64,000 bases of DNA. Origin: Paramacrobiotus metropolitanus (lineage: Eukaryota > Tardigrada > Eutardigrada > Parachela > Macrobiotidae). Position 1 is the stretch's first letter. Every line of letters starts with the position of its first letter. This document shows positions 1 to 64,000 of this stretch, one piece after another. A program made the position numbers and the translations under genes. The notes beneath the pieces are model-generated. The model was not told the DNA's origin. It saw nothing but the letters and a program-made list of their open reading frames with translations, and ran no database searches. The stretch lies in the NCBI RefSeq assembly GCF_019649055.1, contig NW_026570221.1, forward strand, positions 124,001 through 188,000, in the 5' to 3' direction.

Positions 1-17
1 TGTGGAAAATTGCATAG

Positions 18-566
18 GACGAGGCTTTGCTTTACCGCTTAGAAACAAAGTACATCGATACACTGTCCAAATACAGCGTCTACGACGTCACTGGCGCTCC
101 ATCGCCAGTCGAGTTCTTTCGCCAGCGGAATTTCAACATCGTAAGTCTTCAAGCGTAACTACATTTCAAAGAACATTTAGTTTGATGTCGACCGCTCTCC
201 TGTTCACATCAAAATGGCTTTAGTACGGGCTTTGGAAGTTTTGGGGTGCATGAAGATTTTACTATCTACAAAATCAACGCTGTAGTTAGTATGTTTTGGA
301 ATCCGAAGGATGTTTGCTTCTTTCTAGTGTTCGATGCCAAACCGGACGGTTCTGGGCTGAAGAAGGCCATGGACAAAGGAGTTCGCCTGGTGTATGCCGA
401 TATCAACTGTTTGTTGGGGATGATTAGAAACGGGACACTGCAGGATTGTATGGACCGGGCCATTATCGACAAGGGTGCTGAAAAGTTTTCTCTGCCGGGT
501 CAGGGCTGTGTGGATGTTACTGTCAGCATCCACCCGAAATACGGACGCATGATCCGTTTCTCTTAA
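18..566 (+). pseudogene. TIR-encoded unidentified gene, left copy, frameshifted
   Basis: Same gene as 12,965-13,514. A frame open from 18 runs to 140, where a GTAAGT donor starts a 40-base intron (141-180) ending in TTTAG. The second exon continues in phase 0. A G-run near 243-246 is one base shorter than in the right copy and breaks the frame; the downstream frame remains open to the stop at 566. Either a real mutation or a homopolymer error. Function not recognised. Confidence 0.6.
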
Positions 567-773
567 CCTCGGCGCACCATTCAACTACCATATCAGGGAT
601 TTATCAATCTCATGGAGGAAATCTACATCCAGCACTGGGGCCGGGATATTGTTGTCTGACTGGATGCTTCAATTTTTATTAGCATATCTTACTTAGCATT
701 TACTCTGTTCTGTTTGTCGTGAAAAGAAAAAAGGCTTAGAAGCCATTATTTGTGACAGTCTTAACTTGAAAGG

Positions 774-782
774 TATATAAAG
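774..782 (+). promoter_or_regulatory. TATA box of TBP-like gene, left TIR
   Basis: TATATAAAG. A start site about 30 bases downstream (around 804-810) leaves the ATG at 821, in strong GCCATGG context, as the first usable start, and excludes the TTG at 791. This decides the gene's start. Confidence 0.6.
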
Positions 783-820
783 GTTCCAAGTTGACACTGT
801 CGCAATTAATGCTCGTAGCC

Positions 821-1360
821 ATGGATATCCGTAACGTCATTCTTTCGGTCCAATTCGACAAAGCGATTTGTTTGGAGAAAGTTTGGAAATCATTTCCACT
901 TAATACAAAGTCTGTTAAAGGATTTAATTCTGTCACTTTAAGTTTAGAAAACAAAACGTTCTGTCAATTATTCCCTAATGGTAAGGCTATAATAAACGGT
1001 GCTAAAAGTATTACAGGGTCGTATTCACTTCTAAAATGTTATCAAATGATGCTTTATACTCAAGGCATAGAATTAAACATTAAGGACAGCAGTGTCGCAA
1101 ATACCGTTTGCACGTACAAGCATACACAGAACGTTAACTTGGTAAAGCTTTACGAGAAAGCAAAAAACTTCTCCGTGCAACGTCTACTAGAGCCAGAGCT
1201 GTTTCCAGCACTAAAATTAAGGCTTTCGTACGCTACCATTCATATTTTCCATACTGGTAGCTGTGTAGTCCTTGGTTGTACTTCTTCGGAGCAAATTCGA
1301 GAAGTTTTTGAATTTATAATAAAACTCCTAGATTCTTCAACTGAAAACTCCAGAATCTGA
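821..1360 (+). CDS. TATA-binding-protein-like factor encoded in Polinton TIR (left copy, intact)
   Basis: 179 residues, the size of a TBP core, with the two-lobe TBP saddle pattern. Lobe 1 has FNSVTL (F35) and LFPNGKAIINGAK (F51). Lobe 2 has EPELFPAL (F128) and IFHTGSCVVLG (F143), followed by an EVFEFIIKLL helix. These phenylalanines sit where TBP inserts two Phe pairs into the minor groove, so TATA-type DNA binding is plausible. Known of the family: TBP nucleates RNA polymerase preinitiation complexes. Inferred: it directs transcription of element genes, perhaps including its own, since a TATA box lies 39 bases upstream of the ATG. Start chosen at 821 (GCCATGG); an in-frame ATG at 809 is possible. 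The right-TIR copy is frameshifted near its C-terminus. TBP is not a core Polinton gene to my knowledge. The family call rests on motifs read by eye. Confidence 0.82.
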   Translation: MDIRNVILSVQFDKAICLEKVWKSFPLNTKSVKGFNSVTLSLENKTFCQLFPNGKAIINGAKSITGSYSLLKCYQMMLYTQGIELNIKDSSVANTVCTYKHTQNVNLVKLYEKAKNFSVQRLLEPELFPALKLRLSYATIHIFHTGSCVVLGCTSSEQIREVFEFIIKLLDSSTENSRI

Positions 1361-1462
1361 ATCGATACAAGAGTTTTTCAAAGTCAAAATCAGGAGTTTC
1401 TTGAAAAAAATTTCTCATAGATAAAGCATACAAATAGCGGTCTGAAAACGGAGTTTTTTAAA

Positions 1463-1532
1463 ATGGAAAAGGTGACTTTTGATTTCAGATTTAAAACTCC
1501 TTGTTCGCTTTATATTTCTGGTCCAACTATGT
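1463..1532 (+). pseudogene. Duplicated 5' end of packaging ATPase
   Basis: Exact inverted copy of the ATPase start at 12,069-12,000. It encodes about 23 residues up to the middle of the Walker A loop (GPTM), then ends at the TIR boundary. It has no downstream ATPase sequence and is a by-product of the inverted duplication. Confidence 0.85.
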
Positions 1533-3877
1533 GCTGAATGCGCCCACCAAGGTCTCGATTCAGCAACTCCATCCATTGCGTGGCTTGAACGCTGGTGCGT
1601 CGGTTGCGGTGGGGGCCATGAGCTGACAACACAGCTAACTTTTCAGGTTCCAGATGGAACGTGCGGTAATACTTATTGCAGGCGGAAGACATAGTGATAC
1701 TGTCCAGCGGGTTCAGATTAGTGAGAGCGATGAAATCCTCTACAAACTTGAGGGCACAGCGTCGGAGAACGGTGACGTCATTCGAGCAGTACGACATGAT
1801 TTCTGCACGAAAGTCGAACTGTTCCCCCGCAGCGGCTTTAGTTTCGGCATGCCACTTTGGGAAATCTTCTTTATCGTTCTTCTTTAGACCGTCAAAAACG
1901 TACATTACCGGTTCAGGCCACGGCAGCACTTTATCCCAGTTCTCAGGTCGATTAAAGTGATGCGGAAAATCACCTTTCTATACTTCCACCTCCAGACCAA
2001 CTGCTTTGGGCAAACTGCTGAGTTTCATAGGCATAAAATTCAGTGTGTCACGGGAACAATATTTAACGAACGGTAGCGCAGCTCCAGAAGCTGGGTTCCC
2101 CTCTTGATGACTTCCACACCGCGTAGTTTATTGCCCAAAAGGTGCTTTAGGAGAAAGTGCCCGTCATATCCCCGGAAGTTATGCGCAATGATGGTATGAT
2201 GGTTGTGCTGCTCTGAAAACAGCCATTCTCCAAACTTCTGTCCGACATCCTTGGTCATTGGTTGACCATCCGCCGGAAATCGGAATTCCGTACCGTCTTC
2301 GTACTGGGCCACAACACAACTTGGAGTATGTCCATTGACCGGATCATTGTACGTCTCATAATCGAAGAAAATGTATCGCTTCGGCGGCTCTGGTTTATCT
2401 GGTAAGGTCGGTAAAGGCTTTGGAAGGACTTTTATGAAACACTTATGCGTGGCTTGAGGAACCCACTCACGGCAAACTGTGCAAAACATCTCCCCACACT
2501 GGTGGTTACCATTTGGACGACGTGTCAAGTTCACAAAGCGGCGGCAGTCTTTACAGTAAAACATCTGGGAACAATAGGTTTTTCCGTTACGGCGAACAGC
2601 TTTGTGGATGGTGAAGCATTCCTGGTTGTTGAACGTACGGCGGCAGTCGCCACAGCGAACAACCACCCCTTCCACACATTCACTAACTGACCGATAACAA
2701 AAGCGACAGTTCCCACCGCATCGATGCTGCTCCTTGTGACTGTACGGCTTGTCACACTCTAAGCAGAAGTATGACGAGTTGAAAATACCGGTCACCGTAG
2801 TCACGAGGTCAAAGTGATTCTTCTCCAACAAGACAAAGATTTCCTTCATATCCTTTGTTTTCTTTTCCGGCACACGGGCGATAATGGTATTGCCGTGATC
2901 CGCCGAAATAACTTTAACCTGGAATTCGGGAAAGCATTCTTCCTGGATGGCACTCAGGTCGTTAAGGTTGTAGCACCGTCCCAACGGTAAATCAGACAGC
3001 TGGATAATTTCTCGGGCATGGCCTGTCAGCTTGTTAATTCCTTTCTCACTGTAGAGGTGCTTCCACTGGCTTTTGTACGTTCCTTGAGCATCATGCGTCA
3101 AGCGGTACTTGCCCGAGTACAGCGCTGCTGGTAGACAATAGTTATTGTGCACACGGACAGTAACAATGGACGTGCTGAAACGTTTGGCGTCGCGCGCTAC
3201 GTGACGATGTAAAAACCTCCAGTTACCACTACTCGGCATAATAGTGCGAAAAATCCGGATTGAAAAGGTATCGTCCAGCACCATCCGCCCGGAGTTGGCC
3301 TTGGTACATACAGCAACAAGGTCGTCGACACTGAAGTCCGACAATTTCCGCATAGACAAGTAAATTGGGAATTCCAGCGACGCACAGCTAATGGAAATGG
3401 TACCACGGTCAGATGGTTGAAACTGAGCCACGCAGAGATTCAATATGGATTCCAGCAGTAAAGGCAGAAGCAAGACTGTTTCTTCCTGAGAATAAATACG
3501 CGGCAGGGCGGCGATTTCCACACGGTACTCGTACTCGGTGCTGTTGAATTTCTTGAACTGACGCTCTTTGTTTTTAGTCAGGCTGAAGAGTGCTGAGAAA
3601 TCCGGAATATCACTAATTTTTTCAAGCGTCTGCAGATATATTAGAATAAGAATGCTTTGAAGATTATGAAAATAATAAAAAAACAAAATTAGAGTGTAAC
3701 TGCATCTAGAGTAGATTTCCTTGTAATCAGTTTACAAAACCGACTTGTTGGTTTTGCGAAAAACTAACTATAACAAATTCAATTTTCGGTTTTATTGAGA
3801 AAATTTATTCTTATTTTATTAATTCGTTAGCTTACTAGTGGGTTTTGCGAAGCTGCATCTGGAATGTCAATGTCCAT
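1511..3877 (-). pseudogene. Protein-primed DNA polymerase B, truncated by left TIR and frameshifted
   Basis: Polinton PolB would replicate the element from its termini. Exon 1 (3,877-3,836) starts at GCCATGG and ends at donor GTAAGC. A 206-base intron (3,835-3,630) ends in CTGCAG, and exon 2 continues in phase 0. Exon 2 has the Cys/His-rich region (CxxC pairs, about residues 310-420 of the open segment) and exonuclease motifs Exo I (FFDYET), Exo II (HNFRGYD) and Exo III (YCSND). Breaks: a one-base loss near 2,050-2,058, a TAG at 1,980-1,978, and loss of everything after 1,532, where the TIR begins. The polymerase palm and fingers motifs are therefore absent. The last residues before the stop at 1,511 are read from TIR sequence. 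The family is certain; the intron is inferred from splice signals and phase. Confidence 0.9.
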
Positions 3878-4110
3878 GGCACCGTCCGCCGGTTCCCCCG
3901 CGCCTTCTTGATTAACACCCATTCCCACCTAGATCGTTGAATTTCGGTAAGTTCGCTGTATCAAATAACAAATAATGCCACCGCAAAACACAAAATATAG
4001 TATGTGTTGTTGCCTGTACTGTAGTCTGCTCACTTTCGAAGGTCACAGATCTGCATATAATACCGACCCAAATAAACTGATCATTGCGTAAAGCATGCAA
4101 AAAGTACAAT
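3878..4110. other. Intergenic spacer upstream of PolB
   Basis: AT-rich sequence between the PolB start and the tandem repeats. It presumably contains the PolB promoter, but I see no clear TATA box or open frame. Confidence 0.4.
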
Positions 4111-4610
4111 GTCATCGAAAGCTATTGCTCTAACTGGGACAAATCCGTATTATCAAGGTGGTGTACGTCAAAACAGTATTGTTCTAAGTGGGTCAGATAC
4201 GTATTTATAGCTGGTTTTCATCAAAACAACCTTTGTTCTAAGTGGATCAAAAGGCTGACTCAGCTATTGTTCTAAGCAGGACAAATCCGTATAAATAGTT
4301 AGTGTTCATCAAAACAACTTTTGTTCTAAGTGGGTCAAACCCGGATTAACAAGCTGGCGCTCATCAAAACAACTTTTATTCTAAATAGGTCAGGCTGACT
4401 CAGCTATTGTTCTAACCAGGACAAATCCGTATTAATAGTTAGTGTTTATTAAAACAACTTTTGTTCTAAGTGGGTCAAACCCGGATTAACAAGCTAGCGC
4501 TCATCAAAACAACTTTTATTCTAAATAGGTCAGGCTGACTCGGCTATTGTTCTAACCAGGACAAATCCGAATTAACAGTTAGTGTTCATCAAAACAAACT
4601 ATCGGCAGCA
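4110..4610. repeat. Internal tandem repeats of the Polinton
   Basis: About 60-base units built around GTTCTAAGTGGGTCAAA, AGGACAAATCCGTATTAA and TCATCAAAACAAC. They are arranged so that roughly 139-base blocks recur (for example starting near 4,321 and 4,460). Units vary by a few substitutions. No long open frame. Function unknown. Confidence 0.8.
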
Positions 4611-4619
4611 TTGCTCGAA

Positions 4620-4985
4620 GTATGTCAAACAATTAACTCGTATCATCAGTAAAAGTAAAATTGCAATCCCATAAAAATTTATCAATTTTTTGTAATTTTT
4701 AGGCGTATTACTTTTAACAGACGCTTTATTAAATATACATTAATAAAAATTAGCAACACTCATTTACCAAAAAGCATTGAAATATAACATATTTACAAAG
4801 AATAAGTTAACGTTTTAACGATGCAGTTAACGACATGCTATAACAATACTCAGTTCTGATTTAGATGACTTTGAAAACAAGACAGATTTCGGAATTTTAG
4901 TGTTTACAACGAACATAATTTTAAATAAGTTAAAAATTATATTTAATTTATCACGTTTTAATTTATTTAACGAAAGGTCACTCAC
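4620..4985. other. AT-rich spacer downstream of acidic-repeat ORF
   Basis: Mostly A+T. On the minus strand it would be the intron or 3' region of the ORF at 4,986-5,270. No convincing acceptor or exon identified. Confidence 0.35.
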
Positions 4986-5270
4986 CCTCGCATCATCCTC
5001 CGGATCCCATTGTCCTTCTGTCAGTATGGCCTCCATGTCCCGGCGATCCGCATCAGTAGAGTGATATGAAGCAGAATCCCGTTGACCTTCGGCAAAGATG
5101 GCGTCCGCATCCATACGATCAGCATCGGAAATAAGGTAAGGCGGAGATGAAAGAGCAGTCCAGTCACCCTCAGCCCAAATGGCATCCGCATCAACATGGT
5201 CCGTATCGGTGGTACTCGTCCATGGTTCGTTATCCAAATCAAAAAGTTGCAACTGGAAGTCAGATGCACT
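4986..5270 (-). CDS. Acidic repeat protein, ends uncertain
   Basis: Open minus-strand frame with three imperfect repeats of about 27 residues built on DADRxDADAIxAEGQWD. The last copy runs into AGG|GTGAGT, a good splice donor, so the frame beyond 4,986 is probably intron. The first in-frame ATG is only inside repeat 2. The real start must lie in an upstream exon or the frame is incomplete; a TTTAAAAAG element occurs near 5,280-5,288. It lies between the IAP-like gene and PolB. No family recognised. The repeat periodicity and acidic bias support coding; the boundaries do not. Confidence 0.45.
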
Positions 5271-5420
5271 AACGCGCCCTTTTTAAAGGCAGTGATCGCC
5301 AACTCACACTGGTGATGACCCAATTTCAGACTGGCGATGAACGCCCACCTCGGATCTGATTGGTCACTTTCCCCCTTTCTTTTGTTAATTTTTCCCACCC
5401 CTTTCTCTTTATTGGTAGCT

Positions 5421-6170
5421 TCATAACATACAGCATTTAACAAATAAAATTGTATTCCACTCCCAGACACGAGCCCGACAAATAGGACAATGATACATAC
5501 GCATAGAACACGCCTCACAGCAAGCTGCGTGACCACAAGGTTGAAATGCACACTTTATATCGGCATTCAAATAAATAGTACATTGCGGCTTCTCTGAAGT
5601 CTCTTTACGCTCAGCGTAGACGGCAGCCGCCGCGGTGGCCACTTGCTCCGATTTCGCAAAGGCTTTGGCGATGATTTCTTCCGCATATTGTAATCCTTTT
5701 TCCTGTTTCACGAAGCTGCAGTTGTACGACCCAACACCATGACGCGCGTGTTCCTCCCATGGAATATCTTCAACCTGCCAGTTTTCCAGATGAATGTTAC
5801 AAGAAAAACACTGGACCCGATCCTTTGGTCCAGTAAAAAAGAATCCCGCTTCGGCCATTTCTCGGGGGTGTTGTTTAAATGTCCAGTTGTAAAATGTAGC
5901 GAATCTCGCTTTAACATCAGCCATTGGGGAGTGTTTCAAAGATCCAACTCTGGGACAGTCGGTTGCTTCCATGTCGTGTCGCAGTACAAGGTTTTCATCC
6001 CCTTCCCAGTCATGCGCAGTCCACGCACAATATGCACAACCGACTTCATCGGGAAACTGCTTAAAAAACAGACCGGCAAGTACCAGTCTGGATGGAGCCG
6101 TCAAAGGCCATGGCCAACTGACAAATGACCGAACACGGTTTTCAACAATTGTCAAATCTGGTCGCGCCAT
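5421..6170 (-). CDS. Inhibitor-of-apoptosis protein, two BIR domains plus variant RING
   Basis: About 249 residues from the ATG at 6,170 (AAAATGG context); an in-frame ATG at 6,251 would add 27. BIR1 has CAYC, then W, then H-x6-C (HDMEATDC). BIR2 is canonical, with CFSC, W, EEH and C. The C-terminal RING reads CTIY, CGH, CxxC, CPIC: the second zinc-binding Cys is Tyr (TAT where TGT is expected), so E3 ubiquitin-ligase activity may be reduced. Known of the family: BIR proteins block caspases and are carried by baculoviruses and other large DNA viruses. Inferred: it delays death of the host cell during element replication. A TATATAA at 6,214-6,208 lies about 40 bases upstream of the ATG, so it may have its own promoter. 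Frame intact. Confidence 0.88.
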   Translation of the reverse strand: MARPDLTIVENRVRSFVSWPWPLTAPSRLVLAGLFFKQFPDEVGCAYCAWTAHDWEGDENLVLRHDMEATDCPRVGSLKHSPMADVKARFATFYNWTFKQHPREMAEAGFFFTGPKDRVQCFSCNIHLENWQVEDIPWEEHARHGVGSYNCSFVKQEKGLQYAEEIIAKAFAKSEQVATAAAAVYAERKETSEKPQCTIYLNADIKCAFQPCGHAACCEACSMRMYHCPICRARVWEWNTILFVKCCML

Positions 6171-6207
6171 TTTGAACGAGTGAAGTTCATTACACGCTTC
6201 GCGAGCG

Positions 6208-6216
6208 TTATATATT
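6208..6216 (-). promoter_or_regulatory. Possible TATA box for IAP-like gene
   Basis: AATATATAA on the minus strand, about 40 bases before the ATG at 6,170. It overlaps the stop codon of the upstream membrane protein. It favours the 6,170 start over 6,251. Confidence 0.4.
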
Positions 6217-6426
6217 GTTGGTATCGCCAGTTGGTACTGGCGATGAGTCATCACTCAGCATTACGTCTAGTACATCTTTTGTCAGCTGGTTGGATTCCGT
6301 TATGCGGGTTACGTTGGGCTTAGCAAAGTGGCCACATATTTCTAAAATATTAAAAATCAGTAATAAAATGGTGATAAGAATTCCAAAAATAATAGAAATT
6401 ATCTCTTTGATTGTAGGTTTATCCAT
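6208..6426 (-). CDS. Small single-helix membrane protein
   Basis: 72 residues. One strongly hydrophobic segment (about residues 8-32, IISIIFGILITILLLIFNIL), then a polar acidic tail. Its ATG overlaps the end of the protease by 8 bases (ATGGATAA). Its stop overlaps the possible IAP TATA box. Position in the capsid gene chain suggests a virion or membrane-remodelling role, but no family is recognised. Confidence 0.6.
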   Translation of the reverse strand: MDKPTIKEIISIIFGILITILLLIFNILEICGHFAKPNVTRITESNQLTKDVLDVMLSDDSSPVPTGDTNNI

Positions 6427-6919
6427 GATTTATTAGTGATTTTATGAATTCGTTGTCTCTTAATTTTGTGCTCATACGGAAGAATTTATTGATAAATTTG
6501 CATACGAATTTATCGTTTACCCCTTTATGCTTGGTGAATGCCGACATCAGATCTTTATACGAAAAACCGTAGCATCGCAGTAATACATAAAACATACAGT
6601 ACTGACCGCATACGGTGCTGTCGATGTTTTGTCTTGTAGTATTGGACATAATGACGTAATCATCACCTATCCATTCTGCAATATCCGACGAATATTCCGC
6701 AGGATTACGGCCATACGAATCAAACGCTTCTAACATGTTTTGACGAACGCAGAAGAAAGCCACCCAGTGCTCACCGGGACTCCCCGTTTTTTGTGTGTTT
6801 ACGATTTATGCACCAGGGTATTGTTTTTCTGGTATATTATCACTAGAAAAAACACCAACAAAAATATCACGAATTTTGGAATCTGAATAAAGGGATTTTT
6901 AGATTTCTAAATTATTCAT
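6419..6919 (-). pseudogene. Adenain-like cysteine protease (PRO) with two in-frame stops
   Basis: Maturation protease of the adenovirus/Polinton type, which cleaves capsid-associated precursors. The frame starts at the ATG at 6,919, in a 4-base ATGA overlap with the capsid gene. It contains TAA at codon 7 (6,901-6,899) and codon 38 (6,808-6,806), and is then open to 6,419. Catalytic features are in the open part: GEHWVAFF (His), FDSYG (acidic residue) and TVCGQYC (Gln and Cys nucleophile). Sequence between the stops still looks coding and stays in one frame, so these are point changes rather than an intron. Decay is most likely; readthrough is an alternative (see findings). Confidence 0.85.
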
Positions 6920-7998
6920 GGCGCAAAATCAAAAAGTACTTGTCTATTATTGTTTATTTCAATAATATTATCGTAAACTAGCATGGCGATACATACAGCT
7001 GCTTCTGGTAATGGTTTGGCAAAACGCATGCTCATATTTAAATTACCTTGCCGAATGAGCGATAAAGCACCACGCCCTGTATCCCTAAAGCCAAATAGAG
7101 TCATAACCTTGGGTAACTGACCAATAACAAGGTTGGGCCAAGTATGTTGCTGCTGTCCAGCAAACAGAGTGGTTTGCCGCATGGCAACACGTTTAATGTG
7201 GTACTTGGCATTTGTTGAAACTAACTGCTTAGTTAAAGCCCCTAGAAAATCGGGCGATGGCTCGTATTTTCTAATTTTTAAACGAGGGTTTTTGATAATT
7301 ACAGACTTTGGTTTTGATAAATCGCTGTCCGTCATAAAGACTAGACCGTTTTTGTTACGCACTAATTTTATGCTCAACTCGACACCTGGTATCAGTGGTT
7401 TGTCCTGTTGAAACAAATCACAATGCAGCTTTCCTGATAATTGCAGTGGGCGGCACGCTCGAAGCCACATTCGTCTTAACTCTGCTCCTTTGCTAAAAAA
7501 GATCTTTTAATTGTTAACTTTGGCTTAGTAATATGGATCTTGCTTCCACAGTAATGTATCCATGGCGAACCCAGACAGTTGTAATTGTGAAGCCTGCGCT
7601 TGCTTAGTGTAGCCTAGAAGATTTTCAATGTACCCCCGCATATGGTACATGGAGCTGCTGTCAGAAATATTACGACCACCCAAAGTGACAATTACCTGTT
7701 CAAATAAACTATCGAGAATATTATTTACGGTTGTCAAGCAGGCATCATCCGTGGGCATATCCCCTTTAGAGTCAGTTACATACAGATCACAAGAAAATCG
7801 GACATCTGCCAAACTAATAAGTTCAGTTTGACACGGGGCAATGGTAAAAACATAATCGTTGGATGTGTCCGACGGGGCTTGCGTTGGCCCGATATCATAA
7901 TCGCGGGTATTCCACCTTTCGGTAAGAGTCGCTGGAAGATAAAATAAATGGCTCTCTAGGAGCATAGAAGGTTCGGAATCGCTTTCAATAAGTGCCAT
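6916..7998 (-). pseudogene. Major capsid protein (double jelly-roll) with two in-frame TAA codons
   Basis: Polinton MCP, which would form the icosahedral shell. The ATG at 7,998 shares a base with the upstream stop (TAATG). The first 157 codons cover the N-terminal jelly-roll (TLGGRNISDS, IENLLGYTKQAQ). TAA follows at 7,527-7,525 and 7,509-7,507, then the same frame resumes: LSGKLHCDLFQQDKPLIPGV, KLVRNKNG, then YHIKRVAM, to 6,916. Conserved character runs straight through the stops, so the gene is one frame with two nonsense codons, not two genes. Total about 360 codons, shorter than usual MCPs; some C-terminal-domain sequence may be missing. Confidence 0.88.
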
Positions 7999-8369
7999 TA
8001 TACTTTGTCTTTAAGTGCATCAATTGCAAGTTGTCGCTTTGTAAGGACTACTTTGCGTCGTTTTCGGCCCTTAATACCCGATCCTTGCTGTTGTTTCAGT
8101 TTGTCACTAACATGTTCTACAGCTTTGTCAATTGCCGATTCCACAGCTTTATGGGCCATATTTTTCATGTGCGGTTGGGCTTTTGTTATTAAATTGCTTA
8201 TATGGGGCGCGGCTTTGCTGAAAACACCTTTAGCAAAACCGATAACTTTCCCCCAAAAGCCAGCACCGGACATGGGGGCACCGCGGTATACCGGCATCCC
8301 AAACCCATGTTGCCGGCTAAAGGCCTGTAAATAACGATTTTCATCAAACTTGTGCTCTTGAAGTACCAT
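7998..8369 (-). CDS. pVI/pX-like small virion protein
   Basis: 123 residues. The N-terminus has GFGMPVYRGAPMSGAGFWGK, a Gly-rich segment like those of small Polinton/adintovirus proteins compared with adenovirus pVI/pX. An amphipathic helical stretch (about 40-95) and a basic tail (KGRKRRKVV) follow. Likely a membrane-active or DNA-condensing core protein inside the capsid. It starts 3 bases after the penton stop and ends in TAATG with the MCP start. Frame intact. Confidence 0.65.
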   Translation of the reverse strand: MVLQEHKFDENRYLQAFSRQHGFGMPVYRGAPMSGAGFWGKVIGFAKGVFSKAAPHISNLITKAQPHMKNMAHKAVESAIDKAVEHVSDKLKQQQGSGIKGRKRRKVVLTKRQLAIDALKDKV

Positions 8370-8372
8370 TTT

Positions 8373-9101
8373 TCAGCGTTTCTTGGGTCGAAAATGTAAC
8401 TTTATTATCGTGGTACCGGGATGAAACGATACTTCTGTCCCTAAATCATCTGCGAGTTTTAATTCAATGGTCTGAAAGGTGTGTTCGGCAAGTGGCACAT
8501 AAAGCGGATTTTCGTAAATTAATGTAGTCTCGCGTGCGAGAACTGGCGACGGTTGCGATTGTTCGCACGCGAACGGTACCATTGCATCGCCGACGAACCC
8601 GTGCTCAATAATGTCGCAATAAACATGCACAACACGACTCTGTTTGCCCCGTCGTAAGTGGTACGTTTGACCACCGGCACCGGCGTAAAAGTGCTCTTGC
8701 AATAGACCCAGCGCCCTCGTATACTCTGATCCCTGAAACGTGAGCTCGGCATCAGGATTTACCACCAGCTGTGCGGAGCTACCATTCACGTCAATATGTC
8801 CAAAGATGGTGTCTTTGTCACGCAGTAGAAGGTTTATTTTCCGAATTAGTTGATTCTCGTCATTGTATGACTCTTTATTTAAGTACCGACTGTGTCTCGG
8901 CGTAGTCGTGGTTTTAACTAGCACTGCCAAACCCTCAGTAAACCTGAGACGCATCGGTGGTAAAATAATTTCGGAAAGACCGACTTCCCAGTTTCCTTCA
9001 AGATCAATACCTTTGGCTAGCAAAGTTGTGAATTTTCCACAACGATTTGCGGGATAAATATTGTGAGATGCGGAAGACGGTAGTGTCATATAAAAACTCA
9101 T
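8373..9101 (-). CDS. Minor capsid (penton, single jelly-roll) protein
   Basis: 242 residues from the ATG at 9,101, which overlaps the integrase stop (ATGA). The N-terminus SFYMTLPSSASHN, followed by an N-terminal strand pattern (FTTLLAKGIDLEGNWEVGLS), is characteristic of Polinton penton proteins. The C-terminus ends in a basic FRPKKR. It would occupy the five-fold vertices of the capsid. Frame intact; next to the pVI/pX-like and MCP genes, as expected for a capsid module. Confidence 0.88.
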   Translation of the reverse strand: MSFYMTLPSSASHNIYPANRCGKFTTLLAKGIDLEGNWEVGLSEIILPPMRLRFTEGLAVLVKTTTTPRHSRYLNKESYNDENQLIRKINLLLRDKDTIFGHIDVNGSSAQLVVNPDAELTFQGSEYTRALGLLQEHFYAGAGGQTYHLRRGKQSRVVHVYCDIIEHGFVGDAMVPFACEQSQPSPVLARETTLIYENPLYVPLAEHTFQTIELKLADDLGTEVSFHPGTTIIKLHFRPKKR

Positions 9102-10153
9102 TTTAGATCTTCTTTGTTTTCCCAACAGTCGTAAGCGGGGCCGTAACCGTACCAACGTATAAGGTATTGCTGTTTTCCCTTGTACATTCTCTCCCTTAAT
9201 ATACGTGATATACGATGAAACGGTCGCTCGGTCATAATAAATTTTGACAGTTCGCTGGCATAAAAATCTCCATCAATTTTCTCACCTCCTAGGTCCTCCA
9301 AAGCGTAAATGTAATGATTCTGTCGTTTTTTAACTTGTACAATTTTAAAAATTTCTTCAGTGTAATTGGTTTCGTATCCCTTTTCGAACGTCTGCTTGCG
9401 TTTTGCTATACGCACGTGATCCCCTACCTGAAAAATAGGATTTTTTGCTTGTGGCTCTTCTATCATATCTTGACGTATAATGCGCGCTTCATCTACATCC
9501 ACTTGACTGGGGGCAAACCCTGTACTCGAGTGAACAGAATTATTATATAATTTTAAAATCTCAGGTAAAATATCGAGGTACTTGTAAGTATTATTGTCTG
9601 TCATGTACACGTAAAGACGTTCTTTAATTGTTCGGTTAAATCGCTCTACCATGGCACATTTAACATCGTCGTTCTTTGTTGTAAAAAACCTGATATTGTG
9701 ATCAGTAAAAAAGTTTTTCAGTTGTTTATTCACAAATTCTTTACCGTTATCGCTTTGACAGCGCAGTGGTCGATCAGATTCTTTATAAATATTACATAGA
9801 GCACGAATAATTTTTTCGGGTTTCTTTGATTTGACGGGCTCGGCCCAGCCGTAGCGAGAAAAACAATCGACACATGTCAGTAAATACTTAACGTCTTTAT
9901 TGTCATTCACAAATTTTTGCATATCTGCCAAGTCAATTTGGTGCTGGTCACCAATATTAAATGATAAAATCTTCCGACGTTTAAATTTTGACCGAAAAGG
10001 TTTATGTTGAGTATAAGCGTCTTTACTTTGCAAATACTCTTCCACTTGCTGACGAGAAAATCCATGATTTTGCGCTTCCCGGTACAAACGCTCGATGCCT
10101 CCCAGACTACCAGGATTAGAAGCATCTAGATAAATATTGTCCAGTGTTGCCAT
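9098..10153 (-). CDS. Retrovirus-like integrase with C-terminal chromodomain
   Basis: 351 residues from the ATG at 10,153 (TAATG overlap with the upstream gene). Catalytic DDE residues are visible: QIDLADM (D), CQSDNGKEF (D) and VERFNRTIKERL (E). An N-terminal substrate-binding region with DASNPGSLGGI and SKDAYTQHKPF precedes the core. A chromodomain (about 310-351, FHRISRILRERM...YLIRWYGY...CWENKEDL) ends the protein and could target insertion to modified chromatin. It inserts element ends into host DNA. The frame is fully open, the best-preserved core gene here. Confidence 0.96.
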   Translation of the reverse strand: MATLDNIYLDASNPGSLGGIERLYREAQNHGFSRQQVEEYLQSKDAYTQHKPFRSKFKRRKILSFNIGDQHQIDLADMQKFVNDNKDVKYLLTCVDCFSRYGWAEPVKSKKPEKIIRALCNIYKESDRPLRCQSDNGKEFVNKQLKNFFTDHNIRFFTTKNDDVKCAMVERFNRTIKERLYVYMTDNNTYKYLDILPEILKLYNNSVHSSTGFAPSQVDVDEARIIRQDMIEEPQAKNPIFQVGDHVRIAKRKQTFEKGYETNYTEEIFKIVQVKKRQNHYIYALEDLGGEKIDGDFYASELSKFIMTERPFHRISRILRERMYKGKQQYLIRWYGYGPAYDCWENKEDLK

Positions 10154-11121
10154 TATGCGTAGCTGAGCCAACCACCCTTCTGTGTCTTTTGCTTCTTTTT
10201 AGGAGGACCAGTAGATTTTGTGGTTTTACGCCTTAATAAGTCATAGCTCTTTTCAACGCCATTCTTGAGGGGGCGTGTTTCCGTTGGTTCTGTATACGTC
10301 AACGCTTTGAGTGTCGGAGCCGCTGGTAAGGACTTTGAAGTTGATGGGGCGGGCAAAGCATTTAAATTTTCCGGTACAGGTAAGGCCTGTGAAGTCGAAG
10401 GGGCCGGTAAAGCCCTGGATGTAATCGCTTTTCTATCGGGAACCTTATACGGAGCCGCTTTTTTGCTGCGTGTAATTGGACCAGAGCTTCGCGGTGCAAC
10501 CACAACGTCAGTCCGGTCTGTAGGTAGCGACACGGGAAGTGGTTCGTATTCGGGAGGTACATACTCCAATGACCCATCATCAGGAAACTCTACGACGGGT
10601 GAGGATGGTAGCTTCTTTTTTGGTTTTTGCCCTTTGGATATTGGCTTGGGGCGTGGACTTTTATACACATGTTTTACCAGTGTCTCTCTAGGTACATATT
10701 GTGGTACGTATTGTACAACTGAATCACGTTCGATATACTGTACAACGGGATCGCGCTCGATATACTGCACAATAGGTTCGCGTTCAATATATTGTATTGT
10801 GGGCTCACCTTGGATATATACCGGCTCACTTGGTAGATACTGAATAACCGGAGGTTCGGTCGCTTGTGTTGATCCATCAGTAAGTAGGGGCGCAGCTTGA
10901 GTACCATAGTTTCTTTGCGAAGGCACGCTTGGTATGTGTTCGTTAACTTCAGATCTTATAACCCGTGGTTCATAGTCTGCAGGCTTAGTCTGATACGCGG
11001 CTCGAGCCAGCAAATCATGAGTCATGGCACTACGAATTTCTTCAGCCTTTTTCCATGATGTGGATTTAGTCTTGCCGGGCGCAGAAAATTCGGACTCTGG
11101 CACAAGAACGTAGGTCTTCAT
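10153..11121 (-). CDS. Proline-rich repeat protein of the Polinton gene chain
   Basis: 322 residues, low complexity. The N-terminal part is polar. Residues about 90-150 carry a roughly 9-residue repeat (VQYIERDPV and variants). The middle is Pro/Lys-rich, and a second repeat of LPAPSTS type lies near 235-280. The C-terminus is basic and ends KGGWLSYA. It begins in an ATGA overlap with the upstream ORF and ends in TAATG with integrase. No enzyme motif. Position suggests a virion-associated scaffold or core protein, but the function is unknown. Confidence 0.7.
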   Translation of the reverse strand: MKTYVLVPESEFSAPGKTKSTSWKKAEEIRSAMTHDLLARAAYQTKPADYEPRVIRSEVNEHIPSVPSQRNYGTQAAPLLTDGSTQATEPPVIQYLPSEPVYIQGEPTIQYIEREPIVQYIERDPVVQYIERDSVVQYVPQYVPRETLVKHVYKSPRPKPISKGQKPKKKLPSSPVVEFPDDGSLEYVPPEYEPLPVSLPTDRTDVVVAPRSSGPITRSKKAAPYKVPDRKAITSRALPAPSTSQALPVPENLNALPAPSTSKSLPAAPTLKALTYTEPTETRPLKNGVEKSYDLLRRKTTKSTGPPKKKQKTQKGGWLSYA

Positions 11122-11438
11122 TTTGTTACAAATGATGCAACTAGTGTTCCTAGAATTGGAAGTAGAGCAGCTAAGAATCCTCCTTTTTGCGCTGAAATTG
11201 TTCGCTTTTTAACGTGTGAAAGTTTTCTGTCGGCTAAACGCTTAATTATCGGGGCAAAACGTCGTGCTCTGGCTAAATCAACTTTACTCAAAGCCGTTGG
11301 TTGCTTCACCAAATTTAAACAAGCTTCTTCAATTGCTAAAATTTGTTTTTTAGAAGCAACCTGTAAAAAATATCTACGCTGTCTTGGATTCATAATTTCC
11401 AAAGCGCGTAGTATACTGAGAACGTCTTCTGGATTCAT
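11118..11438 (-). CDS. Small Polinton protein with hydrophobic C-terminal tail
   Basis: 106 residues. A helical, basic body (RALEIMNPRQRRYF, KRLADRKLSHVKKR) is followed by QKGGFLAALLPILGTLVASF, a Gly-led hydrophobic tail seen in small proteins near Polinton integrase/ATPase genes. Probably a membrane-interacting virion component. ATGA overlaps at both ends link it to the ATPase and the Pro-rich protein. Frame intact. Confidence 0.7.
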   Translation of the reverse strand: MNPEDVLSILRALEIMNPRQRRYFLQVASKKQILAIEEACLNLVKQPTALSKVDLARARRFAPIIKRLADRKLSHVKKRTISAQKGGFLAALLPILGTLVASFVTK

Positions 11439-12069
11439 TTTTCCACGTATATTTTCCGGTAGTCAAATATGTTTGACTGTAGCCTTAGCTTGTCAGGTGT
11501 ATCAGGACGCAGATTTATTACCAAATAACCAAAAGGTGCCTTTATAGCCTTTTTGTATGCTTCACACAAATGCGGCATACCTAGCTGGCGAGAAAGTAGT
11601 TTAATCTGTTGTACATCACGTACAGATTTAAATAAAATTAAATATTGTGAGTTAAGAGAGATATCTCTCATGCTTTTGCCTTGTTTGTATAAATTTTGCG
11701 ATATAAAGATAACGGAAACATTTTTATGATGCACATCTCTAGTAAATATTGTCGAGCACTTTGCGTTTTTTGATATTTCTTCCATGAGATCATCAAGAGT
11801 AAGTAGCGTAGGCGTATTTCTATCGAAAAAATTCTCATCTTCCAAAATTTTTTTCATTCCCGGCAGCAATTCGATGGATTATCAAAATTATTGAATGCCT
11901 CTTGCCATGTACCGTACGCATATACTATACGTATGGGCGCGGGTGTGAAATTATTGGGAATACTCCGTAAAAGTTGCATCGTAAATGTCGATTTTCCGGA
12001 CATAGTTGGACCAGAAATATAAAGCGAACAAGGAGTTTTAAATCTGAAATCAAAAGTCACCTTTTCCAT
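11435..12069 (-). pseudogene. FtsK/HerA-type genome packaging ATPase, one frameshift
   Basis: The motor that would pump element DNA into capsids. The ATG at 12,069 leads to Walker A (SGPTMSGKSTF). A single-base loss near 11,870 shifts the frame. The second segment then has Walker B-type TLLTLDDLMEE and the sensor-like VIFISQN, ending at 11,435 in an ATGA overlap. About 210 codons in total, normal for the family. The first 70 bases lie inside the right TIR and recur at 1,463-1,532. The frameshift could be a sequencing error. Confidence 0.9.
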
Positions 12070-12212
12070 TTTAAAAAACTCCGTTTTCAGACCGCTATTT
12101 GTATGCTTTATCTATGAGAAATTTTTTTCAAGAAACTCCTGATTTTGACTTTGAAAAACTCTTGTATCGATTCAGATTCTGGAGTTTTCAGTTGAAGAAT
12201 CTAGGAGTTTTA

Positions 12213-12710
12213 TTATAAATTCAAAACTTCTCGAATTTGCTCCGAAGAAGTACAACCAAGGACTACACAGCTACCAGTATGGAAAATATGAATGGTAGCG
12301 TACGAAAGCCTTAATTTTAGTGCTGGAAACAGCTCTGGCTCTAGTAGACGTTGCACGGAGAAGTTTTTTGCTTTCTCGTAAAGCTTTACCAAGTTAACGT
12401 TCTGTGTATGCTTGTACGTGCAAACGGTATTTGCGACACTGCTGTCCTTAATGTTTAATTCTATGCCTTGAGTATAAAGCATCATTTGATAACATTTTAG
12501 AAGTGAATACGACCCTGTAATACTTTTAGCACCGTTTATTATAGCCTTACCATTAGGGAATAATTGACAGAACGTTTTGTTTTCTAAACTTAAAGTGACA
12601 GAATTAAATCCTTTAACAGACTTTGTATTAAGTGGAAATGATTTCCAAACTTTCTCCAAACAAATCGCTTTGTCGAATTGGACGGAAAGAATGACGTTAC
12701 GGATATCCAT
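12213..12710 (-). pseudogene. TBP-like factor, right TIR copy, C-terminally frameshifted
   Basis: Inverted copy of 821-1,360. It is identical in both lobes, including all four groove-inserting Phe positions. A T-run of 4 instead of 5 changes EVFEF to EVLNL and stop, removing the last 14 or so residues of the final helix. It may be partly functional or reflect a homopolymer error. Confidence 0.75.
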
Positions 12711-12748
12711 GGCTACGAGCATTAATTGCGACAGTGTCAACTTGGAAC

Positions 12749-12757
12749 CTTTATATA
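12749..12757 (-). promoter_or_regulatory. TATA box of TBP-like gene, right TIR
   Basis: TATATAAAG on the minus strand, the mirror of 774-782 and 39 bases before the ATG at 12,710. Confidence 0.6.
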
Positions 12758-12964
12758 CCTTTCAAGTTAAGACTGTCACAAATAATGGCTTCTAAGCCTT
12801 TTTTCTTTTCACGACAAACAGAACAGAGTAAATGCTAAGTAAGATATGCTAATAAAAATTGAAGCATCCAGTCAGACAACAATATCCCGGCCCCAGTGCT
12901 GGATGTAGATTTCCTCCATGAGATTGATAAATCCCTGATATCGTAGTTGAATGGTGCGCCGAGG

Positions 12965-13514
12965 TTAAGAGAAACGGATCATGCGTCCGTATTTCGGGTG
13001 GATGCTGACAGTAACATCCACACAGCCCTGACCCGGCAGAGAAAACTTTTCAGCACCCTTGTCGATAATGGCCCGGTCCATACAATCCTGCAGTGTCCCG
13101 TTTCTAATCATCCCCAACAAACAGTTGATATCGGCATACACCAGGCGAACTCCTTTGTCCATGGCCTTCTTCAGCCCAGAACCGTCCGGTTTGGCATCGA
13201 ACACTAGAAAGAAGCAAACATCCTTCGGATTCCAAAACATACTAACTACAGCGTTGATTTTGTAGATAGTAAAATCTTCATGCACCCCCAAAACTTCCAA
13301 AGCCCGTACTAAAGCCATTTTGATGTGAACAGGAGAGCGGTCGACATCAAACTAAATGTTCTTTGAAATGTAGTTACGCTTGAAGACTTACGATGTTGAA
13401 ATTCCGCTGGCGAAAGAACTCGACTGGCGATGGAGCGCCAGTGACGTCGTAGACGCTGTATTTGGACAGTGTATCGATGTACTTTGTTTCTAAGCGGTAA
13501 AGCAAAGCCTCGTC
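12965..13514 (-). CDS. TIR-encoded unidentified spliced gene, right copy (open)
   Basis: Two segments in one frame: 13,514-13,392 and 13,351-12,965. They are separated by a 40-base phase-0 intron (GTAAGT to TTTAG). The first segment reads YIDTLSKYSVYDVTGAPSPV and onward to FFRQRN. The second includes DVDRSPVHIKMALVRALEVL, FLVFDAKPDGSGLKKAMDKG and PGQGCVDVTVSIHPKYGRM. About 170 residues visible. The frame is closed by TAG just upstream of 13,514, which could be an intron acceptor (GCATAG), so a further 5' exon may lie to the right. The ATG at 13,318 gives a 117-residue alternative. Not recognised; no known motif. Confidence 0.5.
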
Positions 13515-13531
13515 CTATGCAATTTTCCACA

Positions 13532-13790
13532 CGTCACCGTTCGTTTGGTCGTTGGCAAGCGAAACAATGGCCTATGCATTTGTCGTCTTGATAAGCCGTT
13601 ATTCAAAAACTAGTTTTGTATATTTGACGCTTACGCGAACTTCTCGGTACCATTGGAAAACTGCTGGATGAAGTTTGTCTGTGGTTATTTGGATAACAAA
13701 CAATGCGATTATTGTGATAATTGGTCTAATTGGTCTGATTCAATGGTGCACGGGTTAGGTAACCGCCGACCAAGTAATCTTCACGGTGGG
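13532..13790. other. Sequence beyond the measurable TIR
   Basis: No supported gene. It could be host DNA or the outer part of the TIR; the left partner lies outside the window. A 5' exon of the TIR gene could be here but none is evident. Confidence 0.4.
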
Positions 13791-13794
13791 CTGC

Positions 13795-13990
13795 CATATC
13801 AGCGGTCCTGTCTCGGCCTCAGTCTCGGTTTAAGAGCAAGCAGACAGACTAGCGGTCCTGCCTCGGTCTCAGTCTCGGCTTAAGAGCAAGCAGCCAGACT
13901 AGCGGTCCTGTTTCGGGCTCAGTCTCGGTATTGGAGGTGGAGTCAGCCAAGCAGAGTAGGCAGCCAGACTAGCGGCCCTGTCTCGGCCTC
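13795..13990. repeat. GC-rich minisatellite, about 55-bp units
   Basis: Repeats of GACTAGCGGTCCTGTCTCGG followed by CCTCAGTCTCGGTTTAAGAG and AGCAAGCAGCCA, at least four imperfect copies. It merges into the CCAAT array. Confidence 0.8.
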
Positions 13991-13997
13991 AGTCTCG

Positions 13998-14185
13998 GTT
14001 TCGACCAATCAGAGATGCTGCCGGACTAGCGGCCCTGTCTCGGCCTCAGTCTCGGTTTCGACCAATCAGAGCGAGGGGCGCGTCTGGCCAATCAGAGAGG
14101 AGGCGTGTCTGACCAATCAGAGAGGAGGCGTGTCTGACCAATCAGAGAGGAGGCGTGTCTGACCAATCAGAGATGCTGCCGGACC
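13998..14185 (+). promoter_or_regulatory. Array of six CCAAT boxes (25-bp minisatellite)
   Basis: GACCAATCAGAG recurs with CCAAT at about 14,004, 14,062, 14,088, 14,113, 14,138 and 14,163. The last four gaps are 25-26 bases, with unit GACCAATCAGAGAGGAGGCG plus TGTCT. CCAATCAGA matches the NF-Y consensus. Whether it drives transcription is unknown. Confidence 0.6.
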
Positions 14186-14189
14186 AGTG

Positions 14190-15320
14190 CACATACTACT
14201 GACGTTTCGTCGACACCGACATCCGCTGGGGCACTTGCTGTCATTGCGACAATGCGTTACCGCGGGACATCGTGCGTAGCGTCGGTGGCCTGCAGTAAAA
14301 TTACTTTGTGATACCTTTGCGCTGCTACCGATACTTATGGCTACTGAGAATAGCTACGGTCGGACTTACGCAACGATGCTTCAGTGTAAATTCCTCCCAT
14401 CAGGGTGCCGATATGGTTTTGCGCAAAGGAGATTTCCATGGCACCAAATGCAGTGTCCTTTGAGTTTTCCGCTTGAGGAACGCGCGTCAAGACGTCCTAA
14501 TACGAATAATTATGTTAACGAACTCTGCGAACCATCTTAACGACCCAAAGCCAGAAACCTATCTATATAAGCAAACGAATGCAATATTTTCCTGTATTTG
14601 GCGAACTTACCACCACCAAAACCACGAAAGCCATATAAAAGATGGCTAGGGATTGAAAATGCATGATTGAAATAATTAAAAACCAAATCAATAACCAAAA
14701 AACTAACTCTACTCGAGCAAGAGCCAAGGTATGTAGTTGCCGATTATAATGGTTTAGTAGAGTCAGGTATGTATTGCCAGATGCAAGAGTTATAGTTTTC
14801 TAATCGTATAGCCGTTTGAGTCGCCCATTATGATAAGTGCATGAGAGAGGGTCGTTTGAGTGAACTGTCTATATCTAAATCATTATAATCCAGAAACCGA
14901 ATTTCCTTCGGTTTTTTTTTAGAATTGATTAAGCAAGAATACGGTTTGAAGTACTTTAAGTTTTTAAAAAAAACTGAGCCATTTTTTTGGGTTGCGCTGT
15001 AAAGAATTCCGTGACGAAAGTGATTTTGTCACGTCACCGAAGTCACTGCACTACACCGCAAAGCGACATTTTGCACATGAGTCGTTTATACGACGATGGC
15101 GCAGCCGCACGAGTTGGCAGTGACCGCGTTTCTGGCATAGTGCAGCGGCTTCGGTGGCGTGGCTTCTATCGCTATCACCACGGATTTTTTTACAGCACAA
15201 TAGCAAAACAGGCTGAAACATTCTTAAAGATTTCAAGTACTCTGCGAAGAGTGCGTACTCCTTGCTTTGAAGAAAAAAACCAAAAACACTCGGTTTCAGG
15301 AACGACTGATGGACCATTTC
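14190..15320. other. No supported gene
   Basis: Mixed-composition sequence with short non-conserved frames only. The stretch 14,820-14,960 (ending in CCGAATTTCCTTCGG and poly-T) resembles 63,180-63,290, so it is probably part of a dispersed repeat. Confidence 0.4.
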
Positions 15321-15322
15321 AG

Positions 15323-15367
15323 TGGTCGTTTCAGTGGACCATTTTAGATGGTCCACTGAAACGACCA
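15323..15367. repeat. Perfect 20-bp inverted repeat, 5-base spacer
   Basis: 15,323-15,342 (TGGTCGTTTCAGTGGACCAT) is the exact reverse complement of 15,348-15,367. It forms a strong hairpin, and half-copies of the arm lie just upstream. Possibly the end of a small transposon or part of the neighbouring CGGCC-type repeat. Confidence 0.85.
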
Positions 15368-15424
15368 TCGCTCATGCACTTCACTCGCTCATCGCTCGAC
15401 CACAGTGGCCCACTCTAACCGCTT

Positions 15425-15525
15425 CCGATCACTTCGGCCGAGTTGGATTTCGGCCGCACAGGATCTCTTCGGCCAGCAGTCACTTCGGCCACCGCTATTT
15501 TGGCAGCTGCACATTTCGACCATCA
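15425..15525 (-). repeat. GGCCGAAGTGA-type motif cluster 1
   Basis: Several copies of (A/T)(C/T)TTCGGCC, the complement of the GGCCGAAATGA / GGCCGAAGTGA motif found at 23.86-23.97, 24.49-24.63 and 60.87-60.92 kb. Confidence 0.7.
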
Positions 15526-15529
15526 GTTT

Positions 15530-17095
15530 TCTTAAGTTTTTTAAGTATATTAGATTTTGCATGCCAACATATGTCATTGCGCTGTCCTGTCATCTCTAAT
15601 GTGGTATTTGCATGTTTAGTACGAGTATCTGGCCGGTAATTTAAAACGAGCCCGACGCTCATATCGTAACAGGTTTATCGTGCTCGGTCTCTTAGTTTTG
15701 CTCGGATTAATCGTCGGCCTCAGCTTCTTCGGGAGGTTTCACCTCGTGTCTGCGATAAATCCCTAACCTCTATGATGCTGATGATCATTTGCTGGATTTT
15801 ATATAATTTTTAAACTTTCTCCAATGAGCCTTAACCGTGTGCACGACCACCACACTATTTCCCTGTACAGCGATTGCGCAGGCAAAATTTCAGAAGAGAG
15901 TTAGACATAGACATATACAGGAGCACACGCCGTTTACGCTTGTATTACATTTTCTTGAGCTACAATACAGATATTTCAGCCGTAAGCTGCATATAAATTG
16001 TCCAGGAAAATATAAACTGAGCAATACAAAAAGAGTTTTACCGGAAATATCTAAATTCCTACTGCAGAATCAACTCGCGGACATCCTCGTTTAGGATGCT
16101 TAAAAAAATTATTCATGTGCTATGGTCAATAGAGCGTGGCCAGAACCAAATTTAGAAATAAATTCTACAATATTATGGCAATCCCACCAAGAAAATTGTG
16201 AAAACAGGAGTCAGTGAGACTGTCATCTCAAAAGTCAGCTCAGAGGAAGGTTGCACCAGCAGTGCCTGCGTGTGGCAGGTTTGAGTTGCCGAGAGCTGTT
16301 TCGGGGAAGCATAGATAGCAAATCGTTGTAGGGTACTAATAATGAGTTACTAATAATTATTATTCTACTTGTACTCATCGAACTGGCGGAGCCTGGCATT
16401 GCACAATTATACTTTATCTGATAGGATCATTGCGTTATCACTAGGCTCAGATGCTGCCTTTAAACGTCGTACTATCAGAATATTATATTGATCGTATCGA
16501 GCAATCCTACAGTATGTAGGTATTGTACCTCGTATTATAAGTACTCGTACTAATCCTGCGTGATCGAAAGCGCCCGTATCTGTTTGGCTGCTTCTAGTTT
16601 ATATCTATACTAAGCGTTTCGCCATTTCTTTTGAGATAATATTATGCGAATTGCGCGTGTAGTATCTACAGTAGAAAATCTTGCTTTTGTTGTTTCTACT
16701 GTTTCCTTCGTACTGATTGCCCAGTGACGTTATAAGTCTGATAGCGTAGAATGCCGTGCATTTCCTATTGGCTACAGCACCATTGCTGTCGTGAAAAGAA
16801 AAGTACACTGAATGCAGGTAATTCGAACAATCGTAGGCGAAATCTGTTACTGGGATTTTAGATTTTCATGAAACAGGTAAGTAAACTGCAAGTGTAACTT
16901 GTTTGTAAAGGCTTTACAGTAGATGGCAATATCAACCGCTTTAAGGCCCCACCGAGAAACGACAACGAGCAATTTGTAACGTTTCCACGCTTTTCCACCG
17001 AGCCGATTACGCATGACCACTGACCAGTTGCATGCTGTATTTTGCGACCAACCGCCCGCCGGTCGACTACACCCCCCAACATTGAACCGCCATTC
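15530..17095. other. No supported gene
   Basis: Only short frames without recognisable motifs; AT-rich in 16.3-16.8 kb. Confidence 0.4.
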
Positions 17096-17100
17096 AGGGA

Positions 17101-17832
17101 TTGCTTCTACGTTGCAGCTCAGAAGCTACACCCGAGGAAGTCCATCGACAAGCCGTGGCATTGGCTAAGCCGCCAATAAAACCGGTTGCCATCAGTGTAC
17201 TATTAAAGAATCTACTAGACGGCGAACACATCAGCTGGGCTTACCTTTCTCCAGTGCGCGACCAGACGGTTAGTATGCAGCTCTACCTGTGGCAGCCATC
17301 GCGCACCACGGGCAAACTGTCAGCACTGCGCATGCCGAATCTGCTGGAATTTTGCTCCACTGACTGTTAAAAATTTGGAAGTCAGGTGGGGTGAATTCTG
17401 GCATCCAGCAAGCTCCGGATTATCCAGTTCCTGAACACAACGCTACACTTTCTGGAGCCGGAAACATTCACGGATCTGTCTGTGTTGCGCTTTCTGACTT
17501 TGGAGCACGGTTTCAGCGGAATGGAAATTTTCGAAATGCCGGTCAGGGAGAATCTGGAACGGCTGCAACGTGGTTGCGAATACGAATGGTTCCGACAGTG
17601 TTGGTGCGTTAATGGCTTATTACAGCAGGCCAAAATAGGGGAAATATAATGCCTTCCTTTTAATTCTTGGGCCAGCCGAGACTTCACCAAAGGATGACAT
17701 ATTCCTCCCCGTCGACTGTGCCGCAACGGTGATTCCCATCAGATCCGCCGCCATTGACTTCGTCCAGGAAGTCTATTATGTTAACGAGAACTCACCTACG
17801 GTTAAAACCGCTAAAATAAAGTGTAACTTTTA
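17101..17832 (+). pseudogene. Broken leucine-rich-repeat (LRR) gene, paralogue of 26.8-27.7 kb
   Basis: Segments in different frames match the LRR gene at 27,657-26,765 in order. TTGKLSALRMPNLLEFC corresponds to STGKLNDLRLSNLLQYS. KLRIIQFLNTTLHFLEPETF corresponds to the SLKVITFGNSTIV-LQENTF stretch. CEYEWFRQCW corresponds to CDWVWFRKWW. FLPVDCAA corresponds to YLPVDCAA near the end. A stop near 17,370 and several indels break the frame. Opposite orientation to the intact gene. Likely a dead tandem-inverted duplicate. Confidence 0.7.
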
Positions 17833-17834
17833 AG

Positions 17835-19280
17835 AAGCAATTACTGAACCTGTCCAGCCGCCTCATACCGGCTAACTGCCCGATCGTTCAAGCGCATCAT
17901 TTATTACATTACAGTAAAAACGAATAGGTCGCGATGTGGCTAAATCAGATTATGAACCAGTAATTAGAAACGAAGTTGTGCTGAACGACGTAACAGTTAA
18001 ACAATAAATCACCGTTGACAATTCACCGTTTTTGGGAAAATTTTCTTGCTATACGTTTTAAGTAAGCAAAACGTAACGTACACACATCGATGAATCTGAT
18101 GCACTATAAATACATCATATACATGCAAAAAGAACTCCAATCATTCACAAAAATTTACTGGTTCACTGTAACAAAGTAGTGCGACGCAGGTGTTAATTAT
18201 TCGTTCGTACCGATCATGAAATATGTAATTACGACCTAATCCTTCTGTAACTTGGAAAGTGTGTGTATGAAAGCATATTCTGGCTAATTGACTTACAATA
18301 GAATAAGTTTTGTACCGGTAGAATGATTCTTTAATTTCTGTACTCGTATTAAGTTTTGCAGCATGCTGTACTAATGGACCAATTACGCAAACTCTTACGT
18401 AAATTTATGATGTTTACGGTGTCAGTAATTTTTGTTTCGCGTGGCTAGGAACTGAACTACAGTACTGTAACAAAATTGCGTTATATTTCACATATGTCCG
18501 TACAATATATTTAATACTAATTAATGACAGAGGCTCTCTGAACGCTATTTTTTGACGGTATATTAAAACGGTAAAGGTTTTGATGGCGGCAAAGGTAAAG
18601 GCAAAGAGGCGGCAAAGGTAAAGTAGGCCGATCCTCCATATTAGAGATGTCTATAGGTTTTCAAATTCACTCAAAAAACATTAGACGCTGTTTGCAACCG
18701 CTCGACTTAATAATAGCCATAAACTTAACTATGGCGTATGGTTAAGCGCGAGCCGGTATGGTACGTGCGGATACTATACTGAAACTCGTATGCTAGTCAA
18801 ATTCCAACGGCTCCTCTTACTCTCTAAGCACTTCAACTTAAATTTGCGGTGGGCATTTCAAACACAGAAAATGAGAGAACTTGAATTTTGTTATGTTTCA
18901 AAGGAAACCACCCCACGTGGCACGGAGGAAAAAATAAATTCGAAGACCCTTAGAAATCAGTTGAGTTTGCAGTAAAGTATTTGCCACTTCGATGGTAATC
19001 GTTTAGCTACGCGATAAGCGATGGCTAAGATATGGTTATGGTGTTTTCTGCAAAAAGCCTATTTTACATGAACAATTTTTCGAAATTTAGCATAGGTTGA
19101 CGTTTTCGTGGCTACTGGCTGACCCCATCACTGTCTAAACAGCCGATACGTTTTTTTTCGCTGCGGTTGGATGGAACTATACACGTTCCATAACAGATAA
19201 TTTTTCATCGTCTTAATGTATCTTTCTTATAAAAATTAAGTTTTGAAAAAGAAAATAAAAGAAAGAAGGTAAAATCCCGC
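17835..19280. other. No supported gene
   Basis: AT-rich non-coding sequence. A short GGCAAAGGTAAA direct repeat occurs near 18,585-18,620. Confidence 0.4.
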
Positions 19281-19282
19281 GA

Positions 19283-20085
19283 AGATTGTGCGACTGTGGG
19301 TTCTAAAGTCTGATTTTGGGAACGAGCATGACCCCCGCAGTGGTTTAATTAGTTTTCGTTTAACTACCAGTAAAATGCATTCCCGTTTGCCTTCCCGATT
19401 GCCCCGATTGGGATGGCCCGATTGCCTTTCTTGCAGAGATGCCTGCGAATTATGGCAAATGTGCTACGCTTTCGTTTTCTTTAGATAAGGCAAGGTGGTG
19501 TTCGAGAAAACCACACGCAGCAACCTGAAAAATTCAGGATTGCTCTCTGTTAACGTTGGTATACGGATTGGTAAACTAGAGTCTAGATATAAAGTGCATC
19601 AGAGGTGTTGGTATGTAAATTGAGATTTTAACAGTTTACTGGTACTTGTACTGTACAAGTAAACTGTTATCCGATAGTCTATGCCTCTACAGCTTAAAAA
19701 AAAGGGCAGAATGAAAAAAAAGGAAGGAAGAGCAACTTCTGGTAAATTACGGAGTCCCTAAGCAGCAGGTGCACGAAATCTAAATGATTGGATAACTGAT
19801 CTGAAAATTAAGAATTGGTTTGGAAACCAACGAAAAAATTTCTCCGCAAATATCCCAATTTAGGTTTCAGGTCATCTTTGCAGTCTGTTAAAGCAACAGG
19901 CAAATTCTGCAGCAGACATTGTGGTTATCTGCAAACGCTGGTACTGTATATTGCAGAATTTTACGCTTCGTCCATAAAACCTATACTTCACCCGCAGGCT
20001 GCGGACATGAGTTTTAGTTTTTGCACTAGGTTATGATTTGTCCATCCCGCTAATCATTCCGCGCAATTTGCGCGGGGTCTGCTAG
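19283..20085 (+). mobile_element. Helitron-like non-autonomous element, copy 1
   Basis: Shares its two ends with an inverted copy at 27,724-28,145. One end begins AGATTGTGCGACTGTGGGTT; the other ends with hairpin CCGCGCAATTTGCGCGG, then GTCTGCTAG followed by T. A short palindromic hairpin about 6-10 bases before CTAG|T is the Helitron 3' signature. This copy has about 400 extra bases (19.5-19.9 kb) relative to the other. No Rep/helicase gene. Confidence 0.6.
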
Positions 20086-20089
20086 TAGA

Positions 20090-21125
20090 GTTATAACGGC
20101 AGAATCTATGTACGTAGCTTGTATAGTAAGTTACCGATAGTCCACTTTAGCCGTCAAGAAAGTAAGCTGCAACAGCTATTTCGCACACCTATTAGCGCGT
20201 GTGGTTAAAGATCCTCCACAATGCCAGTGTGCTGAGTTGTCCGAGATCCACCGTTGTCATGTCGACATCGTGCCACGCGTGCGGACTGTCCACCCAGAAC
20301 GCGCTGCAACTGCTGCAATACAAACCAGTCACATAAATTCAATCGTCGCTACCCATACTTGAGAGTTTTTCACTTTGTACTTATTCTTTTGGTAATGCAG
20401 ATGGGACCAGAAAGGTAGCCGCCACCCTTGCGAAGCATGGACGCAGCATGAAGACGCTATGGAGGAATCAAAGCCGACCCGGAGTTATCGCCGTTAATAT
20501 CCTGAATGTATCCTAAACATGAAGTACCCTTCTCCATCCGCACTGCGACGGTTTTCCCGTAGCTCATTGACTCACGGTCAATCAAAGGCCGTCCAAATGC
20601 CGGAAATGTTGTTCTGGAATCCGCTTTGTGCTAGAACAGAAAATGCCCCACTTTCGATAGCTAGCCTCGAGAATAATTTAATACATCCATCATTAGTACC
20701 AATGCGAACGTTGGAGCAGCCGCCGAACACGCCGGAAGGGGGAAACTGACAAAACGCGCCTGGCTACAATCAAGATAACGATTTCGTAGCTCCAGCCTTC
20801 GAACCTGGGTCCCAGGGTCCGTAAGTTTTCGTGCAACCCAGAACGTTTCACGGGCCTCATATATTCATGAAACCTATTAAATCCACTCACTCAGCCGCGT
20901 AGTCAGAGAGCCACGAACAAGATTAATTGAACATCAAAGCTTTTGACTCCCGCGCGCGAAAGGGGCTTTCAGTGCAGCTAACTGCTTCTAATAGTGTCTG
21001 GTATGGCGACAGTAGTTTCCCTAATGCAATTACCAAAGTATTGATGGACACTCAAACCTTTAATAAGTACGAGTACCATATTTCGGATACAAACTAGGTA
21101 CCAATAACAAAATTTATAACAGAAA
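20090..21125. other. No supported gene
   Basis: Short frames only; 20.2-20.9 kb has somewhat higher GC but no motif I recognise. Confidence 0.4.
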
Positions 21126-21129
21126 CACT

Positions 21130-21311
21130 TCCTCTATGCTCTCCTGGTCAGGGATGGTTCCCACTACACATACTGCATTTCCACGCTGTATTTGGATGGA
21201 TAGTCGCTGCTTAAAAACCTCGTCCGCCCGTTTCTGGCCAGTGGAAGTTGCTATGCCGTTTCCAACCTTCTCCACTAGCTTTTTAGTTCCGTGTCCCCAG
21301 GGCAGAGCCTA
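21130..21311 (-). pseudogene. Retrotransposon reverse-transcriptase C-terminal fragment
   Basis: The minus strand reads ALPWGHGTKKLVEKVGNGI, then KQRLSIQIQRGNAVCVVGT. This (x)QR(I/L)S(I)xxQRGNA(A)xxxGT pattern recurs in this window and ends reverse-transcriptase polyproteins of animal non-LTR-like elements. Only the C-terminus is present. Confidence 0.55.
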
Positions 21312-21939
21312 AAATTTTCAAAATCTAGGTTAGCACATTTAATTTTCGCAGAGGGGGGTATTGGTTGATTTATTTATATTTCATACCGGCTTACATAGTC
21401 TGATGTCCAGATGTACATTCGCGAACCTATAGTTAGGGGTCACGCAAAACTGCAATTTTACTGCTTGCTTATAAATAACTCAAAAACTATGAGTTATGAA
21501 TTTGTAATCTGTTGTAACGGCAACGGGTCGTGAGCTATGTAAGCGAAACAAACCAAATGATCATGGGTACTTGTTCGCATTCTTCGCGCGAAGGTGACGG
21601 TGCTTGTTGCCCTAAAAATGTGAGAAATTAAAACAAATTAGCTATTTTTTCAAGAGATATTTAGATGGCCGAACACGATATCTTCCTAACTCGCCGCAAG
21701 CTTGCGTACCAGAGAGTGGCTAGTGTTCTAATATAATAACATCACAATAATACAACAAAATGGTTTTTGCAATAAAAAAGGCTCGTCCCATCCAAATGAA
21801 ACAGTTGTATTGTACATTCAACCTTTTCGTTCGAATTACTTACCGTTTACAGGTAATACACAGCTTGCCCGTATCAAGACGAAATATTGTCACAACTGAA
21901 CCTGAATGTGATCTTAAAATAATTTGGAAAATGCCCACA

Positions 21940-22184
21940 GCCTCGATCTCCAAAACAAAGATCCTTTATTCCAAGATCAGAGCAGGGCCCAAGCAGAGAA
22001 CCTATCAGACTCAGTGGCGAATTCGGATGCATGCAGCGGACCGCTGCTTATGCAGCATCGAGCTGAACGGATGAATGAACTTGAACCAATTACAACTCCC
22101 ATGAGTTTCTTTGTCAACGGCTGTCGCAGGAGATTCAGCGAGGTAACGCAGCTTCCGTACTCGGAACAATGGAGGGAGCGATAG
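21940..22184 (+). CDS. Possible terminal exon, unidentified
   Basis: An open frame following CCCACAG (possible acceptor) runs about 81 codons to TAG at 22,184, with polar composition (DQSRAQAENLSDSVANSD). An AATAAA lies 75 bases past the stop. No upstream exon or homology recognised, so this is weak. Confidence 0.25.
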
Positions 22185-22258
22185 CGTTAAATGAGATTTG
22201 GTTACTGTGATTAACTGTTTTTGATCTGTGTTCAGTGTATCGTACCTGTATTTTATGA

Positions 22259-22264
22259 AATAAA
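22259..22264 (+). terminator. AATAAA polyadenylation signal
   Basis: AATAAA 75 bases downstream of the putative terminal exon; meaningful only if that exon is real. Confidence 0.25.
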
Positions 22265-22300
22265 GTCTTACTCTAATATAGCTGTTAAAGTATTACAACT

Positions 22301-22640
22301 AGTGCTGGGCCGACCCGAACGGCCCGGGGCTTCTGGGAGGGCCGAGCCGAGCCGCGGCCCCGGCCCGGGCCGTGGCCAGCCGTGGACATTAAATGTGGAA
22401 GAAGAAAACGAAAATTTCCACTGGGATTGACTGAAATTCAGAGTTTTTTTTTATTAATTTTTGCAGCATAAACGTTTTGTAGGCGAATACCGGCCTATCT
22501 TTCTGTTGATATACTCTCTGTAGCCGTTTGCAAATGACATCCGGGAATGAAATGCTATTAGCTGCAAGGCGGCCCCTAGAAACGACGGCCCGGCCCATTT
22601 GCTCGGTTCGGGCTGCGCGGGCCGGTCCGACTAAACACTA
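22301..22640. mobile_element. hAT-like MITE
   Basis: About 340 bases, starting AGTGCTGGGCCGACCCG and ending CGGTCCGACTAAACACT. The ends are imperfect inverted repeats of the AGTGxTGGGCCG type seen in hAT elements. Both ends are very rich in GGCCC, and the interior is AT-rich without coding capacity. I could not find a convincing 8-bp duplication. Confidence 0.5.
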
Positions 22641-22644
22641 CCTA

Positions 22645-23850
22645 CCAATAATCACTAACGACAACCTAGTGGGGCGCACCATTACACGTTGCGCTGTGTA
22701 GTACTTAAGCCGATTCTTCTGCCGGTCAGTGCGCTCGGGAAAATTCTGCTTGTTTACTATAAACTAGTACAGAAGATCATAACTGCCCTTAGTGCAAGCG
22801 ACCTAACGTGCAAGATTTTCTATATAAAAAACTCCCTTGGCTAAAACATTTATTGCTAGAACTGAATGAGCGGCCGATCGAGCCGAACAGAGAAAGAGCC
22901 TTTCTGCGGCACTGGGCTAATCCAACACGAGCGATACGAACGCTGACTGGGCGGGACGTAAAGCCGTAGGTGCGGCAAGGCGTAGCCGAGCCGGGGTCGA
23001 GGCCGATACGGCGTACGACAGCGAGTGCGACTCCGTGTGCGAGTCAGCACACCGGAATCAGGACTGTCGCTGGCTAACACTCTCGTATGCTGCCACAGCG
23101 ACGGGCCCAACATGCCACTGGGTGGGAGTGCGAGCTCCTGCGAAGGACATCGGCCTCTTTCCGTCCCAGTGCCTGTTCCGCGCCCGACACTATTTGAGTC
23201 GGTGGGTGCGCCGGGGGGTGTCCAGTGTGGGTCTCTCCGGACCCGTTCTCCTCCGTGGTGGCAGTACAAAATCACTGGAGAAATCTGAAGTTCAGTCGGG
23301 TTTCTTGTTGGACTTGTGCCGGCTTCTGTTGGTGACCCTTCTGTCGGCAAACACCCGTAATGGCGAAGGCGAAAAACTGTCTTCCTAGTTAAAAGTTAAA
23401 ACATCACACTTCCCGATGGGCAGGTTAACAGAACAGATCTGCTAAAGATCTAAATGTGCGCATCATTACGAGATTAGAAAATTAATCGCAAAGTCTTTGG
23501 TCCTGGGTTTTAGGCCTGGTGCTTATTGCGACTGGAAGACTTCCGTACACGAGGGCTCGACTCCACTGGGTGTCCGGTTATCCGAGTCCGAGGCATCGGT
23601 TCTCGGGATACCCGATAATACCGGTTCAGTCACCGAGGGTCGGGTAAGTAACGGGTGCAAAACTCACTTCTGACCGGGATCATCTGGTAATGGTTGACCT
23701 GAACATTCATAGCTGGGTCCGGCCGGGGTTCGTCCGGTAAGGCTGATGGAGAAGCACCGTCGCAGTCCACAAAAGCCATAAACCATCCTCTCTAGGTAAG
23801 GAATAGGACCTATGGGGCCACCTGGTCGGGAGATCATCGTTTTCCGCGCC
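22645..23850. other. GC-rich, no supported gene
   Basis: 22.86-23.39 kb has overlapping frames on both strands caused by high GC; none has a recognisable domain. 23.45-23.80 kb contains GTCCGGT/GGTCGGG-rich sequence that may be repeat-derived. Confidence 0.35.
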
Positions 23851-23861
23851 TACCGATCGGC

Positions 23862-23968
23862 GGCCGGAATGAACGGCGGCCGAAAAAAATTGGCCGAAAT
23901 GAGCATGGCCGAAATGAAAACGGCCGAAGTACTTCGGCCGCAGTTTATTTCGGCCTACGCTTTTTTTG
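23862..23968 (+). repeat. GGCCGAAATGA motif cluster 2
   Basis: Copies of GGCCGAAATGA, GGCCGAAGTA and the inverse TTTCGGCC, with a central palindrome GGCCGAAGTACTTCGGCC. Confidence 0.8.
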
Positions 23969-24044
23969 TTCTTTTTTGGGCAAGAAAATGTTACTTTCCA
24001 ATTTCCATGCTACAACGTTTCGATGATGCCATAACCTTTCGAAT

Positions 24045-24480
24045 GACCTAAGAAAACCTACGAAACCGAAGAACAACTTAGAATAACCTAATAAAACCTA
24101 ACATAACTAAATAGACAATTTGGGCAAGGTGCGGCAGTAGCAATACAAATGGCTATAGCCATAGCCGTCTCGTAGACGGACCACGGGACGGCTATTGCTA
24201 CAGTCATTGGTATTGCTACTGCCGCATTTTGCCCAAATTCTCTAATAAACCATAAGAAAACCTAAGAAACCTAAGAAAATAACCGAAGAAAAAATAAGAA
24301 AACAAAAGAAAACCTAAGAAACCTAAGAAAATATCTTAAAAAACCTAAGAAACCATAAGAAAACCTAAGAACTCTAAGAAACCTAAGAAAATAACCTAAA
24401 AAACCTAAAAATCCCAGGAATATGAGAACCTAAGAAACCTGAAAAAACCGAAGCAACATCGTGAAAACTAGGAAAACCTG
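24045..24480 (+). repeat. AAACCTAAGAAA simple tandem array
   Basis: Dozens of degenerate 9-12-base units of AAAACCTAAGAAACCTAAG. The array is interrupted by the inverted repeat at 24,117-24,239 and lies between motif clusters 2 and 3. Confidence 0.85.
24117..24239. mobile_element. Small inverted-repeat element within the array
   Basis: 24,117-24,146 and 24,210-24,239 are inverted repeats (28 of 30 match; AATTTGGGCAA ... GCGGCAGTAGCAATAC). They enclose about 60 bases with further internal symmetry (GGCTATAGCC). Looks like a MITE inserted in the simple array. Confidence 0.65.
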
Positions 24481-24489
24481 GGAAACTGA

Positions 24490-24628
24490 AGATGGCCAAA
24501 TGCCTTGTTGCCGAAATGAGCGGTGGCCGAAATGAGTGCTGGCCGAAGTGAGCCTCGGTCGAAATGAACGTTGGCCGAAGTGATCGCATGCGGCCGAAAT
24601 GTAACGCGGCCGAAGTGATCGGACGCGG
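24490..24628 (+). repeat. GGCCGAAATGA motif cluster 3
   Basis: Six or more spaced copies of (G)GCCGAAATGA / GGCCGAAGTGATC. With cluster 2 it brackets the simple array, suggesting one roughly 770-bp element (23.86-24.63 kb). Confidence 0.8.
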
Positions 24629-24634
24629 TTTTGG

Positions 24635-26760
24635 TTTTGCGCAGCTCGCCACTAGCAAGCCGCTTTTCTTGCGACTACCCCCGGCGATGTTGTGGTACCA
24701 TTCCGTTGTTAGATCGCACTATGCGGTGGTGTTCCCTTCCTTCCGGGTGTAGCGCAGCTGGGTTAACGGTCTATAAGTTTCTGATATTATTATTAAAACC
24801 ACATCCCTATTGGAGACAGACCATCAGAAACAAAAAAAAGTGTTTCGGACTGCGTCCACGCGTTGGTCGTTTTGTCTTCCACCGCGGAACTAGCTAGTGG
24901 TCGGTATCACATCGGGTGTTCAACCGCACATTTCTGTCAGTCTTTGCTTGACTTGTCCGGGGGAAATCGTCTACATCTCTTTAGGAGACGACGTCGTGTT
25001 CTCTCAACCTCAACAGGTGTCACGGCAAGCCTAACCGAGCTACTGGTCTTTTTTATTTCAAGACTTCGATGAACGGGAATCCACCGCCATAGTGGGGCCC
25101 TTCCGAGTCGTCATCGTTTTCCTGGTCGCATCGCTTCGTCGGTTTTGAGGAGGAAGCCTCTTGGGTACCTGTGTATCCGAAATATCTTGCCCGGGCTTTT
25201 CTGATTTTGCGCGGCGGGCTTCTCGTCGTAGGAGGGATAATTCTGAGCCGAGCCACAAGTCGTACCGGTGTGAGGGCTTACCCTAGGGCATCGAAGGTCA
25301 GATGCACCCGGATGTCCGACACCGATTCTATCGACACCATTCCGAGAGTGTTGATTCCTCATTAAAGTCCATTTCCTCGTTCGGATGGTACTGGTATTCC
25401 CTCTTCCAGCGCTCTGCATTCATTAGGAAGTCCTGAAGTCGGATCCGCCGACGGCATCCCTCATGAGGGCACTTGACCGGGCTACTGCCTTCCGGAGTCA
25501 GGGCGGGATATTGTTGTTCGGGCAAGCACAAAACAGGGTGTAATGGTTGTGATGGTGGCCAAGCCGGGCGACAAAAATTAGCGGTAGGGCCGTCATCGGG
25601 CCTTCTCCTTGGGCTTGTGGTTCGATTGCCCGATGTATTCGGGCAAGTCCTGGGCAGCTCTGGCCGCCGTGACTATCGTGGCACTTGTGTCTCGGTAAGT
25701 GATAACTGTACCGCCCATTCCGTGTGATCCGTGATTTCCCGTTCACCAGAGTATTTCGGAAGCTGGCCCGGTTAGGACCAGTCGGGTCTTTCTATCAGTT
25801 AGGACCTCTCGATTCCTGGTGGCCATTGGTATATTACGCCTCCGCTCATATGATAATACTCTATTAGCCGGGACTTTTGGTCCAGCTAATTTTTATAAAG
25901 TTCAATAATGAGTTTCCGGAGATGTGGGTCTCAGAGCTGCAGTCTGCAGTGTGAACCAATATCATCCGGTCACTCCATGCCGGGTTAATCGGGAGCTTCT
26001 TTGACGAGAGAAGACGATCGAAGCACCGAAGCAATGGTACCACTAGGACCGGATGTCGGCCGACGTTACGGACTACATGCGAACCTGAGCGCACTTACCG
26101 ATTGCCTATTTCTTCCTTCTGGAATTGCGGCTTCCATACCAGACAGCTGTTTTAACACTCCCGCAATAGCGTTCATCTGTCTGCTTTTTTTTAGTAAAAT
26201 TGTAAGCTCGGTAACGCGTTAGTCACAGTGGTAGTAGTTAATAAAAGATAGCGGATCAGCCTGTAACAAGTGTTCCCATGCCGAATCTTCAGGCCATCGT
26301 TTTGGCTAAAAGGTTACCGCGTTTGTGTGGAACGAGACAAAAATTTCGCCCAAGTGTGCCAGTCACGCGTGAACCACGGAATACCACAACCACGGGGCTA
26401 ATTTACGGCTGTCCTTGTTTAGGTGTCGGACTTTGTAATCAAACTAAAGGCTCAGACGTCCGCAGGGCGATAGTCGGCTACATATGTACATTAGAGCAAT
26501 CCTGCTGAGCTTTCGAGATCAGCCATGACAGTTAATTTCCGCTTTCAACCCTAATAAAGGCTGTGCGCCTGTCTGCCGATGCTCCAGTTCAGATCTTCCT
26601 GGTTAACACAAACTGTTAATGCATCCATGATTATCATTGCACAAATACAGATCTCCTTATTTGCTAACAACAAAAAAACGACACTGATTTTAGGCAGTAT
26701 GGTGCCAAATTCCTGTAATACAAGTTGTTATACTAACACTGGGGGTAATAAAACTGCAGC
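24635..26760. other. No supported gene
   Basis: GC-rich to about 25.8 kb. Minus-strand frames near 25.33-25.75 kb include CPHEGCRRRIRLQDF, a weak zinc-finger-like stretch that could be transposon-derived, but start, end and family are unclear. Confidence 0.35.
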
Positions 26761-26764
26761 ACAT

Positions 26765-27657
26765 TCAGCAGAAGCTTTCGTGAATTGAGAATTCAGTCTG
26801 ATTGAAGTTGATAGAGTCCAGTTCAGTTGGATGTGGATTCGCAGCACAGTCCACCGGTAAATAGAGATTTTTCTGCACATACCATTCACTCATAAATTTC
26901 TCGGTATATTCGCTATACACACTAAACAGTTCCCCGACGTTAATGAAATCGGCCCTCTTGATTATCGCAGTATTGTTATTATTCCACCATTTTCGAAACC
27001 ACACCCAGTCGCAGTCACAATGCAGCCGGTACAGATAATCACTCCATTCCTTACTGAAAACGACATTGTTTTCCGCATTACTTACATAATCCAGCGAGAG
27101 TAGACGCAGCGCCGGCAAATTGGTGAATGTGTTTTCTTGCAGCGTTACGATTGTTGAATTACCGAACGTGATTACTTTCAGACTGCAGGAATGCTGAAAA
27201 TCATGCTTTCGTATGAGCAAATTTGAGCAGTTATACAAGCTGTACTGCAACAGGTTGCTAAGACGCAGATCATTAAGTTTGCCGGTTGATCGAGGGCTCA
27301 TACATTCGCGCAGATAGTATACGAGGATCTGCTTGCGGATGGGCTTGATATCGGTGGGCATCACCGTCACCGCGTCAAACACCTCGATCCCGGAAGGTCG
27401 CAAGGGGAGATTAGCCATGATGGTTGCGGTCCGCTTTAGCTCCATCGACATCTTCTCAGCGGTGCATTTTACGTCAAAATCGATATCATCGAGGATTACG
27501 CATTTGTTGAAGGGAACCAACAATGGCCAACATTTTATTGATGAATACAACTCACATTCGGCGTTCGTCATTGGTTCAGAGGAGAACTTGGGCAACGGTT
27601 GTTCGCCTTTGGCACATTCTGAGTGTCCTTCGGGCTCCAGTTTCTCTGCAGCAAGAA
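26765..27657 (-). CDS. Leucine-rich-repeat protein, partial gene model
   Basis: About 295 codons open from an acceptor-like CTGCAG near 27,657 to the stop at 26,765. Cys-rich N-terminal part (AECELYSSIKCW), then LRR-like strands (NDLRLSNLLQYSLYNCSNL, SLKVITFGNS, NTFTNLPALRLLSL), then a C-terminal cap with HCDCDWVWFRKWW and a late Cys (PVDCAANPH). This resembles extracellular LRR proteins with LRRCT-type caps. No membrane segment and no signal peptide in this exon; a 5' exon must lie upstream and was not found. Function unknown, probably secreted or surface ligand binding. A broken inverted paralogue lies at 17.1-17.8 kb. Confidence 0.65.
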
Positions 27658-27723
27658 GGTTTACGCATTAAGTATCCCTAATTGAGACGTCATTGTTAAG
27701 ATTTTGGTGCTAATTTATTAACG

Positions 27724-28145
27724 ACTCGCAGACCCCGCGCAAATTGCGCGAAATGATTAACGCAATGGACAAATCGTAACCTAGTGCAAAAATTAAAACC
27801 CATCACCGCAGCCTGCGGGTAAAGTATAGGTTTTATGGACGAAGCATACAATTCTGCATTATACTGGTACAGTACCAGAGTTTGCAGATAACGCTAATGT
27901 CTGCTTTTCTCGAACACCACCTTGCCTTATCCAATGAAAACGAAAGCGTAGCACAGTTGCCCTAAATCGCAGGCATCTCTGCAAGAAAGGCAATCGCGCC
28001 CTCCCAATCGGGGCAATCGGGAAGGCAAACGGGAAGGCAAACGGGAAGGCACTTACTGGTAGTTTAGCGAAAACAAAATGCACCAGTGCGGGGGTCATGC
28101 TCGTTCCCAAAATCAGACTTTTGAACCCACAGTCGCACAATCTTG
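27724..28145 (-). mobile_element. Helitron-like non-autonomous element, copy 2
   Basis: Inverted, shorter copy of 19,283-20,085. Hairpin CGCGCAATTTGCGCG is followed by GTCTGCGAG where the other copy has GTCTGCTAG. It contains repeated GGGAAGGCAAAC units. Non-coding. Confidence 0.6.
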
Positions 28146-28149
28146 CTTT

Positions 28150-30380
28150 CTTTCTTTTAAGTTATTTTATTTATTTTTATGGGTTCTTAGCTGTTCCCAG
28201 AGATTTTTTATATTAAAGTTTTTAAGCGTTTTCTTTTTGCAAAACTTCGTTTTTGTCTTTAGAACCTAATTTGTCATGGCCGAATGAAACATATCGAATG
28301 ATACATAGTCACGGCAGTTCGGATCAGTGCGTTGAGCTGACGGACTAAACAAAGATAAAGGCTTACGCGATTATTATAGCATTGAGTTGATGTAGCGTAT
28401 GGGTTTGCATTCACATCTCATATTGGCTTATAAAGTTATTGGGAAGTATGAAGCGATTTATTATCAAGGGTCAACTAAATTTGGGTCAGACATATAAAAC
28501 ATCATTCTTGTCGCAAGGCGTTAAAGCTTTTGCGTTGAATATTCCGAAGCGATGCTGTGTAACATCTTGTATAGATATTCAATTCGATTCTTTTCGAAAT
28601 TAATATTTTTTATCCGCTTCCCAAATCCCACCCGGACTGCATTTCGAGCGAAAACTCCATAGCACGTACTGCAATCTTAGCAGCTTAGAATTTGCACCCC
28701 GACGAAACGTCCGGTTGCACATTTTACTAGCGGTAACTTCAGGATGCCCAAAATTCAAAGGAAAGGATATCTCGTTTTAAAATTTACCTGTTACAAATCT
28801 GCAGTGCATACAGCTAATGCGCACAAAATTCATACGGTATGTAAGAGTATTAGATCTACTCTTCTTACTTGTTTCAGTTTCAGCAGCATAAATCCAGATG
28901 CATGTGAACGCAGATACCGTAAAATAAGCGAAATAACATCGAAAACCGAGCATTTTACACCTTCAACGTGGCTCGTTTTGAAAGAAATAATTCATTTACA
29001 CTTCGAACACGGTCCCTGAGAGGGTTTCTGATGCCGCCATCATGTTACACCGAAGACTTCAGTTTAGCACCGCCACATCTGTGTTCTCGCTTGTGATGTA
29101 ACTGTGCTATACGTACGAGTAGTATCCGGATCCAACGTGATCGGTTATTTTATCCGGGGGGTCTGAATTTGTGGAACTAGGACATTATCTACGGGTCTCA
29201 GTTTTTTGACCTGGGGTATTATTTACGGGTCTAAAGTTCTGGAACTTATTAATTTGCCGATTTTTTGGAGGATATTAATTTGCCGATGATAATATTATGA
29301 TAATTGTAATAGATGCGCTTATAAAAAAGCAGCAGTTTATCGAATGATCAGTCAAAGTCGTAACGGTTTCTCAAATGTGAACAAAGCTCGGTTCTCTGCT
29401 ATTGGCAGATTAACGCTTTTCAGCGCGTTCGGTGAACGGTGAACCATCATATAAGTAACTATTAATAATTTTTGTTTTTGATACTGAGTTTGTATCCGAT
29501 TCCGAAATTTATTAAAAGTTATTCAATTTCTGTATAACTGCCATAATAAAAGATTCCTAAAGACACCGTGGAATGCGAAGTAAAACAGGCAAATATGAAA
29601 TGAAGTGATAAAACACGTAACTGCAAAATCAGGAAATGGTGAAACCGAAAAATCGCAAATAGTGACATGCGGAGGAAATCAGCACACCGCCACCACCGTT
29701 GGATGGAATTTCCACGATCATCTCAGCGCTTGCAGCCGTCCCATCAGCAATTAGCTATTAAGGCTACTCTTCCCTAATTCTTTTTATCGCTGCCATTGTT
29801 GATCCTAATTATAATTCTCTATCAACGCGCTTGTGCAAGCACTCAAAATATCAGCTAGCTAGAATAAATAAAAATAACTCTTCCAGCTCTTTAGAACAAG
29901 CAACAGTAGCCAAACGGAAGCCATCAATTAATCCCGCAGGCATCCAGAAGGGCAAAACGTACCTACTGGATGAAGATCAGTGACCAGCTGAAAGACCCAT
30001 CGGCTGCTGGCACGAGCTGACCGGATCGGCCACGCACCAGCACTGATACCGCCGTCATGACCTTTATGTCCTGGAGCCGCGAGCAACAACCGACCGACGG
30101 AGTAGGCATACGCGTCCGTTTTAATGGCCCAAATATGCGGAAAGCACTGTGCAGACCGTTAGAGACAACGGAGATTTTGGAGGCTTTGGCCGGATGATTG
30201 TCCGGCTGAACAATTTCACATGCCCGGTACTGGCAGAGGTCACCGAGAAAATGCTCTGGACCGGCAGGAAAATGTTCTGCACTGTCGCCAACATAGCAGC
30301 TGCAGACCAGTGATCCTGTAGAATGACAGTAGCTTGTTACTAATAAACTATTTTGAATGCTGTTTTATATGACTGTGCAA
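28150..30380. other. No supported gene
   Basis: AT-rich with short frames only. 29.15-29.28 kb carries short direct repeats (TTACGGGTCT; AATTTGCCGAT). Confidence 0.4.
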
Positions 30381-30386
30381 ATTGGT

Positions 30387-30530
30387 TTGACGAATTCTAC
30401 TTCTGCGGCACACCGGACTACCTGGCCCCGATAAGTATTGCGGGCCAACATGCAACAAGAAGCCGGCACTAACGGGAAGTCGGTCGGCCTGCGGGGCCAT
30501 CTTGTGCTCGCTGCTGGCCGGTGATGTGCG
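30387..30530 (+). pseudogene. Protein kinase fragment (degenerate)
   Basis: FCGTPDYLAP is the activation-segment/P+1 loop signature of Ser/Thr kinases. After a frameshift, ACGAILCSLLAGDV matches the following helix-F region (normally WxxGxxLxxLLxG). Only about 45 codons of a kinase remain, in two frames. Relic. Confidence 0.5.
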
Positions 30531-30902
30531 CCGCGCATGGCACCGCGCGGGCGGAGGATTATGCTGATCCACATTATCGAGGGTACACTACATTCGATAC
30601 TGCTGCTCCGCTCCGCTTCATTTTAAAGTACTCCAGTGCAGAAGCTGTAATTTTATGTATAATTAAGAAATCATCTACATGCAGGTGCACAGTCTGCACT
30701 TACAGTTAGAGTAGCAATTACTTTACGTATCGATCCGCATTCTGCATGCAAATTCACAGTGACATTAACAAATTAACATATCTGTTTACCATTAACAGTG
30801 CCTGTAATGGGACGACAAGCGCTGGATGTGATGTGTTTCCGGCTGTCCGTCGGGTGGCGGATAATGACGCTGTAGCGCTCAATGGCCATCAAAGCGATTA
30901 AA

Positions 30903-30928
30903 ATCCAACTGAAGCGCTTCAGTTGGAT
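30903..30928. repeat. Perfect 26-bp palindrome
   Basis: ATCCAACTGAAGC joined to its exact reverse complement. Variants of ATCCAA(C/T)(C/T)GAA recur to about 31,020. Confidence 0.85.
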
Positions 30929-31100
30929 ATTAAACGCTTCAACTGGATGTCAAACGCTCTAATCGGATTGACACATCCAACCACGAATTGACATATTTAA
31001 TCGAACTGACACATCCAAGCAGAAATCGATACCTGCGACCCAACGAAAAACCATTAAATAAAACAGAAAAATTAATTAAAAGTTACACGATTGTAACCGT

Positions 31101-31121
31101 CCGGACGTCTAAGACGTCCGG
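31101..31121. repeat. 10-bp perfect inverted repeat, 1-base spacer
   Basis: CCGGACGTCT, A, AGACGTCCGG. Confidence 0.8.
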
Positions 31122-31632
31122 CAGACGTTGCGTGCATACTGTAATATCGACGCTTCCCGAAGAAGCATCTGGTGCGCGGAACGCGACACATACAACTTCA
31201 GATCAAAACTGTCGGTTTTCTTCGAAGTCTACCAATGCAAAAGGACCACGCGTTGTTCTTAAGTGGCCGAATTGACTGGACGCTGGTTCAAGATGTACCA
31301 AAATGCCAGCAGTTAATTTGATAAGGACGATAATTGCTGGAACTGCAGCACTCTACTGGATTTCCAGTTTTACTGAAAGCATTTGCATTTGTTTGAGCAT
31401 GACATTTAAGCGAAACATGCGGATAAAAAAAAACACGCGAATGACCATATTCGTTACCAAATCTCCAACGCGAGCGACTGACCATCGTTTGTCTATGGTC
31501 AGCAGGAAGCAAAAATGGTGGTTCGTGCTAGATTATGCTGATCCGTTGACGCAAGAGCTCTAGTGTTCTGGTTCGCCTGATTGCTGCCGGATCCTCTTTC
31601 CTAGCCCGTCAATCAGCCGGATGGCTGCTGGT

Positions 31633-31788
31633 GATGGCTTCTGGTCCAATTGCTCCGTAAGTCTCGAAGCCCCGCGGCGAGAACCAGTAAACCTGGGTGA
31701 TGTTGCGGTATTTCTCGGTCTTGTTCCGCCCGCCGAACGCAGGTGCTGCTGCTCCGTCTCTGGCTTCGATGTACGACAAGGCCATGGT
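31633..31788 (-). pseudogene. Retrotransposon reverse-transcriptase C-terminal fragment
   Basis: TMALSYIEARDGAAAPAFGG followed by KTEKYRNIT and FETYGAIGPEA. It parallels the DTMAITYIAKTSEEAG ... FETMGMWG segment at 40.6-41.2 kb. Confidence 0.55.
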
Positions 31789-31899
31789 TCTGCGGGAAAT
31801 TACATCGATAAACAATACTTCTATACACGAAACTCCGTACCGAGAGTGTTCAGGGTCGAGAGGTTCCACTGTACGCGTTTTCATTACAACTGCGACAGA

Positions 31900-34140
31900 T
31901 CGTTCCTCTCTCTGACTATCCACTACGTTGCGATTTCAAGAGCTCAACTGATACAGCTCTAGTCTAAGAACCGTGAATATTTTGTTTAACTTTGTATACT
32001 CACTATAATTTTATGTAGTATTCGGACTAACGCCGTAACCATAAGTTCTGACTGTTCTGCTGCAAGTACTATGAAGAGCACGGCCAAGCAGCTGTGCGTA
32101 CTGTGGGATTTATTCCTCGACAAAAAATTCACTACTAGCAAGTAATTGTCCCTACATAATAAACACGATGCTCGGCGCTAAGAAAGCATCTAATACACTC
32201 CAGTTATCTGTACCTTTGCGCACGCCATAAATCTCCGGGTACTCCATAGTTGTGAGTGGAATTAATTCAGCGGAATGCTGTCATGCCCGCGGAATACGGT
32301 TTGGGTCGCTGTTACATCGGATCATTTGCAAGGTACGAAACGGTCTTCGCTCCACAATCCAACGGTGTCCTCAGGCACGACAACGACGGCACAAACTGTG
32401 GTGTATCTAGATTCGCGTGTTTCTTGCCCTTTTTGTACCCTCTATATTAATTTTCTGTTCTTTGTCCTTCGTCTTAGCAACTTTCTATGCTTCTCCTGTT
32501 CTCTGGTTACGGTTCTTGAAGTTCCCATGACATTCAGTCAGTTCTCTGCTCAGGTGCGATACACATTAAAGTGCTACGATACGAGTCCATATCATACGCT
32601 ACGGTATACATACTGATACTACCGATTCTCACACAAACAACGGCAATGATTGCTGTATTAACTAATTTGCCTCGATAGCAAAGAAACATCTAAAGATGCG
32701 AATGCTTGAACAGCAGCAAAATGGAATTTCAGAACTGCAGAATTGCACCAAGCGCCAAGTGTTAACTAAAAAAATGACTACCGCGGTTAATCACGTAACC
32801 GCCGGCCGATGCTGCCGTTCAGCTAGTCGAGTCGACTTCCGCTTCCGGTGAGCTACACAGGTAAAGTCATTCGTCTCTTATAATTATCCGCGTTTGACAC
32901 AATTTGCAGCAGTGGTGTCTGGCTGCAACCGTGATAATTAAAATTGGAATAACGATATGAGTTTTTTATTGCACGCGTTAGTGTACGTTTTGGCTTATAA
33001 CAAACCGGTTTGTGAAGTCTGCTCAACCGTTGCGTTGGATAAGAGCCGTTTAGGCCAACTGCCGTTCCTCGGCTACAAAAAAACCTAACTTGGACCGCCC
33101 AACTTGGTTTTGGGATTCTTAACTTTTCTTATATGATACTTGAAACCTACCCTTAGGAACTTCACACGAAGCATAAGAAAAGCCCGGCACAATCAGCCAA
33201 ACGATTATCAGCCAAACGTATTTGTTTGGTGCAACTTTGCCCGTGATGTCTCATCGGTCCTAACTTCCGCCAGGACTCTAAACACCCCAGAAAATTGTGA
33301 GTATCAACGCAGGCAAATCTCGTTTACTATTCTGCACGCATTGCGAGTATTTTTAATGAGGGTATTCTTTCGTAAATCCTATAATTGTATCCCGTTACTT
33401 TCATAGCTTTCCTATGTTTTCTTATGTATAAAAGATAACAGTATAACAGATATACAAGTACTTCATAGTATAGAAGATAACAGTATAACAGAAGTACTCC
33501 TAATGCGCTCCTTTCATGTTGGATCCGTTTCCTAATGTGTGTCCAATAAAATCCAGTGCAGTTTCCTTTCTAGCATAGATCTGTGTTTCGCTTTTAACAC
33601 AGGTCTCCTAGCTGCACTGTTTTACATTGAAAGTAAAAGGAAGGAAAATGAAACGCAAATTTAGGAGAAATTGGCCGGTTGATGGATGTGGTAGCTGGTG
33701 TAAGGATTTCGCAAACAGATTTCTTTTTTTTAAATCTGATTTGATCTGCTGTTCATCATACAGACACTTGCGTAGTGGAACACAAACGCACAGCTGAAAA
33801 GCGCACTCGGACTGGTTTACAGACTTCACCATTATGTATTTGGAGAGATTCGGGTGCCAGGGTAGGAGCTGGGAGGTGGAAAACAGATGGTGTCGAAACA
33901 AAAATTCCGATGGAGAACCAAGATCTTGGTTTTCCGTCTGAATGTTGTTTCTCAAGCGAATCACGGAAAGAATAGATTCGCAAGAGAATATAGAAAACGA
34001 GTTTCAAAGAATGTGAATAGGTCAGGAAAAGGTCAAGGTCCGTTTGTTGGCGTTCAGCGGCGATCTATGATCACGCCGGCACCGGCTTCCGGTGACGCAG
34101 TGGATGTGGAAAGCAGGGAGTGGTGGAATGGACTTGGCGA
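31900..34140. other. No supported gene
   Basis: Short frames without recognisable motifs on either strand. Confidence 0.4.
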
Positions 34141-34148
34141 CCAACAAG

Positions 34149-34341
34149 TCCACTGGACGCTTCTTGCTAGTCGCCGAATCTGTTCCACACCGATTCCACC
34201 CAATCGCAGATGCGGCCAGATCTTGGTGGGGATTCTATGGGCGCTTTGAGTACGGCATGGATGACGAGGGTCGCGGCAGCTCGGCGATGAAGATCGACAG
34301 CGTGTCGTGGAAATACGAATGCTGCATTTTCGCGCGAAGCT
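34149..34341 (+). pseudogene. Second-Ig-domain fragment of the secreted Ig family
   Basis: Reads VAESVPH, SWWGFYGRFEYGMDDEGRGS and MKIDSVSWKYEC, matching exon 3 of the Ig genes (WGFYGGF, CSSTMTIQSVTW, YEC). The Ala-Gly-Arg before YEC is missing. Isolated piece, opposite in orientation to the exon 1 relic next to it. Confidence 0.75.
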
Positions 34342-34439
34342 AACGTGCAAAAATCTGCAAAGCTTTCATAAAAATGGTTAAAAATCATGGCAATTTTCAT
34401 TAAGGTCGTAAAACTAACATGCTCATCGGGAATTTGTGC

Positions 34440-34788
34440 CAGTTGTTTGGAAAGAAGGCGGCCCACTCTGGCACTCGATTTTCCCGCCCCGAGCAGGGGA
34501 TTGTTTTCGGTAAAAAAGTTGAAAGAGGGAAAAAGCGGGTGCGGACCATTATCCGTGTTTTTCAAGGCCCATAATAAACACGGGAGGACCGCCAGGACCG
34601 CGAGACATCCAGTTCACCTGACACGCCAAAACAGTACGGTAGCTCACTTGAATCCATGCACGCTGAGTCCCTTGGAAGCAAGTTGCCTGTGTCCAGAAGG
34701 ACCTCAGCGTGGATTCTGAGACAAGGCTGTCCGGGATGCAACCGGCCAAGCAGACAACCACGGCAGCTGACACGAGAAGATGACTCAT
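34440..34788 (-). pseudogene. Exon 1 and partial intron 1 of a dead secreted-Ig gene
   Basis: The ATG at 34,788 starts a signal peptide (MSHLLVSAAVVVCLAGCIP) like those at 44,167 and 53,920. A changed tail and a donor-like CAA|GTGAGC follow near 34,648. Sequence to 34,440 matches intron 1 of the 44.2-kb gene (AAAACACGGATAATGGTCC). No exons 2 and 3 follow. The upstream block 34.89-35.25 kb matches the 5' regions at 43.6-44.1 and 53.45-53.85 kb. Confidence 0.75.
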
Positions 34789-34842
34789 TCTCCCACGATT
34801 GAACAGAAAAATTTTCTGTTCAATCGTGGGAGAATGGGTCAT
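34780..34842. repeat. Near-perfect 63-bp palindrome at exon 1 start
   Basis: Arms of 31 bases (30 match) around one central base. Each arm contains TTCAATCGTGGGAGAATG, the conserved leader plus start codon of this gene family, so two copies meet head to head. A smaller palindrome (CATTCGTATTTAATACGAATG) follows at 34,846. Confidence 0.9.
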
Positions 34843-35550
34843 CGTCATTCGTATTTAATACGAATGATGTTACAGAAACAATGCCGACAGGTTCACTGCT
34901 TTAACAATCATAATCCACTTGCTGGGCTGAGGATTTCTCCAATGGAACGCTCCGGAACTGATAATTATCGGATGCAGTATTACTTAGAGTTAGAGGTAGT
35001 TTTTGCGATTTCTCTCAGACCGCTGCAGATAAGCATTGGTTTGCACTCCACACGCGATAAAATTGGCAAACGGTCTGAGTGAGATCCAGTCTGGTCTCTG
35101 CAAGTGCAGACTGTCTTCTGCAACGCTCGGCATCCCTGGCCAAATCGCTGTTTTTATTCGGTAGGTACTGGTCGTCGGTGTCCTCCCCGCTCCCTTTCAA
35201 AAGACACAGGAGCGGGTAAGTCGCTCGGACTGGTCTAAATGCATACTCGTATGGTCTGATTGTATAGCCGCAGCCTTTCAGTAGAAGAGCGGTTCACAGG
35301 CAGAACCAGTATATATCGGTAGTTACATATCGGGAGGCTGAACAAAATGGCGGGCTCTGCTTTTAGTTTGTTTCTCGCAGACCGCTTGCCGCACCGTGAA
35401 CTGGTTAGATTCGTTGAACAGACAATTGTATCAGCTACTAAAAACAATAAAACGTTTTTTGAGTTAACTGTGAATTCCTTAATCTGTGGACGTTGTTCCC
35501 TGTTGCAACATCGTATCATTCGTATGTCTTTCCTGTCCAATCGTGGGAGA

Positions 35551-35644
35551 ATGAGTCGCCTTCTCGTCGTGGCAATCTGTGTGGCCAGCTGCATCGCGGG
35601 CAGTCTCGCCTTTGCCCAGACGCCGAAGGGAGCCGTGGATACAC
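35551..35644 (+). pseudogene. Orphan exon 1 of a secreted-Ig gene
   Basis: MSRLLVVAICVASCIAGSLA signal peptide and PKGAVDT, ending at a phase-1 donor (ACAC|GTGAGT) as in the intact genes. No exon 2 or 3 follows within several kb, so it is an isolated relic. Confidence 0.75.
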
Positions 35645-35649
35645 GTGAG

Positions 35650-36935
35650 TCACTGTAGATACAGTTTCAGCAAGTCATAAGAACTGGCGAGTCAACCCGC
35701 TCCTGCATCGCAGGATCGTGTGCCTGTCGTTTGCGGCACAGTTGTTTTCGTATGGTGACGCATGCATCATTTCCCAGACCGCAATTCCGCTCATGGGACC
35801 CAATGTCGCCAGCGCCATAACGGACGCGGGATGTGCATCGGGACACCGGTGACGTGTCTGTGCGAGCCTAACATGGAATGATAACAGCACTTGTATTTCT
35901 GCAATGTCTTCAAAAGTTTACAGTTACGTGCAGGTCTTAGCACCGATTTTCATTTCAACCAGCAAGAACCGCTGATTTCAGCATTATTATTCTCAGTGAT
36001 TTAAAAGCCTCTATAGATTTATATGGAGTATGTTATTCAGAGTTACTAAACGGCATGTAATAACAACGTCTGGGAAGTTCGCATAAAATCATTCATTCAT
36101 TCGCTACATAATTTAGCTGTGGTGTTGTCAAACACCGACTAGAAAAACATAAAATTATAATCGATGTGCTGCGCTGCTCTTTCCGTGTAGTTACGTTTGC
36201 TTATCTGTGTATTTTTTGTTTCCGCCGGTAAGTTTTGTTTTGTAGCACAGGTACAGGGGATTTTAACGTACCCACGTTGTTACGCTGACCTGCACGCTGG
36301 AATGCTAGTAAATTAGACAGAATTGTGAAATAAAAGCTAACGATGTTACGCCGGTATATGCATAGCGGTCATTTGAAACTTGAAAGGCGACTATGTTTAT
36401 GAGCTTTATTGGTAAACTTGTGTTTGTGCATGATGCGTTTTATTAGAGTTTGTTTAACTGCGTGCGCTTACGTGCAGAATTTTGAGAAGATCGGTCTATA
36501 GCAAGACTTTGGGTTAAACGTACACTTGACTACATTAACCTTCGAATTTTGATTTCCGATTTTTTTGTCGTAATTTCCGCCAATTTATTAATTAAGAACT
36601 GTCGATCACGTAATCAGCAAATTTTGATTTATGATGGCTTTTAAAATTCGCAGAATGAGAAAATTAAAAAAACCGAATCTGGTGAGCCAAACTACGCCAT
36701 TTTACATTTATATTTTGCTAAGCGCTTTTAAGTTTTGTCACAAATATAGCCAAGAACTGATACTAATTTCTATGAGATAGCTTTTTCTGTTTTTTTTTAC
36801 CACAATTATTGTGGTAAGAGGATGTGTTGGATCATAAATTAGCGGAGATATCGCTGATTACAAATCTTTTTCTGTAATAGGTAATATTAAGTCAGTATTA
36901 CAACACGAGTACTTTTAAAAAAAGCTTCGGAAACA
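35650..36935. other. No supported gene
   Basis: Increasingly AT-rich, without exons matching the orphan exon 1. Confidence 0.4.
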
Positions 36936-36939
36936 CTCA

Positions 36940-37250
36940 TTAAGCATCAATCGACAGCGGCGGCCTAATCACAGAGAACATTTGGTCTAAATTCGCTCCC
37001 ATCGGCGCCGTCCCCATGATCGATGCCGCATTTCCTCGCTGTATTTCGATACTGATCCGTTGGCAAAGATATTCCGTGGCTCGTTTTTCGCCGGTTTCCT
37101 GACGTATTTTCTGTCTGAATTCCGTTATTGCTCGGACAGTTTCCGGTCCGGACGGTCCGAGCGTCTCAAAGCCCAGAGCACGGAATAGGTAGTCCTGGCC
37201 GATATCGCGATATTTCTCGATCGCCGATTTCATTAATTCAATTTGCGTAC
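36940..37250 (-). pseudogene. Retrotransposon reverse-transcriptase C-terminal fragment
   Basis: AIEKYRDIGQDYLFRALGFE, TLGPSGPETV, then RQETGEKRATEYLCQRISIE and IQRGNAASIMGT. Same domain as at 40.6 kb. Open for about 110 codons, but upstream RT domains are absent. Confidence 0.6.
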
Positions 37251-37289
37251 GAACTTTGGTAGTGTGTGTTGTCATGTGCACATCGTTGT

Positions 37290-38210
37290 AACATTTCTGT
37301 ATCGTATCACATTTTGTAAATCTTGCAGAACTTTACATCACGGAAAACTGCATTTTTGCGCACACATTCTATTGGCTAGTTTATCTTACCGGAAACGTGT
37401 TAATCACAGAAATAAAGGATGTGCATAACAGCGTACAGATAATATGTGCATGCGACAACTCCTGATATTTTCGGACGGCATTATATGCAACCGAAATACA
37501 CACGAGTACCTGTTCGTGTGATATAGATTTTATTTCTCAATATGTACAAAGGCGAGCTTCGCTCAACAAAATTATTTATGATCAAATGAAGAACTTGTCC
37601 CAATTAACATGGGAAGGGACTGTGCACAATACACTCAAAGCATTACCACGCATAATCTCCAAACTTAAACGTTGAAACAAAAAACAAGTCGAGCGCCTCT
37701 TGCCCGTTCTCAAATGTTCGTGTGTGTAACTGTGTATTGCAGCTGTCTTAAAGTTTCACTGCATGTACCAACAACGTACTGGTTTCTGAACCTAGATCGT
37801 AGAAAAATTTGAAGGTGGACAGTCACTATAAATCGAAATGGAGATATATGGTTATATCACTTATATGTACAGAGTACAACCTGTAGTTTTAATAACCCGA
37901 CTTGTACATCCAGCCTAGCCGTGACGGACTCACGGACAGCCGGGAACTACAACATGAAGCACGGGAAGAGAGCGGGATATTAACGGATAAGTTAGCTATA
38001 ACATCAATTATAAACCATGCGTCAACCGCCGAGGGAGACGGAATACGGGACGACGGCCGGATATAAACGGAAAAGCAATTAAACAAGCTCTAACAAGTAC
38101 ATTTATTCGGACTCGGCCAGCATACATAACAATTCTCCTGCGCAGGTTTACACTAATTAAAAGCATCAAAATTTTAAACATTAAAAAAACATCCAGAGTC
38201 GCTAGGGTCA
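37290..38210. other. No supported gene
   Basis: Short frames only. Confidence 0.4.
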
Positions 38211-38214
38211 CGCA

Positions 38215-38350
38215 TGATCAAGACGTGCGTTAAGTGTACCCAAAACAGCCGCTGCATTTCCACGGACTACCGCTAGACTGAAACGTTGTCTTAAAAAGGC
38301 GGTAGACCGAGGTTCTCCGGTAACTTCACGAATCTTTCTGCCGACGAAAC
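38215..38350 (-). pseudogene. Retrotransposon reverse-transcriptase C-terminal fragment
   Basis: Reads FVGRKIREVTGEPRSTAFLR, QRFSLAVVRGNAAAVLGTLN. Only the last 45 or so codons remain. Confidence 0.55.
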
Positions 38351-38794
38351 GGATCAGCTATAACATGAATTCAGAACGGAGCTTCAAGGGCCGAAGTGCA
38401 GTAAGAAGGTTCACAGTCTAACGACGTGCAAAGGCCACAATGCCCAACTTCCGTCTTCTGTCTGTCCTAGCTTGCAGTTGGCAAATAATTTTGGCATCAC
38501 TTAGAAGTGAAACAACAACAGGCCCCCTCACTGGACACGCTTAAAGTGATTCGAAGTGCGCGAAAGCGAAAGTTTTAGCGTATTATGCGTATGTATACCA
38601 TTTTTGACGCTATGTGCCGCGGCCTTTTCCTTATGTAAAAAACGTCCTCTACTTCACATGCGATCGCAAATTGTGAGCTGAAAACGCAACGAACTTAAAG
38701 TTACAGAACACTTTAAGGTGTGCTGCAAGAGGAACTAGAAACTTGCCGAAACGAAAACTAGCCAACCAGTTCTTTCGGTTTCCTCAACGGTTCC

Positions 38795-38870
38795 TAGAAC
38801 GCAAGCAGCATTGCCACGCTGCATTTCAGTGCTAGACGATAGGAAAGTGGCGCCCGACAGAGTGTGGGTG
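38795..38870 (-). pseudogene. Retrotransposon C-terminal fragment (short)
   Basis: STEMQRGNAACVLGTVEE on the minus strand; the end motif of the same family. Confidence 0.45.
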
Positions 38871-40384
38871 TGGCCAACCCAAAAGGACGTCTGGAGCACC
38901 CCCGGAAACGATCAGATGGCGGCGTAGCAGGGAACTATGCTGTTTTGACATCTCTTGTACCACAAGATATCGATTATTTTCATCTCGCTTTATTTATTTC
39001 TAATGCGTCGTCTTTATGCGTTACAATGCTGGCGCTTAGAGAGCAGCTGATAGTAATACTCTCCAGCTATCGCAATGAAAAACTCGGTTCTACAATGAAT
39101 TATTTTGGTAACAAATTCGACTGACAAAACATTCGATTTTACGATAAGTGTTCGTATGTGTAAGTTTAGCTGCAGAGAACAGTCTGCAGCTGCCAGCAGC
39201 AAACGGAGAAAGTATTCACGTAACCGCCGGCCGATGGTAGCGTTCGCGTGGGCTTAGTCGACTTCCGTTTCCGGTGATTATTTGTAGTTCTTCTCGTGCA
39301 GTTACATATGTGCTGTAAATTGTTTCGACTTGTTACGCAGGTTTTTTGCATTCTGACTGGTTCTTTGCGCTGTTTATACAATTTTTATGGTGCAGCTGTG
39401 ATTTCAGACCTTGTGGTTCTTCTTTATCTACAAAGGTTTGCAGACTGCGGGAAATATCCGTGATGCTTAGGAAATCCGTGCTGAAACGAGGTCTCCGCTG
39501 ATTAACTGGGAATTTGTCGGGACGTACGATGGTAATATTTTCCTTAACGACCACATCAAGCTGGACGAAAGGTGGTGCATCCGGGAACGCAAGAGGATCA
39601 CAAGCGGCCGCTAGAGAATATATCCAAAATCCCAACGCGTCAGCATTCGTGGCGTCCCGCGATGAACAGGCGCTAGCGACATTCAACACATCCAGCAGAA
39701 CATATCTTCCTTGCCACGAGGCACTTTTTAAAGCCAGGGCGCGCATGTTTTGTTCGCCCTTTTCTCCGTCAGTTGGGCAGCTCGGCGCCCATTCAGCCGC
39801 TGGTATGGACGTTGCAGTGGATAGTGGAAAAGCCTTGAGCCAGCGTTGTTAGCATACGAAGCGTTAATAGGGATCCAGCTGCGGAGTACTCCGAGGGTTT
39901 GTTTGCTCAGTACAGAACCTACAATCAGTTTAATGTCGTTGCAACACGTACAATAAATTCTCAATATAGTGTTCTATAGTGCTCGTGCGGTCGTGCTACC
40001 CAGAACGTAGCCTGAAAACTTCCATCGATAATGGAAGCAACTCCGCTGCAGCACTTGCAGGTACGTAGTTTGGTACAGTTATGAATTTTGCGTGTTTTGG
40101 ACGTTTGGTGATGTGCTATACACCGTGCTCTTTGAAGTGTCAGAAAATGTGATTTTAAAAGAAGGTTGAATAACCAGCTAGACGGTTAACAGGTAGTCCG
40201 ATATATTGGTACAGTAAAATGAGTAAATCATTAATAATTTAATTGTATTAATGATACTTTAGAGCGCTCCTTCGCTTCAGCCGATATTGAAACGGAACTG
40301 AAGCTACCTGGTGTTTCCCGAACCCAGGACACGGGCACCGACACACCAGTCATGATGGCATGTTCCGTGCAGTAGTGTGGAAAC

Positions 40385-40545
40385 ACTTGAGACCTTGAGG
40401 ACCGGATGCTTCGCGCTGGGTCGCCGAACTCGGGAGGATGATGCGTCAGGAAACAGGCGAGATACAGGCGACGGGGTATCTGCACCAGCGGATCAGCATC
40501 GAAGTCCAACGCGGGAACGCGGATGACCCTTGCCAGTAAGTTTTT
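40385..40545 (+). pseudogene. Retrotransposon reverse-transcriptase C-terminal fragment
   Basis: MMRQETGEIQATGYLHQRIS then IEVQRGNAD; plus-strand copy, frame broken upstream. Confidence 0.5.
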
Positions 40546-40636
40546 GTACATATGTATTAGACTTACAATAAGGGAGTATTTTTAATCGGTTGTTTACATA
40601 AGTATACTTTGGCGAAATCGAAAATCACGCAGTAAA

Positions 40637-41190
40637 TCACTTCAGTACGTAATACACTTCGTCCAACCTCTTACCGATACAGAACGTTTCCTGTACACAA
40701 GCAGCGTTGCCTCGCATTAAAGCAACACTGATTCTCTGCTTCAGAAACTGAGTGGACCGTTTCTCCTGTGTCCTCTCGAAAAGCATCTTACCGAGTGTAG
40801 ACATCTTATATTTCGATTCTTTGCCCCACATGCCCATTGTTTCGAAAACCAAAGCAGAGAAATTGAAATTATCGCGTAAAAATCCGTGCTTTTGGTTTTT
40901 CTTTGCCTCTGCCATGCTGGCGGCTGAGCCTGCTTCTTCGGACGTCTTCGCGATATAGGTGATGGCCATGGTATCCGGGCAGGTGACATCCCAAACCCAT
41001 GGCTTTCCGTGACTGAAGGGGACCGATGTCATGCCGTCCGGTCTTTTATTGACATCGCGATACAGACCGGGTGGTTCCAGAACTGATGGGATACAGGCGG
41101 AACCACAGGCTCGGTGAATTACATCTCTGATTTCGTTGTGCCGGGAGATTTTCGCTTTGAGACGCTTGCGCCCTATCCCGTGATAAGGGA
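40637..41190 (-). pseudogene. Retrotransposon reverse-transcriptase C-terminal region, longest copy
   Basis: About 180 codons open. Reads SRHNEIRDVIHRACGSACIP, then EPPGLYRDVNKRPDG, KPWVWDVTCPDTMAITYIAK, FETMGMWG, LKQRISVALMRGNAACVQET, and stop. The KRPDG ... WDVTxxDT ... QRISxAxxRGNAA order is the conserved C-terminus of reverse-transcriptase polyproteins of animal non-LTR-like elements. The catalytic RT domain is absent, consistent with 5' truncation. Confidence 0.65.
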
Positions 41191-41194
41191 GTAA

Positions 41195-43600
41195 GTAAAA
41201 TGGAACGATTGACTACGAATACTTTCTCTACTGAGATTATAAGGAACAGACCTGGGCAGTTACGGAAAATGCACCCACCGTTAGAGTTACAAGCGAGGGA
41301 TTCACGCTACCAGTTCCGCTATTCATGCATGTAAAACCGAGTTTTGAATTTGATTACGCTACCATAGACAGTTTACACAAATTGTAGGCAAAGTTTCGTT
41401 AGGGTTAAGTTTTTTGGGTAGCGAGTTACGCTTCAGAGTTACGTTAACACTCGATAACTCGCAAATAACTCGCGTTCACTTATAACTGACCAGGTCTCCA
41501 AGGAACTCTTTATTAACTGTTCATAATTACCTGTGCAACGAACCGGTGCCTGGTCTGAGCCTCGAGAGAATTATTTCTATTTGCTGACGAAATCAGCCAA
41601 GTTGTTGAGCCGTCCAGTGGTCTTCTGCTAAGACTGCTATGGTATTCACCGTTGTTTGCTCGCTGCCCCAGTGAAGCGCGGCGCAGCTCTAATTGGTAGC
41701 AAATGCACAAACAAATGCCTGGAATTACGCCTAATAATGAAAGCAGAACCAAGAACCGCCAACTAGGCTTCAACCAGCCGTTGAGTGTTGCGGCTTTTCG
41801 CGAGAGCAGAAAAAGCAAAAACTTGTGCGACCTGAAAGCGTATTGCGTATGCCATTATAAAATGACAACTGCAGCGCATTACCGCCCGCAGCGCTTGGTT
41901 GTTGTACCACTCAGTTGAATCTTGTGTAGATCAGCGTTTCCGGCAGTTCGACGGCTTTGGATTGGCAGCGAGTCCATCAGCCATCGGATGGACAGTGCTT
42001 GTTGTCTGGGATACATTCGGGACATGAACGGTGACAACGTGTTGGTGGACTTTGACTCCTTCACAGCGCCACCGCCAATTCCCCACCAATGTCCGTGTGA
42101 GCTGTACGGGTGACCTACCAGTTACCGCCGTGGCATGTGACATAAACAGGCAGCCGTGCCACCGGTACTTTGGGCGGCGACGCTACAGGACGACGCTGAG
42201 ACCATGCAACAATTCATTTTGATTTTAACTAGGTACATGTCACAGGGTACCAAATTCGTGTACGCACACGAAAACTTACCCTTTCGCCCACTCTAAAACA
42301 GTTTTTTCGCAGCGTTTTATGACATTCCGCTGCTAGATGATCTGTATACATTGGCGTGAAAACAGTTTGTGGGGTTGTAACGTCGGGTTGTGGATTATGA
42401 CTGTTAGAAAATTCCAAAAAATCAGAGCACGTTGAACTGTACAAACAGTGTAATTATGGACCACTCTTCTACAAATTTTGCATGGATGTACATATAAGCA
42501 TACTTATACAGCTCGTTAACCCGATCCAATGCTTTAACACGTTCTCCAGATTTTAAAATGTACCCCGAAAATTTTATAATTTATTTAAAAGTTATTAAAA
42601 AAATGAGGAAAATATGGTTCGGTGTAAAAACGATCCCCATTTGTACATGCATTTACGGGTAACGTCTGTATAAGATTGGTTCGTAATCAAAACTTCGATA
42701 CACCTGAAATTGGTCCTGAATGCATTTAAAGGTTTTGGAGATTTCTCATTACTCCGCAGTCGGCTGCTACGCGCCCAAGCGGATTTCACGCCAAAGTATA
42801 CAAATCATTTGGCTACAAGAATGTCGTGAAACGTTGAGGAAAATATTTGGGAGGGAGCGAAATGGAAAGTTTTCGTACATGCACGCGCATTTGATACCAT
42901 TTACCGGGGTACGAAATGCGCGTGCACCTGTACATTTTATTTATTTGGTACTTGTGCATTTTATTTTAAAGGGTCACTTCCCTTAAGGGAAATGGCCCGA
43001 TATATATACATGGCGTCACCGGTGGGATATATACTATAATATACACTAAAGCTTTTACTTTTGCGCAATTTTGCGGAAAATCTTACGAAATGGCTACGCG
43101 TAAGAGCCTCCCGCGCTACAAGTTTTGGCTATATCTCGCGCGAGACGGCGAGAGTATCTCGCGCTTTGAGTATGGGCTACGCGCGAGTTTTTCCCGGCAC
43201 AATAAAACTACTAACAAAAAGCCGAATTCAGTGTATTTATCACGTCATGGCAGCTAATGATTAAGGTCACCTATTAATGAAAGTAATACAAGATCGGACA
43301 GTCCCGGCATTGTACATTTTCTAAATAGGAAATTCGAAATTTCGCCACTCTCAGCCGCTATGGCGTCAGAACTTATAAAGTTTGAAGTAGATATGAGTTT
43401 CGAGAGCGGCCGAGCAATCGAGAGAGCGAACACATCCAGTCTTTGTAAATCGTGGCGACAATGCCCAAACGTCGAAGTCGAAGTATTAGCCGGACAAAAT
43501 TAATGCATAAAGGTTACAGTTAAGGAATTGTGGTCGTGGGATACCTGCACAGGGGCCACAGGTGTGGGTTAGCCCAGTCAGTTGCTGCCCTGCGAATGGG
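41195..43600. other. Non-coding with dispersed repeats
   Basis: 41.92-42.11 kb and 50.28-50.61 kb share a weak coding-like pattern (NVLVDFDS / SVLVDLDT) that may be relics of one gene family. 42.70-42.95 kb belongs to the dispersed repeat described in the findings. Confidence 0.4.
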
Positions 43601-44166
43601 TCGCTGATTTTTTTCAGTTCTACGTACCTCTGCTTGTGCTAATGTACCTCACGAAGCACAAGGCTACCAGATCCAACAGATTTTCATAAAGCATGCCGGG
43701 CTTCTTCTTCACCAAAATATTGGTTCTGCATGTGAACCGCTCCTCCACTGAAAGCCTGCGGCTACACTCAGACCATACGAGTATGACTATGCACTGAGAC
43801 CAGCCCGAGCGATTTTGCCCTCTCTTGTGTCTTTTGATAGGGAGTAGAGAGGACAGCCGACGACCAGTAGCCACCGGTTGAAAATGGCGTTGTTGAGGAG
43901 AGTCTGCCGACCAGACTGGATCTCACTCAAACCATTTGCCATTTTTATTGCGTTTGGAGTGCGAAGCTATGCTGATCTGCAGCGGTCTGATTGAAATCGC
44001 AAGAAACTACCTCTACTAATACTGCATCCGATAATTATAATTCCAGAACGTTTCAATGAGAAAATCCTAGAGTAACCCAGGAAGTGGATTGCGATTGTTA
44101 AAGCAGTGAACCTGTCGACGTTGTTTGTTGTACGATCATCCTTATGTCCTCACCAATCGTGGGAGA

Positions 44167-45810
44167 ATGAGTCACCTTCTGGTGGTAGCTGCCGTGGCTG
44201 TCTGCTTGGCCAGCTTTATTCCGAACAGTCTCGCCTGTGTCTGGACGCCGAAGAGAGCCCAGAAGCAGAAGGAACCCGTGGATACAAGTGAGTTACTGTT
44301 ACTAACCAGACGAAGGGGAAGTCTCCCAGCTCCTGGTACCTCTTCTGTGTTTTTATTACGGGTCTCGAAAAACACGGATAATGGTCCACACCCGCTTTTT
44401 AACCGGAAGCGCTAGCTCCAGCTTCTTTACCGAAAGAAATCCCTTGCTCGGCGCGGGAAAAGAGAGTCTCGGAGTGGGCCCGCTTTTTAAACAACTTATA
44501 TCAATTTCACAATGAGAATTATCATTTTTACGACCACGATAAAAACTGCCATTACTTTTATCAGAGAAAAGAAAGAGGCAGTTCTAATTCTTTTTATTCC
44601 TTTTTCGCCAATATCCTCAATAATCAATTTTCTACAGCAACCATTGGCTTTTTTTCCTCGTTTTTAGAAATGAGGTAATTCCTGTATTGATATGACTAGA
44701 CTATGTATGTAGTACTCTGTACGTACAATTGGTCAGTGCGTCTCCGAGTTGCTTAAGGATATGCGGCTGCAACCTGTTGCGTTGTTCGTTGATTTCGCTT
44801 AGCCATATTATGTAGTTCTCTCTTTAGTGGACGAGATTCTGAACGAAGCGAAGAAGCGCAACAGCAACGGCACGATGCATTTGCGGCGATTCGGGCGAGG
44901 TCCCTCGGTGGCGGGCTATCCAAACACGGAATGGCCGCCGCAGACGGAGCTGATTCAAGCGCCCGAAGGCGGCACGCTCTTCCTTCCTTGCAACAACACG
45001 AACAGGCTGGTATGTTCATGTACAACCTACGAGACATTAGGACATTACCACCAGTCTTTGTGTTCTGGTTGACGCTGCAGGTGTTCTTCTGACGTATGAC
45101 CACGTATGTACACTCACCGGCATTAAAATTACTCACAGGTTCCCCACACCAATATTCCACCGGCGTGCACACGCAATGGACTCTTGCTCACGCTCAATAA
45201 TGCCCCAGTATTTCGACACGAGTTGAATCAAAGACATTCTTATTGTAACTGCACAAATAGAACAGGTACCCGGCAAGGACTTGGGTGGCACTCGGTCAGT
45301 GCGGGCAACTACGATCGGGACAGCGGGGCGTTTACCATCGCACTGGATAATTTCACCTACGCCCACAGCGGTCTGTACGAGTGCCTGCACTCCAACGGCA
45401 GCCAGCTGGTGGTGACGAAGCGGTATTATGTCAGCGCGACCCTCTTCCGCCCCAACGTCTTCCAACCGCCCATGCAGAACGTCACGGTCCGCCACGGCGA
45501 CCCCGCGGCGATGGTCTGCGCGGTCCGCTTCAACTTCCTCCCCGGAAAACTGGCCACCCGCTTCCTGTGGCGCAGCGAACGCCACTGTATGATCGCCGAA
45601 TCCATCGCGGAGGTCGCTAAAAAGGCCAAATTGTACTGGGGATTCTATGGAGGTTTTGATTTCAACGAAAATGACGACGGTGGCTGTAGCTCCACAATGA
45701 CGATCCAGAGCGTCACGTGGCAAGATGCCGGGCGGTACGAGTGCTGGTTGCGTATCAACGATCGTCTCGACGAGTGGATCATGCAGGAAGCATATTTGCA
45801 CGTCGTTTAA
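44167..45810 (+). CDS. Secreted two-Ig-domain protein, intact three-exon gene
   Basis: Exon 1 44,167-44,287 (donor GTGAGT, phase 1), exon 2 44,828-45,009 (after CTTTAG; donor GTATGT, phase 0), exon 3 45,139-45,810 (after CACAG). 324 residues. A signal peptide (MSHLLVVAAVAVCLASFIP) is followed by a Lys-rich linker. Ig1 has APEGGTLFLPC and the D-x-G-x-Y-x-C-type HSGLYEC. Ig2 has AAMVCAVRFNF and DAGRYECWL. Several NxT/NxS glycosylation sites (NGT, NCT, NFT, NVT). No membrane anchor, so probably secreted. It could bind ligands or have an immune or matrix role; no ligand can be inferred. Convergent with the 48.9-46.8 kb paralogue. All splice phases match that gene exactly. Confidence 0.85.
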
Positions 45811-46091
45811 TCACAGCCAGCGTTTGGCTAACGGTTCAACAATTGCGGGTACATCGCGTTTGGTTAGCATGTTTCGTTTCTTTGCAATGGTCGAGTGTTT
45901 TCGTTGGGGCAGTGTTATGTGCAACCCAAAAAAGCTTGTTCGGAAATTGTGATGCGACGCAACTCGGTGGGATCTGTGACGCATTCCTGTGACCTTTATG
46001 AATAATATGACATGATATGAATTATTGGGGTTGATTCGATCCGTGTCGAACTTGTGTTTCGTCGTTGTACACGGTTCAGTTAGAGAGACTC

Positions 46092-46097
46092 AATAAA
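46092..46097 (+). terminator. AATAAA polyadenylation signal of the 44.2-kb Ig gene
   Basis: AATAAA 282 bases after the stop codon; plausible 3' end. Confidence 0.4.
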
Positions 46098-46816
46098 ATA
46101 CCACTCATATTCATTCTTTTACGGTTTTCTCAGGTAATGATTAGAGATCGGTGATTACGTTGAGTTGGGTGTGTCTGACAGATTTGAAAGCTGTTTACGT
46201 AAGAAATAATCATAGATTAATTGCGATGCAACAGTTTATCTGGACTAAACACAATTTCGCGATTTCAGAAGATAAGATCTACGAACTCACGGAATCGAGC
46301 ACTAAGTAAGATCGCAGTAAGTAATAAACAACATCTGGGCACAACTGCAGCAACAAAATCACTTTTTGTACTGTTTTGCTTTTTAAGTTGTAAGTACATA
46401 GGTTAAACCGTTAAAGAACTGACTACAAGTGTTCCCGGACAGTCTTTGAAAATCTGACGGTATTTTTTCGAGAAAAGGGTAAAAAACAACAGAATTCTCT
46501 AAAGCGATACCGAGAAAGTCGGCATATACAGCGTACAGCTGCATTTTTCTCTTGGGAATAGGCCGAATAACGTTATGCGCATCTTCCTGCCGGTTTACAT
46601 TATGCTGCGACTAATGTAGTTTAGATACTGAAAGCGTTCATGACACAATTTTTGGAATTTTCTAACAGCCATAACTCTCGAACCAGCTTGTTGCGCGCAC
46701 ACACGCTTTTTTCGCCCATGTAGACAAATCATCTGGCTGCAGAATGTATTAAACAAGTGTTTCGAAAGTTTTCGTGCTTGTACAGGAATTTGGTGCCATG
46801 TATCGTCCCACATCCC

Positions 46817-48861
46817 TTAAACGACGCGCAGGCGGACTTCCTGCATGATCCATCCATCGAGACGATCGTCGATGCGGAACCAGCACTCGTACCGGCCGGC
46901 ATCTTCCCACGTGACGCTGTTGATGGTCAGCGTGGAACGGCAGCGCATCTGCCCATCGGAGCCGTAATGGATTAACCGCCCGTTCCAGCCATCCCACGCC
47001 GGGATCTTATCGGCCACCTCCGGCATGGAGTTCGCCATCAGCAGTTGGTGTCCGCTGCGCCACAGGAAGCGGTCGATTAGTCTTCCGGGGAGGAAACTGA
47101 AGCGAACGATGCAGTCCAGCGCCGCGTAATCGCCGTAGCGCACGGTCAGGTTCTGCATCGGCGGATGGAAGACGTTGTCGCGGGTGAGGGTGGTGAGGAT
47201 GGGGGTCACCCAGTAGCGCTGCGTGACCACCAGTTGGCTGCCGTTGGAGTGCAGACACTCGTACACGCCGCTGTGCCCGTCATTGAAGTCCTCCAGGACG
47301 ATGCTGAACGCTCCGGTGTCCCGCTGGTATTCGCTGACCCGCCAACTGTTCCGTTTAATGATGTCGTGATGGCTGGTTTTCTGGCCGTTACAACAGTAGA
47401 TAAATTCCTCGGACTTTGTCGAGGCTAGTGTGGGGTCTGCCAGAGAAACCAGCTTTCCGTTGTATCGGTATGCCGGTGGAATCTCTGTCTGGTTAACCTG
47501 TGGAAGTTGACAGTTGAGAGGAGCACACACATTGTTACGTTTAAAGACATGGCGAACAAAATTCTGGAATCTAAGATTTGGCCAATAAATGTGTTTGTAA
47601 GGCAGTGGGTGTACCGAGGTGTGGTGTTTAGATACGCTGCTGTATTCTTGTTTAAAGCTTGATCTGAAATACTGTATTCAGGAGAATTGTTGTTGTTGTG
47701 AGTGTCTGCTGTTTCGAATTGGGCTCCTGTCCTGAATGTGTGCGGACGTTAAACCATTAAACCTTTACCATTGGCCATACTTTTGTAATATCAATATTGG
47801 GATTATTAGAGCAAATTAAATAGGAAAAATTAAACAAATTAAAAAAATACACTTCAGCATTTATACTCGTATGTAACTGACAAATTATTTCCTACTGTAT
47901 GTACAAGCTAAAATAACTGGATGTCGCCAGTTAGTGTTGCTCGGTCTTTAATTAGAAGCTGTATCAGATTTAAACCAGAAAACTACTTCTACTGATGGCT
48001 GTGGCAATGGTCATAGTGTACAGTACCTGCGCGCCGTTCGTGTTGTTGCAGTGAACCAGCAGTGTGCCGCCTTCGGGCGCTCGGATGATCTGCACCCGCG
48101 TCGGCAACACTGGTAAGGAAGACCTCGGGGATGGACCACGCCCATAGCCTTGTAGAGACATGGTGCCGGTGCCGTCGCGTTCTTTGGCTTCGTCCAGAAT
48201 CTCGTTGACTAAAGGGAGAAGTAGAATTAGAATTAATAAGCGCAACAGGTGGCAGCTGCATACTCTTTAGCGGGAGTGACCCGATATGTGCTACCAGATG
48301 TGTACATACACAAAGACCCTCCCTTTCGCGCACTTCCAGATACTTTTTGGGAAACCCGTTTGTGCGCGCATCATTCAAGTGGAAAGTTGTGCGTACAACG
48401 AAATTCCGAAAAGCTTAAGCGCAAGATGCTGCACTCACCAAAAGTCTCATTATGGACCGGTCTCTTTCAAATTTTTTGCAAACTATAGTACAAGCAGAAA
48501 GAACGTTTTGACACGAAAGCGCATTTTCATCATGTTTTTAAGATTTTAGATGAATTCGAAAAATTCCTTTTGAGGACTTTAATGAAATTAGCCATGACGT
48601 TTTCTTAATTTTTTCCGAAGATTTTTCGTGTTCTCCGATTTTTACTCATCAGCTTAGCGTGAAAACAGCAGGATTTTCCTCTAAATGCACCAGTTGTAAA
48701 AATCTGCAAAAACGTTCGCCTAGCCTGCCGAAACTGTACAGTGACTCACGTGTATCCACGGCTCCCTTCTGATTCTGGGGTTCCTTCGGCGTCCAGGCAC
48801 AGGCGAGACTGCCCGTGATGCAGCTGGCCACGCAGACAGCCACGATGAGGAGATGGCCCAT
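46817..48861 (-). CDS. Secreted two-Ig-domain protein, second intact gene
   Basis: Exon 1 48,861-48,750, exon 2 48,208-48,027 (182 bases, as in the 44.2-kb gene), exon 3 47,497-46,817. 324 residues, the same length as its paralogue. Signal peptide MGHLLIVAVCVASCITGSLA. Ig1 contains EGGTLLVHC and GHSGVYECLHSNG; Ig2 contains AALDCIVRFSF and DAGRYECWFRID. The most diverged family member: its inter-domain segment (WVTPILTTLTRDNVF) and Ig2 loop (WDGWNGRLIHYGSDGQ) are longer or different. Splice sites CGT-GAGT type donor, CTTTAG, GTACTG and CCACAG are all in phase. Convergent neighbour of the 44.2-kb gene. Ligand unknown. Confidence 0.83.
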
Positions 48862-51740
48862 TTAATATCGGATTATCCCACGATTGGACCGAAAATACAT
48901 AGGATGATAATATTTTATCGATAATCAGGTATCCTAATTCATCCGAACAGCACAAATTAGCTGCTTGCCATGCTCATCAAGTATAGCGATTTCGTTTAAT
49001 CAATATGAGCAGATAAACATTACTGTATCCCAACGAGTTCCCATTTGTTCGCTAAAGAAGCTAATCGCCTTTGTACGCGGGCATGTAATCAGTCTTTGTC
49101 CGATTAGAGTATCTGTGAAACAGGAGTGCTAAAAAACACGACATAATTATTTGCTGTGTTTCGGAGAAAAAGTAGAAATCCCGAAACCCACGTGGTAGCA
49201 ACGGTCGCTAACGAATGCAGCCGAGGGAGAAAAGCCAGGCCTTTTTACTTTTTGGACGGAGCGCGCTGCTGGACTGGGACTAGCAGAAAAATAGAAGGGC
49301 GCAGGCCGAAGGGGGCGTGGTCAGTATAAAGGGAGTTTCCAGCGCCACCGGAAATGGTGAAGCTTCTTCCTCTATAAGCTTTATAACGTTGCTACAGGTT
49401 TTTTCCCTTCTGATTATTAAGTTTTATTCCTTCTAACGCATTCAGCAAGGCAATTACGCACGAAAATCAGCAGCGCTAATTCACAGGCGAAACGGGTGGC
49501 TAGTGCTACATCAATCTGGTTCCAAACGACGCATTCACAACTTAAAACTATTTGTAGTTTTTTCCTTATTTAGTTGATAGAATTTAAATTATTTTCCGTG
49601 ACGAACAATTAGAAAGGAGAAAGTAAAGGGGAATTGTTTTCAAAAACTGAAGTTGGATGAAGTTCGAGCAACTGCAATTGCACCGAACGTGAGTAAATTA
49701 CTTTCGTTAAAAATTTTTGTTCGCCGATTTTCGCAAAACAGAAATTATGTTTGCCAGGAAACAGACTTTCCCGGGAATATAGTGTATTCTGATAGAAATC
49801 GCTACTGTGCGCCACGTGCCAACACTCCCTGAAGACGCGCTACTGCAGCATCGCATTCGTGCCAGCATCTTCCCTGGATATAGCTGAAAAGCCTGCAAAA
49901 TAAGGGTGGGAAGGGTACGCGCACTCTTTTAAAATTTGTTTGACCTTGGACCACTTCCGATAAATAACGAATCATGTACACCAGCGGGAATCAAAAATTA
50001 CAGGAAAGTGAACTTGAAATTGGTTCGCTTTCGACTTTATGGCCATGTTGCTTTTACAAAGTATTATAAAGTTTTACGAAGGTCGGGTGATAACCAGACT
50101 TCTGGTACACATTACACAATACTGCATTTAAACGTTTCGCCCATTTTAGTGCGCCATATCTGGGCAACCGGATGTTGCGCGCGCAAACGTTTTTATGAAA
50201 ATTGTATACAAATCATTTAGCTCTAGAATGACATGAAGTATATTACAAGAAAGTGATCTGGAGTGCGCGAAGGCGAATGTTTTAGTGTATGTATCCCATT
50301 TTGGATACAATGTTGTAGTAAAAAATGAACGGCAATATGCAGGTTCACTATTTCCGGCAGATCGACGGATTTCGACTGGCAATAATTCCGTGCGCTACCA
50401 GATTACTCTAGCTGTGAGGATTCAGAAGAAGGTCTGTCGAAGCAGATACATCCCGGGCCCTAACGTTGCCAGTGTGTTGGTTGACCTTGATACCAAAACA
50501 GCGTCTGCACGCGAGGTCCATTGTTCGCCAGTGTGGCCGCTTAACCACCGTTCTTTCCTAAACTGCATCGCGACGGTCGCGAGACCGTTACGCTTTCGTG
50601 CAGCCTGAGTGCTGGGTTTCGTTCCAGAGCGCAAAATGTATCTGTACTTTATCTCCGCAAACTTCTCTGAACTCCTGGCCGCAGCAGGCACAGAAGTCAT
50701 TCATCGGTGGACCACCCCGCTACATTCGAGAACCAGACGTCGGAAGTGATGCCGGCATAGTTTGTACGGCTGCTGGCTGGTGTCATCCGCCCTCGTCCAG
50801 ATTTTCCAGGATTTCTGTCAAAGGAATGGTTGTCCCCATTCTTTTTACTGAGATCGCGGATAACCTGGAGACTCGCATACTCGGGAAACTCGGACGCTCA
50901 AGCCATACGGTGAACTTCGGATCAATATCTACTTGACTGCATCTACTTCGTTCGTTTACTAACCAGTCTGTGCATTGTGGCTTTTGATACATAACTGTCT
51001 TTGCACGGCGAGGTCGTTGAACGAATTCGTAGACGTTAAAATTTTCCCGGCAGGTGTTTGACTGGTATTCTCAGACTCCCAGTAGCCCATCGTATCCTAT
51101 ATGTATCCTTCATACATCTATTTATTGTTCGGCTCTTGTTTTTCTTTCGCTGCGATATCTCGTATTCGTTGCTTATCGCCCATGTATCGATTGAGCAACC
51201 CGAAAAAACTATGAAAAGAAAGATCAACAGGATACATAACGTTAAATACAGAAACATAAGGACACTGTGAGATCTGAACACTATGAGATCTGATATAAAC
51301 AAGATGCAGCAGATATACGATGGGATATAGGCAAGTTGAAGACACATGGTGAACCGCTTAGACAACATTCATCCACTTCAATATCCAGAAAACCGCATTA
51401 CCTAAAATATTTATTAACATGTTCCAATCGTGCCGTGAATTCAGCGTGAATCCGGCTTTAGACCGCGAAGTAAAAGCTATTGTTGAACCCGCATTCGTTC
51501 AGGCCCAATAATACTTATCATGTCATAATTCGTAAAGGTCGCATGAATGCGTCACAGATACTGCTGGGATATCACTTTGCACCGAGGTACATCGCATCAT
51601 AATTTCCGCACAAACAAATCTCTTGTCCCTGGTTGGAGCTAACGCATCGCCGACATAAACGCTCGACCATTACAAAGAAACACATCCAGAGCAAACGCGG
51701 TCTATGCACACGCAGCTGCCCACCGCTAACCAAACGGTTG
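48862..51740. other. No supported gene between Ig loci
   Basis: Contains dispersed-repeat copies (50.10-50.30 kb) and the relic at 50.28-50.61 kb. 49.0-49.9 kb shows nothing recognisable. Confidence 0.4.
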
Positions 51741-51746
51741 CTGCGA

Positions 51747-53250
51747 TTAAACGACGTTAAGATATGCTTCCTGCATGATCCACTCGTCGAAACGATCGTT
51801 GATGCGCAACCAGCACTCGTACCGCCCGGCGACTTCCCACGTCACACTGTCTATCGTCATCGTCGAGCTGCAGCGACCCTCGTCATCCACGCCGAAACCA
51901 AAGCTCCCAACGAATCCCCACCAATATTTGGCCTTTTTAGCGACCTCGGGAATGGATTCGGCGAGCATCAAGTGGTGTTCGCTGCGCCACAGCGAGCGGG
52001 TGCTCATCTTTCCGGGAAGGAAATTGAAGCGGACCGCGCAGACCATCGCCGCGGGGTCGCCGTGGCGGACCGTGACGTTCTGCATGGGCGGTTGGAAGAC
52101 GTTGTGGCGGACGAGGGTCGCGCTGACATAATACCGCTTCGTCACCACCAGCTGGCTGCCGTTGGAGTGCAGGCACTCGTACAGACCGCTGTGGGCGTAG
52201 GTGAAATTATCCAGTTCGATGGTAAACGCCCCGCTGTCCCGATCGTAGTTGCCCGCACGGACCGTGTGCCAATGAAGTCCTGTGAGGTTACCACTTCGAT
52301 TTGTGCAGTTGCAAAAAAAATGTTTTTCATCCGCAACTGTAGCTACTGGGGTATTAACCGGGAAACAGATTCCATTGCGTGTGAATGCCGGTGGAATCTT
52401 GGTGTGGGAAACCTGAAGAAATAAGCATAGAAAACGTCTTTACTCTTCAAGCACACATAATTATGTGCAGATTGCTCACAACAGTTGCATAAACTCTTGT
52501 TTACGCTGGTGAGTGCTACTGTATAAATATTAAATACGTCACGTAACATCTGCAGCGTGGACCAGAAGTCCAGAACACACTGACTATGGTATTGTCCTAA
52601 TGTCTCGGGAGGTTGTACATTAACATACCAGCCTGTTCGTGTTGTTGCAAGGAAGGAGGAGCGTGCCGCCTTCGGGCGCTCGAATCAGCTCCGTCTGCGG
52701 CGGATTATTGTAGAATTTAACTGCAAAAATTGTAATTCAGTCGTAGGAACTTGAGTAATTTTTATCACTGCCCACACTTGCCGCGCGACCACCCCGTAAT
52801 TCGTCTTTTTCTCCCTAGTACACATTGACCCTGTGGCCATCGTGTAAATCTCACAGATTTCTACTCTGCACGATGAATTCAGTTGAATTGCTTAGCAATG
52901 TCTCGATGGTCGAATCAGACTGGGAGTGAGCTACACAGCCAGTAAAATGAATTAACGGCGATCCATGAGCGAAGTGCGGGCGGTGTAATGGTGTGTAATG
53001 GTGTCCGCATCCCCGTAAAAATTCAATTGCGCCGTTAATTACAGGCACCCGTCCTTGCCACGCTGGAGCAGGGAGACTGCCAGTTCGTCCAACTTGCCAA
53101 AATTGTACCGGGACTCACGTGTACAGTATCCACGGCTCTTGTATCCACGGGTCCCTTCTGCGTCGGGGCTCCCTTCGGCGTCCAGGTACAGGCGAGACTG
53201 CCCGCGATGCAGCTGGCCACGCAGACAGCCACCACGAGAAGACGACTCAT
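51747..53250 (-). pseudogene. Secreted two-Ig gene, damaged copy (minus)
   Basis: Exon 3 (52,412-51,747, after TTCAG) is fully open and encodes both Ig cores (HSGLYEC; VCAVRFNF; VAGRYECWL, with Val replacing Asp in the usual DAGRYEC). Exon 2 is only 52,720-52,629 (92 bases after TTTTGCAG): the first half found in the paralogues is replaced by an unrelated 20 or so bases, but its phase is preserved. Exon 1 (53,250-53,119) has the signal peptide MSRLLVVAVCVASCIAGSLA but an extra segment after VDT that puts the donor in phase 0 instead of 1, so exons 1 and 2 no longer join in frame. Divergent from the 53.9-kb copy. Pseudogene, or a gene with altered splicing. Confidence 0.7.
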
Positions 53251-53919
53251 CCTCCCACGATTGGACAGGAAAGACATATGGTGATGCAACAAATAGATTC
53301 ACAGTTCACTCAAAAAATATTTTATTGTTGTTATATAGCTGACAAAACTTTTTGCTCGACGAACCTAACCCGCTTACGGTGGTGCAAACGGTTAGCGAGG
53401 AACTAACTAAAATCGGAGTCCGCCATGTTCTGCCTCCGGTTATATAACTAGCGATTTATATTGGTTCTGTATGTGAACGCTCTCCACTCAAAGGCTGCTG
53501 CGGCTACACTCAGACCCTGTGCATTTAGACCAGTCCGAGCAACTTTGCCCTCTCCTGTGTCTTTGATAGGGAGTAGAGAGGACAGCAGATGACCAATACC
53601 TACCCGTTGTAAACAGCAATTTAGCACGGGATGCAGAGCGTTGCAGAGAACTTTCTGCAGGACAGACTGGGTCTCACTCAGACCGCTTGCCATTTTTAAT
53701 GCATGTGTAGTAAAACCTATGCGGATCTGCAGCGGTCTGATTGAAATCGCAAAAGCTACCTCTAGTAAATACTGCATCCGATAACTATTAATTCCAGAAC
53801 GTTTCATTGGGGAAATCTTAGAGTAACCCAGGAAAGGATTGTGAGTGTTAAAGCAGTGAACCTGTCGACGTTGTTTCTTGTTGTACCATCATCCTTATTT
53901 CCCGATCAATCGTGGGAGA

Positions 53920-56257
53920 GTGAATCATCTTCTGGTGTCAGCTGCCGTGGCTGCCAGCTTGGCCAGTTTACTCCCGGGCAGTCTCGCCTGTGTCTGGACG
54001 TCGAAGAGAGCTCAGAAGCAGAAGGGACCCGTGGATACAAGTGAGTTACTGTACAAATTTTGGTAGGCCAGACGAGGGAAGTCTCCCCGGTCCTAGTATT
54101 CTCCTGTGTTTCTGTTATGTGCCTTGAAAAACACGGATAATGGTCCACACCCGCTTTTTAACCGGATGCGCTAGCTCCGGCATTTTTACCGAGAGAAATC
54201 CCCTGCTCGGGGCGGGAAAAGCGAGTGCCGGAATGGGCCGCTCGCTTTTCAAAAAACTTAAAACAAGTTCACAGTGAGCATATTAGTTTCACGACCTTAA
54301 TAAAAACTGCCACGATTTCTATCAGAAAAGGAAGAGGCAATTTTAATTCCTATTTCGCTAATATTCTCAATAATTAATTTTTTACAGCAACTAATGGCTT
54401 TTTTCTCGTTTTTAGAAATGAGGTGCTTGCTGTGTTGATGTGTAGACTATGTAGTACTCTGCACGTACAAGTGGTCACTGCGGTCTCCATGTTGCTCGAG
54501 GAACAGGCAGCTGCCACCTGTTGAGTTATCCGTTGATTTCGCTTAACCATATGTAATTCTCTCTTTAGTGGACCAGATTTTAAACGAAGCGAAGGAGCGC
54601 AACGGCAACGGCACGATGCATTTGCGGGGTTTCGGGCGGGGTCCCTCGGTGGCGGGCTATCCAACCACGGAATGGCCGCCGCAGACGCAGCTGATTCCTT
54701 CCTTGCAACAACACGAACAGGCTGGTATGTTCATGTACAACCTATCTAGACATTAGGACCTTACCATCAGTCCATGTGTTCTGGACTTCTGGTTCATGCT
54801 TCAGATATTACCTGTGTTGTTGACTTTTGTATACAGTAATCCTCACCGGCGCACAAGTGTTTAGGCAACTGTCGGGAGCAATCTTCACGTAGTCAGGAGC
54901 TACATGAGACCCCATCAACCATGTACTAGTTTTTTTAAGCTGGATCTGACCACGTATTAATAATCAGCGAATTTTTCGGATCGAGAATCCGTTTCTCAAA
55001 TTTTTTTTTTCGGCCGAAAAATTTTCTGACTGCCAGTCACCCAGTGCCGTTAAACGGTAGTCCTCAGTGCAAAAGATTAAGAACTACCAACTCCCGTTTT
55101 CAACGTTGTCCGCGCTTACACTCTCCCTAGCATTCAACACAAGTTTTTGCCGGACTGTGGACATTTATGGCTCAACTTATAGAACCCATATTAGGCATTT
55201 CTGAATAAAGCGTTTTCCATTGTACCTTGTTGATTCACCTCGGGTATAATTATCCATTCACTAAGTAGTTAATTAGCAAGACCTACGAGAGCTCAAAAAC
55301 GTCAAAACTAGCGATTTTCGCGCACCTACTGTCTTGATTGACTTGAGACACAAGTTCATATTATGTTTTTATCGCCGCTTTAAAGTCCCTTGCTGTTTAT
55401 TTCATTAAGGGATAGCGAATAACTGTTGCCGATCGCTGGGAGAAAAATTCCACTTTGTCGCCTCCCGACGTCACTGCCCGTTAACGGGTTAGAAAAATAG
55501 TACATGGTTGATGTGGGTCTCGTGCAGCCGTGCACGCAGTTGTGTGTGTTCAAAGAGTAAAGACGTTTTGTATGCTTATTCCTCCAGGCTCCGAACTCCA
55601 AGATTCCACCGGCGTACACACGCAATGGACTCCGGATCGCGGTTAATGCCCCTGTAGTTACATTTTTTGATGAAATACATTCTTTTTTGTAACGGCACAA
55701 ATACAATTGGTAACCGGGGAAGAAATCTTGTGATTCACCCGGTCAGAGTGGAGAACTACGATGTGGCCAGCGGTGCGTTTACCATCGCATTAATGAATTT
55801 CACCTACTCCCACAGCGGTCTGTACGAGTGCCTGCACTCCAACGGCAGCCAGCTGGTGGTGACGAAGCGGTATTATGTCAGCGCGACCCTCGTCCGCCAC
55901 AACGTCTTCCAACCGCCCATGCAGAACGTCACGGTCCGCCACGGCGACCCCGCGGAGATGGCTTGCGCGGTCCGCTTCAACTTCCTCCCCGGTGAACTGG
56001 CCACCCGCTTCCTGTGGCGCAGCGAACGCCACTTGATGATCGCCGATTCCATTCCCGAGGGCGCTAAAAAGGCCAAATTGTATTGGGGATTCGTTGGGAG
56101 CTTTGGTTTCGGCGTGGATGACGAGGGTCGCTGCAGCTCGACGATGCAGATAGAGAGTGTGACGTGGGAAGACGCCGGGCGATACGAGTGCTGGTTGCGC
56201 ATCAACGGCCGTTTCGATGAGAGGATCATGCAGGAAGCTTATCTAAACGTCATTTAA
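53920..56257 (+). pseudogene. Secreted two-Ig gene, damaged copy (plus)
   Basis: Exons 53,920-54,040, 54,569-54,724 and 55,588-56,257, colinear with the 44.2-kb gene. Three lesions: the start ATG is GTG (53,920); exon 2 lacks 26 bases covering APEGGTL (just before the first Ig1 Cys), shifting the frame; and exon 3 has one extra T in a T-run near 55,685. The last 190 or so codons remain open with Ig2 intact (CAVRFNF, DAGRYECWL). Introns and the 5' region are still similar to the intact gene, so inactivation is recent or partly an assembly effect. Confidence 0.75.
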
Positions 56258-56455
56258 TCACAGCCACCCTTTGGTTAGTCGTTCGACAGTTACATATACT
56301 TAGATCTCGTTTGCTCTGGATGTGTAGCAAGTTCTGCTTCTTTGCAATGGTTTTTATCGGGGAAGTATTGAACTCATCCAGAAAAGAGCAGTGGTGTAAT
56401 AGTTTGGAAAATGTGATGGGACACACCTCGGTGCCACGTGCTATCCCGGCAGCAT

Positions 56456-56540
56456 CTGTGACGCTTATGAGTTATGATACGGGTACCATGGGTACTTCCT
56501 GTGACCTTTATGAGTTATGATACGGGTACCATGGGTACGA
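56456..56540 (+). repeat. 43-bp tandem duplication
   Basis: Two copies starting CTGTGAC at 56,456 and 56,499, each containing TTATGAGTTATGATACGGGT and ACCATGGGTAC. In the 3' flank of the damaged Ig gene. Confidence 0.85.
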
Positions 56541-56559
56541 TCCCCGATCAGGATAGCAT

Positions 56560-59500
56560 AGAGGAAGAGTTTCTTTTGTAAATGCTGTTTTGTTCTGGTG
56601 CATAGATTGTACTCTTACCATGATACTTATTAAAGGTTATCGAGGACCAAATACATTTATGATGTACAGTACATCCACGGAAACTTCCGTTGTGGCGCAC
56701 TCCCAGACACTTTTCTGCATCGTTTTGTGTTATGTTGTAGCCACAGGATTTGTTCACGTAGGTGTGAAACCCTTTTGCGCGCTCATCATCCGGTTACGCA
56801 GTTATCAGCGTAAGATAATTCTAAAAAATTTAAATGCATTCAGGTGTACCATAAGTCACATTATGGACCGATTATGGACCGCTTACAATATTGTTTATGG
56901 ACCGCTTACAATTCGAAAGCGGAAGTTGTTTTAGTGGAGGTGTACGGGGCAGGTAGCCTGGTACGATGTAACAGGCCATTTTGTCGTAAGCAGTTTTATC
57001 ATCTTGCGGCGGCGAAATTTATTTTCTAAGATGTTAGCAGAAAGTAAAGGTTACAAGGGCTTGCGCTAATAAAGGAGTGCGTACTAATACATTACTAGTG
57101 CCATTGGATCTTGTGCACCCGGCCGCTCGGCCTGCACTATTTTCCGCATTTCCAGCCACGGTCGTGTTCGCCGTTGATCCAGTATTTTCTTAGGTTTATA
57201 ATTCGTAGTCCTCGCTGATCCACATTCCAGGCAGCTGTCGTTTCCCACTGGCGAATCGGGTCCGATATGTGCAGTTGCGTTGTCCTTGGCAGTCAGACTG
57301 TGGTGTACACTGTACGTACATATTACCTATTTGTCGTATAGCAGCCAATGTTACTGCGATATTTTGTAATTTTTCTTTTTACCCGTTATCATAATGTACT
57401 TTATCGGGTTATTCAACTGAACATTGGATAGAAACAAAATTACGCGTCACATCATTTCAGCACATACTACATTTCTTCATCCAGTTTCTTACCAATACAG
57501 AACGTTTCTTGAACACAATCAGCATTTACCACGCATCAAAGCCAGTCCAGTTATCTAGTCTTATTACCACCTACTTATTACTACTACGAGGACATTTGGG
57601 TGCTGTGAACATACCCTTCACGATTAGGGTGCGATGAACACCCGGGAACTAACTTTGCAGAAAATTTTATTTTGACAAAAATGTTATATCCAAGTATTTT
57701 CAACGTCTGTTTCGACAAATTACGGTCCACAAAAAATTATTGTATCTTCAAACCACATTTTAAAAGATCATAGTGCTCCACAATTTTAAGTCACAGAACA
57801 GAAATTCCAGAACAGAAATTCCTCCTGACATGACTTGACTGCTGCGTCCATAGCAGCATTATGACAAGCTCTGACGAGTACGCATATCCGTAGCTGATAT
57901 GTGTGAACAGTTGGATTTAGTACACGTAGCAAATCAGAATAATTAGTAAAAAAAAGAAGAACAAGCGTCACTACAACAAATCTAGAACAACAAGATTACA
58001 AGAATAAGATACTGGAAACAAATATGTGTGAGTACTCGTACTCGTACTGTGCGTTTTAAACTTGGATTAAATTCTGAAATTCCGACCGTGATGCCAGTAG
58101 CGTTGCGAGCTGCAGAGCAGTCGGGTGTTCATCGCACCCTAATCGTGAAGGGTATGTTCACAGCACCCAAATGTCCTCGTACTCAGTGTGCTACTTATTA
58201 AGTATTATTATTAGGCGTTAGCGGCAGAGATTACTCTATACGGAAAATACCCAGCGGCAACTTCCTACAAAATTCCTTAACAAACGACACTGTCCCAACC
58301 CTGCGAAGAAAACACCGCATCCGGGACCCAGAGTTACAGTAATTGGCTCACAGGAATTCGATTTTATAGCTGCTGATGATTGCCTTAACTTGACGCTGGA
58401 TGACGCTCATACATCTCTACTTGCGGTTAGTCAGCGATGGAAGGCTCAAGTTTCAGTGTCAGCCAACGGAAGTCCGGTGTAGAAAACGCAGGATGCACAG
58501 CGTTATTGGCCGGCGGAGCACTGCAAACGCCGGATGTAGTCGTGGTGGGGACAGCATGAATCATCGGCTCGGTGGTGAATGTTACCGGTTGTTGCACTGT
58601 TCCATTTCATGAGTCGCAATAAGGACCGTGCGAATTATCAATGCCGATTCGGTCTACCCAACAGCTGGAAAAATCTTGGGAATACGATCGTGCAAATGCG
58701 TGTTTTTTTTTAATAAGGACGTACGGTTAGCGTATCGCTGGAACGCAACGCGGTGGACATTACGTACTGATTGACGGTGGTCAGATGCTGCTGTATTCAA
58801 CCGTTAATCTCTACGTAAGGTTCTGGTAAGGTTCTGCGAAATGCCCGAGGACGACAGCGTTCCGGCGCGGGTAATCGTGGATTTCGGGTGCACGTCAGCA
58901 GCAGTCCGTGTTTGTAGCGTGCGCAAAACAATAAATTCCGTAGGCCACGAAAACGGACTGCTGGGATGAGGAGGAAGCCCGTCTGGAGCGCCAGCGTCAA
59001 TGCAGCATTTGGCGAAAGCGGCACACGCGGCACGCTGAACCGCGCCGCGCTCGTTCACATCGCTGATCGGAGCGTGATCTGTAGGTTGGTAGCCACGAAA
59101 ACCTGATTAGCGGTATTCGTCTCTTTGTATTGCGGTATCTCCTGATGCACGGAATTCAGCAACTGATATCTCAAACAACTAATATCTCAAAAGGATAAGA
59201 AAAAGACTAACAAGATTTTTGCTACTGAATAGGTCATCCTTTATGAGCTCTAAGAGAAAATCCAGTCATTTTCGGTTGTCGTTGACAAAGCTTAGGATTT
59301 CTGCGTGAATACAGGAACCAGACCGTGAATTCAAATCCTATGCTGTGTCTGGGAAAAACCGAGGTGCCTCAGACTTCTTTTGAACCTCATAAAAAATATT
59401 CAAATTTCTGCAAGTTTTTACATTGGCTTGAGGTATCGGTTGATGGTTTTCGTTGCGAATCGTTGCGAATCGTTTCGTTGCGCCGATGCTTAAATACAGC

Positions 59501-60265
59501 TAAGACGTACACCTTTGTGGAATCCATTGCATCCAGTGGTGATTTATATTGTTGTTTTATACAGTTATATATCGAACTCTGATCTAGTAAATTGCGCCAT
59601 TTGTATTATTCTTCTGGTAGAAAGCTCTGGGCTCTGCAGGTAATCTGTAATTCTAGCGGAAGTGGGGAACATGTGCGGGATTCGTCAAGATCCAAGCCGA
59701 TCGTTGATCTCTCACAGGATAGCGTCTTGATTGCATAACTAGCATCTGAATGAAGACGATAAGAAGGCGATTGTGATTTCCTGGTGGAAACAGGGAGACA
59801 GTTCGGTTGTTGGTTTAGCCCAAAAGGGTTATACAAATTTAACGGGATATGTGATATCGAAATCCTGTATTTCCGGTGATCCTCAGAGCAGATTTCCAGA
59901 AAAACTGTGGCTAGAAAACGGAATGCTGGGATTTTCCTTTAGTCAGTTCCACAGCTGAAAAACACTGGGACTTGTTGACGCAGCTCTCACTGAACTGATG
60001 CGGTAGATGCTGGTTGAACACGAATTAATAAAACTGACTAACAGACTTCATGCTACTTGTACTCGTTTCCATCGCACTGTTTTAATAGTGCAGCAAGTAC
60101 TGGTCACGTGCCACTGAGTCTCTACAGAGAGCCTGAAAGCACCACAGCACAAAAGAACTGCAAAGAAAACGGAATAAATTATTCACCGCATTGACAGATA
60201 TTAATGAGGACGCACAAAAGTATCACATAACCGAAGCAACGCTGCCCGGCTCCGAAATGTACCTA
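56560..60265. other. No supported intact gene
   Basis: 56.69-56.89 kb is a dispersed repeat. 58.34-58.85 kb has frame fragments such as NKDRANYQCRF, faintly like an Ig strand but broken by many stops. Apart from the retrotransposon fragment at 57.46-57.55 kb the rest shows nothing recognisable. Confidence 0.35.
57455..57545 (-). pseudogene. Retrotransposon C-terminal fragment
   Basis: ALMRG, CVQETFCIGKKLDE with an indel; a close relative of the end of the 40.6-kb copy (ALMRGNAACVQETFCIGKRL). Confidence 0.5.
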
Positions 60266-60267
60266 AC

Positions 60268-60871
60268 TTAATAAAAATCCACATTTATGAGCAGCGTGCC
60301 AAAATGCTGATTGTCGACTCGGCCAAGCCACAAAGTTGTTGCATCGTCACTTGTGCCATTCGAACAAGCAGTGTTGTAATCGGCGGCGGTTGTAGTGTCT
60401 GCACCGGCAGCAGCAGCGGTTGTCTCTTCACTGGCAACTGTAGCCACCGTCCTTCCCTCTTCTGCCAGCCGACGTCGATTCCTCGGCAGCAGCCGCCGTC
60501 GGGTCTTCAGCTAGTGCTGGTGAGGATTCGTGACCCTCAACGGGAGTCCTCTCTTCAACGCCCTCCGCAACGGTGGTTGTCTCCTCGCCGGCAACCGAGG
60601 AGGCGGTCGTTGGTGCAGCATTAGTGTCGTTGGCGGCCTGAGCAACTCCTTTGGCAGCCGCTGCAGCTGTCACATTAGCAGTTGGCCGAGATGTTGCATC
60701 CACCAAAGCCGGTTTCGCGGTAGTTGACGACACGTTGGGGATCAATACACGCCCACCGCAGGATGGCTTTGCTGTAGTCGAATTGTTGGGCTGGAAAACA
60801 GCCGGTCGGCTGGTCGGTTTCGATCCGTTACGGTCAGCATGTCGCGACCTCTGCCCCAACACTTTGGCCAA
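60268..60871 (-). pseudogene. Ala/Thr-rich mucin-like ORF with a frameshift
   Basis: First segment (60,871-60,428): Ser/Thr/Ala/Pro-rich, with STTAKP repeats, NVTAAAAAKG and EETTTVAEG. A second frame continues with the same style (VATVASEETTAAAAGADTTT) to a stop at 60,268, so one base has been gained or lost near 60,450. The 5' end overlaps a GGCCGAAATGA repeat, so the apparent start is suspect. Composition like a secreted, O-glycosylated protein; could be a host exon captured by, or flanking, a repeat. Confidence 0.4.
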
Positions 60872-60920
60872 AATGAACGTGGCCGAAATGAAAACGGCCC
60901 AAGTGATCGGTAGCCAAATT
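60868..60920 (+). repeat. GGCCGAAATGA motif cluster 4
   Basis: GGCCAAAATGA, GGCCGAAATGA and GGCCCAAGTGATCGG in tandem; same family as clusters 1-3. Confidence 0.7.
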
Positions 60921-61069
60921 CCCGGCTACCGATCATAATTTCTGATCAGCATTAGGATTTAGGATAAGTACACATTTTCGTTGCGGGACGTTCTCCAACT
61001 TTTAAAATTCTAATCGTTATTTACTGATTGGTTAACTAAAGCTTTGTGTGTCGAAAAGATTGTTCTTTC

Positions 61070-61110
61070 AAATGAGACTAACACGAAGTCAGTCAGTGTT
61101 AATCTCATTT
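61070..61110. repeat. 15-bp inverted repeat
   Basis: AAATGAGACTAACAC against GTGTTAATCTCATTT (14 of 15), with an 11-base spacer. Confidence 0.7.
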
Positions 61111-61114
61111 GTTA

Positions 61115-61730
61115 AAGTGTTTTTTTGGTAAAGTCACAAAATGTGCTGCCGGTATAGCTCAACCGGGCCAAGCCCATGCCAACAGAAAATTTTCTTTTGG
61201 AAAAAGACCATTTTCCCGCTAAAAGAGTTGAAAAGTATTCAGTTACCATGTACTAGAAGGAACTGGCACGAGATTCTGTCTCCAGCGAACTAGGACACAA
61301 TATTGTTCACACAATTTCAATTGACATTATTTTTAGCAGGCCAGCTTGCTTTCGTAAAAAAAGGTTGTGCTGTTTAACGTAAATTTGTTTTCTTATGGTT
61401 CTTCTTGAACGATTGCGAAAGGCTGTACTGGTTGTGCTTACGGCGGCCCCCGATGAAGATGGCGCGCGACGAAATCCTCCCATAATGGCATCATCGCGCA
61501 GGTAAGGATATCAGCTCGCATCCGCGTGTACAACTTCCTCCGCAAGCGGCGACGCAGCGTTCTTTCGTAGGGTTATTCCGGCGTAGAAGCCTGCTGCGTC
61601 GTCGCTGGCGGTGGACGGACGCGTGAGACGCAGCCGTCTGCTGGATGGGATTTTCTGCCGGAATCTCTTGCGAACCGCGCCCAAACGGGCGAAGAGGAAT
61701 GTCGGACAGTTTGGATAAGTCCTCGTAAAA
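61115..61730. other. No supported gene; relic related to 62.6-62.9 kb
   Basis: 61.53-61.62 kb (TCGTAGGGTTATTCCGG ... CTGCTGCGTCGTCGCTGGCG) is an inverted, diverged match to the minus-strand ORF at 62.66-62.77 kb. Confidence 0.4.
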
Positions 61731-61735
61731 ACTAC

Positions 61736-61805
61736 AATAAAGAAGCGCAGTCTAGCTAGTTTTTACAAAACTGGTTAGACTGTCAAAAAGGGGCGCTTCT
61801 TTATT
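61736..61805. repeat. Imperfect hairpin, MITE-like
   Basis: AATAAAGAAGCGC ... GCGCTTCTTTATT outer arms, with an inner stem AGTCTAGCTAGTTTT / AAAACTGGTTAGACT and an 11-base bulge. Confidence 0.7.
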
Positions 61806-62118
61806 CATAAAGATTCCTACTAATTGCTTTTTGCAATGCTGGAATCCGGTGGTTGGGGAAAAAAGCGATTTTCATGCGATCATATTGTAACGAGAGTAAT
61901 CGAATGACCGCCTTGTTTACAGTGTTGTTGGTTTTCTTTACTGTTCATTGGCTGTTGCTCTCACCGTGTAACTGAGTGATTCATCCTTCTTTTTCTCTAC
62001 ACTTTTACCGGGTAAATGTCTAAGAGAATGGAACACACTAATTTTCATTAGAGAATCCTCTGAATGGATGCTTGTCACGCTTGCCTAGCTTGCCCAGCTT
62101 GTCCTGCTTGTACACTTG

Positions 62119-62345
62119 TTAATTAAATGCTTGGAAACGACGTTGTTTTGTTTGACTCCTCGGGATGATGCACCCATCATCCCGCTCGTCATTGTCACTG
62201 TAAAACCACTTCCGATTCACTGCTGAGCTTACGCCCGGCAGTGGCGACATTTCCATCAACAGCCGACACAACATCGCGGTACGGTCAACACGCCAACCCA
62301 CTAGAACGCCGGTATAACCGCCCGCGTTACAATATTTGTAGTAAT
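62119..62345 (-). CDS. Unidentified exon-like ORF
   Basis: Reads FYYYKYCNAGGYTGVLVGWR and onward through KWFYSDNDERDDGC to a stop at 62,119. The YxGVLVGW ... FY pattern faintly recalls the YccV/hemimethylated-DNA-binding fold (as in FBXO21), but key residues cannot be confirmed. Possibly a 3' exon of the ORF at 62.6-62.9 kb. Confidence 0.25.
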
Positions 62346-62614
62346 AGAAGCGTTTCCATGCACAGTTCGAAGAAAATCAGTCCGTAATGGAAGCCTGAAT
62401 GTTGTGACTGTCTGTTACATACTTCTTCGTAATAATATTCTGTACACTATAGCAGTTAAAGACTTACCGCCCGAAAGAGTACTGACTGCCCTCTCTCTAC
62501 CGTTTACCGGTTGCGCATGCTGACCGCACTGGACTGCGGCCGATCCCGGTGTTTCGGTATTTCTGTGGCGTGTGCACGTAACTGTCTGAATCACGTAACT
62601 GGCAAAATTAAAGG

Positions 62615-62926
62615 TCACACTACACTGGCGGCACCCGTGTCATCATTTCCCCATCTACCTCCTTCTCCACCTGCCGGTTGTATAGTCGTTAACCGCCAGT
62701 AGCGCCGCTGCAGTCTCTTAGCAGGAATTCTTATCCGGAATAACCCTTCGACAGATTGCGTCGCGTGCTGGCGGAAGAAGCCGCACGCGGGCACATCCTT
62801 ACCGGCGAGGGATAATGCCTTGTTGGGTGAATTCATTCCTGCCCACTGCGCGTCCGCATCAGCGTAGGATAGCCAGAGGCCACGGAGTGCGCAACGAGGG
62901 TGGCCCAGCGTGGTAGACTGGCCCAT
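62615..62926 (-). CDS. Unidentified exon-like ORF
   Basis: GC-rich open frame of about 100 codons (HPRCALRGLWLSYADADAQW; ACGFFRQHATQSVEGLFRIR). No confident start. A GTAAGG at about 62,800 could be a donor. A broken inverted relative lies at 61.5-61.6 kb, so this is a repeated gene or element. Not recognised. Confidence 0.25.
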   Translation of the reverse strand: MGQSTTLGHPRCALRGLWLSYADADAQWAGMNSPNKALSLAGKDVPACGFFRQHATQSVEGLFRIRIPAKRLQRRYWRLTTIQPAGGEGGRWGNDDTGAASVV

Positions 62927-62929
62927 ACA

Positions 62930-63475
62930 GCGAGCACGCCAGCCACGTCAGTTCAGATACAGCCGTTGTGCATCGCGACGCCATTCGCACAGCCATAGGA
63001 TCGTCTTTTTTTACTGGTCACATCATGCTTACGAGACCGGTGGAATAGCTTCCCAACTGGCCTCGTTCTCTACTGGCCGGTTATCTTAACTTCAGGTTGC
63101 CACATCGGAACATTTCAGTGCACAGGATAATAGCTAGTTAATATTTAAAAATAGATACTCGTATGGTCGTTCAAGTGAAGCAGTATGATAAGTGAATGAG
63201 CAAAGGTCGTTCAAGTAGAACACCCGAAATAACTAATTCCCCAAACGGATTTTCTTCCGGTTTTTTTCATCATCCAGTTAATGTGAAGTACTTGCCATAA
63301 AGTAGTATTTTTATTACTTTCCGAATGAGTACGACTAACTGGTCTTCTGCTCATAAACATCGTGCTTGCATAGTTACGTTGCTAAGCGGTAGCACAGTAC
63401 TGCACACCCTCACAATAAGATTGAAAAACGTAATAATTAAATCGAATCATAAATAAGCGAAAATCAATAAAAAAA
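62930..63475. other. No supported gene
   Basis: 3' flank of the zinc-knuckle gene; 63,180-63,290 matches 14,820-14,960 (dispersed repeat). Confidence 0.4.
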
Positions 63476-63477
63476 AA

Positions 63478-63909
63478 TTAGGCATTGACGGAAGGAGCAT
63501 TAGAATTAACACTAAGTGGAAGAGACTCCTTCGCTGGCTTGGCTGGAGGTGGCAGTGGCTTCACGACTTTAATGTTGCCCAGCTGCGTGGTGGCATCCTT
63601 GACGGCCTGCAGCAAATTATCTCTCGCACTACCTGGAGGATCGATATCCATGTTATCGGTCGGCTCCTTTTCTAGATCCTTTGATGATCCCGCTTCATCG
63701 TCCGCTGCCTTCGGTTCCCGTCGCCAATTCGCTGTGTCACCATTCGATTTCTCTTCTGTTGGCTTCGAATTATGGCAATACTTAGCCAAATGACCGGGGC
63801 GGCCGCAGTTATAACACTTCCTTGAAGATCTAGAACTCTGGTATAACATCGCATTACCAGTGCACGTATTGAATCGCATCAACAGTTTAGCTTTCGGAAA
63901 TTTAGGCAT
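63478..63909 (-). CDS. CCHC zinc-knuckle protein, possibly partial
   Basis: 143 residues from the ATG at 63,909. One CCHC knuckle (CYNCGRPGHLAKYC, about residues 32-45, spacing C-x2-C-x4-H-x4-C) after a basic Ser/Arg stretch (SSRSSRK), then an acidic, Pro-rich tail. Such knuckles bind single-stranded nucleic acid in CNBP-type RNA-binding proteins and retroelement Gag proteins. With only one knuckle and no capsid-like domain visible, both remain possible. A 5' exon could lie beyond the window; GTG|GTAATG-like sites nearby leave the model open. Confidence 0.5.
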   Translation of the reverse strand: MPKFPKAKLLMRFNTCTGNAMLYQSSRSSRKCYNCGRPGHLAKYCHNSKPTEEKSNGDTANWRREPKAADDEAGSSKDLEKEPTDNMDIDPPGSARDNLLQAVKDATTQLGNIKVVKPLPPPAKPAKESLPLSVNSNAPSVNA

Positions 63910-64000
63910 GTTTTCTACTGTTTACAGAAAAACTAAGAAAAATATCTGCATAACAACTACGAATGAAAAACTGCATCTATAATTCGCAACAGTTTTCGGT

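Follow-up and report, generated by a model that had tools for sequence, protein, structure and literature searches.

A TBP-like gene of tardigrade Polinton-type elements and a candidate promoter motif before their virion genes

Introduction

Can a virus-like mobile element bring its own promoter-recognition factor into a cell? The question is raised by a 64,000-nucleotide stretch of the 169.8 Mb genome of the tardigrade Paramacrobiotus metropolitanus (C1:124001-188000), hereafter the window, in which a TBP-like gene lies within a mobile element. Wnt genes, as expected of an animal, occur in this genome. TBP is generally regarded as a universal factor of which cells have few copies, and it is not known to belong to the gene set of Polintons, Mavericks or adintoviruses. 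An earlier note on this DNA proposed that the gene is encoded in the terminal repeats of a Polinton, hence twice per element, that it is possibly self-activating, and that it allows virion-type genes to be transcribed selectively. The element lineages A-H referred to below are our own labels; eight were sampled, E-H thinly.

Results

The TBP-like gene and its fold

The left copy of the TBP-like gene lies at 821..1360 on the forward strand and encodes 179 residues; a second in-frame ATG is located 12 bases upstream, at 809. The Pfam TBP profile (PF00352) matched this frame in two stretches, covering both repeats, with 76.9 bits against a curated cut-off of 22.9 bits. Fold comparison revealed the TBP saddle of two pseudo-symmetric lobes, with 22-26% identity to TBPs in structural alignments, and the match was specific to TBP. 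The 179-residue frame with two TBP-type lobes reads as the earlier note claimed, and the four DNA-inserting phenylalanines that it listed as kept are all Phe (F35, F51, F128 and F143). The minor-groove asparagine pair, N5 and N94, is also present. An inverted copy at 12213..12722 on the reverse strand encodes 169 residues, without the last helix, and its T run is one T shorter than that of the left copy. The host TBP frame (L009, contig C4) seems one base short in an A run, so that homopolymer errors are possible in the assembly and the T-run difference between the window copies may be an artefact.

Organization of the element

The genes described in this section lie on the reverse strand. The PolB gene (1510..3686) loses its 3' part to the left inverted repeat, which truncates it; PF03175 matched 1510-1905 with 26.7 bits (cut-off 25.8), and a 1003-residue PolB frame of L042 matched with 147 bits (E 9.6e-43). 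The integrase (9098..10153) combines an rve core (PF00665, E 5.5e-11, 43.1 bits against a cut-off of 32.6) with a chromodomain (PF00385, E 2.4e-8). PolB and the rve integrase support assignment of the element to the Polinton type. Its likeness to Polintons/Mavericks and adintoviruses consists of PolB, the rve integrase with chromodomain and long terminal inverted repeats, whereas for the adenovirus-type protease and the A32-like ATPase there were only weak matches of relatives, below the cut-off. The probable cysteine protease gene (6419..6736) was assigned from a 166-residue frame of L022 (Peptidase_C5, E 0.016, below cut-off). The packaging-type ATPase was located in two parts, by tblastn across copies (11854..12069) and by comparison across copies (11435..11857), and the distant relative L031 gave a Pox_A32 match for it (E 7.7e-4, below cut-off).

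A probable major capsid gene (putative MCP, 6916..7998) is broken into frames 7525-7998 and 6916-7470 and forms a single 449-residue frame in L022. Pfam gave no match for it and PDB sequences no meaningful one, and its name is our assumption from gene order. The 242-aa gene (8373..9101), which had no Pfam match, is probably a minor capsid gene, a name that we presume from resemblance; a single-sequence structure model of this second capsid candidate was uninformative (pLDDT 29). An IAP-like gene (5421..6251) has two BIR domains (PF00653, two stretches, E 1e-28) and a RING (PF13920, E 1.4e-8), and is possibly an apoptosis blocker carried by the element. IAP-like frames were also observed in five of six lineage A-B stretches. 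Between the PolB and IAP genes lies a tandem array of 140-base units (4252-4671), and outside the element the window contains a cluster of repeats, both direct and inverted, that have diverged to 73-93% similarity (44120-56278). In lineage C (L043 and L025 on C103, and L027) PolB is on the strand opposite to the virion genes; in lineage A it is on the same strand.

Most virion genes overlap their neighbours by one to four bases, and by our reading of the sequence, intron-like GTAAG...AG stretches precede PolB in the window, L041, L042 and L033. As no RNA polymerase was recognized in the element and PolB is seemingly spliced, transcription of the element genes presumably takes place in the nucleus and relies on the host's RNA polymerase II (Pol II). 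The overlapping virion genes, together with the intron-like stretches, likewise point to nuclear transcription by Pol II.

Terminal repeats and number of TBP genes per element

The right terminal inverted repeat (TIR) occupies 11994..14200 on the reverse strand, and its left partner comprises window 1-1538 and C1:123357-124000 outside the window. The repeats are 99-100% identical within the window and continue beyond it at a lower identity of 95.7%, giving an element that extends from about -643 to 14200, with TIRs of about 2.2 kb and termini 5'-AGTAGTATG. The 6-base flanks differ, indicating no target duplication at this rearranged copy. The copy is also damaged, with PolB truncated by the left repeat and the capsid frame broken. 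In five other lineage A copies (L019-L023) similarity ends near window 13571-13583, and positions 1-660 of L019 (the C7 copy) hold what we read as an apparent upstream gene, with a TATATATAAG box (TATA) and an intron before a 117-aa frame, which is absent from the window copy. Owing to this stop in similarity and the extra sequence in L019, the window repeats look like the product of a rearrangement, which we infer to have copied the ATPase-side end onto the PolB side. The outer TIR (13567-14200) contains GC-rich tandem units (cctcggcctcagtctcgg). Such units also follow PolB where the C7 copy ends (L041 5164-5639), adjoining the same terminus.

TBP adjoins the ATPase gene in the C7, C113 and C103 copies. 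The fetched PolB sides of these copies (L041-L043), read to the terminus in C7, to 2.2 kb beyond the PolB frame in C113, and in C103 to a 237-base inverted-repeat arm 99% like the other end, gave no TBP match. The earlier note's two TBPs per element were therefore not borne out as a rule. TBP does occur in both inverted repeats of the window element; this is particular to a rearranged copy, in which the right TBP has 169 residues. Facing TBP pairs 9-12 kb apart were found only at C1 (the window), C36 and C13 among the at least 200 loci described below, and other close pairs among the matches listed were tandem, divergent, or facing at 2.9 and 19.9 kb (C140).

TBP loci across the genome

Two genome searches, in which the best 150 of 292 and the best 150 of 493 candidates were scored, revealed at least 200 distinct TBP-like loci besides host TBP (C4:406165-406662). 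A stop codon was present in 30 rows among the best 150 candidates of one search, and the eight best rows had open frames, all of lineage A. Among the matches listed, a TBP row was located within 15 kb of 123 of the 145 probable-capsid loci and 132 of the 150 ATPase loci, where the chance expectation, computed within 10 kb, is about 2.4%; conversely, a capsid or ATPase row lay within 15 kb of 158 of 200 TBP loci. The capsid and ATPase loci without a TBP row in these matches (22/145 and 18/150) may partly result from the scoring of the best 150 candidates.

Twenty 10-kb stretches were inspected. TBP was beside the ATPase gene in 13 (lineages A-D), back to back with it in three (E and H), and on the same stretch as PolB in three (F). 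In L035 (lineage G), the inspected stretch contained neither the ATPase gene nor PolB, but gene searches placed the capsid and ATPase genes within 8 kb of TBP. TBP diverges faster than its neighbours within the same element, with 48% in L025 compared to 69% for the integrase and 69% for the capsid gene. An identical 172-aa TBP protein was observed at four places (C81, C110, C134 and C185; L011-L014 and L035), and these identical frames evidently mark a recent burst of one lineage. The best explanation of the distribution is that TBP is a stable core gene of this animal Polinton group and no passenger.

Phylogeny and selection

A tree was built from 17 element TBPs (of the at least 200 loci), the metagenomic protein P0002 and five cellular TBPs. 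The 18 mobile rows shared one side of a branch with support of 100/99, and host TBP fell outside, grouping with Arabidopsis, Chaetomium and Encephalitozoon (97/97). TBP was present in all eight lineages sampled. Because the tree program gave a warning about the meeting of long branches, it is uncertain how deep the split between element and cellular TBPs lies. P0002, on a 1,098-base contig, was the one related metagenomic protein; no relatives turned up in IMG/VR, scanned with TBP alignments A1 and A5 and with capsid alignment A4, or in the phage collection, and TBP had none in PHROGs.

For lineage A TBP, dN/dS was 0.25 over 28 pairs and 0.12-0.28 in four close pairs. It was 0.14 for A-B and F1-F3 pairs, at high dS (1.9 and 1.3), and two more distant pairs, with saturated synonymous sites, had pN/pS of 0.42 and 0.46. 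These values indicate that the element TBP is under purifying selection.

A captured host TBP, or a dead passenger spread by transposon copying, could come to mind, since TBP is also a host gene, the window copy is damaged in PolB and capsid, and 30 of the best 150 TBP rows contain a stop. However, the element TBPs form one deep clade apart from host TBP and are under purifying selection, with open frames in the eight best rows, shared residue changes and a related metagenome protein, which makes such an origin extremely improbable. Its recent-capture version is already refuted by the tree, in which the element TBPs are a clade of their own. The recently captured host fragment that the earlier note had named as an outcome against it was thus not what was found, nor was the other such outcome, a lack of any significant match to the TBP fold. 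A capsid or ATPase row lies no more than 15 kb from 158 of the at least 200 loci.

DNA-facing residues and C-terminal tails

Residues are given below in yeast TBP numbering. Among the 18 mobile rows, the inserting phenylalanines were conserved at F99 (17/18, one Y), F190 (17/18) and F207 (18/18), while F116 was F in nine and Y in nine; the asparagines were kept at N69 (16/18) and N159 (18/18). Three positions differ from the cellular rows, all five of which have L114, T124 and T215. The mobile rows have Q at position 114 (18/18), N (15), I (2) or S (1) at 124, and L (17) or M (1) at 215. The window TBP has Q, N and L, respectively, and so is devoid of the cellular groove residues, which we take to be a recognition feature of cellular TBP and not of the fold. 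In the TFIIB patch, E186, E188 and L189 were kept in 12, 17 and 12 of 18 rows, respectively. Basic helix 2 was not conserved; the basic helix is the surface used by TFIIA, NC2 and Mot1. An altered yet working DNA reader would look like this, although the pattern does not prove altered specificity.

Changed DNA-facing residues next to an E188 kept in 17 of 18 rows would also suit a decoy, that is, an element TBP that competes for TFIIB or TATA boxes and dampens host transcription while host TBP reads the element promoters. The ordinary TATA box before the TBP gene in lineages A-C is compatible with this host shut-off. Nevertheless, a pure decoy would not need inserting phenylalanines, which are constrained (F207 in 18/18, F99 and F190 in 17/18), and a conserved TATA-like motif precedes several virion genes, so that we regard a decoy as quite unlikely.

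C-termini were read for five lineage D proteins. In three of these (L030 and the near-copies L038 and L046) the tail is 176-250 residues long and combines basic, NLS-like clusters with acidic-aromatic modules that occur repeatedly, for example EWEKWFADFDKEI and DLFDWFERV. L029 has almost no tail, and the tail of L048 is net basic. From its composition, the acidic-aromatic tail in this part of lineage D looks like an activation domain.

The promoter of the TBP gene

The box that the earlier note had observed upstream of the TBP ATG is present as TATATAAAG at 774..782 on the forward strand, with its first base 47 bases before the ATG at 821, and is mirrored at the right copy. It was found at -46/-47 before TBP in 8/8 compared copies of lineages A-C. 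L029 and L030 have TATAAAAG farther upstream, L038 has no such box, and none of the seven lineage E-H loci read showed a TATA box ahead of TBP. Self-activation, as proposed earlier, is not supported as stated; the canonical TATA box of the window gene would be equally suited to host TBP.

In lineages A-C, the TATATAAAG box is the loop between the 19-base arms of an inverted repeat, located in the window at 750..768 and 787..805 (forward strand) and forming 18 pairs in the pairing comparison. In the alignment of copies, 95.3% of 106 cells were paired and seven pairs had changed on both sides, whereas slid versions of the arm alignment were at most 51% paired. Folded as RNA, the repeat gave a z of -4.6. 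The 106 cells included six G.U (sense strand) and five unpaired, none of the latter A.C. The pattern leans towards a repeat that acts as RNA rather than DNA, on few events. By eye, the repeat was seen in lineages A-C only.

The position of the TBP gene near the element end, and of the A-C TATA box inside a covarying inverted repeat that might be a replication or processing site, would fit a protein that bends DNA near the element end for replication, packaging or integration instead of transcription. Against such an architectural role, the inverted repeat was seen in A-C only, whereas TBP is found in all eight lineages sampled; TBP has other gene neighbours in lineages E-H, and the fold match is specific to TBP. 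We consider this role distinctly improbable.

A motif upstream of the virion genes

Upstream sequences of 150 bases were compared in seven representatives of lineages A-D, comprising 39 of 42 possible stretches. ATTAAGG was present in 16/39 stretches (0.77 expected from shuffles) and TATTAAGG in 10/39 (0.21 expected). Because homologous upstream stretches are not independent, a second test was performed with no motif named beforehand. Nine genes, with 1712 codon triplets in all, were set against eight copies of lineages B-D, and the triplets were ranked by synonymous constraint; as some of these copies are close to each other, the ranks overstate independence and serve as a guide, not as probabilities.

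Among the four strongest separate constraint peaks, three were on ATTAAGG, ATTTAGG or ATAAAGG and the fourth on the similar GATTTAGC. The strongest triplet, ATA TTA AGG in the integrase gene (rank 1/1712), falls on an ATTAAGG motif (ATATTAAGG) at 9194..9200, 99 bases before the 242-aa gene; this and the following sites are on the reverse strand. A GTTGATTTA peak at 11274..11282 (rank 3/1712), in o106, lies about 161 bases before the ATG of o322; this peak (triplet GTT GAT TTA) resembles the ATTTAGG form without being identical to it. ATTTAGG at 8440..8446 (rank 5/1712) is 77 bases before the 123-aa gene, and the peak triplet of the 242-aa gene is GAT TTA GGG. ATAAAGG occurs inside the ATPase gene at 11539..11545, 107 bases before the o106 ATG (rank 11/1712; peak triplet GCT ATA AAG), and inside the protease gene at 6522..6528, 102 bases before a 72-aa frame (AAG CAT AAA, rank 25/1712). 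ATTAAGG (TATTAAGG) at 8069..8075 is 77 bases before the putative MCP gene (rank 27/1712). Before the integrase ATG, ATTAAGG (TATTAAGG) at 10231..10237, at a distance of 84 bases, lies in the o322 gene, where constraint was unremarkable (rank 140-171/1712, poorly aligned gene).

The motif differs between genes. In the window alone, ATTAAGG occurred three times in virion genes against 0.38 expected, a modest excess reached by 8/1000 codon shuffles, and two further ATTAAGG were found inside each TBP frame. In lineages E and F, TATTTAAGG lies 82 and 67 bases before the o106 gene (L031 and L045), and L037 has TATTTAAGA; L045 had no clear site before other genes. The conserved TATTAAGG-type motif before several virion genes gives independent support to the selective virion-gene transcription that had been proposed.

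The window sites fall within coding sequence, 77-161 bases ahead of the ATG of the following gene, and a TATA element there would leave an untranslated leader of about 45-130 bases. This position, together with the overlap of most virion genes by one to four bases, is also what a non-promoter signal within the coding sequence might show, for instance in RNA processing, reinitiation or codon pairing. The motif, however, is similar to the TATATAAAGG box that belongs to the TBP gene itself, and its occurrences fall in different reading frames and encode different peptides, and we judge a non-promoter signal unlikely while according it real weight.

Discussion

Starting from the observed TBP homology and fold, synteny, single clade, purifying selection, residue changes and conserved motif, we propose that an element-specific TBP, a stable Polinton gene, binds the TATTAAGG/ATWWARGG candidate sites before virion genes and engages host TFIIB and Pol II. 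We consider this proposal probable, with motif binding, the order of events and the recruitment of TFIIB and Pol II as its inferred steps. In an early phase, canonical promoters would be active and the TBP gene could be switched on from its TATA box by host TBP. In a late phase, the element TBP, whose DNA-facing residues differ from cellular ones, would read the TATA-like TATTAAGG/ATWWARGG sites before the overlapping virion genes and hand the late promoters on to the host's TFIIB and Pol II. The acidic-aromatic tail present on TBP in part of lineage D would serve as an activation domain. Host TBP might read the same motifs instead. The core of the earlier note, an own promoter factor with selective virion transcription, thus stands as the best-supported hypothesis, while its frame of terminal repeats, two copies and self-activation falls.

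A bolder form of this proposal is that the elements have a promoter code of their own that predates the split of the eight lineages. The rebuilt TBP (Q114, N124, L215, yeast numbering) would read TATTAAGG-type late promoters in coding sequence and drive host Pol II, with an activation tail added in part of one lineage. We hold it tentatively, at slightly less than an even chance.

The window protein has in common with cellular TBP (PF00352) the two-lobed saddle, the four inserting phenylalanines, both minor-groove asparagines and E188. It differs at L114 (Q), T124 (N), T215 (L) and in basic helix 2, and it sits in a mobile element. Virus-encoded TBP folds are also found in giant viruses, and the fold matches in BFVD included proteins of Heterosigma akashiwo virus and Mimiviridae and an abalone asfa-like virus B263R homologue. 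Most giant viruses bring an RNA polymerase of their own, whereas none was recognized in the Polinton element. In beta- and gamma-herpesviruses, the TBP-like protein vTBP (UL87/ORF24/BcRF1) works with host Pol II at TATT-type late promoters. The herpesvirus late genes appear to be the nearest known arrangement to the early/late model, by analogy of a TBP-like factor, no recognized RNA polymerase and a candidate TATA-like motif. The herpesvirus vTBP proteins are large and act in a multi-part complex, in contrast to the small Polinton TBP, which is recognizable by sequence. The frog herpesvirus protein Q14W31 was among the BFVD fold matches of the window protein.

A TBP gene cluster is reported to be present in 59% of mirusviruses and 0% of Nucleocytoviricota (PMC10132985). 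TBP genes are reported for mirusviruses themselves and, in a green alga, for elements derived from mirusviruses, but not for Polintons. The main text of PMC10120064 contains neither 'TATA' nor 'TBP', and a narrow literature search on Polinton and TATA-binding protein found no earlier report of TBP in Polintons. A TBP gene carried stably by a group of animal Polintons, together with a candidate class of promoters to match it, thus appears, tentatively, to be new.

At least 200 TBP-like loci lie in one animal genome, and for 158 of them a capsid or ATPase row is no farther than 15 kb away. The 17 element TBPs placed on the tree make up a single old clade whose DNA contacts are altered. If the proposal is true, a virus lineage without RNA polymerase would have gained a private promoter class on host Pol II, and a single animal genome would carry more than 200 TBP genes, with other element genes next to at least 158. 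The herpesvirus-like TATT-type late switch would then either have had a second origin or date back further than believed. The elements would offer a series of TBPs rebuilt in nature, along with candidate target sites, which bears on the ways in which TBP specificity changes, and they would help to study the timing of capsid genes in Polintons. A long-separate TBP of their own, with candidate start signals before the virion genes, suggests that these Polintons steer the host RNA polymerase.
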